DNA from: Salegentibacter agarivorans
GTDB taxonomy: Bacteria; Bacteroidota; Bacteroidia; Flavobacteriales; Flavobacteriaceae
Assembly (NCBI RefSeq): GCF_900113135.1
Contig: NZ_FOOH01000023.1
Coordinates: 1-64,000, forward strand
Length of the DNA stretch: 64,000 bases
Direction of reading: 5' to 3'
In this document: in pieces, positions 1 to 64,000 of the stretch
How positions within the stretch are numbered: position 1 is the stretch's first letter
Layout of the letters: each line of letters starts with the position of its first letter
Notes under the pieces: generated by a model
Databases searched by the model: none
What the model was told of the DNA's origin: nothing
What the model saw: only the letters and a program-made list of their open reading frames with translations
Position numbers and translations under genes: made by a program

Positions 1-152
1 TTGGATATCTCGGATCGATTTGTGCCAGTGATTTCGGTCGGTTAGTGCCAGGCATTTCGGTTCAAATTGTGCCACTTTTAGGTTATAGGTGAACCTATAT
101 CGGTTCGATTTGTGCCAGTTGTTTCGGTTCGTTTTGTGCCACTTTGAAAGAT
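1..152. repeat. IS21 left terminal repeat array
   Basis: About five spaced copies of a TTCGG...TTTGTGCCA motif precede istA. Multiple terminal transposase-binding repeats are characteristic of IS21 elements. The innermost copy ends at 152 and matches the right end in inverse orientation. Confidence 0.75.
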
Positions 153-189
153 CAAGTAAATAATACCTTGTCGCTTAAAAACAAGCGAT

Positions 190-1743
190 ATGGCCAATAC
201 ACTTGATCCAATGGACTTAAAACAAATTATTTCCTTACATCTCGATGGATTTAGCAACCGTAAAATAGGTGCCACCCTTGGGATCTCCCGCAATACGGTA
301 AATACTTATATGCGGCTGTTCAAGGCCAGCGGCTCTTCCCTTAAGGAATTATTGGCCCTTGATAATGCTGGCTTAGAAAAGCTTTTTCCTTCACACACTA
401 CTATTGACAACCCTCGTTATGAGGAACTGATGTTATATTTTGAGGGGGTCAACAAGGCCCGGAATCATCCAGGGTTTACTTTTTTATACCATTATCAGGA
501 ATATGTAGCGCAGGCTAAAGATCCTTATGGTTATACCCAGTTTATGGAACACTACCGGCGCAAATATGCCAAGGTTAAAGGTTCGATGAAACTTGAACAC
601 GATCCTGGGAATGAAGTCTTTATTGATTATGCCGGCAAAAAGCTCCAAATTATTGATAAGGAAACCGGTGAACTAATCCCGGTAGAAGTATTTGTAGCCA
701 TCCTTCCCAACAGCCAGTACACTTACGTGGAAGCCTGCAGGAGCCAGAAACGAGAGGACCTGATTACCTGTTGCTGTAATGCCCTGCACTTTTATGGAGG
801 CGTTCCCAAAGCCATTGTCTCCGACAACCTAAAATCAGCGGTAACCCGGGCCAGCAGGTATGAGGCTGACATCAACAGGAGTTTTAAAGACTTCGCACGG
901 CATTACGACTGTGTGATAAATCCTGCCCGGGGCTATGCCCCGCAAGATAAAGCCTTGGTGGAGAATGCCGTAAACCTTGCCTACCAGCGAATCTATTATC
1001 CCCTTCGGGAAATGAGCTTCTTCTCTTTGGAAGATCTGAACCGGGAGATAAAACGCTTGTTGGAGCGGTACAATGACCTGTTGTTCTCCCGCAAGGAAGC
1101 CAGTCGCAGGGAACTCTTCCAATCTGTGGAACGGGAATACCTAAAGCCCCTGCCAGAGACAGTCTATGAACTGAAAGGCTACCGAAGGGCAAAGGTTCAG
1201 AAAATAGGCTATGTATACTTCTCCCCGGATAAAAGTTATTACAGCGCACCCTATCGTTACATAGGAAAGGAAACCACCATCCATTATACCAGTTCCGTTG
1301 TAGAAGTATATTATTATCATCAGCGGATCGCCCTGCACCAGCGCAACCCATCAAAAGGCAGTTATAATACCAACAAAGATCATTTAAGCAGTACCCATAA
1401 ATACTATAGCGATTGGAGTCCTGAATTTTTTAAAAAGAAAGCGGCCATACATGGCAAGCACGTGCTGGGCTGTATTGAGAAAATAATCACCGCGGTAGAC
1501 TATCCTGAAATAGGATATAAACGAGCTATGGGGGTCATCCAGCTCCATAAATCCTATGGCTCCCAGCGATTGGATGATGCCTGTAAAAGAGCTTTGCAGG
1601 CAGACGCGGTTACTTACCTGCGCATTAAAAATATCCTGAAAAACAACCTGGACAAAAGCTCCCTGTTTTACCAGGATCTCGAAGAAGATAAACCACACAT
1701 CCCGGAACACGATAACTTACGGGGTGCTTCTGCATATAAATAA
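190..1743 (+). CDS. istA: IS21 transposase IstA
   Basis: DDE-type transposase that catalyses strand transfer of the IS. At 517 residues it has normal family length. A helix-turn-helix lies near residues 8-45 (SNRKIGATLGISRNTV). An RNase H-like catalytic core follows, with Asp in FIDYAGKK (about 145), Asp in IVSDNLKSAV (about 211) and Glu in ALVENAVNLAYQ (about 258). A Mu-transposase-like C-terminal region completes the protein. It begins 38 bases after the inner left repeat and is followed 17 bases later by istB, the standard two-gene operon. No frameshift is visible, so the enzyme is probably functional. Confidence 0.95.
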   Translation: MANTLDPMDLKQIISLHLDGFSNRKIGATLGISRNTVNTYMRLFKASGSSLKELLALDNAGLEKLFPSHTTIDNPRYEELMLYFEGVNKARNHPGFTFLYHYQEYVAQAKDPYGYTQFMEHYRRKYAKVKGSMKLEHDPGNEVFIDYAGKKLQIIDKETGELIPVEVFVAILPNSQYTYVEACRSQKREDLITCCCNALHFYGGVPKAIVSDNLKSAVTRASRYEADINRSFKDFARHYDCVINPARGYAPQDKALVENAVNLAYQRIYYPLREMSFFSLEDLNREIKRLLERYNDLLFSRKEASRRELFQSVEREYLKPLPETVYELKGYRRAKVQKIGYVYFSPDKSYYSAPYRYIGKETTIHYTSSVVEVYYYHQRIALHQRNPSKGSYNTNKDHLSSTHKYYSDWSPEFFKKKAAIHGKHVLGCIEKIITAVDYPEIGYKRAMGVIQLHKSYGSQRLDDACKRALQADAVTYLRIKNILKNNLDKSSLFYQDLEEDKPHIPEHDNLRGASAYK

Positions 1744-1760
1744 TAAACCATTTAAATCCA

Positions 1761-2504
1761 ATGAATATGAATAACAATCAGACTATTGAAAAACTTAAAC
1801 AAATGCGCCTGGGGGCTATGGCCCAGTTGCACCAGCAGCACATAAAGGACAATCGTATAGAGAATATCACTGCTGATGAATACCTCGCTCTGCTGATCGA
1901 TCACCAATGGGAAGACCGGCAGAACCGGAAGATAGAGCGGCTCTTAAAACAGGCCGGCTTTAAACAAGAGGCGAACCTGGCCGATGTAAATTACACCCAG
2001 CAACGAAACCTGGACAAGAACATGTTTACCCGCCTGGGGACACTGGATTTTATCACCAGAAAGGAAAATATTATCCTTACCGGGGCGTCCGGGGTTGGCA
2101 AAAGTTACCTGGCCCAGGCTTTAGGTCATCAGGGGTGTATGATGGAATACAAAACCATTTACACCAATACTGCCCGCCTTTTTAAGAAATTAAAACTGAG
2201 TAAAGTGGATGGCACTTATCTTAAGGAACTTGGGAAACTCATTAAAGCGGATGTACTGATCCTCGATGACTTTGGCCTGCAGAGTTTTGATAACCACGCC
2301 AGGGAAACACTGATGGATATCATCGATGACCGGTACAACAAAGCTTCCACAATTATATCTTCACAAATACCTGTATCCGCCTGGTATGATATTATTGGGG
2401 AAGGAACTATTGCAGACGCTATCCTAGACAGGATCGTGAACTCCTCGCATCGGATCGACCTCAAAGGAGAATCACTAAGAAAAGGAGCTTTAAAGAACGA
2501 GTAA
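1761..2504 (+). CDS. istB: IS21 helper ATPase IstB
   Basis: AAA+ ATPase related to DnaC that acts as target selector and regulator of the IstA transposase. The 247 residues contain a Walker A motif GASGVGKS (about 108-115) and a Walker B motif VLILDDFG (about 163-170). The N-terminal helical segment contacts the transposase in characterised members of the family. A second in-frame Met at codon 3 could be the true start. The gene ends 25 bases before the right inverted repeat and appears intact. Confidence 0.95.
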   Translation: MNMNNNQTIEKLKQMRLGAMAQLHQQHIKDNRIENITADEYLALLIDHQWEDRQNRKIERLLKQAGFKQEANLADVNYTQQRNLDKNMFTRLGTLDFITRKENIILTGASGVGKSYLAQALGHQGCMMEYKTIYTNTARLFKKLKLSKVDGTYLKELGKLIKADVLILDDFGLQSFDNHARETLMDIIDDRYNKASTIISSQIPVSAWYDIIGEGTIADAILDRIVNSSHRIDLKGESLRKGALKNE

Positions 2505-2529
2505 CATTAATTTTTTATATAATTGCAGT

Positions 2530-2590
2530 ATCTTTCAAAGTGGCACTGTTTGACCGAAACAGGTGGCACCATCACTCCGAAATAGCCATT
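2530..2590. repeat. IS21 right terminal repeats
   Basis: The sequence ATCTTTCAAAGTGGCAC is the reverse complement of the innermost left repeat. It is followed by further GTGGCAC and CCGAAA motifs that mirror the left array. This fixes the right end of the element to about 2580-2590. Confidence 0.75.
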
Positions 2591-2806
2591 TGTTTCCGGG
2601 TCATAAGAAAGCCACGTTGGTAAATAAACTTTCCCCAGTTCTAACATTAGAATTCAATTTACAGGGTAATTACTTAAAAATAATATTTTTTACTTTTAAA
2701 AAGTTCGCTTTTAAGAGAAGCTTACAATAAATCATTTTACCTAAAAATCACATCTAGAGTGTAATCACCTCTTCTTTGCTGGCAATAAGACACTTTCTTA
2801 TCTTTA
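2591..2806. other. Intergenic, nothing recognised
   Basis: AT-rich sequence between the IS right end and the 3' end of the exported unknown gene. I see no gene, clear terminator or repeat here. Confidence 0.5.
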
Positions 2807-4846
2807 TTAATTCAGCATTTCTCCATTTTCATCAAATATCTTGAAACTTTTATAGGATTTAGAAAAGAAATTCTCTTCAGTTTCTGTGAGTAATTCTTCA
2901 AAATCATATCCTGGGATTTTAAAATCTTTCGGTATACTTAGCATAATTACATTACTATTTTCTAGTAGAATGTATCGAACATATTTTCTATTGGGATAAG
3001 AGATATAGAAGGATATTGCATTATTGTAATTTAATTTCTCAAGTTTTTTAGGCATTTCTTTTAGAACTCTATTCCTAAAATTCGAAAATGACCTATCTCC
3101 AGTAAATTTAAGATATAACTGATTCTCTGAATTTGTACTTAAGAGTTTATTTATAAAATCATGTTCTTTAATTCTATTGGTTAAAGAATCTTTTCTAAGT
3201 AGAAAGTTTTCTAGAGGAGTAATACTGTCCTCAATTGGCATTGTAAGATCATATATTATTTTGCTATTTTTCTCTTTATCTCGAATTTCCGCCATCCAAC
3301 AATCTCCGCCATAACTATAAGAATATATATTACCGATAGAGGTATCTAAAATTTCAAATTTTTCAAGTTCATTTATTTCTTCACGTAGAAGGTCTTTAAG
3401 TTCTTTATTTGGGTTCTTAAATCTTGATTGTAGAACTGGCGGCATATGCTCTTCTAGTTTTGTAATTCTTTGTTCTATTTCATTCTTTTTAATAGTATCT
3501 TTTATGAAATATTGATAATGTTTTAAAGTATTATAAAAATGTAATTTATTGAAAGCATCAACATGCTCATCCTGAATTAAATCTGAAATAGTTTGTTCAA
3601 AAAACGCCTGATTTTTTTCATCCAATGCGGAAAAAGCTTTACCTATTTTTGATCCATCCGAAAAGTAATGTTGCTGGTTCTCATTATCGATTCTCAAATT
3701 TGACCCCAGTAATAATTTTGGAATATTAAGATTTAGCTTACTCAATTCTTCTATATACGTTTTTCTCGCGTTAGAAGCAATATTACTATTAGCTACCCTT
3801 GAAACCTGATCGTTCATCACATTCAAAAATGATTTTATAAAGACACCCCAATTTGGTATTTGGGCTGCCAAACTAGCCATCCTTTTTTGTTGAATAATTG
3901 GACCATTATCAAAACTACACGAACCAACGTGCTGGTTGAAACGCATTAATTTCAATGCTTTTTTTTTAGAAATTAACTCCGCAGTGAAAAATTCCAATTC
4001 ACCGTTAGATTTTTCTTCGTTTTCGGCATATTCTAAAGATAAATTAAGTAATTCCTTAAATTTTGAATCTTCATTAAACAAGCTATCAGCAAAAAATGAT
4101 CTTTTTTTCTCCCAATCATTTAAGCTTTTTTGGAAAGAAATAAATTCCTGATTTTTAGAGCGCTTTGGTTTATGTGTTTTTACTGCATAATAATTAACTA
4201 AGGAATCGATAATATTTTCCTGCCGATTATATAGTGAGTTGTGGTTACTATCAATATTGAAAAATAAATTTTGATTGGGTAAAACAAGAAAGTCTGTATA
4301 TGAAACCCAGTCAGCATATTTTTCGGGTAAGATGACTTTTGAAAAATGCTTCTTAATCTTAAAACCTCTAATATTTGTTGAATTTAATTTCTTATTTGTG
4401 TAGGAAGTATAATAAAACTTAATATTTTCCCTAGACAATGAATCTGTATAATCAATTGTAATGCGATGCTCACTGTTATTTTTTATTTGAAAAGATTTAA
4501 TTTGTAGTTTTTGTTCGCCATTGGAATATTCTACCCTGTTTTTTAAAACCAGTAGATCTCGATCAATTTGAAGATTTGGGAAATTTTTCAACAAAGAGTC
4601 TAATTCTACTTCATTGGTCAAAGCAAGAATAAATTCTTCAGGTTTATTCGTTTTTATTTCAAAATAATCCCCGGTTCCTTGAGGCAGTGATTCTATATTG
4701 GATCTGGGACTGTTCTGATACTCGGTTTCCAACGAATCTATAATAATATCCAATACTGGAATGTCTTCTTCAGCTATAATTTCATTTTGAGAAAAACTCT
4801 CTTGACTTGAAATTAATAATAGAAGTAGTAAAAATAAATTCCTCAT
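2807..4846 (-). CDS. Exported protein of unknown function, 679 aa
   Basis: I do not recognise this family. The open frame extends upstream to 4933. The Met at 4846 is the better start because it opens a typical signal peptide (MRNLFLLLLLLISSQESFSQ) with a likely cleavage after FSQ. The mature protein is Lys-, Glu- and Asn-rich, mainly hydrophilic, and lacks further membrane segments. A central stretch (roughly residues 240-500) looks helical and a two-Cys region surrounds GSCSFDNG. The C-terminal 150 residues look alpha/beta. It lies downstream of higA on the same strand with a gap of about 118 bases. Periplasmic or secreted location is inferred from the signal peptide only. Confidence 0.7.
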   Translation of the reverse strand: MRNLFLLLLLLISSQESFSQNEIIAEEDIPVLDIIIDSLETEYQNSPRSNIESLPQGTGDYFEIKTNKPEEFILALTNEVELDSLLKNFPNLQIDRDLLVLKNRVEYSNGEQKLQIKSFQIKNNSEHRITIDYTDSLSRENIKFYYTSYTNKKLNSTNIRGFKIKKHFSKVILPEKYADWVSYTDFLVLPNQNLFFNIDSNHNSLYNRQENIIDSLVNYYAVKTHKPKRSKNQEFISFQKSLNDWEKKRSFFADSLFNEDSKFKELLNLSLEYAENEEKSNGELEFFTAELISKKKALKLMRFNQHVGSCSFDNGPIIQQKRMASLAAQIPNWGVFIKSFLNVMNDQVSRVANSNIASNARKTYIEELSKLNLNIPKLLLGSNLRIDNENQQHYFSDGSKIGKAFSALDEKNQAFFEQTISDLIQDEHVDAFNKLHFYNTLKHYQYFIKDTIKKNEIEQRITKLEEHMPPVLQSRFKNPNKELKDLLREEINELEKFEILDTSIGNIYSYSYGGDCWMAEIRDKEKNSKIIYDLTMPIEDSITPLENFLLRKDSLTNRIKEHDFINKLLSTNSENQLYLKFTGDRSFSNFRNRVLKEMPKKLEKLNYNNAISFYISYPNRKYVRYILLENSNVIMLSIPKDFKIPGYDFEELLTETEENFFSKSYKSFKIFDENGEMLN

Positions 4847-4964
4847 TCGTATGTTTTGTGTATTTATGGCATTGGTCAGGGTTGACAACAGTAGATATTC
4901 AGGTTTTGAATTATTTATCTTTTCAATTACCAATTGTTTATTAACCGATGGTACCCTTTGTTTT

Positions 4965-5333
4965 TTACTTCGACAGCTTATAATTATTCACAAGTACTGA
5001 AGCAGAAATATTTAAAATCCGTTCTAATTCTCGAATCACATCTATTGTCAATCTTTTCTTTTTGTTTAAGATCTCCGAAACCCTGCTTTTTCCTCCAATA
5101 ATTCCAACTAAATCTTTTTGTTTGAGATTCATTTCTTCCATTCTTATTTTAATTGCTTCTATTGGATCTGGAGCTTCTATTGGATAATGTTGATTTTCGT
5201 AATTCTCGACTAAAAGTGATAGGATTTCCGCTTCGTCTCCTTCTTTTGAATTTGAGTCAGCATCAAAAATTACTTCTACTCTCTCTAAAGCTTGTTTGTA
5301 ATCTTTTTCTGTCTTTATAGGTTTTATTTTCAT
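4965..5333 (-). CDS. higA: HigA-type antitoxin / XRE regulator
   Basis: A 122-residue protein with a variable N-terminal half and a C-terminal XRE helix-turn-helix (about 68-115: MNLKQKDLVGIIGGKSRVSEIL). This layout is typical of HigA antitoxins of HigBA type II systems, which bind and neutralise the HigB mRNA interferase and repress their own operon. The gene lies 11 bases downstream of a truncated higB, so it is an orphan antitoxin. It may now act only as a regulator. Confidence 0.85.
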   Translation of the reverse strand: MKIKPIKTEKDYKQALERVEVIFDADSNSKEGDEAEILSLLVENYENQHYPIEAPDPIEAIKIRMEEMNLKQKDLVGIIGGKSRVSEILNKKKRLTIDVIRELERILNISASVLVNNYKLSK

Positions 5334-5344
5334 AGTCTTTTGTT

Positions 5345-5413
5345 TTAAATCGTGGCCGCATTTACTTTTTCATACTCGGCGTGAGTTCCCACAAATCGTA
5401 TAAACGCCCATTG
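5345..5413 (-). pseudogene. higB: higB toxin relic, C-terminal end only
   Basis: Minus-strand translation ending at a TAA (5345-5347) reads QWAFIRFVGTHAEYEKVNAA plus TI, an excellent match to the conserved C-terminus of HigB/RelE-like toxins. Upstream of 5413 the frame holds only about six further unconvincing codons, and there is no room for the remaining 70-80 residues before the next gene at 5471. The toxin is therefore 5'-truncated. The order toxin then antitoxin is the normal higBA arrangement. Confidence 0.8.
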
Positions 5414-5470
5414 AAAAATACTCAATAATCTTTTAGAAAACTTACATTTTTATTTTTTTTAAATTGTCGC

Positions 5471-6508
5471 TTATTCTTTTTCCTTAACTATTTTCACAAT
5501 ACGATTGAACATTATTTCTGACATATTCCAATTATAACCATCAAAATTCACCGTGTTTGTAAATTGAATTACTACCACATCTATATCTTTATGATACTTG
5601 GCAATAGTTTGATAGCCTGGTATTAAACCAGTGTGCTCATATCCATAAATGGAAGAATATATCTCTTGTTCTTTTTCATTTCTAAATACGGAACCATCAT
5701 TTAAGGCTCGAATAAATTTGCTCAAATCTTCTGCCGTAGCCAACATGGAACCTACATTATCCGTTTTTAAATCCTTATCATATCCCACATAGTAACCGCT
5801 CATTACATCATCTATGTTTACCTCCTGGATAGAACTAAAAGTATTTTTTAGGTTCAAAGGATCTAAAATTTCTTTTTGAATGTATTCGAATTTATCATAT
5901 CCAAGCACCCGGTTCATAATTCTTCCTAGTAATAAGTAATTGGTATTGGAATATTCATAATCTTCATTGGGTTTAAAATTGGCAGGTTTATCCAAAACCA
6001 AAGCAAGTTGTTCGTCAGTGGTTTCCTTAGGAGCAACCCAATACATATAAGTGTCTGTAAAGTTTGGAATACCACTTCTATGCTGTACTAACATCCGTAA
6101 AGTAATTTTATCGGCATATTCTATTCTACCTTTCAATTCTGGTAAATAATCTGCGAGTGTTTTCTCCAATGATAATTTTCCATCATTAACCAGCTTTGCC
6201 ACAGCTAAGGCATTATACAACTTACTTACGCTAGCAATTTTAAATAATGAATTCGGGTCTGCGGGGGTTTTATTTTCTCTGTTTTTATAGCCCGAAGTAT
6301 AAAATTCTGATTGATTCCCTTTCTTGTTTACACATACAATTATCCCATCAAATCCGTAATCCTCTGCTTTATTTACCTGTTTTTGAATTGAATCCGGTAA
6401 TGGAACTATCCAGGCTTGTAATATAGGCCAGGGCACAAAGTACAGGAAAACGATTGTTGCAGCGAACAATATTACTCTAATTATCAAAGTCCTTGTTTTC
6501 ATTTTCAT
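5471..6508 (-). CDS. Serine hydrolase, beta-lactamase/DD-peptidase fold
   Basis: Member of the class C beta-lactamase-related family (PF00144), whose members hydrolyse D-amino-acid peptides, esters or beta-lactams. An N-terminal hydrophobic segment (residues 6-30) acts as signal anchor or signal peptide, placing the domain in the periplasm. The three active-site motifs are present: SVSK (93-96), YSN (186-188) and HTG (292-294). At 345 residues the length is normal. Two starts (codons 1 and 3) are possible. Its position next to the D-amino-acid locus could be coincidental, because it lies 745 bases downstream and beyond a repeat block. Confidence 0.85.
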   Translation of the reverse strand: MKMKTRTLIIRVILFAATIVFLYFVPWPILQAWIVPLPDSIQKQVNKAEDYGFDGIIVCVNKKGNQSEFYTSGYKNRENKTPADPNSLFKIASVSKLYNALAVAKLVNDGKLSLEKTLADYLPELKGRIEYADKITLRMLVQHRSGIPNFTDTYMYWVAPKETTDEQLALVLDKPANFKPNEDYEYSNTNYLLLGRIMNRVLGYDKFEYIQKEILDPLNLKNTFSSIQEVNIDDVMSGYYVGYDKDLKTDNVGSMLATAEDLSKFIRALNDGSVFRNEKEQEIYSSIYGYEHTGLIPGYQTIAKYHKDIDVVVIQFTNTVNFDGYNWNMSEIMFNRIVKIVKEKE

Positions 6509-6685
6509 AGTATTTCAGCACCTGTTAAAAATTAGCCACAAGGCATATGATTGTAGACAAGTTATGGGATTAGGTAGGCGGTTTTTTGCGATTAACAATG
6601 TTACTTCTCAGGCAAACTAATTTAGTTATTTTCTTTCTAAGGCTGCCCTTTGAATTGTATTATCGTCATATCCTACAGTTTTTCT
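6509..6685. other. Intergenic, nothing recognised
   Basis: Upstream region of the serine hydrolase gene at 5471-6508. It joins directly onto the duplicated block that begins near 6686 and shows no gene of its own. Confidence 0.4.
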
Positions 6686-7410
6686 AAAAATAGGGAATTC
6701 AAATAAAAAGAAATTTAGGTAAACTGTCGCGAGTAATTTAATACCCGTTCTGCCAATTACCCTCCATTTCGCAAAAGCTTCATTTCGTGAAAAGCGCTTC
6801 TCTACACAAGTCTTGGACCCCATCGAAGAAATTGCGACTTCCATTACGCTAACCCGATGAAAAATCGGAACGCTCCATTACAATTTTTCGATGAAGTACG
6901 CCAGATTGGAATTCAGATCATACTCTTTCTTTCTCAATAAAGTGGTGGTGTTTCCTGATCCATATGCAAACATTATCCTTACGCCCCTCCCCTTTTTAAG
7001 ATGTAAATAACAACATCCTTTCCCGGACAGCGGCATAAAGCCGCTGCGGCTTCGCCCACTCTTTTTATACGCTTTACCAGGCCAGGATGTTATAAAATAA
7101 ATGCATCAAAAAAGTTAATGTAACGGCGCTATAGGGAGTAAATCTACAAGTAAAATATAGTGTCAATCCCAAAACCTAAGAGTTAGATCGAGTTTGAGTT
7201 TAAAATAAAAAATAAAATGCTCTGGATATAATAAGTAAATTGACAATATGAAACTATCTGCCAATTTTGGTACCATTATCAATAAATTTTTCTATTAAAT
7301 TATACGTGAACGGAAGCTGGAATTCCAATCGTGAAAAAATATCCGCCGAAATGCTTCTTCTGCTAAAGGGTACGACTTTTACATACTCCTGAATTTCTCC
7401 TTCAGACCGG
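6686..7410. repeat. Diverged direct repeat, copy A
   Basis: This block of about 0.72 kb matches 18630-19325 in the same orientation over nearly its whole length, with many substitutions and small indels. Anchor identities are the segment ending CATCGAAGAAATTGCGACTT (about 6815), GTGGTGGTGTTTCCTGATCC (about 6942) and ATAACAACATCCTTTCC (about 7008). The block includes the last 52 or so codons of the racemase-like gene (7254-7410) plus about 570 bases downstream of it. A short open frame inside it (6626-6844, minus) is not conserved as protein in the other copy and is probably not a gene. Confidence 0.85.
7012..7091. other. Imperfect palindrome inside repeat copy A
   Basis: Arms AACATCCT (7012-7019) and AGGATGTT (7084-7091) enclose a G+C-rich core with a hairpin AGCGGC-ATAAA-GCCGCT (7029-7045). 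The corresponding element in copy B (18932-19011) has exactly the same 80-base span, but its pairing is degraded. It could be a transcript-end structure for the upstream operon or part of an old mobile element. No family was recognised. Confidence 0.4.
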
Positions 7411-8732
7411 CCGTATTTATACTCATAAGGAAAATCTCCTTTTTCATTAGTTATAATATTTGGATTATCCTGGTTGGGGACACTAATGTAAAATTCACTG
7501 TTGTTTATATTACCGTTTTCATTGAAAAGCTTTTCCTCCTTCAAATGCTGAAATAATTCTAGGGCAGTATTTACTGCAGGATCAATAAGATCGATATCTT
7601 TAGTCATAAACCGACGGTAACGGAGACTCCCATCATCTTCACGGTAGTTATATAATTCGTTTAGTACACGATCGATTTCCCTTGTTAAATAAGGATAATG
7701 AGTACAGCCCAGAATAATAGATTTTAAAGGTTGTTGAACATTTGCCTTTCTAATCTTTTCCATTAAAGAAACAAGGTGATAGCGCACATAATTTTCAGCA
7801 TCGTTAATTTGCAGAATATTACAATCATCGCTGGCCTGGGTATCACAAAGCATCTTGAAATCGTCATAGTCAAAATTATAAATATCCATAAGAGCCTTAT
7901 CTATTTTTAAATTCCCCTTAAGATCGGGCCCTTTATAGCTTTCACGTGGCTCGGTTAGTTCTTTATCGAAATAATCGGAATCTTCATCTACTGCCTCTGC
8001 GATTCCAACTCCTCCTTGCTGAAAGACTTCAATATTTCCGGTGTAGCCCAGTTTGTCTTTTTGTTCGTAAAGGGTGTTTACATAGCCCTTGGAGGAAACT
8101 GTTCCAGCCGTGGCCATTACAGCTATGGTAGCGTCTTCATCGTGCTCCAGTTTTTCCAGAGATCCTCTTACCCCGGCATCAATAACTCCAATTACTTTTA
8201 TATCTAACTCCGCCAATTTCATAAAAGCTTCAATATTCTCTTTTCCATAGGCCGTAGCCGTATTGCAGGCAATAACTAGCGCCTTAATAGGAGATTTGTC
8301 GGTGCTGAATGTTTGGGATTCCGGTGAGGTATAATATTTGTTTCCAAGGATGAACTGTACATCTTTAAGAATATGCTCTAGTAATAGCGCATCTTTATTT
8401 TCTGCAGAATAATTTCCATAAGGCATATTGGCCTGATCGGCCAGGTAAATGAATTCTTCTTTTTTAAAGTCGATTTCACCATCGGCACCTGCAGCAAGAG
8501 ATTCATTGTTGAAGCCATCAAAATTAACAATGGCATCAAGCACCGTTAACCCACCAATTCCGGAATCAAATACGCCTATTGGAAGGCTTTTTTCCCCTTC
8601 AGGATAATCCTTGGTATTGATGTAATAAAAGCTATCCTTATCATTTAAGATGCTCTTTGTGATGGCTTCTTGGGCCCAAAGGAGGCTGGGCAGGAATAGA
8701 AATATTATGAATAATGATTTGTATGATCTCAT
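7254..8732 (-). CDS. Exported glutamate-racemase-like protein (MurI superfamily)
   Basis: Asp/Glu racemase family protein with a clear signal peptide (residues 1-20, ending LLWA-QEA), so it is predicted to act in the periplasm. MurI signature motifs are intact: IGVFDSGIGGLTV (52-64), YLADQANMPYGNYS (97-109), ACNTA with catalytic Cys156, ATAGTVSSKGY (208-217) and LGCTHYPYL with catalytic Cys343. Both cysteines of the two-base mechanism are present. At 492 residues it is nearly twice the length of cytosolic MurI (about 260-280). The extra length is spread over insertions and a C-terminal extension. It ends the SusC-SusD operon and starts 4 bases after the deacylase gene. Conversion of D-Glu or D-Asp to the L form is inferred; it may be too divergent to act on glutamate. 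Confidence 0.85.
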   Translation of the reverse strand: MRSYKSLFIIFLFLPSLLWAQEAITKSILNDKDSFYYINTKDYPEGEKSLPIGVFDSGIGGLTVLDAIVNFDGFNNESLAAGADGEIDFKKEEFIYLADQANMPYGNYSAENKDALLLEHILKDVQFILGNKYYTSPESQTFSTDKSPIKALVIACNTATAYGKENIEAFMKLAELDIKVIGVIDAGVRGSLEKLEHDEDATIAVMATAGTVSSKGYVNTLYEQKDKLGYTGNIEVFQQGGVGIAEAVDEDSDYFDKELTEPRESYKGPDLKGNLKIDKALMDIYNFDYDDFKMLCDTQASDDCNILQINDAENYVRYHLVSLMEKIRKANVQQPLKSIILGCTHYPYLTREIDRVLNELYNYREDDGSLRYRRFMTKDIDLIDPAVNTALELFQHLKEEKLFNENGNINNSEFYISVPNQDNPNIITNEKGDFPYEYKYGRSEGEIQEYVKVVPFSRRSISADIFSRLEFQLPFTYNLIEKFIDNGTKIGR

Positions 8733-8736
8733 GATT

Positions 8737-10320
8737 CTAAGGTTTTGTGGTTTGTGGGGTGATAAGTTTTCCGGCAGCAGCTCCTGTGAGTTTATTATCT
8801 TCCAGGCTTATCTGTCCGTTTATGATGACGGTTTCAATTCCCTGGGGATATTGATGAGGTTCTTCAAAAGTGGCCATATCTTTAATTTTTTTAGGATCAA
8901 AGATTACCAGATCAGCTATACAGCCTTCCATTATTCTGCCCCGGTCATTGAGTCCAAGGAGATCAGCCGGCATCGAAGTCATTTTTTTTATAGCTTCGGA
9001 AAGACCTAGCACTTTTTTCTCTCTTGCATATACACCGAGAACCCTGGGAAAGGTCCCGTAAGAACGGGGATGTGGATGATTTACGCCCGGTTCGGATAAT
9101 TTCCCGTCTGAAGCTATCATGGTTGTAGAGTGTTTCATGATCCGGTTTACATCATCTTCGTGCATAACATGATAGATCATTTGCGCTCCACCGTTTTTTT
9201 GGGCCTCAATGATTAGGTTTACAGCATTGGCGGGAGTAGGCTCGAGCTTTTCCATTTCCAGCCAATCTACCATGGTTTTTCCCTGCAATTCCGGTTTCCA
9301 GCCGAACTTTCTGAATTGTAGACGTTCTAATTCGTCTCCAACCCTCACGTGGATTATATTATAAAGAATTCCTTTCTCTATACTGTCTCTTAATTTCTTA
9401 TCCTGAAGTCGTTCCTTAAATTTTTCACTTCCCCCTGCGCGTGCCCAGGAAGGGATTAAAGCCGATATTCCTGTAGAACTGGCTGTATATGGATATTGAT
9501 CTAATCTCACATCTAAACCGGCTGCATTGGCAGAATCCACCATTTTCAGCGTTTTTTCACTTGCGCCCCACATCCCGGCCCCCAGGGCTTTATGGTGACT
9601 GAGTACTACCGTGATATTGGCCTTTTCAGCTATTTCAATAGTTTCTGAGACAGCTTCGATCAAGCCCAGGCTTTCATCGCGAATATGGGAGGAATAAAAA
9701 CCTCCATGTTTTGCTGCAACTTTGGCCAGGGCAATTACCTCTTCGGTTTCAGAATATGTCCCTGGCACATAGGTTAGCCCGGTACTTAGACCAAAGGCGC
9801 CGTGATTCATGGCTTGAGCTACCAGTTCCTGCATTAGCAATAATTCTTCTTCGCTTGGGTTACGGTTCTCTGTGCCCAAAACCCTCTCGCGAACCGAATT
9901 ATGACCTACCTGGTAACCCACATTAACCCCTAACTTCAGCTCGCTTACTTTGTCAAGATAGCCGGGGAAATCATCGGGGCCGCCTCCGTCTGCCCCGCCA
10001 ATGAGAAGACTTACTCCCTGGCGCATGGCACTTTCTGCAGTAGGTAGCTCTCTAATGTTTTCTATATGAGCATGGGTATCAATAAAACCTGGAGCCACAG
10101 CCTTATATTTTGCCTCAATATTTTTACTCGCTGTTTTATCTTTGAGGTCTCCCAACTTTACAATTTCATCCTGGTTTATTGCGATATCCTGTACCCTTGG
10201 TTCATCTCCTAATCCATTATAAATAGTGGCATTCCTTATAATAAGGTCATAATCCTGCGCATTAATATACTGTCCAAGGAGGAGCAGGAAGCTGAGTGGA
10301 ATCATTAATTTGAATTTCAT
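8737..10320 (-). CDS. Exported N-acyl-D-amino-acid deacylase (D-aminoacylase)
   Basis: Amidohydrolase-superfamily enzyme that removes the N-acyl group from N-acyl-D-amino acids. Residues 1-21 form a signal peptide (ending YINA-QDY). Metal-site and family motifs: APGFIDTHAH (His83, His85), FGLSTGLTYVPG (177-187), SHIRDE (211-216), SHHK (241-244), ASDG (403-406) and a later HPRSYGTFPR. The family segment near residue 105, usually containing a metal-ligand Cys in a GNCG-like motif, here reads IGGADGGGP and lacks Cys. The 527-residue length is usual. It sits between the serine hydrolase and racemase genes with very short gaps (18 and 4 bases), so the three are probably one transcript. Confidence 0.9.
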   Translation of the reverse strand: MKFKLMIPLSFLLLLGQYINAQDYDLIIRNATIYNGLGDEPRVQDIAINQDEIVKLGDLKDKTASKNIEAKYKAVAPGFIDTHAHIENIRELPTAESAMRQGVSLLIGGADGGGPDDFPGYLDKVSELKLGVNVGYQVGHNSVRERVLGTENRNPSEEELLLMQELVAQAMNHGAFGLSTGLTYVPGTYSETEEVIALAKVAAKHGGFYSSHIRDESLGLIEAVSETIEIAEKANITVVLSHHKALGAGMWGASEKTLKMVDSANAAGLDVRLDQYPYTASSTGISALIPSWARAGGSEKFKERLQDKKLRDSIEKGILYNIIHVRVGDELERLQFRKFGWKPELQGKTMVDWLEMEKLEPTPANAVNLIIEAQKNGGAQMIYHVMHEDDVNRIMKHSTTMIASDGKLSEPGVNHPHPRSYGTFPRVLGVYAREKKVLGLSEAIKKMTSMPADLLGLNDRGRIMEGCIADLVIFDPKKIKDMATFEEPHQYPQGIETVIINGQISLEDNKLTGAAAGKLITPQTTKP

Positions 10321-10338
10321 ATTGCTCAGTTCTATATG

Positions 10339-11694
10339 TTAGTTTGAGTTTGTAATAAAAGAACTTAGGTCCTTTGCCAGATTTGCCTTTCGGGGCTCAT
10401 CTATTTCCAGGTATTCCTTTTCCAGATCTGCTAAAGCCTCAAGAGAGATCTCGGCTTCGTCTGCAATACTTTCATACCAGGAATACAGGTTTTCTTTATT
10501 TAAATTACAGATTTCTTTTTGTAAAAGATGTTCTATTTTCTGTTTAGGCACCTCCAGAGTTTGACCCTTTAAATAACCTTCAACCTGCTTCCGGATATCT
10601 TTTAGGTAAGCGGTATTATACCTGTTATTTAATACAACGATCAAACTCTTATCATCGATATATCTTTTAATAGAAGTGAGGTTTCCTGCCCAACTCCCGG
10701 TGTGATAAACTACCTTCCCCAGACTATCATCATTATAAATATGCCATCCAAATCCGTAATCGGAGCTGTCTTTTTCTGGCTTATAAACCTGGAAGATTTT
10801 CTGCTTACTTTTTTCGCTGAATATTGCATTGGTATTTAATATACTATCCCATTTAACAAGATCATTTATACTTGAAGATAATCTGCCCGGGCCTAATCTG
10901 CCGCTTAAAAAGGTATAGTAATATTTCCCCGGAAGATTCTCCGGCTTGGTATATGCACAGGTTTTAAGGTCCAGCATATACGCGGGAGCATAATTTTTCA
11001 TTTTCCAGATCGTGTCTCGTTCATAAAAGGCACTCGATCTCATATCTGCAGGTTGAAAGATGTTTTTATGTAGAAATTCATCTAGTTGTTCTCCACTAAC
11101 TCTCGCAATTATTTCTGCCAATACAACATATCCCGAATTGGAATAGCTATATTTCTCCCCTGGAACGCTTTCCAGATCTGGCTTTTCAGTTTTAAAATAG
11201 GAAATTATGTCTTTATTGTATGCAACCTTAGTAGTGTCCCAATTTTTTCTAAAATGGCTGGCATAATTTACCAGGCCTGAAGTATGAGTTAAAAGATGTT
11301 TTATGGTAATTTCAGAGTAGGGAAAATCATCTAAATAAGTCTGAACATTATCTTCAATATTTAATTTACTCTGTTGTTCTAATAAAACTATAGCTGCTGC
11401 TGTAAATTGTTTGGAAACGGAGGCTACCTCCATAGGAGTATTAGCTTTAAAATCCTTATCAAACTGGAAATTTGCTTTACCGTATCCTTTTTTCAACAGA
11501 ATTTTGCCATTCTTCTTTACAGCCACAGCACCACTAAACATTTCTTTTTCCTCAAGTTCCCGAAAAAATCCATCCAACGTCTTGTCAGTAGTAATTTCAT
11601 TTGAATTCTGTGAAACGGACTCTGGTTTGGTTCCACACGAGAGATTCCCTAACAAGCCTAAAAGAAGGATGAAAGATAATAGGTTTCTAGTCAT
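10339..11694 (-). CDS. Serine hydrolase lipoprotein, DD-peptidase/beta-lactamase family
   Basis: PF00144-type serine hydrolase with a lipobox (GNLSC, Cys20), so it is predicted to be anchored to a membrane as a lipoprotein. Active-site motifs are SVSK (92-95), YSN (184-186) and HTG (331-333). A helical C-terminal tail of about 90 residues follows the catalytic domain. Family members include D-aminopeptidases, DD-carboxypeptidases and esterases. It lies between susD and the D-aminoacylase gene in the same orientation, which supports a role in trimming peptides or esters that contain D-residues. Its exact substrate cannot be read from the sequence. Confidence 0.88.
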   Translation of the reverse strand: MTRNLLSFILLLGLLGNLSCGTKPESVSQNSNEITTDKTLDGFFRELEEKEMFSGAVAVKKNGKILLKKGYGKANFQFDKDFKANTPMEVASVSKQFTAAAIVLLEQQSKLNIEDNVQTYLDDFPYSEITIKHLLTHTSGLVNYASHFRKNWDTTKVAYNKDIISYFKTEKPDLESVPGEKYSYSNSGYVVLAEIIARVSGEQLDEFLHKNIFQPADMRSSAFYERDTIWKMKNYAPAYMLDLKTCAYTKPENLPGKYYYTFLSGRLGPGRLSSSINDLVKWDSILNTNAIFSEKSKQKIFQVYKPEKDSSDYGFGWHIYNDDSLGKVVYHTGSWAGNLTSIKRYIDDKSLIVVLNNRYNTAYLKDIRKQVEGYLKGQTLEVPKQKIEHLLQKEICNLNKENLYSWYESIADEAEISLEALADLEKEYLEIDEPRKANLAKDLSSFITNSN

Positions 11695-11794
11695 TATTGA
11701 AATCCTTGATTAATAATTAAAAATCTAAATGCGGAAAAACATGATGCCCTCCCGCGATTTAGATTAAAATACCTATTGAATTATGGCTAATTCA

Positions 11795-13210
11795 TTAGAA
11801 ACCGGGATTTTGTGGCCCTATCTGTGGATTGGCATTTAATTCGCTTAATGGAATTGGTAATATGAATTTCTCATTGGGATATGAAGCTTCAATTACCTGT
11901 CCTTCCCCCTGATCTATACTCACTCCTTTTTTATTCCTGTTTAAATCAAATAGTCTATGACCTTCAAAGGCCAGTTCCTTTCTTCTTTCTAATAGGATTC
12001 TATCAACTAATTCATTCCCGACTTCTGAGACCTCCTCAGCACCAGGATTTGCTCTGTTTATCACTTCCTGTAAATCTTGTTGAGCAAGCTCGTTTTGTCC
12101 GGTCTTCGCATAAGCTTCAGCTCTTATTAAATACTGCTCTGCTAGTCTTAAAATTTTAATATTATCATCATGCAAAGTCCCATTAGGGAACTTATTCACG
12201 AAATAAGCTTCCTCTTCTGCTCCCGGTTTAGAACCTTCTAAAATGGCAAGCAAGCGAACATCACTTTCATCATAAGTAGCAACAAGATCCTCTGTTACCA
12301 AGGCATCTGCATATCCAGTCACGTCAAAAAAGTGTCCCAAACCATTGGTCCCAGCATTATCTGCTATAGTATTGATAACTTCCATAAGGGTTTCTTCATT
12401 GAAATCCACCGACCATAGATCCATATACCTTTCATTTGGAATAAGTGAAAAAACACTACTTTCAATAACATTTGTACTATAAGTTATGGCCTGCTCGTTT
12501 TCTTCTTCATATAAGGCCACTCTTGCCGCTAAGGCGTATGCCGCATTCACGGAAAACCTGCCGTCCTGATTGGCTTCTGTCATTAATGAAACCGCTGTAC
12601 TGAGATCTGAGTTTATATGTTGATAAACTTCATTTACCGAATTTCTAGATGGGGAAACTTCATTTTCATTAATTTCGGTGATTAGGGGTATACCAGGGTG
12701 GCTAGCATCTGCAGTAAAATTATAAGGTTGTGCAAATAAACGTACGAGGTCAAAATGAGCCAAACTTCTTAAAGCGTAAGCTTCTCCAAGTAATTGTTTT
12801 ATTTGAGCTTCCTGACCGGGAAATTGCTCCAGTAAATTTTCGCCTCCCTCAATTACCCGTGTAGCATTTACCGCCACTTCATATATTGAATTCCAGGCAC
12901 TTTCTACATAAGAATCCTCTTCACTTACAACGAAATTATTGAAATCAAGATATCTCCCCGTATTTCTCAAACTTAGGTAAAGATTATCAGCCATAAGTTC
13001 AGGCATAACATATACATTCCTTCCATAATACCCATTGCTTTGTAAATTACTATATACCCCATTTACCGCAGTTTGAAGCGTATTAATGTCTATTACTGCA
13101 TTTTCTGCAGCTACATTTTGTTCCGGATCTATTTCAAGGAAATCCTCGCTACAAGAGATAGATAAAAAAGTCCAGAAACTAACTAATATAAATTTTATAA
13201 TTTTTTTCAT
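11795..13210 (-). CDS. SusD/RagB-family nutrient-binding lipoprotein
   Basis: Outer-membrane surface lipoprotein that caps its SusC partner and captures the substrate. The signal sequence ends in a lipobox (LSISC, Cys20). The body carries TPR-like helices and the SusD pattern, with the conserved RRKELAFEGHRLFDLNR segment in the C-terminal third. The 471-residue length is normal. It starts 11 bases after the susC stop, giving the standard pair. Substrate class is not readable from SusD itself; the downstream D-amino-acid enzymes suggest peptide or amino-acid derivatives rather than glycan. Confidence 0.95.
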   Translation of the reverse strand: MKKIIKFILVSFWTFLSISCSEDFLEIDPEQNVAAENAVIDINTLQTAVNGVYSNLQSNGYYGRNVYVMPELMADNLYLSLRNTGRYLDFNNFVVSEEDSYVESAWNSIYEVAVNATRVIEGGENLLEQFPGQEAQIKQLLGEAYALRSLAHFDLVRLFAQPYNFTADASHPGIPLITEINENEVSPSRNSVNEVYQHINSDLSTAVSLMTEANQDGRFSVNAAYALAARVALYEEENEQAITYSTNVIESSVFSLIPNERYMDLWSVDFNEETLMEVINTIADNAGTNGLGHFFDVTGYADALVTEDLVATYDESDVRLLAILEGSKPGAEEEAYFVNKFPNGTLHDDNIKILRLAEQYLIRAEAYAKTGQNELAQQDLQEVINRANPGAEEVSEVGNELVDRILLERRKELAFEGHRLFDLNRNKKGVSIDQGEGQVIEASYPNEKFILPIPLSELNANPQIGPQNPGF

Positions 13211-13221
13211 TGTGCTTATTT

Positions 13222-16200
13222 TTAAAATGAAAGATCTAATCCAACTAAAAGCTGTCTTGAAATAGGAATTCTGAGATCAGATTGACCTGTAATTCCAACT
13301 TCTGGATCCATTTCTATTTTATCGTCTTTCACCCAGGTCAAAAGATTATTCCCTTTCAGATATAACCGCAGATTATTTACTCTTATACGTTCTATAAAAT
13401 TTTCAGGCAGATTATAAGATAGGGTGACATCCCGTAATCTTAAATAAGTACCATCATACAGAAATCTTGTGGAGTGTTGGCTTGAAAGTCCTGATTGAGA
13501 ATTACCCCAAACCACTTTAGGTACATCAGTGATATCACCAGGGTTTTGCCATCTGTTCTCATAGATATTTTGTGTCATATTGCCTCTGTCATTAAGCCTT
13601 GCACTCCCGTCACTGTTTGTATACCTACCCCAATAATCATAAACTTTATTTCCATAGTTTAGGTAAAGCATGAAAGAAAAGCTTAAGTTCTTATAAGTTA
13701 ACGTGTTCGTTAATCCAGAATAAAAATCAGGCAATGCGCTACCTTGTTTATAAGGTTCCGCTTCGCTATACTGATTGGTAGTATTAGTTTCACTGCCATC
13801 GGTATACCATAAAGCATCCCCATTTTCAGGATCTGCTCCTGCAAAGCCCGGCATAAAGAAAGTATAAAAGTCTTCTCCTACTTCTCTTTTGTAATATCCA
13901 TCAACTATTGCTTCGTCATCCTGCAATTTTGTGATTTCATTTTCGTTAGAAGTAAAATTGAAATTACTAGTCCACGTAAACCCATCAGGATTATCAATAT
14001 TTACAGTATTAAGTGCAAACTCCCAACCCGAGTTTTTCATTTCACCAATGTTTGCTAAAAAATTTGTTATCCCGTTTGTAGCAGATATAGGAACTCGAAA
14101 TAAAAGATCTGTGGTTGTCCTATTATAATATTCAATAGTTCCTGTTATACGATGATTAAAATTAAAGTCCACTCCCACATTGAAGGGTTTATTCTTTTCC
14201 CAGGTTAAACCAGGATTTGATTGTTGACTATATACATATCCTGGTTGACCATTATAATCGGCTCCTGTGGAATATAAACCCCTCGAGGCAAAATCCCCAA
14301 TTTCCTGGTTACCATTGACTCCATAACTGGAGCGCAATTTTAATTCTTTTACAACTTCTGCATTCTCCAAGAAATCTTCGGCAGCAATATTCCAGGCCCC
14401 TCCCACAGACCAAAAATTAGCATACCTAACATCAGAACCAAAACGCGAAGAACCATCTCTACGGCCGGTAGCATTCAAATAATATTTATTTCCAAATGCA
14501 TAACTGGCATTAATAAAATAAGAGGAAATCGAAGATGCTGTTCTACTATTTGTAGCATTGAGAAAAACAGACGCATTGTCTAAAGTTGTCAAGCCAGGTG
14601 CTCCATAATTACTAACGTAGGCATAAACAGAACTTCTTTCAATTTTCTGAGCCTCTTGTCCTAAAGTAAAATCCAGATTATTATCATCGTTAATTCTCCA
14701 GTTGTACTTTAATAGGTTAGTGATATTATAATTAATTATTTTATTGTTATAGGCTCGCCCCCTACCACCGTCATTTCTACCCTCTCCAAAAACAGGATTA
14801 TCAAAACGAAATTCATCCGCTAAATTGAAATCAACATTTCCTTTTGTTTGAAAACTAAAGTTTTCTGTAAAATCATAAGTTAAACTAAGATTACCCAGGA
14901 TTCCATAAATTTTGGTTTCACGGATATTTTCTTCTACGAGTCCCACTGGATTATAAGTAAGGAGAATATCAGTATTATACCTTCCATCCTCATTATAGAC
15001 CGGTTCCCAAGGCACCACCCTAGCCAATGCCCTTACTGGATTATGAGCACTTCCAGCATCGCTATTGGTATTTAATTTCTGATTATTTGCAGCAACCCCA
15101 AAATCAATTTTAAGCTTATCGGTTGCCTGATGATTTACATTTAATCTAGCATTCAGTTTATTATAGCCAATTCCTATAATCACTCCTTCCTGCTCATAAA
15201 GGCCTAAGGATGCGAAAAATTGTGTTTTTTCTGAACCGCCATTCGCGCTAATATTATACTGCTCATAATTTCCGGTTCGGGTAATTACATCTACCCAGTC
15301 TGTATCAATTGTTCGATCAACATTACTATATATATAATCTTCTGCCTCTTGTGGCGTATCACCAGCATTTACCCTACTTTCAATGAGTAATTCAAGATGC
15401 TGATCGGTATTGAGCGGTTTATTACGATCCGGTAGGAGCATTTGACTAACTCCGCGCTGAGCACTAACATCAAAGGTTGTTTTTCCTTCCTTTCCCTGCT
15501 TTGTAGTAATAAGAATAACCCCGTTTGCACCTCTTGATCCATAGATGGAGGTGGCAGACGCATCTTTTAAGACCGTTATGTTTTCAATATCTTTGGGGTT
15601 AATTCCAGCAATAGTATTGGAACTGGTAGCAATTTGAGAGATATTACCTGAAATCACAGGAATCCCATCTATAACATATAAGGGATCAGAACTTGCGTTA
15701 ATAGAGCCAATTCCCCTAATCCTAATATTTGGAGCCGCACCTGGTTGACCGCTCTCGGTTGACATTTGCAAACCGGCTACATTACCTTGAAGGCTTTCTT
15801 GAAATGAAGCCAATGGAGATTCGTCAATTTTACTAACATCTACATCAACTGCAGCTCCTGTAAATGATGCCCGACTTTGCTTTCCATATGCAACTACTAA
15901 TACCTCACTTAACTGATCAGCATCTTGCAACATTACTACTTCTATCGGGGAGTCCAGATCAGTGATTCGGTAGGTGAGTGATTCCATTCCCACATAACTA
16001 AATTCCAACACATCCCCTTCCTCGGCTTCGATGCTAAAAACGCCATCAAAATCAGTTTGCGTTCCTGTATTGGTATTTTGAATTATTACATTTACGCCCG
16101 GCAAAGGAAGCCCATTGTCATCCAGAACCTTTCCTTCCACTACCTGCTGAAAATCATCAGGATCTAAAATACTCTGCGAGGTTAATGACCGATCTGAGGG

Positions 16201-16608
16201 ATGGTCTGTTATATATTCTGAAGCCTCTGAAAAATCATCTTTATATAGGACGATATTATTATTAATTATCCTAAAATTAATATTCGTTGATTTTAAAATT
16301 TGGGACATTACTTCCTGAACATTCTCACTGGAAAAACTGATATTAATTTTCACTTTCTCATTTACTAACTTATTGTTATAGAAAAAATTATAATCGGTTT
16401 GTTCTTCAAGATCATACAGGATAGCTCTCAATTCTGTATCCTGATAATTTAATTCAATGTTTTGACCGTATACCGTTAAGCTAGAAGCTGATATTTTTAC
16501 AATCGTGAGACATAATATTAAGGAATAGATCTTCATAATTCTGATTAACTTTTTAGAAAAATCATCGGTGTCACGAATAGGCAGAGGGCCATTCAACTTT
16601 TTTTTCAT
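13222..16608 (-). CDS. SusC-family TonB-dependent transporter with STN signalling domain
   Basis: Outer-membrane, energy-coupled importer of 1128 residues. Order of parts: long signal region (about 1-49), secretin/TonB short N-terminal (STN) domain (about 50-120), carboxypeptidase-regulatory-like domain (about 155-235, GKVLDDNGLPLPGVNV), TonB plug (about 240-360), then a beta-barrel ending in LLVGLDLSF. The STN domain is the contact for a FecR-type anti-sigma factor, encoded just upstream together with the sigma factor. Import by this protein is therefore probably what induces the operon. The gene opens about 90 bases after fecR, beyond a stem-loop. Confidence 0.95.
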   Translation of the reverse strand: MKKKLNGPLPIRDTDDFSKKLIRIMKIYSLILCLTIVKISASSLTVYGQNIELNYQDTELRAILYDLEEQTDYNFFYNNKLVNEKVKINISFSSENVQEVMSQILKSTNINFRIINNNIVLYKDDFSEASEYITDHPSDRSLTSQSILDPDDFQQVVEGKVLDDNGLPLPGVNVIIQNTNTGTQTDFDGVFSIEAEEGDVLEFSYVGMESLTYRITDLDSPIEVVMLQDADQLSEVLVVAYGKQSRASFTGAAVDVDVSKIDESPLASFQESLQGNVAGLQMSTESGQPGAAPNIRIRGIGSINASSDPLYVIDGIPVISGNISQIATSSNTIAGINPKDIENITVLKDASATSIYGSRGANGVILITTKQGKEGKTTFDVSAQRGVSQMLLPDRNKPLNTDQHLELLIESRVNAGDTPQEAEDYIYSNVDRTIDTDWVDVITRTGNYEQYNISANGGSEKTQFFASLGLYEQEGVIIGIGYNKLNARLNVNHQATDKLKIDFGVAANNQKLNTNSDAGSAHNPVRALARVVPWEPVYNEDGRYNTDILLTYNPVGLVEENIRETKIYGILGNLSLTYDFTENFSFQTKGNVDFNLADEFRFDNPVFGEGRNDGGRGRAYNNKIINYNITNLLKYNWRINDDNNLDFTLGQEAQKIERSSVYAYVSNYGAPGLTTLDNASVFLNATNSRTASSISSYFINASYAFGNKYYLNATGRRDGSSRFGSDVRYANFWSVGGAWNIAAEDFLENAEVVKELKLRSSYGVNGNQEIGDFASRGLYSTGADYNGQPGYVYSQQSNPGLTWEKNKPFNVGVDFNFNHRITGTIEYYNRTTTDLLFRVPISATNGITNFLANIGEMKNSGWEFALNTVNIDNPDGFTWTSNFNFTSNENEITKLQDDEAIVDGYYKREVGEDFYTFFMPGFAGADPENGDALWYTDGSETNTTNQYSEAEPYKQGSALPDFYSGLTNTLTYKNLSFSFMLYLNYGNKVYDYWGRYTNSDGSARLNDRGNMTQNIYENRWQNPGDITDVPKVVWGNSQSGLSSQHSTRFLYDGTYLRLRDVTLSYNLPENFIERIRVNNLRLYLKGNNLLTWVKDDKIEMDPEVGITGQSDLRIPISRQLLVGLDLSF

Positions 16609-16664
16609 AGTTTTGAAGGTTTAGTTATTATTCTGGTTCATTCAAAAAGAAACAATGCTAAACA

Positions 16665-16694
16665 GTAAGGGGAGTGTTGCCGCACTTCCCTTAC
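16665..16694. terminator. Stem-loop between fecR and susC
   Basis: Arms GTAAGGGGAGTG (16665-16676) and CACTTCCCTTAC (16683-16694) form a 12-bp stem with one mismatch at most and a 6-base loop, 5 bases after the fecR stop. The T-rich tract lies on the plus-strand side, so it is not a textbook terminator for minus-strand transcription. It may act as a partial terminator or as a processing/stability element that sets different levels of regulator and transporter mRNA. Confidence 0.5.
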
Positions 16695-16698
16695 CTTT

Positions 16699-17667
16699 TT
16701 AATTGTTTTCACTTAATATAAATATCTTTTGTTTTTTATCTAACTGGTATTTTATAGGAGAAGAAGCCTCAATTAACTCAAGGACTTCCTCTATATTTGT
16801 TTTACGCTTTACTTTACCCGAAAATGTATAAGTGTTAATCACACTATCTTTAATTTCAATTTTCACATCGTACCAGCGTTCCAGACTAGTAAGTACATTT
16901 TGTATAGGCTCATTATCAAATATGAGAATCCCTTCCTTCCAAGATATGATTTCAGCAGTGGAAACTTGCTCTATATTTATTTTATCCTCTGCCTTATTAA
17001 AGATGGCTTTCTGATCTGGAGAAAGAGCTATACCAGGCAGGTTTTTAGTGTTTTGAAGTAGTTCTACTTTTCCACTTACTAAGGTAGTTTCAATAGTTTG
17101 ATCCGATTTATACGACTTAATATTAAAGCTGGTTCCTAATACTTTAACCTGTAAATTGCTCTCAGTATTTACAATAAAAGGTCTGGCCGTGTCCCGTTCA
17201 ATTTCAAAAAAGGCTTCCCCTTCCAGATAAACGTTACGATCTGAGTCGTTAAAGTCTGAGGCTATTTCTATAATGCTACCTGAATTTAATAAAACCTTAC
17301 TTCCATCGGGCAGAATGTATTCCTCCATAATACTGGGTTTAGCTTCATACACAGCCAGGGGTCTAGATGATAATTCTCTGTCCGTTAAATACCAACCACC
17401 ACCGGCTAAAAGAGCGATAAAGATTACCGATGCAATCTTAAGGATTAAGCTCCGATTGATTCCTTGCTTTTTTCTTAAAAGGAATCGATCAAATTCTTTA
17501 TCTATATCCACGTTTTGATCAATCTGAAACTTACTTACATACTCAGCTTTTACTCTATTATAATACCTACGGTTCTCAGGTGAGGCCTTCACCCAATCTA
17601 TTACTGATTCCTGAAAACTTCTGTCTCCTGAACCTTTTATAAATTGTATTAAATCTTCTTTTCTCAT
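16699..17667 (-). CDS. FecR-family anti-sigma factor
   Basis: Inner-membrane transmembrane sensor of 322 residues. A cytoplasmic N-terminal segment is followed by one membrane helix (about 74-96) and a periplasmic FecR domain (about 105-205, including LPDGSKVLLNSGS and VLGTSFNIKSY). The C-terminal DUF4974-type domain (about 250-320) is an STN-like fold that receives the signal from the SusC N-terminus. It lies 82 bases after the sigma gene and 90 bases before susC, the usual order of trans-envelope regulators in Bacteroidota. Confidence 0.93.
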   Translation of the reverse strand: MRKEDLIQFIKGSGDRSFQESVIDWVKASPENRRYYNRVKAEYVSKFQIDQNVDIDKEFDRFLLRKKQGINRSLILKIASVIFIALLAGGGWYLTDRELSSRPLAVYEAKPSIMEEYILPDGSKVLLNSGSIIEIASDFNDSDRNVYLEGEAFFEIERDTARPFIVNTESNLQVKVLGTSFNIKSYKSDQTIETTLVSGKVELLQNTKNLPGIALSPDQKAIFNKAEDKINIEQVSTAEIISWKEGILIFDNEPIQNVLTSLERWYDVKIEIKDSVINTYTFSGKVKRKTNIEEVLELIEASSPIKYQLDKKQKIFILSENN

Positions 17668-17749
17668 AATTCTTATATAGATATGACGATACAGAACAAG
17701 GTTACCCCTATTCAGTTTTTGTTTTTTTAGTATTTTTTTTGATAGATTA

Positions 17750-18325
17750 TTAGAAAAGCCCCATATACTCTTGCAGTTCTCTTCGAAATAAGCGCAAAGC
17801 TTTAGCGATTTGATGTTCTACAGTTTTGATGGAAATATTCATTTCGCTGGAAATCTCCTTATATTTTAAGCCTTCAAAACGACTTTTAATAAAGATCTGC
17901 TTACAACGAGGAGGAAGTTCATTCAGAATTTGATTCACTTTTTCTTCTAATTCTGATTCGATGAGAAGAAGATCTGGGTGATCCTGTAAGGATGTTTGAT
18001 TAAGGGAAGCTCTTTCTCTTTGAATTACATCATGGTAATTGGCTTTTACCTTCTGATGCTTAAAATAATCCAAACATTCATTTTTTGTCATTCTGAATAA
18101 GTAAGCATTCAGATTGGAATCTATATTTAGTGAGGCCCTTTTTTTCCAGAATTTGAAAAATACATTTTGGGTAATCTCTTTTGCTTCATCCTCATCTTCC
18201 AGGTAACTTTTAGCAAAATAGAACAGCCTGTCGAAATAGAGACGGAACAAAGTCTCATAGGCAGTATTCTCGCCCTTTTTAAGACGATTGATAAAAAAAG
18301 AGTTATTTACTATACCGTGAGCCAA
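17750..18325 (-). CDS. ECF sigma factor, FecI-like
   Basis: RNA polymerase sigma-70 family factor of 191 residues. Region 2 spans about 20-90 (LFYFAKSYLEDEDEAKEITQ and FKFWKKR) and region 4 about 130-180 (LPPRCKQIFIKSRFEGLKYKEIS). It is the first gene of the minus-strand cluster sigma-fecR-susC-susD-serine hydrolase-deacylase-racemase. It is expected to drive the downstream transport operon when released by the neighbouring FecR protein. Confidence 0.94.
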   Translation of the reverse strand: MAHGIVNNSFFINRLKKGENTAYETLFRLYFDRLFYFAKSYLEDEDEAKEITQNVFFKFWKKRASLNIDSNLNAYLFRMTKNECLDYFKHQKVKANYHDVIQRERASLNQTSLQDHPDLLLIESELEEKVNQILNELPPRCKQIFIKSRFEGLKYKEISSEMNISIKTVEHQIAKALRLFRRELQEYMGLF

Positions 18326-18629
18326 TAGTGGAATATTTTAAACAAAACACCTTAGTATTTCGTAAATATAAAATTATTTAACCAAGAATATGATTTTAGT
18401 AGAAGATTTTAGAGTTTTGATTAAGTGTAAACTTCTGAAAATATTTGCAATATGCAGAAATAAAACGAAAAAGCGACTACAATAAATTTCATCGGGGCAA
18501 GCCCACAATGCATTTTATTAGAACACGTTTTCAAACTTTATAGCATTTATTAAAGAGGCGAGCCTCGAGGTATTTACCCTCCTAAAATAAAAAGGCTCCA
18601 CATCTCTATGCAGCCTTGCCTTTCCTAAT
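18326..18629. other. Upstream region of the sigma gene
   Basis: AT-rich intergenic sequence containing the presumed promoter of the sigma-fecR transcript. No confident -33/-7 pair, repeat or gene was found before the duplicated block begins near 18630. Confidence 0.4.
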
Positions 18630-19325
18630 AGAGGGAATTGAACTATCTTAATCCAACCTCTGTTTTTTTTACACCCCTGTAAATTGGCAAAGGCTCCATT
18701 CCGGGAAAAGCGCTTCTCTATAAAGTTCTTGGACACCATCGAAGAAATTGCGACTTCCATTACACTAAACAGATAAAAAATCGGATCGCTCCATTACAGA
18801 TCAAAATTTTTCGATGAAATAAGCCAGATTGGAATTCAGATCATAGTTTTTTTCCCAACAAAGTGGTGGTGTTTCCTGATCCATATTCGAAATCATCCTT
18901 TCGCCCCTTTCCTTTTTAAGATTCAAATAACAACATCCTTTCCTGGACAGCAACATAAAGCTGATTCGGCTTTGCCTACTTTTTAAATAGGTATTATCAA
19001 GCTAGGATATTAAAATAAATGCATCGAAAAAGGTTATGTGACGGCGCTTGAAGAGGTAAATGAAAGAATCAAAAAACAATTATATTTCTCTAGGTTCTCT
19101 TTATTTTACTTCTTTTTTCTACTTAAAAAGCAAATGTTTTAGATCAAAAAAATTGGTATAAATTTATCTACTAATCCTAGTACCATTACTATGAATTTTT
19201 CTCTTAAATTATAAGTGAACGGAAGTTCGAATTCAAATCGGGAAAAATATCCGCTGAGATGTTTCTTCTGCTAAAGGATACTACTTTTATATACTCCAGA
19301 ATTTCTTCTTAAGACCGGCCGGATT
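18630..19325. repeat. Diverged direct repeat, copy B
   Basis: Same-orientation counterpart of 6686-7410. The block begins near AGGGAATT and includes TTCTTGGACACCATCGAAG (about 18726), GTGGTGGTGTTTCCTGATCC (about 18862) and ATAACAACATCCTTTCC (18927-18943). It ends with a dead copy of the racemase 3' end. An 80-codon open frame on the minus strand (18518-18760) is not conserved in copy A and is not called. Confidence 0.85.
19165..19325 (-). pseudogene. 3'-end relic of a second racemase-like gene
   Basis: Minus-strand translation gives EEILEYIKVVSFSRRNISAD. This matches EGEIQEYVKVVPFSRRSISAD near the C-terminus of the intact gene at 7254-8732. The relic has an in-frame TAA where the intact gene has a GAA codon (CGG-TCT-TAA). 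It also has a one-base deletion shortly after SADIF that shifts the remaining C-terminal codons. Only about 50 codons survive, and the rest of a presumed second gene copy is missing. Confidence 0.8.
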
Positions 19326-19640
19326 CAAACTTAATTTACATATATTAATATTGGAAAGAGTTTCGTGGATTTAAAAATTCAAGGTATCTTATAAGTATGC
19401 TTAATTTCGAACTAATTTTGGATAAATTGACCTCAATTTTATAAAAAACAAAAATTATTGGCTTAGGCGGTAAAAATCATAATAACAGTGATTAACGGCT
19501 GTAACACCTTGCTTCAAAAATTGAAATGCATTAGCATAACATTCTAGAAGCTCTCATCCAACCTTTTATTTGAAATCAAAAAAATATTCTACCAAGATAA
19601 TTTAAGCAGCACTACCTATAATTAATCCAAAATCTAAAAC
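19326..19640. other. Intergenic, nothing recognised
   Basis: AT-rich stretch between the dead racemase end and the YegP-like gene. The similarity to copy A stops near 19325. I see no gene, repeat or clear terminator in it. Confidence 0.45.
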
Positions 19641-19967
19641 TTAAGAATTATCCTCTATTCCTGCATCGGGTGCATTCTTTTTCACTGAAGTAATTCCATT
19701 TTCCATAGCATTTAGGGTAGTGTAAACTTCGCTTGTGCCGATAACCTGACCGTTGGTTGACTTCAGATTGAATCTATGACCAGCAGCCGTTTCTTTACGT
19801 TCAAAAAGTTCATCAAACTGAGAATTTTTCCGAACAGACTCTATCCCATTCATACAAGAAGGCTTTGCTTTGTAGCCTTCACTGCTTAAAATCACTTGAC
19901 CATTTCTGGCCTTTAGGTTAAAACGGAATTCTCCTGCTTTATCTTTTTTAATCTCAAATTTACCCAT
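19641..19967 (-). CDS. YegP-like DUF1508 protein
   Basis: A 108-residue soluble protein made of two tandem DUF1508 repeats. Each has the pattern F.F.LKA.NGQVI..SE.Y....A...GI.SV.KN (residues 1-48 and 56-100). The repeats are seen directly as FNLKARNGQVILSSEGY and FNLKSTNGQVIGTSEVY. The family fold is known but its function is not established. The gene stands alone, with no operon partner. Confidence 0.9.
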   Translation of the reverse strand: MGKFEIKKDKAGEFRFNLKARNGQVILSSEGYKAKPSCMNGIESVRKNSQFDELFERKETAAGHRFNLKSTNGQVIGTSEVYTTLNAMENGITSVKKNAPDAGIEDNS

Positions 19968-20355
19968 AGTAATAATTGGTTTTTAATGTTCTTTTTAAAG
20001 ATATGAAAATTGTGTCAAATAAAAAGCTTTAACAATGCCTTCTCTATTAGCCAAAATTTCACATAGCAACTAATACTGATAGAATTAGTAATTACAAATA
20101 CATCAAAAGAACACGGTCAAATTTAAACCAGTTCAATCTACTCTATATAGGTAATTAGAAAAATTCTTTGCATTTCCAATGTCTGGCTAATTTCTCTCCA
20201 CCCGGCACAATTCACCCCACTTCAAAATGATTTGAAATCATCACACAATCACATAAAACATTACATATCAGTAATATATATTCTTTCTTAGTAAGTATCT
20301 TAAATACAGGTATAGAATTTGGATTTAGCACAATACGATTTCCTTAAGAGTTATT
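19968..20355. other. Intergenic, nothing recognised
   Basis: AT-rich region between the divergently oriented yegP-like gene and the small membrane ORF. It probably holds promoters for both, but none was assigned. Confidence 0.4.
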
Positions 20356-20535
20356 ATGCAATTAAAAATATATAAAATTCTGGGGCTATGCATACTCTTT
20401 GCTCTGGCCTCATCTTTATACTTGCACAAGAATTTCTATTATTCGATTTGGCTAGATAATCAGATTACTATTTTATTCCTACTTCTTATCTTCGTCTTTT
20501 TCATAGTTTTAATTACGAAACTTAGAAGATTATAG
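20356..20535 (+). CDS. Small membrane protein, 59 aa
   Basis: An ATG-initiated frame of 59 codons encodes a protein with two predicted membrane helices (LGLCILFALASSLYL at about 9-23 and ILFLLLIFVFFIVLI at about 40-54), joined by an aromatic-rich loop and ending in a basic tail KLRRL. The topology suggests both ends in the cytoplasm. No family is recognised. The composition, with basic flanks and compact helices, argues for a real gene, but there is no operon context. Confidence 0.45.
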   Translation: MQLKIYKILGLCILFALASSLYLHKNFYYSIWLDNQITILFLLLIFVFFIVLITKLRRL

Positions 20536-20573
20536 AAGTAGTTAAAGGCTACTTTTTTATTCTACCCTGAATT

Positions 20574-20723
20574 TTAGTCTAAAGTTTTATCACTACCTCC
20601 ATTAACAAATAAGACCTGACCGCTGGTCCAGTTTGAAATAGGAGCTGTAAAATACAACACCGCTCCCGCAAAGTCTTCTGGTTCACCCAATCTCTTAATT
20701 TTGGTTTCAGGTCTTAGAAAGTC
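20574..20723 (-). pseudogene. Short-chain dehydrogenase relic, C-terminal end
   Basis: Minus-strand translation ending in TAA at 20574-20576 reads RLGEPEDFAGAVLYFTAP then WTSGQVLFVNGGSDKTLD, the classical C-terminus of SDR-family oxidoreductases. The reading frame meets a stop at 20724-20726 and no N-terminal Rossmann segment (TGxxxGxG) precedes it. Only about 50 codons of an expected 240-260 remain. Confidence 0.8.
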
Positions 20724-20908
20724 TTACCTTGCTTAACTACTAATTTTATATATTCAGTCATAAATTTCTTAACAATTTAAAAAGAACATTAACTGTTTTA
20801 ATACCTTTATTCGCACGAATCTGAACCCTTTTGAGTATTACCGGGAAAGTGGGTTAAAATTAATCTAAAGCGCTTTTAGCTATCTGGTTTAAGAGTTAGT
20901 TTTAGGCT
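20724..20908. other. Upstream region of proline dehydrogenase
   Basis: Non-coding sequence between the SDR relic and the proline dehydrogenase start. TACCTTTA at about 20800 resembles the Bacteroidota -7 element, but the last base does not fit and no partner was assigned. Confidence 0.3.
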
Positions 20909-22096
20909 ATGATTGAGAAAAAAATATTTAACGATACCGAAACCGCATTTAGATTAAAAACAGATTTAGAACTTAATAGAGCGCTGCTTCTCTTTAATGT
21001 AATGGGAATTCCTTCATTAATTAAACCTGGAATTTTATTGACCAAATTCTCTTTAAAGGCAAGACTTCCTATACAACCATTAATAAAAAGTACCATTTTT
21101 GACCAGTTTTGTGCTGGCACCAGCAAAGATGATTGCAAACCGGTAATTAAAGAAATGCACCAGGTAAACCTCTCCAGCATTCTTGACTATTCTGTGGAAG
21201 GTAAAAAGACAGAAGAAGAATTTGATGCCGCCTTCCGGGTAAAAAAAGACCTCATCAAATTTGCACAGGAAGAAACCGAAATACCTTTCGCGATTTTTAA
21301 ACCTACCGCCCTGGGAAGTTTCGAAATTTGGCATAAGCTTAGTTCGCATATTAACCTTAACGAGGAAGAAAAAGTAGAATGGCAGAAAACAAAAGCCCGG
21401 GTGGAAGACCTTTGTGAAGAGGCTTACAAGCTAAATGTACGTTTATATGCTGATGCCGAAGAAAGTTGGATGCAGGATGCCGCTGATGATCTTATGAAAG
21501 AGATGATGGAAAAGTACAATAAAGATAAAGCTCTTATTTTTAATACTTTTCAATGCTACCGCTGGGATCGGCTGGATTACCTTAAAGCATTGCATAAAAA
21601 AGCAAATGAAAAAGGTTTTAAAATTGGTGCCAAGATTGTACGAGGTGCTTATATGGAGAAGGAAAATAAACGTGCAAAAAAATACGGGAAGAAATCTCCC
21701 ATTTGCGAAAACAAAAAAGCTACCGATCTTAACTTTAATAATGTGATGACGTATTGTTTAGACAATATTGATGATATAGCTGTTTTTATTGGAACACATA
21801 ATGAAATGAGTAACTATTTGGCTTTACAGGCTATGGAAGACCAGGGAATAGCCAAAGATGATCCCAGGGTATGGTTTAGCCAGCTTTATGGTATGAGTGA
21901 CCAAATTAGCTATAATTTGGCAAGCAAGGATTATAATACGGCCAAGTTAGTACCTTTTGGCCCCGTTAAAGAAGTAGTTCCTTATTTATTGCGAAGGGCC
22001 GAAGAAAATTCTTCTGTTGAAGGGCAAACAAACCGGGAACTTAATTTACTGCAGGGCGAAAAGAAAAGAAGAAAACTGGTTTTAGAAACTAATTAA
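20909..22096 (+). CDS. Proline dehydrogenase (monofunctional)
   Basis: FAD-dependent enzyme that oxidises L-proline to pyrroline-5-carboxylate and passes electrons to the quinone pool. The 395-residue, single-domain length fits the monofunctional enzymes found in Bacteroidota. Seen motifs are RLYADAEESW (barrel strand), KIVRGAYMEKE, FIGTHN and the C-terminal substrate-binding PYLLRRAEENSS. No P5C dehydrogenase gene is adjacent. A strong terminator follows. Confidence 0.95.
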   Translation: MIEKKIFNDTETAFRLKTDLELNRALLLFNVMGIPSLIKPGILLTKFSLKARLPIQPLIKSTIFDQFCAGTSKDDCKPVIKEMHQVNLSSILDYSVEGKKTEEEFDAAFRVKKDLIKFAQEETEIPFAIFKPTALGSFEIWHKLSSHINLNEEEKVEWQKTKARVEDLCEEAYKLNVRLYADAEESWMQDAADDLMKEMMEKYNKDKALIFNTFQCYRWDRLDYLKALHKKANEKGFKIGAKIVRGAYMEKENKRAKKYGKKSPICENKKATDLNFNNVMTYCLDNIDDIAVFIGTHNEMSNYLALQAMEDQGIAKDDPRVWFSQLYGMSDQISYNLASKDYNTAKLVPFGPVKEVVPYLLRRAEENSSVEGQTNRELNLLQGEKKRRKLVLETN

Positions 22097-22120
22097 GCAT
22101 TCATTATCTAAAAAAAATTG

Positions 22121-22166
22121 AAACAAAAAACCCCGAAATTCTAAGATTTACGGGGTTTTTGTTTTT
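22121..22166 (+). terminator. Rho-independent terminator after proline dehydrogenase
   Basis: Arms AAAAACCCCG and CGGGGTTTTT enclose a loop of about 14 bases and are followed by GTTTTT. It lies 25 bases after the proline dehydrogenase stop and could also serve the opposing small gene. Confidence 0.85.
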
Positions 22167-22240
22167 AAGACGATAATTGGGAAAAATCCTGAAAAGATAT
22201 TCCACTTATCAATTCCTTTCTTTCAAATTAAAAAAAGCGA

Positions 22241-22462
22241 TTAATCAACTTTAATATCTGGAATCTCTTTCATTTTTCCGTTCTCAGATTTTCCTAAAAC
22301 AATTACCTCCTTGCTCTCCTTGTACTCCTCTATAGCAAGCAGCAGTTGTTCTTTGGTATCTCTTCTAATCTTGATACCGCTTCGTTGGTTCTTATTCCGG
22401 ACTTCAATATAATATCCATCTCTCAAATCTTTAGCTTTTGTGGAAGGTCTGCCCATAGTCAA
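22241..22462 (-). CDS. Small conserved hypothetical protein
   Basis: A 73-residue basic protein starting MTMGRPSTKAKDLRDGYYIE; translation more likely begins at codon 3 (MGRPS). The central segment KNQRSGIKIRRDTKEQLLLAIEEY resembles short proteins that I recall being common in flavobacterial genomes. The basic and acidic patches and lack of signal or membrane segment suggest a cytoplasmic, possibly nucleic-acid-associated protein. The function is unknown. Confidence 0.75.
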   Translation of the reverse strand: MTMGRPSTKAKDLRDGYYIEVRNKNQRSGIKIRRDTKEQLLLAIEEYKESKEVIVLGKSENGKMKEIPDIKVD

Positions 22463-22786
22463 TTTTTAAATATAAAATAGTAAATATTTTCGTTCTGTTA
22501 CCAAAAACCGGTAAGATAATTAATTTTTACTACATGGTTAAGCTTAGAAGTTTGAAAACGAAGCTAACATCTAAAAAAACTTCATTTTTTCATCAAATTT
22601 GAAAGATTCTACCAACTTCAAGACTTTTAAAATCTCGATTTTCGAAAAACTTTAGTTTTAATATGATTTCAATCATTAACCTTCCTTTATTATAGCTGTT
22701 ACTTTGTTACCGAATTAAAATTGAAATAAAACCCGAAAAAATTTCTAAATTGAAGAATCACACTTTTGGTAATAAAAAATTGAAAA
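22463..22786. other. Upstream region of lplA
   Basis: About 320 bases of AT-rich DNA between the divergent small gene and lplA. It presumably contains both promoters. No riboswitch-like structure or repeat was identified. Confidence 0.4.
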
Positions 22787-23800
22787 ATGATTTTTATAGA
22801 TAACGAAGGAATTAATGATCCCACGATAAACCTGGCATTAGAGGAATATGCGTTGCGTAATTTTAATCCTGAAAATGATTACTTATTATTTTATATAAAT
22901 GAACCTTCTATTATAATTGGTCGAAACCAAAATACTCTGGAAGAAATTAATTTTGATTATGTAGAAGAAAACGATCTTCACGTGGTGAGAAGAGTTTCTG
23001 GCGGAGGTGCCGTATATCACGATTTTGGCAATTTAAACTTCAGTTTTATCACAAATCACGATGTAAAAAGCTTAAATAACTTTGCGAAATTTACCGAGCC
23101 GGTAATAAAAATTCTTAGAAAAATGGGAATTCCAGCCGAATTAAAAGGCCGGAATGATGTGTTGGCAAACGATAAGAAAATTTCAGGAAATGCACAGTTT
23201 TCTACGGGAAAAAGAATGTTACATCACGGCACTCTACTGCTGGATAGTGATCTGGAAGAAGTTGTAAAAGCCCTGAATGTAAAAATGACAAAAATTCAAT
23301 CTAAAGGACACAAATCCAGCCGTAGCCGGGTAGCAAACATTAGTGAATTCCTCTCAGAAAAAATAGAAATTGAAGAGTTTAGGGCGTTAATTCTTAAAGG
23401 GTTATATAACGAAAGTGAAGATTTTGAAACCTATCATCTCTCTGCCGAAGAATGGAAAGCAGTTTACGCCCTAAAAGATGAAAAATATGGAACCTGGGAA
23501 TGGAACTATGGTAAGTCTCCTAAATTCAATATTCAGCGCAGTAAACGTTTTCCTGTAGGCGAAATTGATCTTAGGATTTTTGTAGAAAAAGGGGAAATAA
23601 TAAATTTTAAAATCTATGGAGATTTCTTCGGAAAAGAACCTGTAACACAGCTGGAGAATCTTTTGCTGGGCGCGCGGTATGACCGGCAGGAAATCAATAA
23701 ATTACTGGAACCGGTAATAATTGAAGATTACTTTGGCGCCCTACCCAAAGCAGATTTTTTAGAACTGGTATATGGCAACGATGAAATTGAAGCCTCATAA
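22787..23800 (+). CDS. lplA: Lipoate--protein ligase
   Basis: Attaches lipoate to E2 subunits and GcvH via lipoyl-AMP. The 337 residues comprise the catalytic domain with the signature VVRRVSGGGAVYHDFGNLNF (residues about 66-85), the downstream NDVLANDKKISGNAQ segment, and a C-terminal accessory domain from about residue 245. The length matches the LplA two-domain form. It is monocistronic, or at most linked to the following cupin gene 79 bases on. Confidence 0.94.
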   Translation: MIFIDNEGINDPTINLALEEYALRNFNPENDYLLFYINEPSIIIGRNQNTLEEINFDYVEENDLHVVRRVSGGGAVYHDFGNLNFSFITNHDVKSLNNFAKFTEPVIKILRKMGIPAELKGRNDVLANDKKISGNAQFSTGKRMLHHGTLLLDSDLEEVVKALNVKMTKIQSKGHKSSRSRVANISEFLSEKIEIEEFRALILKGLYNESEDFETYHLSAEEWKAVYALKDEKYGTWEWNYGKSPKFNIQRSKRFPVGEIDLRIFVEKGEIINFKIYGDFFGKEPVTQLENLLLGARYDRQEINKLLEPVIIEDYFGALPKADFLELVYGNDEIEAS

Positions 23801-23879
23801 ATAATCCTAAACCACATCGGAAGATTTTAAGCTCGATTAATCAAATAAATTGAAGAAAATAATTTTAAAAAATAATAAA

Positions 23880-24224
23880 ATGAAGAAAGCATCCCTAACC
23901 GAAAATCTGGAATATAGCGAGAAATCGCCGGCGGTAAAAGTATTATTCGAAACTGAAGTCAGTAAAGAAATAAGAATCGCCTTTAAATCAGGACAGGGCC
24001 TTAAAGAACATAAAACTCCATTTCCCATCGTGGTAGAAATATATGAAGGAACTATTGATTTTGGAGTAAATGGAGAAAAACATGCCTTAGAAAAAGGAGA
24101 TTTAGTTGCTCTGGATGGCAATGTACCCCACGATCTAAAAGCCAGGGAAAACAGTATTGTAAGACTTAGCCTTACAAAAGCAGATACTACCCAACGGGTT
24201 GAGGATGTGGCAAAAAATTCCTGA
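23880..24224 (+). CDS. Small cupin-domain protein
   Basis: A protein of 114 residues with a single cupin barrel (LKEHKTPFPIVVEIYEGTIDFGVNGEKHALEKGDLVALDGNVPHDLKA). A possible metal ligand set is His in EHK and His in VPHD. The frame is open from 23850; I prefer the ATG at 23880 because the resulting N-terminus (MKKASLTENLEY) aligns with small cupins. Likely a metal-dependent enzyme or ligand-binding protein of the cytoplasm. The specific substrate is unknown. Confidence 0.85.
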   Translation: MKKASLTENLEYSEKSPAVKVLFETEVSKEIRIAFKSGQGLKEHKTPFPIVVEIYEGTIDFGVNGEKHALEKGDLVALDGNVPHDLKARENSIVRLSLTKADTTQRVEDVAKNS

Positions 24225-24276
24225 TTTTTGAAAAAATAAGCTGCTCCAAAGCATTTCAATGTGCATAATAGAGTGA

Positions 24277-24322
24277 AACAATTAATACAGGGATTTCATT
24301 AAAATTCTTTGTATTAATTGTT
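24277..24322. terminator. Bidirectional hairpin between convergent genes
   Basis: A perfect 13-bp stem (AACAATTAATACA / TGTATTAATTGTT) with a 20-base loop lies between the cupin gene and the convergent membrane gene. It is A+T-rich and lacks strong T-runs, so it may be a weak bidirectional terminator. Confidence 0.55.
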
Positions 24323-24331
24323 CATTTTAAA

Positions 24332-24778
24332 TTACCTGCGATGCCATCTTTTAGAAAACCACCAGATTGCAGCGTGAATAAAGGCCGTCATTCCGCAAAT
24401 AAGCAGAATATTCCTCATTACCATAAAGCTTATATTTCCTCTAAAAGAATCTCCCAGAGACCATAATTCAAGTTCTGTCCCCTTATTTACATAAATGCCT
24501 AAAATGATAAAAGCGCTAATAGCAATAAGATAATCTATTATAAAAAGTATATGATTAGCATATTTCCATCTAAAATAAATAGCAGGGCCGGTGATTAAAA
24601 GCCATCCACACCATATACTAATTTGAAAATTCTGAATCGCTTGTTTTGAAGTTTCCGCAGTAGGACTTGCTGAGAACACCTGGTCCAGTTTGAATAAGAA
24701 AAAAGCCATTATACAAAATCCAAAAAAGGCAAACCCCCAGTTAATTACTTTTATAAAGGTCATAAATTCAATTCTCAA
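24332..24778 (-). CDS. Four-helix membrane protein of unknown function
   Basis: A 148-residue protein with four hydrophobic segments (about 8-28, 50-70, 77-95 and 117-140) and a basic C-terminus SKRWHRR. It resembles small uncharacterised flavobacterial integral membrane proteins. No functional motif is visible. It follows the Zn-dependent dehydrogenase gene on the same strand, but a terminator separates them. Confidence 0.7.
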   Translation of the reverse strand: MRIEFMTFIKVINWGFAFFGFCIMAFFLFKLDQVFSASPTAETSKQAIQNFQISIWCGWLLITGPAIYFRWKYANHILFIIDYLIAISAFIILGIYVNKGTELELWSLGDSFRGNISFMVMRNILLICGMTAFIHAAIWWFSKRWHRR

Positions 24779-24795
24779 ATATTAAAGAAAAAAAA

Positions 24796-24834
24796 TCAGG
24801 CCTTACGGCTGCAAAAAACCAGAAAAAGGCCTGA
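24796..24834 (-). terminator. Terminator after the Zn-dependent dehydrogenase gene
   Basis: On the minus strand the arms TCAGGCCTT and AAGGCCTGA (9 bp, G+C-rich centre) are followed by a T-run (A-run at 24787-24795 on the plus strand). It lies 17 bases beyond the dehydrogenase stop. Confidence 0.85.
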
Positions 24835-24850
24835 TAAAAAATTTGAATAA

Positions 24851-26026
24851 TTAGGGTGTAAGTACAACCTTTACACATTTATCTTCTTTCTTCTTAAATA
24901 GGTCATAGGCCTTTGGTGCCTCGTCCAGCTTCATTCTATGAGTAATTATAAAACTTGGGTCAATAAGTCCTTCATCTACTTTATCCAGCAAAGGTTTTAA
25001 ATAACGCTGAACATGAGTTTGTCCCATTTTAAAAGTCAGCGCTTTATTCATTGCAGCCCCAAACGGAATCTCGTTAACCATACCAATATAAACCCCCGGA
25101 ATAGAAACCGTCCCCGCTTTTTTACAACTCATCATAATTTGTTGTAGTACATAAGGTCTGGACATTGGTAATTGAAGAACTTCCTTGGTTTTATCTACAG
25201 CCTTTCCAAAAAGCGTATCTCCGTGAGCTTCTGCTCCTACTGCATCAATACAGGAATCGGGGCCTTTGCCATTGGTCATTTCCATAAGTTTTTCATAAAC
25301 ATCATCCCTATCGGTTGTTCTAATAAGCTCTACCCTGGAATGTTTTTTTGCCATATCAAGTCTTTCTTTTACTGAATCTATGGCGATTACCCTTTCGGCT
25401 CCCAACATAAATGCACTTTGAATCGCAAACTGTCCAACAGGACCACAGCCCCAAATAGCCACGGTATCTCCTCTTTTAATATCAGCATTTTCAGCTGCCA
25501 TATAGCCTGTAGGGAAAATATCTGATAGAAAAAGTGACTGGTCATCGCTTAAAGTTGAAGGAACTTTTATAGGGCCAACATCAGCATAAGGAACTCTTAC
25601 ATATTCTGCCTGTCCACCATCGAAACCGCCGAGCATATGGGAATATCCAAAAATTCCTGAAATGGAATGTCCTAAATTCGCTTTGGCTTTTTCGGGGTTA
25701 GGATTGGAATTATCACATAAACTGTAAAGGGTATCGTCACAATACTCACAATTTCCACAGGCAATGGTAAAAGGAACCACTACCCTGTCTCCAACTTTAA
25801 ACTTTTTTACTTCCCGGCCGGCTTCCACTACTTCGCCCATAAATTCGTGACCTAAAATATCTCCTTTTTCCATGGTAGGGACCATTCCATCTACAATATG
25901 AAGATCTGACCCACAAATTGCAGTAGAAGTTATTTTAAGAATAACATCTGTAGGTTCTTTGATTTTAGGATCGGGAACAGTGTCTATTCTAACGTCGTTT
26001 CTTCCGTGCCAAACTAATGCTTTCAT
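24851..26026 (-). CDS. Zn-dependent alcohol/formaldehyde dehydrogenase-type MDR protein
   Basis: Medium-chain dehydrogenase/reductase of 391 residues. Catalytic zinc ligands are in ICGSDLH (about 37-43) and [12 protein letters not shown] (about 58-69). The structural zinc loop is [15 protein letters not shown] (about 89-103). The NAD-binding motif GCGPVGQFA lies near residue 192. The insertions and the FPTGYMAAE segment fit the glutathione-independent formaldehyde dehydrogenase-like branch. The substrate in vivo is not determined by sequence. Confidence 0.92.
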
Positions 26027-26092
26027 AATTTTTCTGTTTTTGGTGGTTATTATATACTTTCTATTAATTTAAAATTATAGGGATATTATTTT

Positions 26093-27601
26093 TTACTCGT
26101 GATCACTTATTCTCGGCAGTGCATCCATTGCTGGACCTTCAATTACTTCGCCCGATGGTGTAAACCTGCTCCCATGACAGGGGCAATCCCAGGATTTTTC
26201 TAAATCGTTCCAATGAATTACACATCCCAAATGCGTGCAACTTGCCGATACTATTTCGTACCGGTTATTTACGTCCCGGGAAACTCCAAACTTCTTACCT
26301 TCAATCTCCACTACTCTACCTTCTCCCGCGCCTAGTTTTTCTATTTCTTCAGTAGAACTTCCCAGGATATGATCTTTGAAAAATTCTTTCGCAACATTCA
26401 GGTTTTCCTTGATAAAAGATTTTGACGATTTTACCGGATTAACCCGCAACGGATTAAATAATTCTTTATACTCATTTTCCTTTCCGGTAATTAAATCGGT
26501 AATGATTTTTCCGGCAAGGCTTCCATAGATCAATCCGTCTGTAGAAAAACCGGTGGCTATAAATTCATCTTTATGCGTACCTTTTCTCCCGATAGATGGT
26601 AAAAGGTCTGCAGGTTTATAATTTTGACCACCCCAAAAATGTGTGAGTTTCTCTACCGGAAATTTTCCATGTAAATACTTTACCAGGGAATCCATTAATT
26701 CGGAATTATTATCAGACTGGCCTACTTTATAAGATTTTCCAACCGCCATCACGTAAGACTTTCCATTCCGTTTATAAGAACGGAAAGAGTATTTTTCTTT
26801 GCCTTTATATTCCCAGAAAATTCCCTGCGGATAATTCTCTGTTTTCAAACTTGCGGCTACGGCATATTCGCGGTAAGGCCCTAAAGTAGTATCAAACTTT
26901 ATATCAATGCCTTTAGAACTATGCGCGGCATGTACCAAGTATTTACTTGAAACATCGCCTTTCGCAGTATTTAAATTGTAATGACCATGCTCCAACTTTT
27001 CAACTTCCTCTACTTTTGAATCCTGAAAAATCTGGCACTCTTTTGAGTTAATCTTATGGGCCAGTTGGTTTACATATAAAAAAGGATTAAACTGTGCCTG
27101 ATTGGGATATTTAAGGATTTTAGTGGCTTCAAAAGAAAATTTCTCAGGAGAAACGTCTTCAAGAGAAACTCCCAGTTTGGACGAAACCGAAATTTCTTTC
27201 TCAATTTTATTGGCATTATCCGTAGAGAAAAGATACATGGGTTGCCGTTTGAAATCACAGTCTAGCGCTTCCTCGTGAATAATTTTTTCTATAATTTCTA
27301 TAGCTGAAGTTCGGGCTTTTAATACCTTTTTAATAGTCGTTTCATCATATTTAGAATCTAGCGAAGAAAGTAATTCGGCTACTGTATGATAAAGGTTTCC
27401 CGTACTATGCCCGGTGGTGCCCATTCCAATCTTTCCTGCATCGAGAACCGCAACTTTTAAACCAGCTTTTTTGAGAAAATAAGCCGTAGATATCCCGGTA
27501 ATTCCCCCTCCAATTATACTTACATCTACTTGAAGATTATCTTTTAGAACCGGAAATTCATGCGCTGTTTCAAAAGAATTCCAGATGGTATTTGAAATCA
27601 T
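26093..27601 (-). CDS. FAD-dependent oxidoreductase fused to a Rieske domain
   Basis: Two-domain redox protein of 502 residues. The N-terminal DAO-type FAD domain has the dinucleotide motif IIGGGITGISTAYFL (about 29-43) and the GMGTTGHSTGNLY segment. The C-terminal Rieske [2Fe-2S] domain (about 425-502) has the ligand motifs CTHLGC and CPCHGS. This fused architecture is known in several bacteria, but the substrate is not established. It lies 66 bases upstream of the Zn-dependent dehydrogenase on the same strand, so the two may be co-transcribed. Confidence 0.92.
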   Translation of the reverse strand: MISNTIWNSFETAHEFPVLKDNLQVDVSIIGGGITGISTAYFLKKAGLKVAVLDAGKIGMGTTGHSTGNLYHTVAELLSSLDSKYDETTIKKVLKARTSAIEIIEKIIHEEALDCDFKRQPMYLFSTDNANKIEKEISVSSKLGVSLEDVSPEKFSFEATKILKYPNQAQFNPFLYVNQLAHKINSKECQIFQDSKVEEVEKLEHGHYNLNTAKGDVSSKYLVHAAHSSKGIDIKFDTTLGPYREYAVAASLKTENYPQGIFWEYKGKEKYSFRSYKRNGKSYVMAVGKSYKVGQSDNNSELMDSLVKYLHGKFPVEKLTHFWGGQNYKPADLLPSIGRKGTHKDEFIATGFSTDGLIYGSLAGKIITDLITGKENEYKELFNPLRVNPVKSSKSFIKENLNVAKEFFKDHILGSSTEEIEKLGAGEGRVVEIEGKKFGVSRDVNNRYEIVSASCTHLGCVIHWNDLEKSWDCPCHGSRFTPSGEVIEGPAMDALPRISDHE

Positions 27602-28138
27602 AGTTTATATGTTTTAAAATTAAATTCCAGGCAGGTAATCAGTTTTCAGAAATTGAATTACCACACTGTAAACACCTTGTAAATAGGGATTAAGCAAGGC
27701 TACATTATAAAATTAGAAAGGACATGGAATAATTTATACTAATTTCTGGCAAAACCTTTGTTAATAATGCACGGGAAAGAAATAGGTCTTAAAACAAGCT
27801 TCAGTACCAGTAATATCTACGCTGAAGTAATTTTTTTCTTCCGAATAAATGTTAAACGAAAACCAGATTTCTAAATTTTCTTATTAATTTTTTCCTATTG
27901 AAGAAAATGCTGGAAGGATGATTATTTCTGAAGATTACGTTCTGCATCGTAAATTTCCAGACAAAAAGACTTTAGTATTTATCTAATATAAGCAACAGAC
28001 TTACTATTTGAAACTATAGGGAAATTACGAACTGGGATGGTTAAATTTTGGGACGGAAAACGAATCTACAATAAGAAGAAGGGCTAATTGAATTTCAAGT
28101 TTTTGATCCAAACTTTAGTAAAAAAATTAAGTAGAAAT
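27602..28138. other. Non-coding stretch, nothing recognised
   Basis: About 540 bases of AT-rich sequence on the upstream side of the FAD-Rieske gene. Reading both strands I find no plausible gene, relic, hairpin terminator or repeat. Confidence 0.5.
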
Positions 28139-28324
28139 TTATTTTGTATTACTGTTTTTATCCTCTTCATCAGTTTCAGGTTTTGATGAAAACTCCGGGT
28201 TAAATTCTTCTTTTTTGGCTTTTATGTTATCAGTCTTAGAATCACGATTAGCGTGTCTTTTTCTCCAAAAAAATATAAGAAAAAAGAGTACAATAAAAAA
28301 CAGAATATACCAGATAGAAATCAT
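28139..28324 (-). CDS. Small single-pass membrane protein
   Basis: A 61-residue protein with an N-terminal membrane helix (ISIWYILFFIVLFFLIFFW, residues 2-20), a basic stop-transfer patch RKRHANR and a highly charged Lys/Glu/Asp-rich tail. Predicted N-out/C-in topology. No family is recognised. The charge distribution favours a real gene. Confidence 0.6.
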   Translation of the reverse strand: MISIWYILFFIVLFFLIFFWRKRHANRDSKTDNIKAKKEEFNPEFSSKPETDEEDKNSNTK

Positions 28325-28519
28325 AATCTCTTGTGTTTGATTACTATAAAAGTATCAATAGAAATATGCATTGCGATGAAATCTCTAATAAACTTTAGTT
28401 AATCTTTCTAAAGAAATATTAAAATACTCCGCACTATAAGGGGTGAAAATTTAATGATTCTCAGTCCTAAACACAGCCCTTGAAGTTTGCAGTTATTTGC
28501 TTCTTACTTCCGCTTACTT

Positions 28520-28897
28520 CTAAATTACTTTCCCGGCAAGATATCTTTGTACGGCATAAATATCTATGCTTTTATTAAAGCGTTTACATACGCTTGGTAC
28601 ATTTTCACTGGAAATCCAGATTTTTAATTCGGCGTCTAAATCAAAGGTGCCTGCAGTTTCAAGAGAAAACCTGGAAATGTGCCTATAGGGTAGCGATAAA
28701 TATTCTTGTTTTTTCCCGGTTAGCCCCTGGATATCTATTAAAATAAGTCGTTTGTTTGTAAACATAAATATATCCCGTAACAAGGAAAAACCCAATTCAA
28801 TTTCTTCGGTTTCAGTTAATAATCGGCCATATTTTTTATCTAATTCTTCTTTAGAAATACTGGCCGCATTGCCCATTAATTTGTTCAATAAACTCAT
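28520..28897 (-). CDS. Bacterial PH-domain protein (YokE/bPH type)
   Basis: A 125-residue soluble protein whose body matches the bacterial Pleckstrin-homology domain family: EEIELGFSLLRDIFMFTNKRLILIDIQG, then YRHISRFSLETAGTFDLDAELKIWI. The family has a PH-like barrel and is often stress-linked, with no agreed molecular function. It stands alone on the minus strand. Confidence 0.85.
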   Translation of the reverse strand: MSLLNKLMGNAASISKEELDKKYGRLLTETEEIELGFSLLRDIFMFTNKRLILIDIQGLTGKKQEYLSLPYRHISRFSLETAGTFDLDAELKIWISSENVPSVCKRFNKSIDIYAVQRYLAGKVI

Positions 28898-28942
28898 GAC
28901 TTTTTCTTATAAATTTAAGTACTACTAACTTAGTAATTCTTT

Positions 28943-29509
28943 TTAATCAATTATAATTTGATATTTATTCAATAATCCGCTTACCTGATCAAGGCTGAAT
29001 TTAGCCCCTTTTAATTTATTATTTTCCGGATCTATAATATAATTCTGCGCACTGCTGAAGTCGGCTTTGGTAAGATTTGTATTCTGAAATACAGCCCCGA
29101 AAAGATCAGAATTCAGGAACTTTGAATGCGATCAATAGGCCGATGAAAAATCTACTTCCATAAGTTTTGAATGCTGAAAAAGAGTTTTATTCAGCTTCAT
29201 TCCAAAAAAGGAAGAGTGGTTTAGAATACACTGATTAACCGAAATAGAGAAGGCAAAAGGTTCACAATTATTAAACAATAAGCCCATCATTTTACAGGCT
29301 TTAAAATTGCAATTTTGGAATGAGGTATGATCAAGATTTACGTTACTCAGGTCGCATTCTTCAAATTCACAATCTATAAAAAGAATTCCTTTTAAATTTC
29401 CGGTAGAAAAATTACAGTTAGTAAATTGGCAGGATTCATAACTATTAGCGAAGCTATAATTTAGCAGATTTTTATTGTTAAAAACCTGCTCTTCAATTTG
29501 GTTTTCCAT
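28943..29509 (-). pseudogene. Pentapeptide-repeat protein gene interrupted by an in-frame TGA
   Basis: The first 125 codons (29509-29135) encode pentapeptide repeats of the form A(D/N)LXX (CQFTNCNFSTGNLKG, CDLSNVNLDHTSFQNCNF), a right-handed quadrilateral beta helix. They stop at TGA 29132-29134. The same frame continues past the stop to TAA at 28943-28945 and encodes the expected rest of the family: SHSKFLNSDLFGAVFQ, then NLTKADFSSAQNYIIDPENN and KGAKFSLDQVSGLL. The family ending FSLDQVSGLL is normally part of one protein of about 188 residues. Nonsense mutation is the simplest reading. Readthrough or sequencing error are alternatives. Confidence 0.85.
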
Positions 29510-29646
29510 AGGTTAGAAATACATCTTTTAATTTTTTTGAAGCTGTACTTTTAAAATTTAAGTATCTTAAAATATAAGTCGGCATTGAGCTATAGCTCAC
29601 CTCATGGAAATTCTGTACAATTTTAAGCTTTTAATTTCTATAATTT

Positions 29647-30345
29647 TCACCGCTTCTTTTTATCCCAATACACATAGAGGATAAAAAGCACTAAACTTAC
29701 CAAAGAGCCCCACAACAAACCACTTTTTAATTGCTGAGTGCTATCTCCTATTAAGGCGATAAAAATTGTAAGTGGCGTAATTCCCAACAAGGTGGCACCA
29801 ATAAATTTCCAGTAACCTATTTTTAAAATTCCGCCTACAAAACTAATTGCATCATTGCTTAGAAACGGATTGATCCTGGTGACAATCACTGCCCAAAACC
29901 CATAATCGTCTAAAAAGTCACTTATCTTATTTTCAGTCTTTGGCCCCAACAGTTTTTGAACGATTACCGGCCCAAAATAGCGACCTATAAAATAGCCTAC
30001 CGAAGAAGCGCAAAAAATGGCCGTAAAAACTATTAAGCTTCCCCATACGGGCCCATAAGCTAAAATTGAAACGATCATTAAAGCTACCGATGGAATTACT
30101 AAAAGAAACATTTGGGCTATCATAGCTATAATAAGCACCAAAGGACCTATCCATCCAAAATTGGAAACCCAGGCTTTTATTCTTTGGTTATCGTTACTGG
30201 TTAAAACCTCCCAGGCTTCATTAAAAAATTGATGCATACCAGGGATAAAAAAGTAACCGCCAACAAGAACTAGAATTACGATTAATGAAAATATTAAGGG
30301 GGCTTTACTTTTCTTTACGTTCGTATTCTCTTCCGTTTCCTTCAT
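29647..30345 (-). CDS. TVP38/TMEM64 (DedA-related) membrane protein
   Basis: Integral inner-membrane protein of 232 residues in the SNARE-associated/VTT-domain family. Six or so hydrophobic segments are visible. Conserved elements are SVGYFIGRYFG (about 118-128) and the re-entrant RINPFLSNDAISFVGG (about 159-174), where family members carry catalytic or transport-critical charges. Likely roles are lipid or small-molecule movement. It starts 6 bases after the SdiA-regulated-like gene, so it is the last gene of a minus-strand operon. Confidence 0.9.
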   Translation of the reverse strand: MKETEENTNVKKSKAPLIFSLIVILVLVGGYFFIPGMHQFFNEAWEVLTSNDNQRIKAWVSNFGWIGPLVLIIAMIAQMFLLVIPSVALMIVSILAYGPVWGSLIVFTAIFCASSVGYFIGRYFGPVIVQKLLGPKTENKISDFLDDYGFWAVIVTRINPFLSNDAISFVGGILKIGYWKFIGATLLGITPLTIFIALIGDSTQQLKSGLLWGSLVSLVLFILYVYWDKKKR

Positions 30346-30350
30346 ACAAT

Positions 30351-31214
30351 CTATTTGAATATTACTTCAAGGATATTTGCTTTTCCGCCTTTTCCTTCGT
30401 TAGAGATAAATAACCTACCGTTTTCACTAAAAGTAAGTCCTTCGGCCTGCTCAAAATCATCTTCATGTAAACCGTAACGCTTTTTTAGTTTCATATCACT
30501 ATTCGCAATAACCAACTGGGGAGCCCGACCATCCAGAATGTAAAAATCTTTATTTTTGGGATGTATGGAAAGTGCAGAAGGTTGGAGCTTTTTATTGAGT
30601 TTTGTTTCTCTTTCCCTTAATAAGCTGTCTTGCATATTTAAACGATAAAGCGGATTTCTCTCCAATTCTTTATTGGTTAAAGAGAATTGATAAACTCCTT
30701 TATAGTTATCGTCTTTTAGTTCTCTATCTTTTATGGCCAGCAGCAAACGTTTATTATTTTTGTCCCAGGCTAAGCTTTCCAGGTTTTGTTTTTCGGTTAA
30801 AAAATTACTGTAGGTTTTTGTTTTTGAATTACCCGATAAAAAATCGCTAACTTCAAAAATTTCACCATCGCTTCTCAAAACATAGGCAGTTTTACCTACA
30901 ATACGAATATCTTCGTAATCACCCGCGCCCGCGAATTCTATACTTTTCTCTACTTTTGAAGTTTCAAGATTAAAAATAAAAATGATGCCATCTTCATCCT
31001 GAATGCAAGCCAACTTATTATCACCTACCCAGTCTATTCCCGAAACCTCATCAAGCTCTTTAGGCAGCTGCCATTCATTAATTATCTCGTAAGCTACAGG
31101 TTGATCCTGCAGGGTATCTTTGGTTATAAATTCATTATATCCAAAGAGTATTAAGCCGGCAAGGCTTAATACTCCCACTACAATTAGCGTTGCTATTTTA
31201 TTCACCATTTTCAT
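30351..31214 (-). CDS. SdiA-regulated-family beta-propeller protein
   Basis: A 287-residue protein with an N-terminal membrane anchor (about 5-27) and a periplasmic six-bladed propeller-like domain. Repeated motifs include LDEVSGIDWVGDNKLACIQDEDG and EQAEGLTFSENGRLFISNEG. It matches the SdiA-regulated family (PF06977), whose molecular function is unknown. It begins 12 bases after the PepSY-like lipoprotein gene and runs into the TVP38 gene, consistent with one transcript. Confidence 0.82.
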   Translation of the reverse strand: MKMVNKIATLIVVGVLSLAGLILFGYNEFITKDTLQDQPVAYEIINEWQLPKELDEVSGIDWVGDNKLACIQDEDGIIFIFNLETSKVEKSIEFAGAGDYEDIRIVGKTAYVLRSDGEIFEVSDFLSGNSKTKTYSNFLTEKQNLESLAWDKNNKRLLLAIKDRELKDDNYKGVYQFSLTNKELERNPLYRLNMQDSLLRERETKLNKKLQPSALSIHPKNKDFYILDGRAPQLVIANSDMKLKKRYGLHEDDFEQAEGLTFSENGRLFISNEGKGGKANILEVIFK

Positions 31215-31225
31215 TTCTTTAATAA

Positions 31226-31669
31226 TTACCAGGTGGTAACTTCCGTATTCACCGCTCCCGTTTCTTCAAAAATAATCTTAGTATCGGTTGGCTCTTCATC
31301 AAACTCTACCTGGTAATAAGTGTTTTCAGAAATTTTAAGCAACTCTACCTCATCTACTTTGGTTTTATCATAATCGGTAGTGATTGTAGTTTTTATTGCT
31401 TCAGGAAGTTCCTCGTACACAATGTCGTATTTATACTTCAAAAGACTTCCTTCAGTATTTAGAATTGCTTCATGATCTACATTATCAATATCAAATTCGG
31501 CTTCATAGATATCGGCTTTCTTCTCCCATTCTACACCTTTTGCATCAGGAAATTGTTCGGTAAACCCATTTAATACTACTGAAGGGATCTCAGAATTTCG
31601 CATATCATCATCTTCGCAAGCGGTAAATCCCATGGCGATAGCCAGGATTAAAAAAATTGACTTTTTCAT
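31226..31669 (-). CDS. PepSY-like lipoprotein (DUF2874 type)
   Basis: A 147-residue protein with a lipoprotein signal (MGFTAC, Cys18) and two PepSY-like/BLIP-like repeats. These are seen as FPDAKGVEWEKKADIYEAEF and IKTTITTDYDKTKVDEVELL followed by YYQVEFDEE. The family consists of small periplasmic proteins often found beside two-component systems. It lies 98 bases downstream of the histidine kinase gene, and a related protein is encoded at 35204-35635 on the other side of the system. Sensing or modulation of the kinase is an inference. Confidence 0.83.
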   Translation of the reverse strand: MKKSIFLILAIAMGFTACEDDDMRNSEIPSVVLNGFTEQFPDAKGVEWEKKADIYEAEFDIDNVDHEAILNTEGSLLKYKYDIVYEELPEAIKTTITTDYDKTKVDEVELLKISENTYYQVEFDEEPTDTKIIFEETGAVNTEVTTW

Positions 31670-31767
31670 CTTTATAATTTTTAATTTTAAACAAAGTTGA
31701 ACTACAATACTGGAAGAAATCTGGAATTATTGAGGTGCAGGATTTTATTTAGGAAATAAATACCAGT

Positions 31768-33036
31768 TTAGCGCGGAAATCTTAGTTGAAAAGTGTGTTT
31801 TTGTTCGTAGTAATAGGTTAACTGAAACTCATACTTTTTAGCAATAGTTTGGGCAATGGCCAATCCTATTCCCGTGGAAGTTTTGGAAGAAGAATCTTTT
31901 TGAAAGCGTGAAAATACTTTTTCTGGATCTAAAGCACCGTTATTGGCAGTATTACGTATAATAAAGTTTTTTGCAGAAATTTCTATTTCAATCTCACTAT
32001 TTCTTTGGCCGTGAATAATAGCATTTTTCAACAAATTTGAAAGCAAAATTCTCGCCAGGCCTTTATTCATTTTATATTTTAATGAAGTCGTACTTTTTAA
32101 ATTAATCTTCATTTCTTTATGACCGGCAAGGTCTTCAAAATCACTTTTTAAGTCGGTAATTACCGCATTGAAATCTACTATTTCTTCCTCCGGAAATTGC
32201 TGATTTTCAATTTTAGAAAGCAAAAGCAAAGACTTGTTCATTCGGGTTAAACCCTCTAAGTTATTTAAAACTGAAGCTATTAACTCAATTTGCTCCTCGT
32301 TTAATTCTTCCTTTTCTACTAGCAACTCCAGTTTATTGATGCTAATAGCCAAAGGAGTTTGTAATTCGTGTGCGGCATTTTCTATAAATTGTTTCTGGCT
32401 GTTATAACTGGAAATAGATTTTCCCAGCATTTGCTCTACGCGTGTATTTAGCAGGTTAAATTCATCAATATTTGAAGGAACAGTTTCAATTTTTTGATCT
32501 TTCCCAAGCCTGAAGTCTTTGAGCTGTTGCAACAAAGTATAAAACGGGTTCCAAATTTTCTTCAGGATTAAATTATTGAGTAAAACTATACTCAAAATCA
32601 AGCCTACATAAAGAAGAATAAGGGAAAACAGTAAATCTTCAATAAGGTCGTCTTCCTCGACCATAGAAGTTATAATTTTCAGCTTATAAAATTCGTCATC
32701 TTTTTTAAAAACGGTTTCCAGCAGCCTTACCGGTTCATATTCATCTTCGTTTTGCATATACATAAGCGTATCACGATAAAAATCTTTAAAACTTATCGCG
32801 CTATTTTTATCTATAGGCCGTATGGTATAATTGCCATCTTTAAATTGTGAACGTTGAAGTAACTCAGCATCTTGTTTTGCCCGTTTAATCACCAGCATTT
32901 TTTGATTATCCAGGCCATCGTCCAGGCTGTCATAAATTTCATCCAGCATTTCCAGGTAGAAAATTACCGCCCATATCCCCAACAGAACCAGCAGTATTGC
33001 CGAAAAATAACTGGTGGTATAATTTAATAATTTCAT
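31768..33036 (-). CDS. Sensor histidine kinase
   Basis: Membrane-bound HisKA/HATPase kinase of 422 residues. Two membrane helices (about 8-30 and 135-155) frame a periplasmic sensor region of about 100 residues. The H-box is AAHELQTPLAIS (near residue 223), the N-box LLSNLLKNAIIHG and the G-box STGIGLAIAQTIA. It overlaps the upstream response-regulator gene by 4 bases, indicating translational coupling. The signal is unknown. Confidence 0.94.
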   Translation of the reverse strand: MKLLNYTTSYFSAILLVLLGIWAVIFYLEMLDEIYDSLDDGLDNQKMLVIKRAKQDAELLQRSQFKDGNYTIRPIDKNSAISFKDFYRDTLMYMQNEDEYEPVRLLETVFKKDDEFYKLKIITSMVEEDDLIEDLLFSLILLYVGLILSIVLLNNLILKKIWNPFYTLLQQLKDFRLGKDQKIETVPSNIDEFNLLNTRVEQMLGKSISSYNSQKQFIENAAHELQTPLAISINKLELLVEKEELNEEQIELIASVLNNLEGLTRMNKSLLLLSKIENQQFPEEEIVDFNAVITDLKSDFEDLAGHKEMKINLKSTTSLKYKMNKGLARILLSNLLKNAIIHGQRNSEIEIEISAKNFIIRNTANNGALDPEKVFSRFQKDSSSKTSTGIGLAIAQTIAKKYEFQLTYYYEQKHTFQLRFPR

Positions 33037-33710
33037 TGGGTAATTAATTTATAGCCAATTCCATAAACCGCTTTAATTTCTATATCGGCACCGGCGGTTT
33101 TTAGTTTTTTCCGAAGATTTTTAATCTGGGAATATATAAATTCAAAACTATCGGCCTGGTCTATATGATCGCCCCAAACGTGTTCTGCCAAAGCCGATTT
33201 ATTTACCAGCCTGTTTTGGTTTGATGTAAAGAATAATAGAATTTCGTATTCTTTTCGGTTTAAATTTAAGGGATTATCATCTATACTTGCTTCGTGCTCG
33301 TCCAGGTCTATACTAAGGTTGCCAATCTTTATTTTATTATTCCCGTTAAACTGGCGTCTTCTTAATACAGCTTTTACGCGGGCATTTAACTCTGCCATAT
33401 GAAAAGGCTTGGCGAGATAATCGTCGGCACCGAGGTTTAGACCTTCAAGCCTGTCGTCTAAAGAATTCCTGGCAGAAACAATAATTACCCCGTCTTCTAT
33501 ATTCTTTCGCTTCAATTCTTCCAAAAGCTGAAAGCCACTACCGTCTTTTAAATTAATATCCAGCAAAATACAATCGTAGGTATAAACCCCAATTTTATTA
33601 CGAGCCTCGGCGATACTTTCTGCTGTTTCTACCACAAAATTCTCTTTTAATAGAAAATCTTTCATGTTCTGCAACATATCCTGTTCGTCTTCTACAATTA
33701 GAATTTTCAT
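33033..33710 (-). CDS. OmpR-family response regulator
   Basis: A 225-residue two-domain regulator. The receiver has phospho-acceptor Asp51 (LLDINLKDGSG), an acidic pocket at Glu7/Asp8 and switch Lys101 (YLAKPFH). The winged-helix DNA-binding domain occupies about 125-225 (LNRKEYEILLFF, FIYSQIKNLRKKL). It is the first gene of the regulator-kinase pair. The closely divergent PepSY-like gene and the porin gene upstream are reasonable targets, but this is not shown by the sequence. Confidence 0.95.
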   Translation of the reverse strand: MKILIVEDEQDMLQNMKDFLLKENFVVETAESIAEARNKIGVYTYDCILLDINLKDGSGFQLLEELKRKNIEDGVIIVSARNSLDDRLEGLNLGADDYLAKPFHMAELNARVKAVLRRRQFNGNNKIKIGNLSIDLDEHEASIDDNPLNLNRKEYEILLFFTSNQNRLVNKSALAEHVWGDHIDQADSFEFIYSQIKNLRKKLKTAGADIEIKAVYGIGYKLITQ

Positions 33711-33758
33711 GGCTATATTTTTAAAACTTCAGTTAGTTTGTCTTCGCACCTATAAAGA

Positions 33759-34958
33759 TTATAAATGGAAATCTATCTGAAGCCTGTACATTAGATTATT
33801 CCATTCTGGATCTGGGCTATCTCTAAAACTTAAATCGGTTTGTATTTTTAATTTATGCTTAGCTAAATATTTAGAAAGTCCCAAAGTATACTGTTTTTCG
33901 TTAGGAAACAGGGAGCCTATAATATCTTCTTTCACCTGGGTGAACCTACCTACAACTTCTATATTATTATCAAATAAATATCCACCTTGCAGGTTAATGG
34001 AATTCCCCACATTTACAACGGCACCGGTGCGCGTTCCATCTTCTTCTATCGCTATAGGATTCTCGGCATCCCGGTGAGCAAATTCACCTAAAACTGATAT
34101 TCCTTTATATTTAAACATAAAGTCTGCAAAGAAGGTAGAAATATCGGTCGAATGTAAACCGTTTTCGGTAAACATATATGCCCCCATATTAGAGCGGGTT
34201 TTTACCGCATCGTTATTATGATCATAAGTAACGCCCATTGCTAATTTAGGCGTTTCATACCTTTCTAAAGAAGCCTCTCTATAATCCTGAAATTCTCCAA
34301 AAGGTAAAGCTTCCAGGCGTCCCGTATATTGAAAACCGCCAAGATTGCCGGTCACTACATTTCTTCCTTCCCCCTGTGAAAAAGCAAAAATTTCTTTTAC
34401 TACAAATTGGTTCCCCAAATAGATTTTATGGTGTAATTGTACCCCAATATCCCTGTCTATATTAAACCTGCTATTTAATAAAGACCTGTCTACAAACTGC
34501 AGGTCTCCAGAAGATACTACACGTTCCCTGTTGCCCGGCAATTTAGCTTGGCCGGCCCATAACACAAAATTCTCATAGAAATTCCACTTTAAAACCGCAT
34601 CAAGTATGTACCGGGGCGTATTATTTGTAAATTCTGAACCTCCCGAAATATCCCGGTTAGATAGCCCTAACTCAATTTTATATTTTAATTTGGGAGAATA
34701 AGCAAAACCATCAAATTTTAATCTGGCACGCCTAATTAGAATATTAGAGCTTTCTGATTCAAATCCTTCAAATTCAGAGTCGCGCCATTCATTCACAAAT
34801 AGAGATTGAAATCTTGCTCCAAACCTTAGGCTGAAAGAACTATCTCTTGCCACCGTATTTATTATCCCATTCCCAAAACTGTTTTCGGTAATATCCTGGG
34901 CTTGCGCATTACTAAAGAATAAAATTGAGCTTAGAATAAGTAAATGTTGAATCTTCAT
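33759..34958 (-). CDS. Phosphate-selective porin O/P-type outer-membrane protein
   Basis: A 399-residue beta-barrel protein with a signal peptide (ending NAQAQD at about residue 20). The mature part shows alternating barrel strands and the OprO/OprP-type features SLRFGARFQSLFVNEW and IRRARLKFDGFAYSPKLKYKIE, ending in an aromatic-rich strand LQIDFHL. Family members form trimeric anion channels, but specificity varies and cannot be assigned here. It lies 48 bases upstream of the response regulator gene on the same strand. Confidence 0.88.
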   Translation of the reverse strand: MKIQHLLILSSILFFSNAQAQDITENSFGNGIINTVARDSSFSLRFGARFQSLFVNEWRDSEFEGFESESSNILIRRARLKFDGFAYSPKLKYKIELGLSNRDISGGSEFTNNTPRYILDAVLKWNFYENFVLWAGQAKLPGNRERVVSSGDLQFVDRSLLNSRFNIDRDIGVQLHHKIYLGNQFVVKEIFAFSQGEGRNVVTGNLGGFQYTGRLEALPFGEFQDYREASLERYETPKLAMGVTYDHNNDAVKTRSNMGAYMFTENGLHSTDISTFFADFMFKYKGISVLGEFAHRDAENPIAIEEDGTRTGAVVNVGNSINLQGGYLFDNNIEVVGRFTQVKEDIIGSLFPNEKQYTLGLSKYLAKHKLKIQTDLSFRDSPDPEWNNLMYRLQIDFHL

Positions 34959-35203
34959 GGAATATGTTTATCTGCTTGAAACCTTATAATTTGCAAGAAT
35001 AATATATAAGTTTCAAATCTGACACTTTTTTTACAATTCTCCCAAAAAATACAAATATGAATCTCAAAACTGGAAAAAAATGGGAAGGTATACCAAACTT
35101 TAAAATAGAAAATTTGGCAGAATTTTAGGATTTATAACTGTCAAATTCCAAATTCTTTCCAGATTTGAAGGCTTACTTCGCATCGAATAAAGAAACAAAT
35201 ATT

Positions 35204-35635
35204 ATGAAAAGAGTAATTTTATCAGGAATTTTCGCATTGTGTACAATGGGAATTTTTGCACAAACAAATACAAATAATTTACCCTCTACAGCCCAGGAAT
35301 ATATTCAACAGAATTTTTCTTCTGCTGATGTAAAAGAGGTTAAAGAAAATAGTAAATGGAAAATTTGGGAAGATGAAAAATTTGAAGTAGTTCTTTCTAA
35401 CGGCCTTGAACTGGATTTTGACGAAAATGGAAATATTTCTGAAATTGAAAGCCAAACCGATGTAGTAATACCTACTTCTGCCCTGCCATCTAAAATGGCT
35501 TCTTATTTGCAAGAAAATTATGCTGATGCACAGGTAATTGGATGGGAAAAACAGAAAAAAGAGCAGGAAATAGAACTGGCTGACGGTACCGAACTTGAAT
35601 TTGATGGCGAAGGTAACTTTAGAAAAGTAGACTAA
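35204..35635 (+). CDS. PepSY-like exported protein
   Basis: The ATG at 35204 opens a good signal peptide (MKRVILSGIFALCTMGIFAQ) and is preferred to the upstream frame start at 35165. The 143-residue protein holds two PepSY-like repeats: LPSTAQEYIQQNFSSADVKE and LPSKMASYLQENYADAQVIG, each followed by a beta segment with D..G.I-type turns. It is divergent from the porin gene and is a paralogue in type of the lipoprotein at 31226-31669. A strong terminator follows. Confidence 0.85.
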   Translation: MKRVILSGIFALCTMGIFAQTNTNNLPSTAQEYIQQNFSSADVKEVKENSKWKIWEDEKFEVVLSNGLELDFDENGNISEIESQTDVVIPTSALPSKMASYLQENYADAQVIGWEKQKKEQEIELADGTELEFDGEGNFRKVD

Positions 35636-35667
35636 GTTATTCGAGTTTTTTAATAGATTATTAATGT

Positions 35668-35708
35668 AAAAGCGCCCATTGGTTATAGACCTATGGGCGC
35701 TTTTTTTT
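35668..35708 (+). terminator. Rho-independent terminator
   Basis: A 12-bp stem AAAAGCGCCCAT / ATGGGCGCTTTT with a 12-base loop is followed by a run of T. It lies 32 bases after the PepSY-like gene. Confidence 0.92.
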
Positions 35709-35924
35709 AGAATATTTTTCCGTAAATTCTTTTAAAATCCTCACGCCTTAATCAGGAAACTCTCACAACAACAGCTCACCCTTCACTTAATATTCTAAAT
35801 ATGATGCGGGTCATATTTTAGCAGTTTTCAACTTCTTTCCTTTACAAATTGCAATCTTAACTCCTTATTTTAAATAGGATCGGCCAGGCTTAATTTAGCC
35901 TACGCCGCAAATAATTATTAGAAT

Positions 35925-37754
35925 ATGACCAAAACAAACCAAATGCACAGTTTTCATATCCCGGTAATGGGAACAGCTTTTACAATTGACAGTCCGCTAC
36001 GGGTCGCTAAATATGGAATATCTTCGGTAATTTCAATTATAGACGACGAGCTTATTGAAAAAATGAACGCCTTTTACAGCAAGAAATTTAATTTGCCTTA
36101 TAAAGAAATTCCGAAGAAAAATCCCGATTCCCGCGCAGCACGTATTACCTCTTATTTAGACCTGGTAAACAATATCGTTCAGGATAAGTTTGAGAGTTTT
36201 AAAAAGGAATTGACAGAAAGCAAAACAGCTTTAGAAAATTACCTTTCCATATTGCCTAATCATTCTGAAATCAAGCAAGGTTTTCAAAATTTGCTGGATA
36301 ACGGCGCCGATGCGAAAGAAAAATTGAGTACATATATTGAAAACCATCTTAGCCCCGGCAGTATAGATGTAAATATTATGGCGAAAATTGATAAGGATAA
36401 TTTCGCTAAAAACGAGCAGTTGCCGGTAGAATTCAATGATGCCCATGCTGCGCTACGCGGATTTGCCAATTCGAAACTTTCCTCTTCTATTGTACTTTCG
36501 GCAGGATTAAACCCCAGGCTTTATAGCTATTTTGAAAATTTCAAAGATTTCTTTCCTGATGCAAGTGGCAAGCTTAAAAAGAAAATTATCCTGAAAGTAA
36601 GCGATTTTAGATCGGCTTCAATCCAGGGAAATTACCTGGCCAAAAAAGGTTTATGGGTTTCAGAATATAGAATTGAATCGGGCTTAAACTGCGGCGGCCA
36701 CGCCTTTGCTACCGATGGTCACCTGTTGGGGCCAATTCTGGAAGAATTTAATCAGAAAAAGGATGAACTTGTTCAATCGGCTCATCAATTAATGAGCAAA
36801 GCTTTAGAGCAGAAAGAAATTCCGGTTCCTCAGAAACCTCTTGACCTTAAAATAACAGTTCAGGGCGGGGTTGGTACGGCTGAAGAACATAACTTCTTGC
36901 TGGAGCATTACAAGGTATCTTCTGTAGGTTGGGGAACGCCATTCTTACTGGTACCTGAAGCTACATCAGTTGATATTGAAACGCGTAAATTACTGGTAAA
37001 AGCAAAAGAAAAAGATCTTTATCTAAGTCATATTTCACCTTTGGGCATACCATTCAACACCGTGAGGGGAACCACCAATGAACAACTAAAAGAAAAACGA
37101 ATTGCTGAAAATAAAAGCGGTAGTTCCTGCCCTAAAAAATTTCTGGCCCTAAGTAAAGAATACGATGAGAAAGGAATTTGTTCTGCTTCTAAAAAATTTC
37201 AGGATATAAAGCTTAAAGAACTGGAAGATAAGAAAGATAATTTCTCCCAGGAGGTATTAGAAAAAAAGAAGAACAAAATTACCGAAAAAGCCTGTTTATG
37301 TGTTGGGTTGGGAAATGCCTCTTTTCTTGAAAACGATATTAGAATAAAAGGCCAGGCACAGGGCGTTGCCATTTGTCCCGGGCCAAATATGGCGTATTTC
37401 TCAAAAGTTGTATCGCTCTCAAAAATGATACAACATATCTACGGAAAAATTTCTGTGATGGAGATGCCTAACCGGCCTAATATGTTTGTAAAAGAATTAA
37501 AAATTTACCTGGACTATTTCAAGAATGAAATTGAAGAATTTATGGATGAACCTTCTACGAAACAGAAGAAAAAATTAGAAAAATTCAAGCTTAACCTTTT
37601 AGACGGAATCTCCTATTATCAGGAATTATTTACGAATAAAACCAATCTTTTTCAACAAAGTAAAAATCAACTGCTGGGGGAATTGGAAGAACTAAAAGAT
37701 TCTCTAACCGGAATAAATTTAGAACCGAAAGTTTCAAGAGCGATTTCAACTTAG
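35925..37754 (+). CDS. Conserved hypothetical, FMN/TIM-barrel-like with a Cys cluster
   Basis: I do not recognise a named function. The 609-residue protein has no signal peptide. The segment KITVQGGVGTAEEHNFLLEH (about 310-329) followed by GWGTPFLLVPEATSVD resembles the phosphate-binding end of FMN-dependent TIM barrels such as nitronate monooxygenases. The N-terminal MGTAFTIDSPLRVAKYGISSV also resembles a barrel entry. A later region has Cys at about 402, 418, 456, 458 and 483 (SSCPKK, GICSAS, ACLCVGLGN, AICPGP), which could bind metal or an Fe-S cluster. The ends are helical. It stands alone between terminators, so it has no operon clue. An oxidoreductase role is inference. Confidence 0.6.
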   Translation: MTKTNQMHSFHIPVMGTAFTIDSPLRVAKYGISSVISIIDDELIEKMNAFYSKKFNLPYKEIPKKNPDSRAARITSYLDLVNNIVQDKFESFKKELTESKTALENYLSILPNHSEIKQGFQNLLDNGADAKEKLSTYIENHLSPGSIDVNIMAKIDKDNFAKNEQLPVEFNDAHAALRGFANSKLSSSIVLSAGLNPRLYSYFENFKDFFPDASGKLKKKIILKVSDFRSASIQGNYLAKKGLWVSEYRIESGLNCGGHAFATDGHLLGPILEEFNQKKDELVQSAHQLMSKALEQKEIPVPQKPLDLKITVQGGVGTAEEHNFLLEHYKVSSVGWGTPFLLVPEATSVDIETRKLLVKAKEKDLYLSHISPLGIPFNTVRGTTNEQLKEKRIAENKSGSSCPKKFLALSKEYDEKGICSASKKFQDIKLKELEDKKDNFSQEVLEKKKNKITEKACLCVGLGNASFLENDIRIKGQAQGVAICPGPNMAYFSKVVSLSKMIQHIYGKISVMEMPNRPNMFVKELKIYLDYFKNEIEEFMDEPSTKQKKKLEKFKLNLLDGISYYQELFTNKTNLFQQSKNQLLGELEELKDSLTGINLEPKVSRAIST

Positions 37755-37786
37755 ATTCTAAAATAAATTTAGAAAGACGACTTTTT

Positions 37787-37833
37787 ACCTGTTTTTTAAA
37801 GCGGAAGCAAGAAACTTCCGCTTTAAAACAGGT
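37787..37833. terminator. Bidirectional terminator
   Basis: Long arms ACCTGTTTTTTAAAGCGGAAG and CTTCCGCTTTAAAACAGGT pair almost fully, with a short AT-rich loop. The structure serves the convergent ends of the 609-aa gene and the TonB receptor gene, which stops at 37840. Confidence 0.88.
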
Positions 37834-37839
37834 TTTTAT

Positions 37840-40008
37840 TTATAAAAATAATTTTATCCCTCCATTTACTACAAAACCATCAACCGGGGCATAAATATCC
37901 CTAAATTGAGGATTGGAAATAGAACCGGTATATATAGAATCAAACCGGGTTTGACGGGTATCGGTAAAGTTTTCGAAATTCAGGAAAATTGAGAAATCTT
38001 CCCATAACTTTTCCATCATTAAACCAAAAATCCAGTATTCCTGTCCGGTTGCGCCGTCGCTTAACTGCTGCGGACTAAAATAATAACCCTCCAAACCAAT
38101 TTTAAGTTTTTCATGCTGCTCATACATCAAAACATTATTTAAACGGTGTTTGGAAACCAGCGGCATTTCAAAGGTATTTCCGTTCTCAGTGCGGTCTACA
38201 TCTGCATAAGTATAACCGGTAAATAATTTAAAATCTTTATAGCCAAACTTTAAATTTGCTTCTATTCCCCTGCTTTCCACAAACCCGTTTGGTTGTAAAT
38301 ATTCAAAAACGCCTTCTGCAGTATTTTCAAGAATTATGGGCTTATCAATTTTAGTATAAAAGAAAAGTGTATTGCTTGTAAATTCTATAGTTTCAAAAAG
38401 TTCGGTTCGGTAATTAATATCAAAATTTCCCCCAATGGAATTTTCGGCTTGGGTAGTGCTCACATCAATAGGCATCACATTTCTAAATTGAAGTCGTTCT
38501 GCATCTTCGGTAAAAACCGAAGGTGTTTTGTAGCCCATTCCTCCTCCAATCCTAGTGGTAATGGCATCAGAAATTGTGAACATTGCCGAGATTCTTGGTA
38601 AAACAAACCATCCATATTCATTTTGATAATCTGTTCTAAGTCCGCTTTCCAGTTGAAACCAGTCAGTAGCCCGCCAATTATTCTGAACAAAAGCTCCATA
38701 CGTTAGATGCTCATAATCTACCACGGGAGCATCAGTTAAAATATCCTGTTCAAAGCTATCTACCCATAAATTGAGGCCACCAATCCATTCCATTTTATCA
38801 CCACCCAAAACTACAGAAGCTTCATTATAAGAGGCAAACTGGTTCCCTGCAAAAATATAGTCACCGGTTTGAATTTCCCGGTCAAAAAAACTGAAACTAT
38901 TTTTTAGGTTAAAGCGATTATCATCATTCCACGAATGCTCAAAACCAGACTGTAAAGTGGTTCTAGCCGTATTATTTCTCTCAAAAAATGGGTCTTCCAC
39001 GTCTTCACCTTCCAGGTAAGCTATATTCCCACCGGTGCGTTCTTCCACCGTAGTATTCACTCCCACATCTAACTTCGTATTTTCTGAAAACTCGTAAAAC
39101 ACCCTGGGATTTATAGTATAACGATTAAATTCAGGAATAGCGGTTAAACCAATATCTGCAGGGTCGTAAGGAGATCCAAGGTTGTAAGAAGCAAAAACGG
39201 TAGTCCCCAATTTCCCATAGGTATCAGCATAAAATCCGCTAAGATCCAGGCCCAATGCTGAGGTTGCATTCAGCATAAAATTAAGTTCTCTTTCCTCTCC
39301 CGGAGTTTTGGAAATAAGATTTACCAGTCCGGCTATGGCTCCACCGCCGTACAGAGTAGACGAAGAACCTTTAATTACCTCAACCTGTTGCAGGTCTAAA
39401 GGTACAATTTGAAGCAAGCTGAGACCACCGGAAAAACCGGAATAAAGCGGATATCCGTCTTTTAATAGCTGTGTATATTTTCCATCCAGCCCCTGGATTC
39501 TAATACTTGAATTACCGGAAATTGCTGAAGTTTGCTGAGTTTGAATTCCCGTAGTTTCGTTGAGCAACATCCTAATGTCACCGGGTTTCATATTTCCTTT
39601 TTCGGTGAGTTCTTCGCCAGAAATTACTTCTACCCGCGTAGGTAAATCGGCAATACTACGCCGGGAACGGGTAGATTGAATAATAACTTCTTCCATTTCT
39701 TCCCCGCCGGGTTCAAGAAAAATTTCCAACGTATCCTGGGTGGCTCTGGGAAAATCCAACGTGATTTCTTCTGAAGCAAAACCCACAAAACTAAATACAA
39801 TTGTTTGTTTACCATTTGGGATTTTGGTTAAAGTAACTTCGCCGTCTATATTTGCAGTGGCTCCAATATCTGTTCCCGAAACTACCGCATTAGCCCCAAG
39901 TAAAGGCATTTTATCTTCAGCATTTTTAATTATGGCTTCCAGGGAATTTTGTCCCACAGCGTTAAAAGCGACCAGGAAGATCGCCAGTTTAAATAAGATT
40001 TTAATCAT
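37840..40008 (-). CDS. TonB-dependent receptor
   Basis: A 722-residue outer-membrane receptor. A signal peptide (ending NAVGQN at about 19) is followed by a carboxypeptidase-regulatory-like domain (about 20-105), a plug (about 115-230, IIQSTRSRRSIADLPTRVEVI and SGNSSIRIQGLDGKYTQLLKDG) and a barrel ending VNGGIKLFL. There is no STN domain. The overall form is like FepA/BtuB-type siderophore, haem or metal-complex receptors. It is preceded on the same strand by a DUF6660-type Cys-rich exported protein 32 bases upstream, an arrangement suggestive of metal traffic. The ligand is not assignable. Confidence 0.92.
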   Translation of the reverse strand: MIKILFKLAIFLVAFNAVGQNSLEAIIKNAEDKMPLLGANAVVSGTDIGATANIDGEVTLTKIPNGKQTIVFSFVGFASEEITLDFPRATQDTLEIFLEPGGEEMEEVIIQSTRSRRSIADLPTRVEVISGEELTEKGNMKPGDIRMLLNETTGIQTQQTSAISGNSSIRIQGLDGKYTQLLKDGYPLYSGFSGGLSLLQIVPLDLQQVEVIKGSSSTLYGGGAIAGLVNLISKTPGEERELNFMLNATSALGLDLSGFYADTYGKLGTTVFASYNLGSPYDPADIGLTAIPEFNRYTINPRVFYEFSENTKLDVGVNTTVEERTGGNIAYLEGEDVEDPFFERNNTARTTLQSGFEHSWNDDNRFNLKNSFSFFDREIQTGDYIFAGNQFASYNEASVVLGGDKMEWIGGLNLWVDSFEQDILTDAPVVDYEHLTYGAFVQNNWRATDWFQLESGLRTDYQNEYGWFVLPRISAMFTISDAITTRIGGGMGYKTPSVFTEDAERLQFRNVMPIDVSTTQAENSIGGNFDINYRTELFETIEFTSNTLFFYTKIDKPIILENTAEGVFEYLQPNGFVESRGIEANLKFGYKDFKLFTGYTYADVDRTENGNTFEMPLVSKHRLNNVLMYEQHEKLKIGLEGYYFSPQQLSDGATGQEYWIFGLMMEKLWEDFSIFLNFENFTDTRQTRFDSIYTGSISNPQFRDIYAPVDGFVVNGGIKLFL

Positions 40009-40040
40009 TATGAAAATTTAGGTTATTATTAATTCTGTTT

Positions 40041-40364
40041 TCAAGAAATAATAACCTGTTTTGGCGGTTGCCAAACTCTTTCGGCATAATCGGCTTCAAC
40101 ACTTTTAAAAGTGAGTCCGAATAAATTTGAAAATGGTATGGGGTGAAGGTCAGGGACCGTCACAATTTCATCTGTATTTGGAATAAAACCCGTACAACTT
40201 CCGCAGCTTATAAAAGGAGAGCATAAGGCGCAATCATCGTTTTGCTGATCCTGATTTTCAGAAATTTTTATCTCAGAAGCTGATTCACAATCATCGCCTA
40301 TACAGCAAGGATATGCTGAAACAAGCAAGCAAAATATGCCTAAAAAAGTTGCCAGGATTTTCAT
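40041..40364 (-). CDS. DUF6660-type Cys-rich exported protein
   Basis: The frame is open from 40421, but the Met at 40364 begins a signal peptide (MKILATFLGIFCLLVSAYPC). The mature protein of about 87 residues has a Cys-rich core (CCIGDDC, CALCSPFISCGSC) and ends in VWQPPK, the characteristic end of flavobacterial proteins that sit next to TonB receptors. The eight or so Cys residues suggest metal binding or disulfides in the envelope. It is probably co-transcribed with the receptor. Confidence 0.75.
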   Translation of the reverse strand: MKILATFLGIFCLLVSAYPCCIGDDCESASEIKISENQDQQNDDCALCSPFISCGSCTGFIPNTDEIVTVPDLHPIPFSNLFGLTFKSVEADYAERVWQPPKQVIIS

Positions 40365-40511
40365 ATTTTCAAAAGTAAGAAATTCCTGAGAAGGAAGATT
40401 ATTTTTAATGATATCCGTCATATTTAATTTCGAGATTCCGCAATAAATTAGACCGAATTTTAAAGCAGAATTATTTCTTATCGTTATTATACACCTTCTA
40501 AATTAAATATT

Positions 40512-40958
40512 ATGAGAGCTATGACCACAGAGGAAAGTATTAAGCTACTCGCCCATAATTATATAGGCAGGCTCGGCTATATTTCCAGGGCAAGAGGAGA
40601 AATAATTCCGATTACCTATTATTATAATCCTGAACAGCACAGTATTTTAACCTATTCGGGGCAGGGAGGTAAAATTGAAGCCATGCGCAAAAATCCTTTG
40701 GTCACTTTTCAGGTAGATGAGATTTCATCATTAGAAGAATGGAAATCGGTTTTATTGTACGGCAAATTTGAAGAATTAGAAGGAGCAGATGCTAAATATA
40801 TGCTGCGTTTATTTTCTGAAGGCGTAAAGAAAGTAATAAAAAATACAGGAAATCCCTGCCCAGATTTTATTGAAAATTTTTCCAGTAAAAGTAACTCAGA
40901 ATCACCTGTAGTTTACCGTATTAATATTGATGAAGTTAATGGACGCCAAAGAGAGTAG
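40512..40958 (+). CDS. PNPOx-like FMN-binding split-barrel protein
   Basis: A 148-residue cytoplasmic protein matching the pyridoxamine-5'-phosphate-oxidase-like family (GRLGYISRARGEIIPITYYY, then SVLLYGKFEELE). Members bind FMN, F420 or haem and have diverse roles. The real PdxH signature is absent, so vitamin B6 synthesis is not implied. The gene is divergent from the DUF6660 gene with 147 bases between starts. Confidence 0.85.
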   Translation: MRAMTTEESIKLLAHNYIGRLGYISRARGEIIPITYYYNPEQHSILTYSGQGGKIEAMRKNPLVTFQVDEISSLEEWKSVLLYGKFEELEGADAKYMLRLFSEGVKKVIKNTGNPCPDFIENFSSKSNSESPVVYRINIDEVNGRQRE

Positions 40959-41285
40959 GTTAAAGCTAAATAATTTGTAATTTTTTAATAATTTTAAGCC
41001 TATTAATTCACTTGATTAAGCAAACCACCGCATTTAATTAAACTTATAATATGCAGGGGAAACCCGAAAAATTAATAAAATTAATTTGAAGAAATTTTAC
41101 TCCACTTATTCTAAGACCAGAACTGGACCCGAGAGCCAAAGCTCCCACTCAGCCAGGATAAAATCTCAATTATTTAGAACCACATCCCAGCAAACGCACG
41201 AGGCGTATATGGCAAACAATTGTTTAATTTTCGCGGCAAGCTTCGGAGTATTTTAATCACGATTATCAAATAAATAAAAGATTTA
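40959..41285. other. Intergenic, possible old relic
   Basis: About 330 bases. The part at 41110-41240 is visibly richer in G+C than its surroundings and contains stops in all frames. No gene or family was recognised in it. The last 60 bases presumably hold the promoter of the porin gene. Confidence 0.35.
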
Positions 41286-42599
41286 TTGATGAAAATTTTT
41301 AGGCTTGTAAACCTGATACTTACGTTATTTTTTGTATTTACAAATAGTGTATATGCCCAGTTTAATGTTGACGGGCAAATTGTTCAAAGAGGCGAATACC
41401 GCCACGGTTACGGTAAACTTATTGAAGAGAACCAGGATGCAGCTGCTTTTATTGCGCAACGCGCCCGTATAAATGTACAATATGAACTGGAAAAATTTAA
41501 ATTCTATGTGAGTATTCAGGATGTTCGTACCTGGGGAAACGCCCCGCAGGTAAAAGCCAACGATAATTTTCTTTCCCTGCACGAAGCCTGGGCCGAAACT
41601 TTTTTATCTGATAATTTTAGCATCAAATTAGGCCGGCAGGAACTCAACTATGATAATTTTAGGTTCCTTGGCAATTTAGATTGGGCATTACAGGGAAGAG
41701 CTCACGATTTCGCACTCTTAAAATATGAAAAAGGCACAACAAAGTTACACGCCGGGGCAGGTTATAACCAGGATAACCAAAGCCTAAGCGGGAATTTCTT
41801 TAGTACACCCAACCAATATAAAGTCGCTCATTTTTTGAGGTATGAGAATTTTAGTGGAAAGTTTAATTTTTCGGTACTCTTCTGGAATAATGGATTACAA
41901 TATTCTAAATTAGACACTAACGAAGAAGTAATTAATACCGGCATCTATTACCGGCAAAGTCTGGGTTTTCCGACTTTAAAATATCAGTTAGGAAATACAA
42001 CCTTAGCAGGTTTTTATTATCATCAATTCGGTAAAGATTTGCAGGGCAGAAAAGTGAATGCTTTTGATGCCAGTGCCCAGATTTCTCAAAGCATTCCCCT
42101 GGATTCAGAAAACGGAAAAAATCTAAAATTTACCCTGGGAATAGAATTGCTTAGCGGCACAGACCCTGGCGGTAATAACGGAGAGAACAATTCTTTCTCT
42201 CCGCTGTATGGTACTAACCACGCCCATAACGGATACATGGATACCTTTTATGTTGGCGGCCGGCACGAAAATTCTGTGGGTTTACGGGATATATTTCTTA
42301 GGACGAGGTACAATTTGAATCAGAAGTTATTTGTGTCTCTAACCAATCATGCTTTCAACAGTTTTACGCCTTATTCTGGATATGACGATTTTCATCTTGG
42401 TTATGAAACAGATCTCGCCCTTGGATTTATTCTGAATAGATCGGTTTCCCTTCAGGCGGGTTACAGCCAGTTTTTTCAAGACAACAATCTTGTAAATTTG
42501 CAAAATGTACAGAACCCGGCCGGAACGCAAAACTGGGTCTATCTTATGCTAATGTACAGGCCCACAATGAAAAATAGGTTTATAGGTCTACTGTTTTAA
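41286..42599 (+). CDS. Alginate-export-type outer-membrane porin
   Basis: A 437-residue beta-barrel protein with a signal peptide (ending SVYAQFN at about 25) matching the alginate export family (PF13372). Seen features are QRARINVQYELEKFKFYVSIQDVRTWG near the start and GRQELNYDNFRFLGNLDWALQGR in the middle, with an aromatic C-terminus FIGLLF. There are no alginate or polysaccharide genes nearby, so the name indicates only the fold. A general small-solute porin is equally likely. Confidence 0.87.
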   Translation: MMKIFRLVNLILTLFFVFTNSVYAQFNVDGQIVQRGEYRHGYGKLIEENQDAAAFIAQRARINVQYELEKFKFYVSIQDVRTWGNAPQVKANDNFLSLHEAWAETFLSDNFSIKLGRQELNYDNFRFLGNLDWALQGRAHDFALLKYEKGTTKLHAGAGYNQDNQSLSGNFFSTPNQYKVAHFLRYENFSGKFNFSVLFWNNGLQYSKLDTNEEVINTGIYYRQSLGFPTLKYQLGNTTLAGFYYHQFGKDLQGRKVNAFDASAQISQSIPLDSENGKNLKFTLGIELLSGTDPGGNNGENNSFSPLYGTNHAHNGYMDTFYVGGRHENSVGLRDIFLRTRYNLNQKLFVSLTNHAFNSFTPYSGYDDFHLGYETDLALGFILNRSVSLQAGYSQFFQDNNLVNLQNVQNPAGTQNWVYLMLMYRPTMKNRFIGLLF

Positions 42600-42811
42600 A
42601 AAAGACGATTAACTGATTAATTTCTGAATGAATTCTGTTCAAATTATCTAAAAAGGTCTTAAAAGATTTATTGTCAAATCATTATCGCCGGATTTATATA
42701 ACATAAAAATTTCATCAGCTTATATGTTTAAAATTGTGAATATCTATTAAGCATATTGAATGGCTGACGCTTTTTAAATCCTATTTTTGAAGCCCTAAAA
42801 AAATATAGATT

Positions 42812-43333
42812 ATGAGCGTAATTTGGTTTGAATGTAAGGTGAAATACAAAAAAACACACGAAACCGGAGAACAGAAAATGACCACAGATACCTATCTTTT
42901 AGATGCCGTATCTTATACCGAAGCTGAAGCAAGAATTAGCGAAGAGATGACTGCCTACACCAGTGAGGATTTTAGAATTATGAATATAAAAGTCGCTAAT
43001 TTTTCTGAAGTGCATCCTTTTGAAAATTCTGATAGGTGGTTTAAATCCAAGGTTTCCCTCGTGGCTTTAGATGAAGAAAGTGGAAAGGAAAAAAAGACAA
43101 ATATTTACCTGTTAGTCCAGGCGAATGATGTGAAAGAGGCTTTTGAAAATACTACCAAAGCAATGGAAGAAACTATGGGAGATTACTCCATCCCTTCTAT
43201 TACGGAATCTCCAATTTTAGATGTATTTCCATATTTTAGCGGTGAGGAAGAACAACTGGAAAAATTTAATGTGCTTGATGCCGATGAGTCTTCAGAAGCA
43301 GAAACGGCTGAAGATACTGAAGAAGTTGTATAA
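42812..43333 (+). CDS. DUF4494 protein
   Basis: A 173-residue cytoplasmic protein of the Bacteroidota-specific DUF4494 family. Conserved segments are WFECKVKYKKT near the N-terminus, YTEAEARISEEM, RWFKSKVSLVALDEESGKEKK and SPILDVFPYF. The last 25 residues are an acidic tail (EAETAEDTEE). The function is unknown. The gene is single, between an upstream non-coding region and a structured 3' region. Confidence 0.9.
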   Translation: MSVIWFECKVKYKKTHETGEQKMTTDTYLLDAVSYTEAEARISEEMTAYTSEDFRIMNIKVANFSEVHPFENSDRWFKSKVSLVALDEESGKEKKTNIYLLVQANDVKEAFENTTKAMEETMGDYSIPSITESPILDVFPYFSGEEEQLEKFNVLDADESSEAETAEDTEEVV

Positions 43334-43355
43334 AATTTATTTTCAAAATAGAAAT

Positions 43356-43485
43356 AGGCTGGCTTAAAGTAAAGTATCAAATCAATTGGCCTTAGATTCT
43401 AAAGTGTTTTTGCTATAAAACATCTTAGATTCTGAAACCAGTTCAGAATGATGAATTGAAAACTTTTAAGCCAGCCTCTTTTTTT
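43356..43485. terminator. Long nested stem-loop between convergent genes
   Basis: Outer arms AGGCTGGCTTAAA (43356-43368) and TTTAAGCCAGCCT (43465-43477) pair perfectly and are followed by a T-run (43479-43485). The loop of almost 100 bases contains two copies of CTTAGATTCT and an inner hairpin ATTCTGAA-ACCAG-TTCAGAAT. It ends the DUF4494 transcript and could also end the opposing DUF808 gene. Such a long insertion in a terminator loop is unusual. Confidence 0.7.
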
Positions 43486-43522
43486 AAAGTTTCTCTTAAA
43501 GAATTTTCAGTTTAGATAAAAC

Positions 43523-44398
43523 CTAGTTTTTAAATTTCTTCCAGATTTTAATACCGAGTTTTATAATAACAAAAACTACAAAACCAACTACCAGGCCGGT
43601 TAGAAATTCTACGATAATTCCAGGAATATTTTCAAATAAACCGTGGAAGAAATCGAGATTGTGTACAAAAATTCCTCCCGAAACCAAAAGCAAAGCTATG
43701 GTACCAATCACCGATAAACTTTTAATAACTTTAGGAAGCGCACTTACCAGAAATCGACCAATTTTATCAGAAAAACTATTTTCTTCCTCGTTTAAATTTA
43801 TAAGTTTCGCACCAAACTCATCCATTCTTACAATTAGGGCTACAATACCATAAACCCCTACGGTGGCAATAATCGCAATTAGGGTAACCACAAGAATTTG
43901 CGTAAGTAAAGGCTCCTGCCCTACCGTACCCAGGGCAATAATTACAATTTCTACCGAAAGTATAAAATCGGTTAAAATTGCAGATTTTATCTTCTCTTTT
44001 TCCCGGCTTAAAACTTCTTCTTCTGATAGTTTTTCGAGTTTCGGTTTTTCCTTTTTATGAGAATGAGGAAATAAGTACTCGTGAACTTTTTCGGCGCCTT
44101 CATAAGCCAAGTAGAGCCCGCCAATTATAAGAATAACCGTAATTGCCGATGGCAGAAAAGCACTTAACAAAAATGCCGCTGGCAAAATAATAAGCTTGTT
44201 TAAAAAAGAACCTTTAGTAATTGCCCATAAAACCGGTAATTCCCGGGCAGACATAAAACCTGAAGCTTTCTCTGCATTAACCGCAAGATCGTCACCTAAA
44301 AGTCCTGCTGTTTTTTTTCCGGCCACTTTTCCCATCACCGCTACATCGTCCATTAAAGCTGCGATATCATCTAAAAGGGCAAAAATTCCTGACGCCAT
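43523..44398 (-). CDS. DUF808 (YedI-like) inner-membrane protein
   Basis: A 291-residue integral membrane protein. It begins with the family signature MASGIFALLDDIAALMDDVA (residues 1-20) and KTAGLLGDDLAVNAE, followed by six or so hydrophobic segments and the conserved GGLYLAYEGAEKVHEYL. Family function is unknown. It is monocistronic. The start at 44398 fits the N-terminus of the family exactly. Confidence 0.93.
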   Translation of the reverse strand: MASGIFALLDDIAALMDDVAVMGKVAGKKTAGLLGDDLAVNAEKASGFMSARELPVLWAITKGSFLNKLIILPAAFLLSAFLPSAITVILIIGGLYLAYEGAEKVHEYLFPHSHKKEKPKLEKLSEEEVLSREKEKIKSAILTDFILSVEIVIIALGTVGQEPLLTQILVVTLIAIIATVGVYGIVALIVRMDEFGAKLINLNEEENSFSDKIGRFLVSALPKVIKSLSVIGTIALLLVSGGIFVHNLDFFHGLFENIPGIIVEFLTGLVVGFVVFVIIKLGIKIWKKFKN

Positions 44399-44652
44399 AA
44401 TTATTTACTTTAATGCCGAAAGGTAAGTGTATTTAATAAATTGAAATCTAAATATTATTGTAATAATTCTTTCAAATTGAATGCACTATGGAATTAACTG
44501 CAATGAAGATCTCTATTTAAAAATATTCTAAATAAAATTTGTGCTTTAAAAGAGAACATTTTACTTTCGCTTTAATATTTATTTAGACCTATTCTAATTA
44601 GATATAAAATCAACAATGATTATCCGGTAATGGCCGGGTTAAAATTTGGGTA

Positions 44653-45837
44653 ATGGATAAAAATAAACCGGGAAAAAAGTTCAGAAAATACATTAGAACC
44701 CTTCATTTATACCTTGGGCTGGCCACAGGTTTAGTTGTTTTTATAGTTTCTATTACCGGTTGTCTTTGGGCGTTTCAGGAAGAAATTACCGCATTAACTT
44801 CTAAAGTGCCAGAAGTTGTACCGCAAACCAACCCGGAGATAGATCCATTAGAAGCTAAAAATATTGCGCAAAGTGTTTTTCCTGGAAAATATATTCACGG
44901 CACTTTATACGGAGGAGGAAAAAAGCCTATTGAAGTTATTTTTTATGAAGAAAAACCGGAATTTTACCAATCGGTATTTCTTCATCCCTGGACCGGAGAA
45001 ATTCTTCATACAGAAGATCATTTATCAGGATTTTTTCATTTTGTTTTAGATGGTCATATGCATTTATGGTTGCCTAAAGAAATAGGAAGCGAAATTGTAG
45101 CCTGGAGTACTTTTATTTTCTTTCTTATGCTGGTTTCTGGCATTATACTTTGGTGGCCTAAAAACAAAAAAGTTAGAAAACAACGCACCTGGTTTCAATG
45201 GAAACCAACCACCAGGTGGAAACGTAAAAATTACGATTTGCACCAAATTGTTGGTTTCTATGCCAGTTTTATAGCGGTTATTTTCATCTTTACCGGGCTT
45301 GTAATGACTTTTGAAACTTTTGCTAAAGTATTTTATAAAGGTATTGGAGGAGAAAAAGAAGTGGTTTTCGCGGTTCCTGAAAATACAAATGGAAGCTTTA
45401 AAAATGTACCAGGAAAAGATGAACCCATTAGAGAACTAATGCCCTTTTTGAAGGAAAAGTTTCCCGGGGCAAAAGACTTTGAAATTCATTATCCCCATGA
45501 TGAAAACCATAGCATTTATGTAGAAGTTAGCAATAGTGATGGCATTTATTACGATTCAGATTATAGATTTTACGACCAGAATGACCTTACTGAAATTCCT
45601 TCAAAAACTATTTACGGGGTCTACGAAGAAGCCGGTGTAGCCGAGAAAATATTAAGGATGAACTACGATATTCACGTGGGCGCAATCGCCGGTTTGCCGG
45701 GGAAAACTCTGGCCTTTTTAATTAGCTTATTATGTAGCTCCCTGCCGGTAACGGGCTTCCTTTTATGGTATGGTAGAAAAGTGAAAACAAAAGCTCCCCA
45801 ACGGCAGGAAAAACAGGTTTTAGCTACTTCAAATTAA
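44653..45837 (+). CDS. PepSY-associated TM-helix protein (PiuB-like)
   Basis: Inner-membrane protein of 394 residues with four hydrophobic helices (about 17-37, 150-172, 208-230, 355-375), matching the PepSY_TM family often linked to iron uptake. Conserved elements are TLHLYLGLATGLVVFIVSITGCLWAF, HLWLPKEIGSEIVAW and DLHQIVGFYA. Periplasmic PepSY-like parts lie between the helices. Some members reduce ferric siderophores using haem ligated by the His residues seen here. There is no TonB receptor next to it, so its partner is unknown. Confidence 0.9.
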   Translation: MDKNKPGKKFRKYIRTLHLYLGLATGLVVFIVSITGCLWAFQEEITALTSKVPEVVPQTNPEIDPLEAKNIAQSVFPGKYIHGTLYGGGKKPIEVIFYEEKPEFYQSVFLHPWTGEILHTEDHLSGFFHFVLDGHMHLWLPKEIGSEIVAWSTFIFFLMLVSGIILWWPKNKKVRKQRTWFQWKPTTRWKRKNYDLHQIVGFYASFIAVIFIFTGLVMTFETFAKVFYKGIGGEKEVVFAVPENTNGSFKNVPGKDEPIRELMPFLKEKFPGAKDFEIHYPHDENHSIYVEVSNSDGIYYDSDYRFYDQNDLTEIPSKTIYGVYEEAGVAEKILRMNYDIHVGAIAGLPGKTLAFLISLLCSSLPVTGFLLWYGRKVKTKAPQRQEKQVLATSN

Positions 45838-45881
45838 TAATTGACAATTGCTTTATGCAGGAACCGGTTTTCAGAACAACC

Positions 45882-46850
45882 TCAACTTTTAGCAAAAATA
45901 TCTTCCCAGGTATAGTTTTCACTTCTAAATAATCCTTCCAATATATTCCTGCGTTTTTGTAGGTCTTTTTCAACTTTCTTAGAGTTTAACGAAGGAAAAT
46001 TATAAGACTCACCCGCGTTATCTCCTATTAATAAATTTGAAGCGAAATTCTTTTCCATAGCTTCTAAGAAATCAGACAAAGAAGAGCGTAGAACATTTAA
46101 TTCCTCCCTGTATTTATTTTCTTCTATGGAATAAAGAAGAATGCTAAGTGCTTCGTCTAACCTTGCAATATTAATACTAAAACTGTCCCGTTTCTTACTT
46201 TGCCTGTAAAAATGAACTACCGGATATGCGTGATGATTTACCGCATGTTTATCTATTAAATTTTGTAGCTCTGAGATTTGCTGGTAGGTGAAAGATGAAT
46301 CAAAACTTAAAATATTCGTTGCTATTTCCCGTGGCGTTTTTCCTAGGTGATAAATACTTTTAGACAGGGTTCTTTTATTTACCAGTGCCGATGCAACCGA
46401 GAGAAAATAGGTCATTGAACTGGTAAAGAAAATAAAACCAAAGAAGGAAAATGCACCGGTTAGCATTTCAAATATTGCGGTTGTTGGTGTGAAATTTCCC
46501 ATTCCCAGGGTGGATAGCGTATAACTTGTAAAATAAAGGCGCTCCCAAAAGTTTGCTATTTTACCACTGCTATTGGTGATAGCTTCGGGATTTGAAGAGA
46601 AAACCAAAAACAGACCACCCCAAATTAGGAGAAGCCAGAAAAACAGGATCATAAGATTCACGAACAAACCATTATAATTGTATGTTTTTCTACCAAAAAT
46701 CTTTACCCCAAACTGAATGATCTTATCAGATAAAATAGAAATATTCCTCGAGACGAACCCGGTACCACTTCCCGAAAGCGTGGTGAAAAAAAAGTCGTGA
46801 ATTGCTATAAGTAATAAGACAATTCCGATAAATAGTAATATTCCAGACAT
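45882..46850 (-). CDS. Two-TM ion channel-like protein with an atypical filter
   Basis: A 322-residue membrane protein of the Ion_trans_2 type. Hydrophobic helices lie at about 3-22, 63-84 and 124-152, with a pore loop YTLSTLGMGNFTPTT (110-124) between the last two. The canonical K+ filter TVGYGD is replaced by TLGMGN. The C-terminal half (about 155-322) is a soluble helical region with no RCK-type nucleotide motif. It is likely a cation channel, but K+ selectivity is doubtful. Confidence 0.8.
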   Translation of the reverse strand: MSGILLFIGIVLLLIAIHDFFFTTLSGSGTGFVSRNISILSDKIIQFGVKIFGRKTYNYNGLFVNLMILFFWLLLIWGGLFLVFSSNPEAITNSSGKIANFWERLYFTSYTLSTLGMGNFTPTTAIFEMLTGAFSFFGFIFFTSSMTYFLSVASALVNKRTLSKSIYHLGKTPREIATNILSFDSSFTYQQISELQNLIDKHAVNHHAYPVVHFYRQSKKRDSFSINIARLDEALSILLYSIEENKYREELNVLRSSLSDFLEAMEKNFASNLLIGDNAGESYNFPSLNSKKVEKDLQKRRNILEGLFRSENYTWEDIFAKS

Positions 46851-47042
46851 TTATTATTTTTTAAAATTTTTCTTCAGACTTCTAAAGGTAAAAACAATTT
46901 GATTAATCTTTCGTATAAATTCAAATTGGTAGCAGCGCCTGGCATTGATTAGTGTCTGGGCTATATTTTTATGAAAATTTTAAAAAAGACCCGCTTAATA
47001 AGCTATACCTTAGATACTCATGTATAATCTATGAGCATAGTT

Positions 47043-47594
47043 ATGAAATATACAAGAAAGTACTGGTTGCTTCCCTTACTGTTTTTTGTTTTTACATCCT
47101 GTAATGATAATAAACAAGAGCAAAGCGTAGAAGTAAAAACCGAGGAAGAAGTTAAAGAAAAGAAAGAAGAAATACCTGATATTGCCGACAGCAGTTTTAA
47201 AGATGGGATGACAGGTACCGTTTATCATTATTATTTAAAAGTACGAACCGCTTTATTTAACGATGACCTGGAAGCTGCTAAAGATGCTTCCCAAAATATT
47301 GCAAACAGTTTTGATGATGATTTTGCCGAATTAAAATCTCTTTCGGAAGAAATGGCGAAAGCTGAAGATATTGAAAAGTTAAGAAGTACTTTTTCTGATT
47401 TTTCTGTTGAAGTTGAATCCCTATTTAAGCAAAACCTTTCTGAAGGAACAATTTACAAACAACACTGCCCAATGGCTTTTAATAACAAAGGAGCATTCTG
47501 GTTTGCAGAAGTTGAGGAAATTAAAAATCCTTATAAAGGTGAAGAAATGCCGAAATGTGGCAGTATAAAAGAAACAATCAAACCAAAAAAATAA
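47043..47594 (+). CDS. DUF3347-type periplasmic lipoprotein
   Basis: The ATG at 47043 (third codon-group Met, MKYTRKYWLLPL) is preferred over 47031 because it opens a lipoprotein signal with lipobox FTSC. An acidic linker (residues about 22-45) leads to a helical domain with the DUF3347 ending QHCPMAFNNKGAFWF and MPKCGSIKE. The His and Cys/Met residues in this end are the putative metal ligands; related domains occur with copper-export CusB proteins. It is 3 bases before a DUF305 gene, so the pair is almost certainly an operon. Confidence 0.82.
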   Translation: MKYTRKYWLLPLLFFVFTSCNDNKQEQSVEVKTEEEVKEKKEEIPDIADSSFKDGMTGTVYHYYLKVRTALFNDDLEAAKDASQNIANSFDDDFAELKSLSEEMAKAEDIEKLRSTFSDFSVEVESLFKQNLSEGTIYKQHCPMAFNNKGAFWFAEVEEIKNPYKGEEMPKCGSIKETIKPKK

Positions 47595-47597
47595 ATT

Positions 47598-48059
47598 ATG
47601 CAAAAGGGAAATTATGCAAAATTTGGATTAATGATGTTAGTCTCATTCATAGTAATGTACGGCATCATGTTCTTAAATGCTGATAAGTTTGAATATGTGA
47701 TGTTAAGCACGATGCGAACGTATATGACACTTTTAATGATAACAGCTATGGCGGTTATTATGCTATTATTTATGCTGGGGATGTATAAGAACAAAACCCT
47801 TAACGCAATTATATTAGTGGTTTCTATAGTTGGTTTTGGTTCTGTTTATTATATGATGCGTACACAAACCGGGATTTCAGACGTTCAATATATGAAAGGG
47901 ATGATTCCCCACCATGCTTCGGCAATTTTAACCAGCCAGGAAGCCGATTTAGAAGATCCCGAAACCAAAGAACTTGCTAAAGAAATTATTGCCGCTCAAA
48001 AAAGAGAAATTGCTCAAATGAAGAAAATAATTTATAGACTGGAAAATGAGGAGGAATAA
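47598..48059 (+). CDS. DUF305 membrane protein
   Basis: A 153-residue protein with three membrane helices (about 9-25, 40-62, 70-87) and a short periplasmic DUF305 tail carrying the signature YMKGMIPHHASAI. The two His and the Met residues of this motif are proposed metal ligands, and the family includes copper-responsive proteins such as CopM. Together with the adjacent DUF3347 lipoprotein it suggests a copper or silver tolerance pair. No P-type ATPase is nearby. Confidence 0.85.
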   Translation: MQKGNYAKFGLMMLVSFIVMYGIMFLNADKFEYVMLSTMRTYMTLLMITAMAVIMLLFMLGMYKNKTLNAIILVVSIVGFGSVYYMMRTQTGISDVQYMKGMIPHHASAILTSQEADLEDPETKELAKEIIAAQKREIAQMKKIIYRLENEEE

Positions 48060-48136
48060 TACATAGAAAATAATTTCCAGTAGTGTAGCAGTAGAATATC
48101 CTGCCTATTTATAGATTTTAATTTTTCTACTTCTAA

Positions 48137-48304
48137 TCAGGCTTTGCTGCGCTTTTCCTTATAAAATAGCTTTCCACTTAAGAATAGGAATACCAAAGGG
48201 ATTAAGGAGATTGGACTATATTCTTCTTTGTTCAGAAAACTTACAATTAAAAGAATTGCCGCAATTATTACGATCATCAAGTTTTCAAATCTTGCTTTAT
48301 TCAT
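48137..48304 (-). CDS. Small membrane protein, 55 aa, coupled to the TPR gene
   Basis: An ATG at 48304 overlaps the stop of the TPR gene (ATGAATAA), giving strong translational coupling. The 55 residues begin MNKARFEN and contain two hydrophobic helices (IVIIAAILLIVSFL and ISLIPLVFLFLSGKLFY), ending in the basic KEKRSKA. There is no recognised family. The overlap and the basic end make a real gene likely. Confidence 0.6.
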   Translation of the reverse strand: MNKARFENLMIVIIAAILLIVSFLNKEEYSPISLIPLVFLFLSGKLFYKEKRSKA

Positions 48305-49139
48305 CATTTATATTTTTTGAAACTTTTTTTAATTGATTCTCAATATCTTCAAGGTATATTTTATCCATTGGATTTGAATAGGGATCAGAAATTTGCTTTC
48401 CTTCCTTGTAAAGTTTCCTGGCTTTTTCCAAAGACGATTTATATTCAGTGGGTTTATCTAAATTCAAAAAAGCTAATGCCGAATAATATTGATTTTCAGC
48501 TAAATCATTATTTTGAGATTGTTTTTTAAATAATTCAATTGCCTGCTCAAATCTCTCGGTTTCTAAATAAAGTACCCCGAGATGTAAATAATCATAGGCA
48601 CCTACAAAATCTTCAGCCTCATTTAGTTTTATTTGGTTTTCAATAATTGCTATTGCTTTTTCTTTTTCCCCAATTCCTTTATAACACAAGCCTTTTGCTA
48701 TGTTTAAATGATAAGTTCCATTTTGGCCCTGACCAATGTCGTAATCTACCAAACTATCTAACTTTTCAATATCCTTAATCGCTCCTTTATAATCTCTAAA
48801 AAATTGGTAGCGACACCAGCCCCTATATCCAAGATGTTCTTTTGGGTTGAGCTCTACAGCTTTATCTATAAGTTTTTTCCAGGTTACAAAATCTCCACTT
48901 TTAAGATAAGCAATAGATTTTGCCCAGTAAGCATAATCGAATGTGGGATCTATGGCTAAGGATTCGTCCAGAATAGTTTGGTATTCTTTACTAAACTGGT
49001 AATGCTTTCCAGCCTCCATCGCTTTTATACAGGCTTCGTATTTTAATGTGTTTCCCTGATATTTGTATGCTTCGCAATTGGGTTGTGCAAATAATCCGGA
49101 AAATGAAAACACCAATAATATTAAACTTAGCTTTTTCAT
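48297..49139 (-). CDS. Exported TPR protein
   Basis: A 280-residue periplasmic protein with a signal peptide (MKKLSLILLVFSFSGLFAQ) and about five tetratricopeptide repeats, visible as FDYAYWAKSIAYLKSGDFVT, EKEKAIAIIENQIKLNEAE and YLHLGVLYLETERFEQAIEL. TPR proteins scaffold protein complexes. It overlaps the upstream gene by one base and the downstream small gene by 8 bases, so the three form one unit. Confidence 0.85.
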   Translation of the reverse strand: MKKLSLILLVFSFSGLFAQPNCEAYKYQGNTLKYEACIKAMEAGKHYQFSKEYQTILDESLAIDPTFDYAYWAKSIAYLKSGDFVTWKKLIDKAVELNPKEHLGYRGWCRYQFFRDYKGAIKDIEKLDSLVDYDIGQGQNGTYHLNIAKGLCYKGIGEKEKAIAIIENQIKLNEAEDFVGAYDYLHLGVLYLETERFEQAIELFKKQSQNNDLAENQYYSALAFLNLDKPTEYKSSLEKARKLYKEGKQISDPYSNPMDKIYLEDIENQLKKVSKNINDE

Positions 49140-49657
49140 TAAGGCAAAATTTCGGTTAGTTGGCCATCTTTAATTTTAAAAATGAGATACATATAATAGT
49201 CAATAGGATCATCCTGGCGGTAAAAAATTCCCCATTTTTCAATACCTTTGGTTATAGTTACAAGTTGATTAACTATTTTATTATCAAACTCAATTTCCTC
49301 GAAATTTTCATCAGATTGCAATACTCTAAATCGGCCTGTTTTACCTTCACAGTTTACTATAAAACGCAACCTGATAAAGCCGTTTTGATCACTATCTGAC
49401 AAGGTTTCGTATTTTGACTTAAAAGTGTTTAGAATAGACGATTTTTCTCCGGTATAAACAGGACCCTGGCCTAAATTGAAATACTGAAGAATCTGACTAT
49501 CACCATTGCAAACTTTAAAGGTTACATCATCAATCTTTTCATTTTGCGCTATGTCACCAACCCAGCGTGAATATGATTGTTTTTCAGTATTTTTTCTATC
49601 AGATTTGCAACTTAGCAGAGCAAATAGGGTAGATATTATTAAAAGTGATTTTTTCAT
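49139..49657 (-). CDS. Lipoprotein with a TonB C-terminal-like domain
   Basis: A 172-residue lipoprotein (lipobox ALLSC, Cys17). The C-terminal half reads GFIRLRFIVNCEGKTGRFRV and later FDNKIVNQLVTITKGIEKW, which resembles the TonB C-terminal fold found in many Bacteroidota proteins. It lacks the membrane helix and proline-rich arm of a real energy transducer. It is the first gene of a three-gene unit with the TPR protein and a small membrane protein. The function is unknown. Confidence 0.7.
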   Translation of the reverse strand: MKKSLLIISTLFALLSCKSDRKNTEKQSYSRWVGDIAQNEKIDDVTFKVCNGDSQILQYFNLGQGPVYTGEKSSILNTFKSKYETLSDSDQNGFIRLRFIVNCEGKTGRFRVLQSDENFEEIEFDNKIVNQLVTITKGIEKWGIFYRQDDPIDYYMYLIFKIKDGQLTEILP

Positions 49658-49789
49658 TCGGTTTGTTCAAATGGCCAACAGATCCATATAATTTTTACAA
49701 GCATTCCTTTCTATCTATTTTAAAAATTCAAAACCTACATCCATTTAAAATAAACTTTAATAGATTGGAAATATAGATCCTATAATGAC

Positions 49790-49957
49790 TTATTTATTAT
49801 CCCCCATTTTATTAATAATCTCTCTTAAGAGCCCATTTTGTTCTTCTCGTAAACTGATAAATTTGTTAACCCACTTAAAGATCAAATAAAGTATTCCAAA
49901 TATTATTGCGAAATAAACAATCATAATTATAATCGGAAAAAAAGAAAAAAAGCTCAT
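49790..49957 (-). CDS. Small membrane protein, 55 aa
   Basis: The ATG at 49957 gives 55 codons: MSFFSFFPIIIMIVYFAI, a single long membrane helix to about residue 28, then a charged segment KWVNKFISLREEQNGLLREI that could form a short coiled coil, ending MGDNK. No family is recognised by name; short flavobacterial proteins of this shape are common. An upstream AAAAAATAAAAT precedes the start. It probably has its own promoter. Confidence 0.55.
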   Translation of the reverse strand: MSFFSFFPIIIMIVYFAIIFGILYLIFKWVNKFISLREEQNGLLREIINKMGDNK

Positions 49958-50069
49958 ATTTTATTTTTTAGTTATTAATTATTGAAAAAAGCGTGTAGGG
50001 AGCGATTGCCATTTTGTTAATGAGATCTTAAAAATAGAAAAAATATTGAATTTTTTGCTCAAATATTAA
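49958..50069. other. Intergenic, AT-rich
   Basis: Short AT-rich spacer between the small membrane gene and the replication-gene relic. It may contain the left junction of the island, but no boundary signature is visible. Confidence 0.3.
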
Positions 50070-50408
50070 GAAATACCTGTCCAAAAATTGGTATCTTTTA
50101 ATAAACCTAAGAGTAAACATATTATAAACTCTTTTATAAATACTTGTTCAGAAAATGAGCAAGAGGTTATTGATTATTTTAAAGCAAAAAATAGAAGCTA
50201 CTTATAGGCAAAAAAATTCTATAATTTTTACGAATCCATAGGCTGGAAATTGAATGGTAAAAATCCGATCACAAATTGGCAGGCCTTTGCCCGAAGTTGG
50301 ATGCTGAAAGCTGATGAAATAAAAAATGATCCAAAGTCTAATTCACCGTCCCAGAACCGAGACAACTTGCATACTGGCACCTATAAAAACTATGGAGAGC
50401 CTTTATAG
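50070..50408 (+). pseudogene. Relic of a phage/ICE-type replication gene
   Basis: Continuous frame from 50070 to TAG 50406-50408, broken by an internal TAG at 50205-50207. The translation before the stop reads SENEQEVIDYFKAKNRSYL. After it, the same frame reads AKKFYNFYESIGWKLNGKNP then TNWQAFARSWMLKADEI, a typical C-terminal module of phage and integrative-element replication or regulatory proteins. There is no start codon and the N-terminal part is absent. It marks past mobile DNA at the left side of the 50-56 kb cluster. Confidence 0.7.
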
Positions 50409-50413
50409 ATTTA

Positions 50414-50446
50414 AAATTGGATTAAATTCAAAATTTAATCCAATTT
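50414..50446 (+). terminator. AT-rich hairpin after the relic
   Basis: A perfect 14-bp stem AAATTGGATTAAAT / ATTTAATCCAATTT with a 5-base loop, followed by a T-rich stretch. It is 5 bases after the relic's stop codon. Confidence 0.65.
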
Positions 50447-50577
50447 ATTTTTACGTTTATCCTCTTTTTTATTTTACTTAGTTAACGAAAACAACTTGGG
50501 ACAGTTGTAAGTGCAATACTGCTTTCGCACAGTTATTTAATGTTTGTAAAGGTGAACAGTACTAATTAAAATTAATT

Positions 50578-50940
50578 ATGAGTTTAGATGTTCAGTTAAT
50601 TAGAAAAGTATATTTAAGTTACGATGAAGGTAAAACGCATATTGAGAAGGAAGAAGAATTGTATTGGGCCAATATCACTCACAACTTAAATAAAATGGCA
50701 GCGGAAGCTGACATTTATCAAGCATTATGGCGACCTGAAGAAATTAATTCGACCAAAGCAAAAAATATTATTAAATTACTTGAAAAAGGATTGAAGGATC
50801 TAAAATCAAGACCTGAATATTTTGAACAATTCAACTCGAGTAACGGATGGGGTTTATATGAGAACTTTGTGCCATTCGTTGAAAATTATCTGAAAGCATG
50901 TAAAGAATTTCCCGACGCTGAAATTTATGTTAGCAGGTAA
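50578..50940 (+). CDS. Conserved hypothetical protein, 120 aa
   Basis: A soluble protein of 120 residues without signal or membrane helix. Distinct segments are MSLDVQLIRKVYLSYDEGK, NITHNLNKMAAEADIYQALW, RPEEINSTKAKNIIKLLEKG and NGWGLYENFVPFVENYLKAC. I recall similar short proteins, often starting MSLDV and ending in an acidic DAEI.VSR tail, in many bacteria, frequently in accessory DNA. No function is assigned. It is followed by the three phased palindromes of the ATPase gene. Confidence 0.7.
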   Translation: MSLDVQLIRKVYLSYDEGKTHIEKEEELYWANITHNLNKMAAEADIYQALWRPEEINSTKAKNIIKLLEKGLKDLKSRPEYFEQFNSSNGWGLYENFVPFVENYLKACKEFPDAEIYVSR

Positions 50941-50945
50941 TTTTT

Positions 50946-51030
50946 GCTTTAACCAAAAAGTAAAAAAACAACAAATTGCTTTCTACAAAAAGCATAAAAC
51001 AAGTATATTTGCTTTTTACAGAAAGCAAAT
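50946..51030. promoter_or_regulatory. Three phased palindromes upstream of the AAA ATPase gene
   Basis: Similar dyad elements lie at 50946-50961 (GCTTT-AACCAA-AAAG, imperfect), 50977-50994 (TGCTTT-CTACAA-AAAGCA) and 51007-51030 (ATTTGCTTT-TTACAG-AAAGCAAAT, perfect 9-bp arms). Their centres are about 32-33 bases apart, i.e. three helical turns. The third overlaps the -7 element and touches the start codon. The arrangement looks like an operator for cooperative repression, possibly autoregulation. Confidence 0.65.
51004..51011 (+). promoter_or_regulatory. Bacteroidota -7 element of the AAA ATPase gene
   Basis: TATATTTG fits the TAnnTTTG -7 consensus and lies 20 bases before the ATG at 51031. 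A candidate TTG -33 element is near 50976-50978, at a slightly long spacing. Confidence 0.5.
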
Positions 51031-52221
51031 ATGGAAAATTTATTATTAGAATTTCAGTCAAAAATTGCACGGATACCCTTAGCAATACAGCGTTATCTTA
51101 TTGATCAAATTGATTTAAACAACAGGCTTATTGCTATAAAAGGAGCAAGAGGTGCGGGAAAAACAACATTGCTTTTACAGCTAGCAAAATTACATTTGCC
51201 AATATCATCCAGTCTTTATGTGAGTTTAGATCACCTCTATTTCTTTGAAAATAAACTGTATGATTTAGCGAAACAATTCAACCAATTTGGAGGAACGCAT
51301 TTATTGCTTGATGAAGTTCATAAATACCCTAATTGGTCAAGAGAAATAAAACTGATTTATGATAACTTTCCAGAGCTTCATATTATTTTTACATCATCTT
51401 CGATGCTCGAAATCTATAAAGCTGAATCGGATTTAAGCCGAAGAGCTGTTGCATATGATCTAAAAGAACTCTCTTTCAGGGAGTTTATTGCTTTTGAAAC
51501 CAAACAAAAAATTCAACGCTATACATTTTCAGAAATTTTAGCGAGGCATAACGAAATTGCTGATGAACTTTTAAATGAAATAAAACCTTTACCACTATTT
51601 GACAAGTATTTAAAAACCGGGGTGTACCCTTATTACAAAGAGAATGAAACGCTTTATCTTCAAAAATTACAAAATACCATCAACCTTATTATAGAAATCG
51701 ATATCAATGCGGTAGAAGATTTACATTATGAAACCCTGGTAAAACTTAAAAAACTATTGATCAGTATAGCTTCCAGTGCTCCCTTTACTCCTAACATTAC
51801 AAAATTGAGTGAAAAAGTAGGAGTTTCTCGCAATATGTTGGTACAAAGTATAAAAATACTGGAACGTGCCGGTCTGGTGAATGAGTTGTATAAAGATACT
51901 TCCGGAATTGGTATATTAACCAAACCTGAAAAACTATACTTGAACAACACGAATTTAATGTATGCTTTAGCAAAAGAAAACACCAATATTGGGAATGTTA
52001 GGGAGACGTTTTTTTTGAATCAGTTTAAAGGCTTACACGAAATCAACCGATCAGAAACTGCTGATTTTTTAATTGATAAAACCTATACGTTTGAGATAGG
52101 CGGAAAGAACAAAAGTAAAAAACAAATAGCCGGTACAAATAGTGCCTACATTGCAAAAGATGGTATAGAGATAGGTTTTGGAAATATCATTCCTGTTTGG
52201 CTTTTTGGTTTTATGTACTAA
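51031..52221 (+). CDS. AAA ATPase with DUF4143-type C-terminal domain
   Basis: A 396-residue ATPase of the AAA_14/DUF4143 type. Walker A is GARGAGKT (about 38-45) and Walker B LLLDEVHKYPNW (about 91-102), followed by a sensor-1-like IIFTSSSMLEIY. A winged-helix-like middle (ITKLSEKVGVSRNMLVQSIK) precedes the C-terminal nuclease-like fold (LYLNNTNLMYALAKENTNIG...). Family members are widespread in accessory DNA, with no agreed role; DNA-binding or defence-like function is possible. Regulation is probably through the palindromes just upstream. Confidence 0.85.
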   Translation: MENLLLEFQSKIARIPLAIQRYLIDQIDLNNRLIAIKGARGAGKTTLLLQLAKLHLPISSSLYVSLDHLYFFENKLYDLAKQFNQFGGTHLLLDEVHKYPNWSREIKLIYDNFPELHIIFTSSSMLEIYKAESDLSRRAVAYDLKELSFREFIAFETKQKIQRYTFSEILARHNEIADELLNEIKPLPLFDKYLKTGVYPYYKENETLYLQKLQNTINLIIEIDINAVEDLHYETLVKLKKLLISIASSAPFTPNITKLSEKVGVSRNMLVQSIKILERAGLVNELYKDTSGIGILTKPEKLYLNNTNLMYALAKENTNIGNVRETFFLNQFKGLHEINRSETADFLIDKTYTFEIGGKNKSKKQIAGTNSAYIAKDGIEIGFGNIIPVWLFGFMY

Positions 52222-52574
52222 ATGGAGAGAAGGGTGATGGCAAAGAATGTGCAAATAAAACAAAAGACTATTTATGAAAGTACTTTACTTTGCTACGCAT
52301 TTTCCATTAATAATCACTTTTAGATTAGTTTCATTAGGCACTTGATTTGTGGTGATTGCTCTAGGTTTTGTATTAGCTAAAATCCGATTGTCTTCATTTT
52401 GTATATGTATAATATCTTGGGAACCATTTAGGCTCAGATTTTATGCTTTTAACCAGTTCGTAAATCGGGAGGAGGTCAATTTGTGCTGAGTGAAATCCAA
52501 GACAATACATCTTACTTTATTTATGCTTGGGAACAATTTAGTACAATATATTCATAGAAGTACTCTTCAATAAC
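52222..52574. other. Intergenic, nothing recognised
   Basis: About 350 bases between the ATPase gene and the HipB operator. An imperfect direct repeat TTGGGAAC(C/A)ATTTAG occurs near 52418 and 52529. No gene is seen. Confidence 0.4.
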
Positions 52575-52614
52575 GTAAAATACTATTTACTATTTTACCT
52601 ATATTTGTAAAATA
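52575..52614. promoter_or_regulatory. Putative HipB operator with -7 element
   Basis: An inverted repeat GTAAAATA-CTATTTAC-TATTTTAC (52575-52598) is followed by a third half-site GTAAAATA (52607-52614). A -7 element TATATTTG (52600-52607) lies between them, 18 bases before hipB. HipB-type regulators bind such dyads to autoregulate. The promoter is thus covered by the predicted operator. Confidence 0.6.
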
Positions 52615-52625
52615 TATTTAACGTT

Positions 52626-52946
52626 ATGTCTAGAAACAAGATTGTATTATTGCCTAAAAACAAAAAGCTTTTACAAGCAGTGGGTGAAAATATTAAGTTA
52701 GCACGCTTACGGAGGAAACTGACGATGGATCAGGTTTCAGAACGAGCAGGGATTTCCCGTCCAACGCTTTCATCTTTAGAGAAAGGAAATCCTGCGGTTT
52801 CTTTAGGTATTGTTTTGCAAGTTTTATTAGTATTAGGTCTGGAGAAAGATATATTGCTTTTGGCCGACGATGATGTATTAGGTAGAAAAATACAGGACGC
52901 CGATCTAACCGTAAAGGAACGCGCCCCAAAAAACACTAAGAAATAA
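52626..52946 (+). CDS. hipB: HipB-type XRE antitoxin
   Basis: A 106-residue DNA-binding antitoxin. The XRE helix-turn-helix covers about 22-75 (LARLRRKLTMDQVSERAGIS and TLSSLEKGNPAVS). The acidic/basic tail (DADLTVKERAPKNTKK) is the part that contacts HipA in known complexes. Its stop shares one base with the hipA start (TAATG), the standard hipBA coupling. Confidence 0.9.
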   Translation: MSRNKIVLLPKNKKLLQAVGENIKLARLRRKLTMDQVSERAGISRPTLSSLEKGNPAVSLGIVLQVLLVLGLEKDILLLADDDVLGRKIQDADLTVKERAPKNTKK

Positions 52947-54208
52947 TGGCACTGGAACGAAAAGAAATATTGGTATATGCGCATTGGGATGGAATTGAAT
53001 CTCCATTCTTAATGGGAAGTTTATATGCTACGCCATCTAGGGGCAAAGAAATATTTTCCTTTGAGTACGATAAAGGATGGTTACGATCGGATTATGCACA
53101 GATCATAGATCCAGACTTGCAATTGTTCGAAGGTGCTCAGTACCTGAATGATGAAAAATCCAATTTCGGAATTTTTTTAGATTCTTCACCTGACAGATGG
53201 GGACGGGTGCTGATGATGCGTAAAGAGGCTGCTAAAGCCAGGAAAGAAGAACGCCGACCTAAAACTTTAATGGAATCAGATTATCTACTCGGAGTTTACG
53301 ACAATAACCGAATGGGAGGACTTCGTTTTAAAACCGCACAGGATGGTGCTTTTTTAGATGATGATGAAACTATGGCCGCCCCACCTTTTGCTGCACTTCG
53401 AGATCTTGAATTTGCCAGCTTACAACTAGAGAAAGAAGATGCCTTAGATAACCCAGAATATCTAAAATGGCTCAATATGCTAATGGCTCCGGGGTCTTCT
53501 TTAGGAGGTGCAAGACCTAAAGCCAATATTAAAGATATTGATGGCGATTTATGGATTGCTAAATTTCCAAGTCAAAATGATCGCCAGGATATGGGCGCCT
53601 GGGAAATGCTAGCGTATCGACTTGCCATTCAATCCGGTATTGAAATGGCACCGTCAAGAGTACAAAAATTTTCACACCACCAACATACATTTCTAACACA
53701 ACGATTTGATCGTAAAAATGACGGTACCCGCATTCACTTTGCTTCTGCAATGACTTTATTAGGATATACTGATGGAACGGATTATCAAGATGGGGTTAGT
53801 TATTTAGAGCTGCTGGAATTTTTAATGCAGAATGGGGCTGATGTTGAAAATGACCTCCGGAAGTTATGGAGACGTATTGCGTTTAATGTTTGTATTTCGA
53901 ATACGGATGATCACCTTCGCAATCACGGATTCCTCTTAACGGATTCCGGTTGGATACTTTCGCCGGCTTATGATATCAATCCAACTCTGAACGGCACCGG
54001 TTTAAAACTTAATATTTCAGAAAATGACAATGCTTTGGATTTAGACTTGGTAAGGGAAGTCGCTCCTTATTTTCGGTTAAAAGAAAAAGAAGCCAATGCT
54101 ATTATCAATAAAATTCAGCAGAATGTAGCCCAATGGGAACAACTAGCGACGGATTTAAGTATTCCAAGAAATGAAATGGAATTAATGAAAAATGCGTTTA
54201 AACATTAA
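52946..54208 (+). CDS. hipA: HipA-type serine/threonine kinase toxin
   Basis: Toxin kinase of 420 residues in the HipA family. The family's E. coli member phosphorylates GltX and induces persistence. The N-terminal HipA domain contains SSPDRWGR (FLDSSPDRWGRVLM at about 85-100), an ATP-binding segment SSLGGARPKA (about 190-199), a catalytic loop NTDDHLRNHGFL (about 318-329) and a metal-binding LSPAYDINP (about 335-343). All catalytic residues appear intact, so the toxin may be active. No hipS-type third gene is present. Confidence 0.92.
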   Translation: MALERKEILVYAHWDGIESPFLMGSLYATPSRGKEIFSFEYDKGWLRSDYAQIIDPDLQLFEGAQYLNDEKSNFGIFLDSSPDRWGRVLMMRKEAAKARKEERRPKTLMESDYLLGVYDNNRMGGLRFKTAQDGAFLDDDETMAAPPFAALRDLEFASLQLEKEDALDNPEYLKWLNMLMAPGSSLGGARPKANIKDIDGDLWIAKFPSQNDRQDMGAWEMLAYRLAIQSGIEMAPSRVQKFSHHQHTFLTQRFDRKNDGTRIHFASAMTLLGYTDGTDYQDGVSYLELLEFLMQNGADVENDLRKLWRRIAFNVCISNTDDHLRNHGFLLTDSGWILSPAYDINPTLNGTGLKLNISENDNALDLDLVREVAPYFRLKEKEANAIINKIQQNVAQWEQLATDLSIPRNEMELMKNAFKH

Positions 54209-54753
54209 AATAGTTCATCAATACTATTTCTTACAATAAAATGATATTTTTGGACAATCAAGCAGTTCTAATTAGGGGAAGCTTACAAATTACCCTATCT
54301 GTTTACAAAAAGTAAATTTAGAGTGATAAAATTTGTTAATCAGATTCTTCAAAAACCTGTAAACAAATAACTTTGTTTACAGAAGTTGAATTCAAAAAAA
54401 TTTGTCTTTCAAATCTACCTTTAAACTGGAAACAAACCTTTTTGCCTACAAAACCTGAATTCAAAAAAATTTGTCAATTAAATCACGAAATAAACTAGAA
54501 ATAAATTATTCCATAATTTTAAAAGGATATTAAAATACGGAGAAACAAAGAATATTATAAACAAAAAACCTTGAAAATCCTCCGATTAACAAGGCTTTTA
54601 AGTATTTGATCTTGCACTGTGGCCATTTAAACCATATCTGTTCATGGAATTTTAAAAACACCATAACTTTCATTACGCCCATTTTTCAATGTACAAAAGC
54701 CTTAAGAACAGGATTGGTTTAATACCTACTATCAGATTTCGTTTAATCTATAA
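54209..54753. repeat. AT-rich repeat region between hipA and integrase
   Basis: About 545 bases of non-coding sequence. Contains a perfect palindrome TGTAAACAAA-TAAC-TTTGTTTACA (54358-54381) and the related TGTTTACAAAAAGTAAA (about 54299). A 20-base direct repeat, TGAATTCAAAAAAATTTGTC, occurs exactly at 54387-54406 and 54456-54475. Direct repeats and dyads beside an integrase recall recombinase arm sites, an excision region or a replication origin of an integrative element. None can be proved from the sequence. Confidence 0.6.
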
Positions 54754-55992
54754 TTAAACATTAGGTTTCCAATTCCTAAGCTTTCTGCTGAGTTCAGACA
54801 TATCTTGACTTAATTTATCTTCAAGAACTCGCGCATATATTTGGGTTGTTGCTATTTTCGTATGCCCCAAAAGTTTAGAGACAGTTTCTATAGGTACTCC
54901 ATTGGAAAGCGTAACAGTAGTAGCAAAAGTATGTCTGGCCATATGGAAGGTTAAATTCTTCTTGATATCACAGAGATCAGCGACTTCTTTTAAATAAAGA
55001 TTAACCTTAACATTGGTTATAACTGGCAAAAGACTTTGGCTTATTTCTGTCATTGGATGATCCTCATACTTTTCGAGTATCTCTAGAGCTTTATCCAGTA
55101 AAGGTATCTTAACTTTGGCTTTAGTCTTATTTCTTGAAGTGAAAAGCCATTTCTGGCCGTCCAGACCATTCCTAACATTATCCTTGGTTAAATCATTCAT
55201 ATCTGTAAAACTGATTCCTGTATAACAGCTAAAAACAAATAAATCCCTCACCCTATCCAAACGGTCATTATGAAAATTAAAATCCTCGATTTGTTTTAAC
55301 TCACTAAGATTTAGAAAGTCTCGTTCCTTTTTTTGAAAAGTAGGTTTCCAGCGTATAAACGGATCCTTTTCAACCCATTCCAAATGAAAAGCAAGAGTTA
55401 CTATTTTACGAAGTCTCTGTAAATGCTTCATTACCGTGTTATGACTCATGGCGTTCACATGGCCTTTTGGCCAGTAGTTAAAAAGGAAATTCGCAAAGTC
55501 ATTGATAAACTTATAATTAAGTTCGTTCAGATAAATAGTGGTCGTCTTAAGTTCTTCGTTTAAGAATTTAAGAACATATTTCTCTGTAACACCGAAATTA
55601 CGGATGGTTCCTTTGGTAAGCGTTTTCTCAATCTTTTGTTTGTGATACTCTAAAATATCTAACAAGGTTTTATCTCTAGGCCCTTCCCCTAAAAAATTTG
55701 ATTTAAGAAGGTCTGCGGTTACTTTTTTATTCTGGAACCTTAAGTCCTGGTAATTCTGGAAAATCTTTGTTCTGGTCTCCGAAATGAGATTATTAGCCTC
55801 CCTAGCTTGTTTAGAATTACCATCGACACGTTGTGTTGAAGGATCCCAAAGATCGAATGGAACTTTAGATTTTAAACTAATGTTTACTCTACGGCTATCT
55901 AGAGAAATTCGAACGTAGAGATTGGCTTGATTGTTTTTCACTCTGGAAGCATACACCCAGAATAAGATGGAAAATGTTTTAGAAGTACGCAT
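54754..55992 (-). CDS. Tyrosine recombinase/integrase
   Basis: A 412-residue integrase. An Arm-binding domain (about 1-95) and a SAM-like core-binding domain (about 105-205) precede the catalytic domain (about 220-405). Catalytic residues seen: HMARH with His350 and Arg353, LGH (His377) and nucleophile Tyr386 in TQIYARV. The segment where the first Arg is normally found (TGLR.SEL) reads CYTGISFTDM. The Bacteroides integrase IntDOT also lacks this Arg, so the enzyme may still be active. The gene lies beside the tRNA-Arg 3' end, as expected for an island integrase. Confidence 0.92.
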   Translation of the reverse strand: MRTSKTFSILFWVYASRVKNNQANLYVRISLDSRRVNISLKSKVPFDLWDPSTQRVDGNSKQAREANNLISETRTKIFQNYQDLRFQNKKVTADLLKSNFLGEGPRDKTLLDILEYHKQKIEKTLTKGTIRNFGVTEKYVLKFLNEELKTTTIYLNELNYKFINDFANFLFNYWPKGHVNAMSHNTVMKHLQRLRKIVTLAFHLEWVEKDPFIRWKPTFQKKERDFLNLSELKQIEDFNFHNDRLDRVRDLFVFSCYTGISFTDMNDLTKDNVRNGLDGQKWLFTSRNKTKAKVKIPLLDKALEILEKYEDHPMTEISQSLLPVITNVKVNLYLKEVADLCDIKKNLTFHMARHTFATTVTLSNGVPIETVSKLLGHTKIATTQIYARVLEDKLSQDMSELSRKLRNWKPNV

Positions 55993-56071
55993 AGTTATCG
56001 TCTTTAAATTAATATTCAGTTAAAAGACGAAAGTCAAATCCACAAAAAAATTTAAGCTACTGGTAATCAAA

Positions 56072-56089
56072 CTGTCAACATGTTGACAG
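56072..56089. promoter_or_regulatory. Perfect palindrome upstream of the integrase gene
   Basis: CTGTCAACATGTTGACAG is an exact 18-bp palindrome 80 bases upstream of the integrase start. The half-site ATGTTGAC recurs at 56101-56108. It could be the operator controlling the integrase or the recombinase core site. Confidence 0.55.
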
Positions 56090-56165
56090 GATAAATTTTT
56101 ATGTTGACGATTTGTTAGATATTAAATATAATAAAAGTCTTTCTAACAAAACCCCTAAAAAACAT

Positions 56166-56199
56166 AAAACCCTGTAAATCATAGCATTTACAGGGTTTT
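56166..56199 (-). terminator. Terminator downstream of tRNA-Arg
   Basis: A perfect 14-bp stem AAAACCCTGTAAAT / ATTTACAGGGTTTT with a 6-base loop lies 25 bases beyond the tRNA 3' end on the minus strand and is followed by A/T-rich sequence. Confidence 0.8.
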
Positions 56200-56223
56200 G
56201 ATATCATTTGAATTCTCTAAAAG

Positions 56224-56297
56224 TGACCTTGCCAGGATTCAAACCTGGAACCTCCTGAGCCGTAATCAGGTGCGCTATTCAGTTGCGCCACAAGGCC
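56224..56297 (-). tRNA. tRNA-Arg (anticodon ACG)
   Basis: A 74-nt cloverleaf. The acceptor stem GGCCTTG pairs with CAAGGTC (one G-U), with discriminator A. The D arm is GCGC...GCGC. The anticodon stem CCTGA/TCAGG encloses the loop TTACGGC, giving ACG, which reads CGN arginine codons through inosine. The T arm CCAGG-TTTGAAT-CCTGG is normal. CCA is not encoded. Its 3' end faces the integrase gene, so it is the probable insertion site of the 50-56 kb island. Confidence 0.96.
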
Positions 56298-56385
56298 ATT
56301 AAAATATCGCTTTTCCTAGGTGGTTAAGCGGCTGCAAATATATTATTATTTTTATAATCTGAAAAGAATCTTCAAGTTTTTTGAT

Positions 56386-56661
56386 CTAAATTATCTCTGC
56401 ATTTAATCCCTCTTCCAGTAATTTTGAACATCTGGGTTTTAAATCATCAAAAGAACCGGTTTTAACAATACATTTTCCTTTGTAATGAACCAGGATAGCA
56501 CATTGTTCTGCCTGCACAGGAGTATGCTCGCAGGCATAGATTAAAGTTTCTATTACGTGATCAAAAGTATTGTAATCGTCATTATAAAGTACGATCTCAT
56601 TCTCCTTCTGCGTAGTGGTCTTTACTTCTTCTAATACTTCTTCTTTAGTACTCATCGTCAT
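56386..56661 (-). CDS. clpS: Clp protease adaptor ClpS
   Basis: A 91-residue adaptor that delivers N-degron substrates to ClpAP. The core YNDDYNTFDHVIETLIYACEHTPVQAEQCA contains the N-degron pocket residues (Asp-Asp and His) and is followed by HYKGKCIVKTG. A short charged N-terminus and a start at codon 1 or 3 are possible. It is first after prmA on the minus strand, 45 bases downstream. Confidence 0.95.
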   Translation of the reverse strand: MTMSTKEEVLEEVKTTTQKENEIVLYNDDYNTFDHVIETLIYACEHTPVQAEQCAILVHYKGKCIVKTGSFDDLKPRCSKLLEEGLNAEII

Positions 56662-56705
56662 TTACAATTTTAAAGCTTCAAAGATACAAATTATCTATAA
56701 AATGC

Positions 56706-57539
56706 TTACGCTGAAAACTTTACAGCAACCCAATTACTTCGCTCAATATGTTCTATATAATTTAAACCTAATTTCTGGCAGGCTTCTGTTATCACCGGGA
56801 TATCCTCTTCGTAAAATCCGCTTAAAAAAAGATTTCCACCTTTTATAAGGCAATCTTTATAAATTGGAAGATCTCTAAGTAAAATATTACGATTAATATT
56901 CGCCAGGATCATATCATATTTTCTATCCTGTAATAATTCGGCGCCGCCCTCTTCTACATTAATATTATCGCAATCGTTTCTGCCCACATTTTCCAGGGTG
57001 TTTTGGTAACACCAATTGTCGATATCTATGGCATCTACAAACTTTGCCCCTTTCATACTTGCCAGAATCGCTAAAACGCCAGTTCCGCAGCCCATATCCA
57101 GAACCACTTTCTCATTCCAGTCGTTTTTTAAAATATGCTGAATCATCATATGTGTGGTAGCGTGATGCCCGGTGCCAAAAGACATCTTTGGCTCAATCAC
57201 GATATCAAATTCTGTATCGGGTTCTGGATGAAATGGCGCCCTAACACTACAAATATCGTCTACCATAATGGGGCTGAAATTCTTTTCCCATTCTTCATTC
57301 CAGTTTACCTGCTCAATTTCTCCTTTGGAATAGGTAATTTGAAATTCATTCGATTGTAAAATATGAACCCCTGCCAGAAGATCATCTTCATATTCTTCGG
57401 CAGGGATATAGGCTGTAAGGCCGTCTTCTTCTTCCACAAAACTCTCAAAACCCAAATAGCCAAGCTCTGCTACCAGGATTTCTGAAGCAGGCTGAAGCGG
57501 CTCTATTTTAAACTTGAATTCGAGATAATTAGAAGACAT
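56706..57539 (-). CDS. prmA: Ribosomal protein L11 methyltransferase
   Basis: SAM-dependent methyltransferase of 277 residues that methylates ribosomal protein L11. Motifs include GTGHHATTHMM (about 121-131), VLDMGCGTGVLAILA (SAM-binding, about 143-157) and the active-site NINRNILL. The N-terminal domain is the usual L11-recognition part. It lies one base after the tpiA stop, so the two are co-translated. Confidence 0.95.
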   Translation of the reverse strand: MSSNYLEFKFKIEPLQPASEILVAELGYLGFESFVEEEDGLTAYIPAEEYEDDLLAGVHILQSNEFQITYSKGEIEQVNWNEEWEKNFSPIMVDDICSVRAPFHPEPDTEFDIVIEPKMSFGTGHHATTHMMIQHILKNDWNEKVVLDMGCGTGVLAILASMKGAKFVDAIDIDNWCYQNTLENVGRNDCDNINVEEGGAELLQDRKYDMILANINRNILLRDLPIYKDCLIKGGNLFLSGFYEEDIPVITEACQKLGLNYIEHIERSNWVAVKFSA

Positions 57540-57540
57540 A

Positions 57541-58293
57541 TTAAAAGGCGTTTATAATTTCAACAAAATCTACAGCTTTAAGGCTGGCACCCCCAATAAG
57601 TCCGCCGTCTACATCTTCTTTAGCGAAGATCTCTCTAGCGTTGGCCGGTTTCACACTTCCTCCATAAAGAATAGAAACATTTTGCGCGATTTCATCATTA
57701 AATTTCTCTGCAATGTTTTTTCTTATAAAAGCGTGCATTTCCTGTGCCTGTTCCGGGGAAGCAGTTTCTCCCGTTCCAATAGCCCAAACCGGCTCGTAAG
57801 CCAATACCACATTTTTCCAATCTGAATCTGAAATCTGGTATAAACTCTCCTGAAGTTGTTTCGCTATTAGATCAAAATGTTTATCGCTCTTTCTATCGGC
57901 AAGTTCTTCACCAAAACAAAAGATAATTCTCATCTCGTTTTTTAGGGCTGCATTTACTTTTTCGGCAAGAATATCATTAGTTTCTCCAAAATGAGCGCGG
58001 CGCTCACTATGGCCTAAAATTACGGTATCTACACCAATACTTTTAAGCATTTTTGCTGAAACTTCTCCTGTATAAGCTCCATTTTCTGCCTGATGCATAT
58101 TTTGCGCCACAACCTGTACCGAGGTATCTTTTAAACCCTGAAAAGCAGAGTATAAATTAGTAAAAGCAGGTGCCACCATAACCTCAGCCTGCGGCTCTTT
58201 TACCAATTGCATTTTTAAATGTGAAAGCAGTTCTTGCGTTTCAGCAAGATCGTTATTCATTTTCCAGTTTCCGGCTACTATTTTTTTTCTCAT
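57541..58293 (-). CDS. tpiA: Triosephosphate isomerase
   Basis: A 250-residue glycolytic TIM-barrel enzyme. Catalytic residues are in GNWKMN (Asn8/Lys10 region), LGHSERR (His in 93-99), AYEPVWAIGTG (catalytic Glu) and the phosphate-binding LYGGSVKP. The length is normal. It is followed by prmA and preceded by the DoxX/MauE-like gene on the same strand. Confidence 0.98.
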   Translation of the reverse strand: MRKKIVAGNWKMNNDLAETQELLSHLKMQLVKEPQAEVMVAPAFTNLYSAFQGLKDTSVQVVAQNMHQAENGAYTGEVSAKMLKSIGVDTVILGHSERRAHFGETNDILAEKVNAALKNEMRIIFCFGEELADRKSDKHFDLIAKQLQESLYQISDSDWKNVVLAYEPVWAIGTGETASPEQAQEMHAFIRKNIAEKFNDEIAQNVSILYGGSVKPANAREIFAKEDVDGGLIGGASLKAVDFVEIINAF

Positions 58294-58432
58294 AATTTCT
58301 TAGTTGATTTTATTTATTTCCGCGGAAAAAATCCGCACATCTACAAATATATTGATAAGAATAAACATAGCTGCGCCCAAGCCGAATGAAGATTGGCTTT
58401 TTACCAATATTTTAAAAAAACTTAAGGATGAT

Positions 58433-59527
58433 TTATAATTTTATATCCTCAGCATCAAACCAATGCTTTTTCTGGGTAATTGTGCCGCTCTCTAAAACTA
58501 AAAGACCTGGGTTAGACCTTACAATTGTTTGCAAAACCTTTTTATCTACCTGGTAAAATTCAAAATCGAGTTTGAATTTATTGATAATTTTTTCCTGATC
58601 TGCATCATTTGAAGCAGTTAAACCAACTACTTTATACCCTTTTTCATCAGCTTCGGTCGCAAGTTTTTGTATAGCTTTAAATCCTTCCTGCTCGGTATGT
58701 GAGAGATCATAGGCCACCACCATAAAAAGCTTTTCGGCGTCAAGAATTTGACTGGTCATAACCTCGCCATCTTTTTCTATTTCAAAATCCTGAATTGGCG
58801 GTACATAACCTTCTTCTACCATAGTAGTTTGCACTTCAACAAATTCACCTTCTTGGTTGGGGTAACTTCCATCTGTAGTTACGTTTACTTCTTCGCCATT
58901 ATGAAGAAACGTCCATTCGTATTCATAAATCGCTTTTTGAGCATCTTCGGGAACTTCCATTAACTCCGGAATGTTATTTCCAATTTTATAAGCTCTAAAA
59001 TCAAAAACCGGTAAGTGCATCAAAACGTGATAACAAAACCAAAAGGAAAGCATAAAAGACAAAAAGATAATCCAACGGTGAGAAATTGGGTTTAAAACCG
59101 GGGTGATCAATTTTCGATTAAAAAATAGAATTAATATGAAAATGAGTAAAATCACGTCTTTTATAAAAGACTGCCAGGGTGTTAGCGGTATGGCATCGCC
59201 AAAGCATCCACAATCTGTCACCTTGTTAAAGTAAGCCGAATAAAACGTAAGAAACGTAAAGAAAACGATCATTAACAGCAGGCTCCAAACGGTGAATTTG
59301 GGCAGGTAGCCTATTAAAATCATTATTCCTACTACCAGCTCAAAAACCACTAAAATAATGGCAATTACCAAAGAGTAAGGCACCAGAAATTCCAGTCCCA
59401 AAACTTCAGGACTAAAATATTCCTGGAGTTTGTAAGAAAATCCCAGCGGATCGTTGAGTTTTATAAATCCTGAAAAAATAAATAATACACCAACCAGTAC
59501 TCTGGAAATTCCTACTAATAATTTCAT
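58433..59527 (-). CDS. DoxX/MauE-like membrane protein with thioredoxin-like tail (BT_3928-type)
   Basis: A 364-residue inner-membrane protein. The N-terminal half has four helices of the DoxX/MauE type with VGVLFIFSGFIKLNDPLGF and a conserved CGCFGD (about 110-115) facing the periplasm. The C-terminal half (about 200-364) is a soluble thioredoxin-like domain without a CxxC, with AEKLFMVVAYDLSH and VVGLTASNDAD. Similar proteins are widely conserved in Bacteroidota next to tpiA. Redox or methylamine-type maturation functions are inferred from the MauE relationship only. Confidence 0.85.
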   Translation of the reverse strand: MKLLVGISRVLVGVLFIFSGFIKLNDPLGFSYKLQEYFSPEVLGLEFLVPYSLVIAIILVVFELVVGIMILIGYLPKFTVWSLLLMIVFFTFLTFYSAYFNKVTDCGCFGDAIPLTPWQSFIKDVILLIFILILFFNRKLITPVLNPISHRWIIFLSFMLSFWFCYHVLMHLPVFDFRAYKIGNNIPELMEVPEDAQKAIYEYEWTFLHNGEEVNVTTDGSYPNQEGEFVEVQTTMVEEGYVPPIQDFEIEKDGEVMTSQILDAEKLFMVVAYDLSHTEQEGFKAIQKLATEADEKGYKVVGLTASNDADQEKIINKFKLDFEFYQVDKKVLQTIVRSNPGLLVLESGTITQKKHWFDAEDIKL

Positions 59528-59574
59528 TCTGTTTTATTTAAATAATGCTTTTATCTCCTAAAAAGTTACAAAAA

Positions 59575-60120
59575 CTAGTCTTCGTTTTCATTTATAAGGA
59601 TCATAGCAAAAATTGAATAATTAATAATATCCTGGTAATTCGCATCAATCCCCTCACTCACCAGGGTTTGTCCTTTATTATCTTCAATTTGCTTTACACG
59701 TAGTAATTTCTGAATAATAAGGTCCGTTAACGAACTAACCCGCATATCACGCCAGGCTTCACCATAATCGTGATTTTTATTCATCATCAAAGCCTTGGCT
59801 TCGGCTATTTTTTCATCGTAAAGTTCTGTAGCCTCTTCTACCCCAAGATCGGGCTGTGCAACCACGCCTTTTTCCAACTGAATTAACGCCATTACCGAAT
59901 AATTAATAATCCCAATAAATTCAGATTTTTCGTCTTCATCTACCTTTCTCACTCCGTTTTCCTGAAGTTTTCTAATGCGTTGGGCTTTTATAAAAATCTG
60001 GTCGGTAAGTGACGGCAGCCTAAGAATTCTCCAGGCGCTTCCGTAATCTTTCATCTTATTGATAAACAGGCTGCGGCAGGTAGTCACCACCGCGTCATAC
60101 TGTTTTGAGGTATTCTGCAT
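59575..60120 (-). CDS. DUF1599 protein, internally duplicated
   Basis: A 181-residue cytoplasmic protein made of two DUF1599 repeats: NKMKDYGSAWRILRLPSLTD (about 20-39) and NKNHDYGEAWRDMRVSSLTD (about 112-131), each followed by a K..R...I.....G helix. The family is common and single-copy in Bacteroidota, with unknown function. It shares an upstream region with divergent folP. Confidence 0.9.
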   Translation of the reverse strand: MQNTSKQYDAVVTTCRSLFINKMKDYGSAWRILRLPSLTDQIFIKAQRIRKLQENGVRKVDEDEKSEFIGIINYSVMALIQLEKGVVAQPDLGVEEATELYDEKIAEAKALMMNKNHDYGEAWRDMRVSSLTDLIIQKLLRVKQIEDNKGQTLVSEGIDANYQDIINYSIFAMILINENED

Positions 60121-60251
60121 AAAAGAGATCTAATTTGCGTAAATTTCGTGCAAATATTTTAGATACTAAAACCGCATTTTATAATTTCTGAATTGAGCTT
60201 TAAAAATCATTGTTTTTCACTTCAGAATATTCAATTAAAATTCCACGAAAA

Positions 60252-61076
60252 ATGACCATAAATTGTAAAGGCGAACTCCTAAATCTTAGCAATCCAAAAG
60301 TGATGGGAATTATCAATACTACTCCCAATTCTTTTTATGCTGAAAGCAGAAAAACTTCGGAAAACGATATTCTTAAACAAGTAGAAAAAATGCTGGAAGA
60401 TGGTGCTAATTTTATTGACGTTGGAGGCTACAGCACGCCACCTGGCGCTCCTAGAGTGGACGAAACCGAAGAATTAAATCGTGTACTTCCTGCCATAGAA
60501 AATATTTTAAAAAACTTCCCAGAAGCATTAATTTCCGTAGATACTTTTAGAGCAAATGTAGCTGAAAAAAGTATTGAAGCCGGAGTGGCGATAATTAACG
60601 ATATTTCTGCCGGAAACCTGGATCCCGAAATGATGGAAACCGTTGCTAAGTACCAGGTTCCTTATATTATGATGCATATGCGTGGCACGCCCCAAACTAT
60701 GAAAGATCTTAACCAGTATGATGATCTTTTGCAGGATATTTTATTTTATTTTTCAGAAAAAATAAATGAGGCGAGAGCTTTAGGAATCAACGATCTTATA
60801 GTAGATCCCGGTTTCGGATTTGCTAAAAATATTGCCCAGAATTTTGAATTGCTTTCTAAAATGGAACTTTTTAAAACTTTAGAGCTTCCTATTCTTGCCG
60901 GACTTTCACGAAAATCATTAATTTATAAGACTTTAAATACCTCAGCGCAGGAAGCTTTAAATGGCACTACCTTTTTAAACACAATTGCGCTAAGCAAAGG
61001 CGCTTCCATTTTAAGGGTGCACGACGTAAAAGAAGCGGTAGAATGCACTAAATTATACGCAGAACTTAATAAGTAG
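60252..61076 (+). CDS. folP: Dihydropteroate synthase
   Basis: Folate enzyme condensing p-aminobenzoate with 6-hydroxymethyl-dihydropterin pyrophosphate. Motifs: MGIINTTPNSFYA (about 17-29), DVGGYSTPPGA (about 60-70), SVDTFRANVAE, ISAGNLDP, MMHMRGTP and VDPGFGFAK. I prefer the ATG at 60252 over the upstream in-frame start at 60210 because it leaves the normal short N-terminus (274 residues). It is followed 37 bases later by the diadenylate cyclase gene. Confidence 0.96.
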   Translation: MTINCKGELLNLSNPKVMGIINTTPNSFYAESRKTSENDILKQVEKMLEDGANFIDVGGYSTPPGAPRVDETEELNRVLPAIENILKNFPEALISVDTFRANVAEKSIEAGVAIINDISAGNLDPEMMETVAKYQVPYIMMHMRGTPQTMKDLNQYDDLLQDILFYFSEKINEARALGINDLIVDPGFGFAKNIAQNFELLSKMELFKTLELPILAGLSRKSLIYKTLNTSAQEALNGTTFLNTIALSKGASILRVHDVKEAVECTKLYAELNK

Positions 61077-61113
61077 CCGCATATTTTCTATTTTTACACA
61101 AAACCACGCTAAT

Positions 61114-61887
61114 TTGGATATAATAAACCTTCGTTTTCTTGATGTTCTCGATATTGTATTTGTAGCTCTACTGCTGTATTATTTGTACAAGCTGGTAAAA
61201 GGAACGGTTGCGGTGAATATCTTTATCGGGATCGTTATTATTTACTTAATGGGAAGCCTTACGCAATTGCTGCAAATGGAGCTTTTGAGTAGTGTTCTTG
61301 GTGAATTTATTGGCGTGGGAATGTTTGCATTAATTGTGGTTTTTCAACAGGAAATTAGGAAATTCCTTTTAATGATTGGCTCTACCAATTTCACTCAAAA
61401 AGGAAAGTTTTTCACCCAACTTCGATTCTTAAAAGGTGATCTAGAAACCAGCACGAATGTAGAAGATATCATTTCAGCCTGCGAAGTGATGGGTCAGAGT
61501 TTTACGGGGGCATTGATTATTATTCAGAAAAACACGAATCTGGATTTTGTAAAAAATTCCGGGGACGATATGAATATTGAACTCAATCAACCCATTATTG
61601 AATCTATTTTCTATAAAAATTCACCACTTCACGATGGCGCGATGATCATTGAAGACAACAAAATTACCGCCACCCGGGTTATTTTACCGGTTTCTAACGA
61701 TAGGTCTATTCCGCTTAGATTTGGGTTACGACACCGCGCCGCCGTTGGTATTACTGAAAAAACCGATGCACTCGCACTTGTTGTAAGTGAGGAAACGGGA
61801 CAAATTTCTTATATAAGAGACGGGGAATTTGTCATGTTTGAAAGTAACGAAGAACTTATTGAACGAATTAAGGAAGACCTTTTATAA
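61114..61887 (+). CDS. cdaA: Diadenylate cyclase CdaA
   Basis: Membrane-bound c-di-AMP synthase of 257 residues. N-terminal hydrophobic helices (about 11-30, 35-50, 62-80) are followed by a DisA_N catalytic domain with the DGA motif (LHDGAMII) and the RHR motif (GLRHRAAVGITE). The apparent start is TTG at 61114. It is conserved beside folP in Bacteroidota. c-di-AMP acts in cell-wall and osmotic homeostasis. Confidence 0.95.
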   Translation: MDIINLRFLDVLDIVFVALLLYYLYKLVKGTVAVNIFIGIVIIYLMGSLTQLLQMELLSSVLGEFIGVGMFALIVVFQQEIRKFLLMIGSTNFTQKGKFFTQLRFLKGDLETSTNVEDIISACEVMGQSFTGALIIIQKNTNLDFVKNSGDDMNIELNQPIIESIFYKNSPLHDGAMIIEDNKITATRVILPVSNDRSIPLRFGLRHRAAVGITEKTDALALVVSEETGQISYIRDGEFVMFESNEELIERIKEDLL

Positions 61888-61890
61888 TTT

Positions 61891-63657
61891 TTACAAAGAT
61901 TCTTCTGCCATAAACTGAACTTCATACAGGTTTTTGTAATAACCATCCTTCTTTTGAAGCAGTTCGGTATGAGTTCCTATCTCTACAATTTTACCGGCAT
62001 CCATCACCATAATCTTATCGGCTTTTTTAATGGTTGCAAGTCTGTGTGCAATTACAATAGAAGTACGTCCTTTCGTAATTTTATCGGTTGCTTCCTGGAT
62101 TAAAAGTTCGCTATAAGTATCAACTGAAGACGTTGCTTCATCCAAAATCAAAATACTTGGATTACTCATATACGCCCGCAAAAATGAAATAAGCTGGCGC
62201 TGGCCCGAAGAAAGCATTGCTCCGCGTTCTTTTACATTATAATGATAACCGTTTGGTAACGTATTTATAAACTCGTGAATTCCAATTTGTTTTGCAGCTT
62301 TAACCACTTCCTCTTCCGTAATATCGGGATCGTTAAGGTTTATATTACTCAAAATGGTATCGGCAAAAAGGAAAACATTCTGCAACACCACGGCAATTTC
62401 AGAACGCAGGGATTCTAAAGTAATATCTTTAATATCAATACCATCAACCAAAATTTGCCCGCTTTTTATTTCATAAAAACGATTCAGCAGGTTGATAACG
62501 GTAGATTTTCCTGCACCGGTAGCTCCCACAATTGCAATAGTTTCCCCGGGATTCGCTTTAAAAGAAACGCCTTTAAGCACTTCTTCATCATCGGTATAGC
62601 TAAAACGAACGTCTTTAAATTCAATTTCTCCTTTAAGATCGCTAACTTCAATCTTACCTGTATTACTTATTGAAGATTCGGTATCGAGAATTCCGAATAC
62701 ACGATTAGCCGCTACCATTCCCATTTGCAACGTGTTAAACTTATCGGCAATTTGGCGAAGAGGTCTAAATAATAATTGCGATAATTCAATAAAAGCGATA
62801 ATTACCCCAAGGGTAATTCCGTCATCGGCTACAGCTCGCAGTCCACCGTACCAAACGATCAAACCAATGGTTATGGAAGTTGCCATTTCGGCAATTGGAA
62901 AGAAAATAGAGTTATACCAAACCGTCTTCACCCAGGCATCACGATGTTTCCCGTTTATTTCTTTAAAATTATTGTATTCGGCTTTTTCGCGGGTAAAAAG
63001 CTGAACGATTTTCATTCCTGTAATTCGCTCCTGAACAAAGGTGTTTAAATTGGCAACCTGGGTTCTTACTTCTTCAAAAGCAACTTTCATTTTCTTCTGA
63101 AATACACGCGTAGCGTACATAATTAAAGGAAGCACCGTCAATACCAACAAGGTTAACTGCCAACTCTGGTAAAACATAAAACCTATTACCACCAACATTT
63201 TTAGAATATCACTGATAATCATAAAAAGCCCCTGGCTAAAAATACTGGCAATGGTTTCAATATCGCTTACCGCGCGGGTTACCAAACGCCCAACTGCCGA
63301 CTTATCAAAATAAGTCATTTTAAAGTTGAGCATATGTTTAAAAAGGTTCACCCGAAGGTCTCTAACCACTTCCTGTCCCAGCCAGTTGGCGAAATACACA
63401 AATAGAAACTGAAAAATAACTTCCAGCACTAAAACTCCAGCCATTAAACCCACATAAAAAACCAGGTTATCATAATCCTGCGGGGTAATTGCATCATCTA
63501 CAGTAACCTTTAATAAATAGGGTCTTAAAACAGCAAAAAATGAAAGCAAAATCGCAGCAACCGCCACAAAATAGAAAGTTACTTTGTAGGGATTAGTGTA
63601 TTTAAGCAGGCGCTTAAATAAATCAAAATCGAATGCGTTACCTGTTTTAGATGCCAT
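61891..63657 (-). CDS. ABC exporter, MsbA/multidrug type
   Basis: Half-transporter of 588 residues with an N-terminal six-helix membrane domain (about 20-310) fused to an ATPase domain (about 335-585). The ATPase motifs are Walker A GATGAGKST (about 379-387), signature LSSGQRQL (about 484-491; S replaces the usual S-G order) and Walker B ILILDEATS, followed by the H-loop IVIAHRL. It acts as a homodimer in the inner membrane exporting lipids or drugs. The gene ends 3 bases from convergent cdaA and starts 1 base after truA. Confidence 0.95.
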   Translation of the reverse strand: MASKTGNAFDFDLFKRLLKYTNPYKVTFYFVAVAAILLSFFAVLRPYLLKVTVDDAITPQDYDNLVFYVGLMAGVLVLEVIFQFLFVYFANWLGQEVVRDLRVNLFKHMLNFKMTYFDKSAVGRLVTRAVSDIETIASIFSQGLFMIISDILKMLVVIGFMFYQSWQLTLLVLTVLPLIMYATRVFQKKMKVAFEEVRTQVANLNTFVQERITGMKIVQLFTREKAEYNNFKEINGKHRDAWVKTVWYNSIFFPIAEMATSITIGLIVWYGGLRAVADDGITLGVIIAFIELSQLLFRPLRQIADKFNTLQMGMVAANRVFGILDTESSISNTGKIEVSDLKGEIEFKDVRFSYTDDEEVLKGVSFKANPGETIAIVGATGAGKSTVINLLNRFYEIKSGQILVDGIDIKDITLESLRSEIAVVLQNVFLFADTILSNINLNDPDITEEEVVKAAKQIGIHEFINTLPNGYHYNVKERGAMLSSGQRQLISFLRAYMSNPSILILDEATSSVDTYSELLIQEATDKITKGRTSIVIAHRLATIKKADKIMVMDAGKIVEIGTHTELLQKKDGYYKNLYEVQFMAEESL

Positions 63658-64000
63658 TTATTTTATTGCTATTTCCGGATAAGTAACCTTTGTAAGGTAT
63701 AATGCTTTTGCAGGCACCGAAGTTCCCGCCTTACTCCTGTCTTTACTTCTTATAACCTCGTGAATATTTTCAATAGGTTGCTTCCCTAAACCAATTTCCA
63801 GTAAAGTTCCCACAATTGCACGCACCATATTTCTTAAAAATCTGTCGGCTGAAATATGAAAAACCAACACTCCATTTTCTATTTTCCAAACTGCTTCAGT
63901 AATCTTGCAATTATAGGTTTTTACATCGGTTTTAGACTTTGAAAAACACTTAAAATTAGTATAATCCTTTAAGATTTCTGCGGCCTTATTCATTTTTTCA
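63658..64000 (-). CDS. truA: tRNA pseudouridine synthase A, 3' part
   Basis: C-terminal part of TruA, which makes pseudouridines 38-40 in tRNA anticodon arms. The frame is open through the window edge at 64000 (the gene is cut here, not truncated). Visible residues include FISADRFLRNMVRAIVGTLLEIGLGK (catalytic-domain C-terminal helix) and KAGTSVPAKALYLTKVTY. It precedes the ABC exporter by one base on the same strand. Confidence 0.93.
   Translation of the reverse strand, partial: EKMNKAAEILKDYTNFKCFSKSKTDVKTYNCKITEAVWKIENGVLVFHISADRFLRNMVRAIVGTLLEIGLGKQPIENIHEVIRSKDRSKAGTSVPAKALYLTKVTYPEIAIK

Follow-up and report, generated by a model that had tools for sequence, protein, structure and literature searches.

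In marine bacteria, D-glutamate is turned into usable L-glutamate by the DgcN-DgcA pathway (PMC12363236 and PMC10845958, both available in part), and the D-glutamate routes described so far in the available part of PMC10845958 act after uptake. Excerpts of PMC12363236 name D-amino acids as an important part of the recalcitrant organic matter of the deep sea. Murein recycling uses MpaA or YkfC together with an L-Ala-D/L-Glu epimerase (YcjG or YkfB) and epimerises a dipeptide. SusCD loci under the control of an ECF sigma factor and FecR combine these two regulators with a transporter, a surface lipoprotein and an STN domain.

The locus described here lies at 7254-18325 of the window, the 64,000-nucleotide stretch of Salegentibacter agarivorans that was analysed (contig NZ_FOOH01000023.1, positions 1 to 64,000). 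Checked ORF coordinates and profile matches bear out the order given in the original prediction, namely seven minus-strand genes running sigma factor, FecR, SusC with STN, SusD, serine hydrolase, D-aminoacylase-family enzyme and racemase-like protein. The gaps between them measure 82, 90, 11, 100, 18 and 4 bases in transcription order. It was also correct that no glycoside hydrolase is present: a domain profile scan finds none among the seven genes, which therefore lack the glycan-degrading enzyme of a polysaccharide-utilisation locus. The YkfC-type endopeptidase or muramyl amidase of a murein-peptide locus is likewise found in 0/7 genes, and the locus itself contains no symporter, gamma-glutamyltransferase or M14 gene. 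We think that this is probably a scavenging locus, and probably an inducible one, for small molecules bearing a D-glutamate residue. This reading draws on the protein families, the catalytic residues, the predicted racemase fold, the conserved neighbourhoods and the swap with an epimerase-like gene; from these we infer the substrate, the order, direction and place of the reactions, and control of the locus by the sigma factor.

The first gene encodes a Bacteroidetes-type ECF sigma factor (17750-18325, TTG start) scoring 174.6 bits on TIGR02985, where the cut-off is 126.4. It is followed by a FecR-type anti-sigma factor (16699-17667; PF04773 and PF16344, FecR_C) and a SusC TonB-dependent transporter with an STN signalling domain (13222-16608; PF07660). 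The transporter reaches 808.8 bits on TIGR04056 (cut-off 368.25) and adjoins a SusD surface lipoprotein (11795-13210; PF07980 and PF14322), so the two form a SusC/SusD pair. By gene content, with a sigma factor, a FecR and a transporter carrying an N-terminal signalling domain, the set corresponds to FecI-FecR signalling, in which occupied SusC would pass its signal by way of STN and FecR to the sigma factor and so turn on the locus. The export signals, that is the lipoboxes of SusD and the serine hydrolase and the signal peptides of the aminoacylase and the racemase, were read by eye.

The fifth gene encodes an S12-family serine hydrolase lipoprotein (10339-11694; PF00144) with the motifs SVSK (92), YSN (184) and HTG (331). 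Its best PDB match is 2qmi, a PBP-related beta-lactamase entry, and among its other PDB relatives are alkaline D-peptidase, DD-carboxypeptidases and D-aminopeptidase. All three motifs appear in 13/31 assigned ORFs by a crude pattern that misses variants, and which we have therefore used for the window protein alone. The exported D-aminoacylase-family amidohydrolase (8737-10320; PF07969) has the D-aminoacylases 1m7j and 1rjp as its best solved structures. Seven of its residues (H83, H85, H212, H242, K244, D405 and R419) are invariant among 31 aligned proteins, and they include the HxH, the two further histidines and the aspartate (H83, H85, H212, H242, D405) which we take to be metal-site positions. 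The Cys of the GNCG motif of 1m7j, presumably a metal-site Cys, is absent, and an Asp (D111) stands there in 31/31 aligned proteins. A structural cousin, OngB, is specific for GlcNAc1A, an oxidised sugar, and has little or no activity on N-acetyl-D-Glu according to the available part of PMC9537276. D111 and the OngB substrate both count against the scavenging reading.

The last gene encodes an exported glutamate-racemase-like protein with inserts (7254-8732), 492 aa long compared with 265 for the genome's MurI. It scores 97.7 bits on TIGR00067, under the cut-off of 146.65, and for this reason we call it racemase-like and leave it out of TIGR00067 membership; on PF01177 it scores 29.9 bits, just below the cut-off of 31. 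Its AlphaFold model (pLDDT 90.1, pTM 0.89) has the Asp/Glu racemase fold, with glutamate racemases at Foldseek ranks 1-44 and aspartate racemases at 45-46, although identity to solved glutamate racemases is 18-24%. We checked 14 positions which we take to be the catalytic cysteines and substrate-site residues. Twelve of them (D56, S57, P104, Y105, G106, C156, N157, T158, T208, C343, T344 and H345), including both catalytic cysteines C156 and C343, are present in 48/48 aligned proteins, T211 in 47/48 and E246 in 39/48. An additional Cys pair, C296/C304, is found in 41/48. The original prediction allowed racemisation to either L-Glu or L-Asp; sequence and predicted fold favour glutamate over aspartate as the likely substrate. 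The possibility that this protein is the cell's sole MurI is ruled out by a separate, ordinary MurI at C14:60219-60956 (194.3 bits, above the cut-off).

Racemase relatives occur in at least 571 stretches, a number which may include ordinary MurI and thus gives no usable estimate of how large the family is; the best 80 of these were fetched, and 85 loci were examined, 83 of them with the racemase. An aminoacylase relative is the same-strand neighbour of the racemase in 44/83 loci and lies in the same gene run in 47/83, leaving 36/83 in which it is absent from that run. The racemase also keeps company with SusC (37), M14 (25), S12 (20), gamma-glutamyltransferase (19), SDF symporter (16), the N-formylglutamate amidohydrolase family (7) and penicillin acylase (5), and in one locus (L074) racemase and S12 hydrolase are fused in a single 981-aa ORF. 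The association falls off with distance: aminoacylases make up 46/316 genes at one to two genes from the racemase and 1/193 at seven to twelve, and both SDF symporters and gamma-glutamyltransferases 14/316 compared with 0/193. No peak beside the racemase is seen for the N-formylglutamate amidohydrolase family (2/316, 8/288, 6/248, 2/193). In most loci of Sphingobacterium, and in those of other phyla, the racemase stands without these partners. Both the 83 loci and the six racemase-found loci among the 11 described below were selected through the racemase, and with many close kin among them these counts are not independent events.

A search that started from SusD instead covered 397 genomes of the family, with orthologues defined by at least 60% identity. 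All five non-self matches (62-65%) sit in a sigma-FecR-SusC-SusD-serine hydrolase cassette (L133-L137). In these loci sigma orthologues with 58-67% identity stand first, FecR identity is 43-45%, and the sigma-FecR-SusC order is kept. None of the five contains an aminoacylase or racemase, and all add a gene of the enolase superfamily resembling L-Ala-D/L-Glu epimerase. Three of the five epimerase-like proteins were scanned and match the L-Ala-D/L-Glu epimerase and DgcA models below their cut-offs, and a Flavobacterium homologue (L043) has 3iji as its best match (327 bits). By eye these proteins have no signal peptide, and the epimerase version is therefore probably cytoplasmic. NF042940 is their best model (185-207 bits in the three), but we did not accept the identity as DgcA because this genome's own epimerase, which stands beside a YkfC-like NlpC/P60 protein, gets 219 bits on the same model. 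The genome itself has no match to PF07755 (DUF1611), which we take to be the DgcN family, and so lacks the dgcN gene of the DgcN-DgcA pathway.

Adding six racemase-found loci to the five gives 11 with the shared cassette, of which five have the epimerase-like gene, four the aminoacylase and racemase, and two both. All 11/11 loci found with this transporter thus hold an enzyme that would be expected to invert a D-Glu-type centre, and the epimerase-like gene of the SusD-found cassettes strengthens the D-residue reading. SusC identity to the window protein is 86% in another Salegentibacter locus (L030) and 60-72% in nine further loci, compared with 26-31% for the next SusC among the matches listed; SusD shows 60-65% in nine loci and 81% over 218 residues in L030. 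The locus is conserved beyond this strain. Of the 85 loci found through the racemase, however, just four keep the strict SusC-SusD-hydrolase-aminoacylase-racemase order: the window locus, L030 and two Flavobacterium loci, the last two with an additional epimerase-like gene. Flavobacterium and Echinicola share the transporter and serine hydrolase, and in Echinicola the racemase precedes the aminoacylase. Taken as a whole, the original prediction is partly supported; its view of a locus of D-residue type that has a sigma/FecR/STN-SusC set of its own agrees with the protein families and neighbourhoods.

The six cassette racemases do not form one clade (AU test, p 1.6e-49; the tested group, defined by the shared SusCD cassette, was picked with the tree already known, and the p value is therefore not that of a blind test), and this rules out a module inherited as one block. 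The window aminoacylase has 32-40% identity to the enzymes of other modules, except 79% to that of L030, and is placed on a far branch of the aminoacylase tree. Together the two trees indicate that the combination arose or was exchanged at least twice.

In the mechanism that we propose, L-Xaa-(gamma)-D-Glu peptides or N-acyl-D-Glu would cross the outer membrane via SusC/SusD and be trimmed by the S12 lipoprotein. The exported D-aminoacylase-family enzyme would then cut the amide, giving free D-Glu, and the exported racemase would convert this to L-Glu ahead of passage through the inner membrane, leaving its import to an ordinary L-Glu carrier. A possible reason for racemising before import comes from V. 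fischeri and E. coli, whose D-Glu auxotrophs acquired mutations in gltS to use external D-Glu (PMC12502697, available in part). The GltS of that source belongs to a transporter family other than SDF; the genome has one SDF-family symporter. A single SDF protein was scanned, and it resembles GltP at a score far below the cut-off of that model (254 compared with 638 bits). Peptidoglycan is a plausible source of substrate, and we favour murein stem-peptide fragments as the exact one. A separate locus on contig C16, where genes of the YkfC-type endopeptidase or muramyl amidase kind are found and an epimerase stands beside a YkfC-like NlpC/P60 endopeptidase, resembles a murein locus, an observation that counts against a murein role for the window locus.

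The same chemistry might serve another source, such as poly-gamma-glutamate or other gamma-glutamyl compounds. The gamma-glutamyltransferases (19/83), M14 carboxypeptidases (25/83) and SDF symporters (16/83) beside the racemase would suit this, as would a murein-like locus already elsewhere in the genome, but none of those peptidase genes is in the window locus, and elsewhere the same transporter goes with an L-Ala-D/L-Glu-epimerase-like enzyme that suits dipeptides and not a homopolymer; we consider this source unlikely. It is improbable that the racemase runs in reverse in a non-nutritional locus, producing D-Glu beyond the inner membrane to edit the cell wall or to signal, much as broad-spectrum periplasmic racemases do with other residues. 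This is judged from the aminoacylase, SusCD, peptidases and symporter that recur around it and from the cassettes in which an epimerase-like enzyme takes its place. Racemases are nevertheless reversible, many loci hold this one without uptake genes, and periplasmic BsrF and RacK are thought to supply D-residues for peptidoglycan (available part of PMC12502697).

The aminoacylase could also act on an N-acylated sugar acid, in a locus for an oxidised amino sugar or other glycan-derived compound. OngB, of the same structural family, is specific for GlcNAc1A (PMC9537276, in part) and SusCD pairs usually serve glycans, yet 0/7 genes are glycoside hydrolases, it is hard to see what a glutamate racemase would do in such a locus, and relatives carry Glu-directed enzyme families, which makes this very improbable. 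Finally, the locus might have come in by horizontal transfer as a species-specific insert near an IS21 element and be out of use, either from the start or by now. IS21 genes lie at 190-2504, and decayed racemase and SDR pieces lie between 18.3 and 20.9 kb. Among them, upstream of the sigma gene, is what is left of a second racemase 3' end (19165-19371, minus strand), with a DNA match at 19165-19331 (169 columns, 84% identity) and a frame-broken translated match at 19190-19371. No racemase or SusD match was found in the two same-genus genomes searched, and the congener G257 has other genes before proline dehydrogenase. Against disuse, all seven ORFs are open, their active sites are conserved and orthologues exist in several genera, and we give this explanation very little weight.

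Returning to the scavenging reading, we propose tentatively, and with real doubt, a wider generalisation. A family of exported cofactor-independent glutamate racemases, paired with exported D-aminoacylases, may constitute a racemise-before-import D-glutamate route in Bacteroidota, which would invert D-Glu from the wall debris of bacteria before it crosses the inner membrane. Several lineages may have assembled this route independently around one and the same SusCD cassette, with or instead of a dipeptide epimerase. If true, normal L-Glu carriers would suffice and D-Glu could stay out of the cytoplasm. Such a route would name genes for possible D-Glu use by Bacteroidota, provide a marker for metagenomes and give an example of SusCD serving D-residue peptides. 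It also raises the question of how the two cysteines of such a racemase could be kept reduced outside the cytoplasm. In a partial title and abstract search of open-licence literature we found no description of an exported glutamate racemase or of such a locus.

Compared with known systems, the route looks new in its layout while its single parts are known. The window racemase has its fold and catalytic residues in common with cytoplasmic MurI/RacE and differs in its export (signal read by eye), its inserts, its extra Cys pair and its score below the curated cut-off. BsrV/BsrF and RacK are PLP enzymes of another fold, and are tied to cell-wall D-residues and not to SusCD. Like the predicted reaction of the window racemase, theirs takes place outside the cytoplasm (available part of PMC12502697). 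The aminoacylase shares its family, its metal-site His/Asp and its basic residues with 1m7j (D-aminoacylase), 3gip (N-acyl-D-glutamate deacylase) and OngB (9kb1), but it is exported and has Asp for the GNCG Cys. Whereas the DgcN-DgcA pathway works after uptake via N-acetyl-D-Glu (PMC12363236 and PMC10845958, in part), the window has an exported, direct racemase. Murein recycling is linked to the cassette through the epimerase-like gene of relatives, and the genome's own epimerase and YkfC-like protein are on another contig; recycling inverts the residue within the dipeptide by epimerisation, and the window locus seems instead to free D-Glu and then racemise it. The transporter, lipoprotein, STN domain, sigma factor and FecR are those of other ECF sigma/FecR-controlled SusCD loci, and what sets this locus apart is that its enzymes belong to amino-acid and peptide families, with no glycoside hydrolase among them.

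The seven-gene run of the original prediction is present on a single strand (minus, 7254-18325), with gaps in order of 82, 90, 11, 100, 18 and 4 bases. Profile scans of its proteins match the families named there, an ECF sigma factor, FecR, SusC with STN, SusD, an S12 serine hydrolase (motifs SVSK, YSN and HTG), a D-aminoacylase-type amidohydrolase (8737-10320) whose nearest PDB entry is the D-aminoacylase 1m7j, and a glutamate-racemase relative (7254-8732). By eye, the last two carry a signal peptide, and SusD and the hydrolase a lipobox. Overall we judge the proposed idea of the locus, uptake and use of D-amino-acid-containing peptides, to be right in kind.

The racemase falls below the curated TIGR00067 cut-off (97.7 vs 146.65 bits), and the genome also has an ordinary MurI over it (contig C14) and another racemase-family gene (contig C52). 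With an AlphaFold model of the racemase (mean pLDDT 90.1, pTM 0.89), Foldseek retrieved 46 chains from the PDB at E <= 0.001; the first 44 are glutamate racemases (18-24% identity) and the last two aspartate racemases. We aligned the protein with 47 relatives from the scan of named genomes (n=48). Among 14 checked positions, which we take to have active-site roles, 12 are identical in 48/48, T211 in 47/48 and E246 in 39/48. The two catalytic cysteines are found in all 48 sequences, the lipobox cysteine in 40 and the pair C296/C304 in 41. This pair, located in an insert absent from the genome's MurI, may form a structural disulphide, which would fit an exported protein.

At E <= 1e-10 the racemase is matched in 11/299 same-family genomes, the window's own counted (a near full-length copy in 10, a broken piece in 1), and in neither of two same-genus genomes. 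The racemase tree has 82 rows, comprising 70 Bacteroidota, 4 Ignavibacteriota, 1 Planctomycetota, 1 labelled Pseudomonadota and 6 without a group, although some rows are metagenome bins whose taxon labels may be wrong. Genome G006 (loci L017 and L027) holds a broken racemase piece, residues 390-485 with two stops, in a locus shared with sigma, FecR, SusC, M14-like, aminoacylase and symporter-like genes.

Around the racemase we collected 85 loci (the window, the best 80 from named genomes and 4 more); L027 and L108 are without a full-length racemase ORF, so the counts, which include close kin, are over 83. In 44/83 loci the aminoacylase gene lies directly beside the racemase on the same strand, and in 47/83 it belongs to the racemase's gene run. 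SusC occurs in 37/83, SusD in 36/83, FecR in 20/83 and sigma in 14/83. All names but the Sus ones come from scanning one or a few members per cluster with Pfam or NCBIfam, the remaining members being assigned by HMMs built from the clusters. The other families are M14 (25/83), S12 (20/83), GGT (19/83), SDF symporter (16/83), FN3 lipoprotein (15/83), DAPDH-like (9/83), N-formylglutamate amidohydrolase (7/83) and penicillin acylase (5/83). The remaining loci, including most of those from Sphingobacterium, are mostly without these partners. As a distance control in the same loci, again with close kin included, we binned genes at 1-2, 3-4, 5-6 and 7-12 genes from the racemase (n=316, 288, 248 and 193). 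Numbers fall for the aminoacylase (46, 5, 1, 1), SDF symporter (14, 2, 1, 0), GGT (14, 4, 1, 0) and M14 (21, 12, 7, 0), and show no fall-off for the N-formylglutamate family (2, 8, 6, 2). In Pseudoflavitalea rhizosphaerae, one 981-aa ORF encodes the racemase and, after it, an S12 hydrolase (L074, 9998-12943, plus strand).

A search started from SusD, independent of the racemase, gave matches at E <= 1e-80 in 15/397 family and 7/395 class genomes, the window's own in both. Surroundings were taken for 16 of the 21 non-self matches, including all five at or above 60% identity; the five omitted are at or below 39%. These five closest loci (L133-L137; SusD 62-65%, SusC 67-72%, S12 hydrolase 53-56% identical to the window's) all have the order sigma, FecR, SusC, SusD, enolase-superfamily gene, S12 hydrolase, with neither aminoacylase nor racemase within the 20 kb taken per locus. 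The predicted gene order is conserved in part outside this strain: Salegentibacter L030 has it, Flavobacterium and Echinicola loci share the transporter and S12 hydrolase, and L133-L137 have the cassette from sigma to S12 hydrolase without the two terminal enzymes. Three scanned enolase-superfamily proteins match DgcA and L-Ala-D/L-Glu epimerase models below their cut-offs. The best match of a Flavobacterium homologue (L043) is 3iji, labelled muconate cycloisomerase, which we take to be a dipeptide epimerase from Bacteroides whose structure was determined with dipeptides containing D-Glu. A membrane gene adjoins the hydrolase in three loci (DUF819 in L135 by scan; L136 and L137 by eye). The L133 S12 ORF (11197-13794, plus strand), which at 865 aa is roughly double the normal size, is possibly a fusion, and the same genome, G094, carries an exported racemase/aminoacylase locus (L026) on a different contig.

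Across the 11 cassette loci, six of them conditional on the racemase and five not, five have the epimerase-like gene only, two Flavobacterium loci (L043, L052) have both types, and four (the window, Salegentibacter L030, Echinicola L064 and L068) have aminoacylase and racemase only. Each of the 11 thus has an enzyme that would be expected to invert a D-Glu-type centre. The other eleven SusD-found loci (36-43% SusD identity) have mixed gene content. L138-L142 have an M19-type dipeptidase (Pfam on L140, the rest by eye) and large amidohydrolases. Near such a SusCD pair, L142 encodes a protein with an Asp/Glu racemase domain (1118-1921, minus strand; PF01177, 122.6 bits) that by eye is a lipoprotein and may represent another type of exported racemase. 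L148 has a relative of the aminoacylase (32%), and in L143-L147 none of these enzymes was seen adjoining SusD.

Window SusC (60-65%), SusD (60-63%) and hydrolase (45-50%) resemble their counterparts in the Flavobacterium and Echinicola loci (two each). Those of L030 are closer still (86%, 81% over 218 residues and 70%), while the next SusC listed show 26-31% identity. The window aminoacylase, on a very long tree branch, shares 79% identity with that of L030 only; its identity to the remaining 29 in the alignment is 32-40%. The six cassette-locus racemases are not a single clade: forcing them into one lowers the log-likelihood by 264.82 (p-AU 1.59e-49, for a group picked after the tree was inspected). 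Given the shared cassette, this branch and these separate racemases, it appears that aminoacylase and racemase joined this one transporter cassette, or were swapped there, on more than one occasion.

The window block looks acquired, judging from an IS21-type element (190-2504, plus strand; IstB and a transposase whose C-terminal domain is of the Mu type) and from the different genes before proline dehydrogenase in the congener G257, which has a copy of the element at 94% DNA identity. Upstream of the sigma gene, the 3' end of the racemase gene occurs a second time in decayed form (19165-19371, minus strand, frame interrupted; 84% DNA identity over 169 columns), and at about 20570-20710 (minus) a short broken piece like an SDR dehydrogenase C-terminus, seen by eye in six-frame translation. 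A second S12 hydrolase (5471-6508, minus), 745 bases downstream of the racemase, is not clearly a member of the locus. The 708-aa protein at 2807-4933 (minus), adjoining a small HTH_3 protein, has no Pfam match at E <= 1e-5.

Most simply, the cassette would import peptides that contain D-Glu. In the epimerase version D-Glu would be inverted within a dipeptide, probably in the cytoplasm; in the window version it would be freed and then inverted outside, by putative activities assigned from sequence. The peptides need not come from murein, since the same genome has on contig C16 (38000-56000; L151) what looks like a locus for murein-peptide use, with GHL10, SSF symporter, epimerase, NlpC/P60 with SH3 and Amidase_2 genes adjoining SusC and SusD (by eye). 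The natural exchange of epimerase-like gene and aminoacylase/racemase makes the substrate guess testable.

The window genome has no match to PF07755, presumably the family of DgcN, and a single SDF symporter, encoded on a different contig. E. coli and Vibrio fischeri strains auxotrophic for D-Glu acquired mutations in the carrier gene gltS with which they could use external D-Glu (PMC12502697). The need for such mutations, together with the SDF symporters adjoining the racemase in other loci, may suggest a reason for inverting D-Glu outside, by analogy only, as GltS does not belong to the SDF family. OngB, of the same family as the aminoacylase, is specific for an oxidised amino sugar (PMC9537276), and the window aminoacylase differs from 1m7j in having Asp in place of the GNCG Cys. 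The locus, for whose export-side layout our literature search found no description, would be a new arrangement of known parts.
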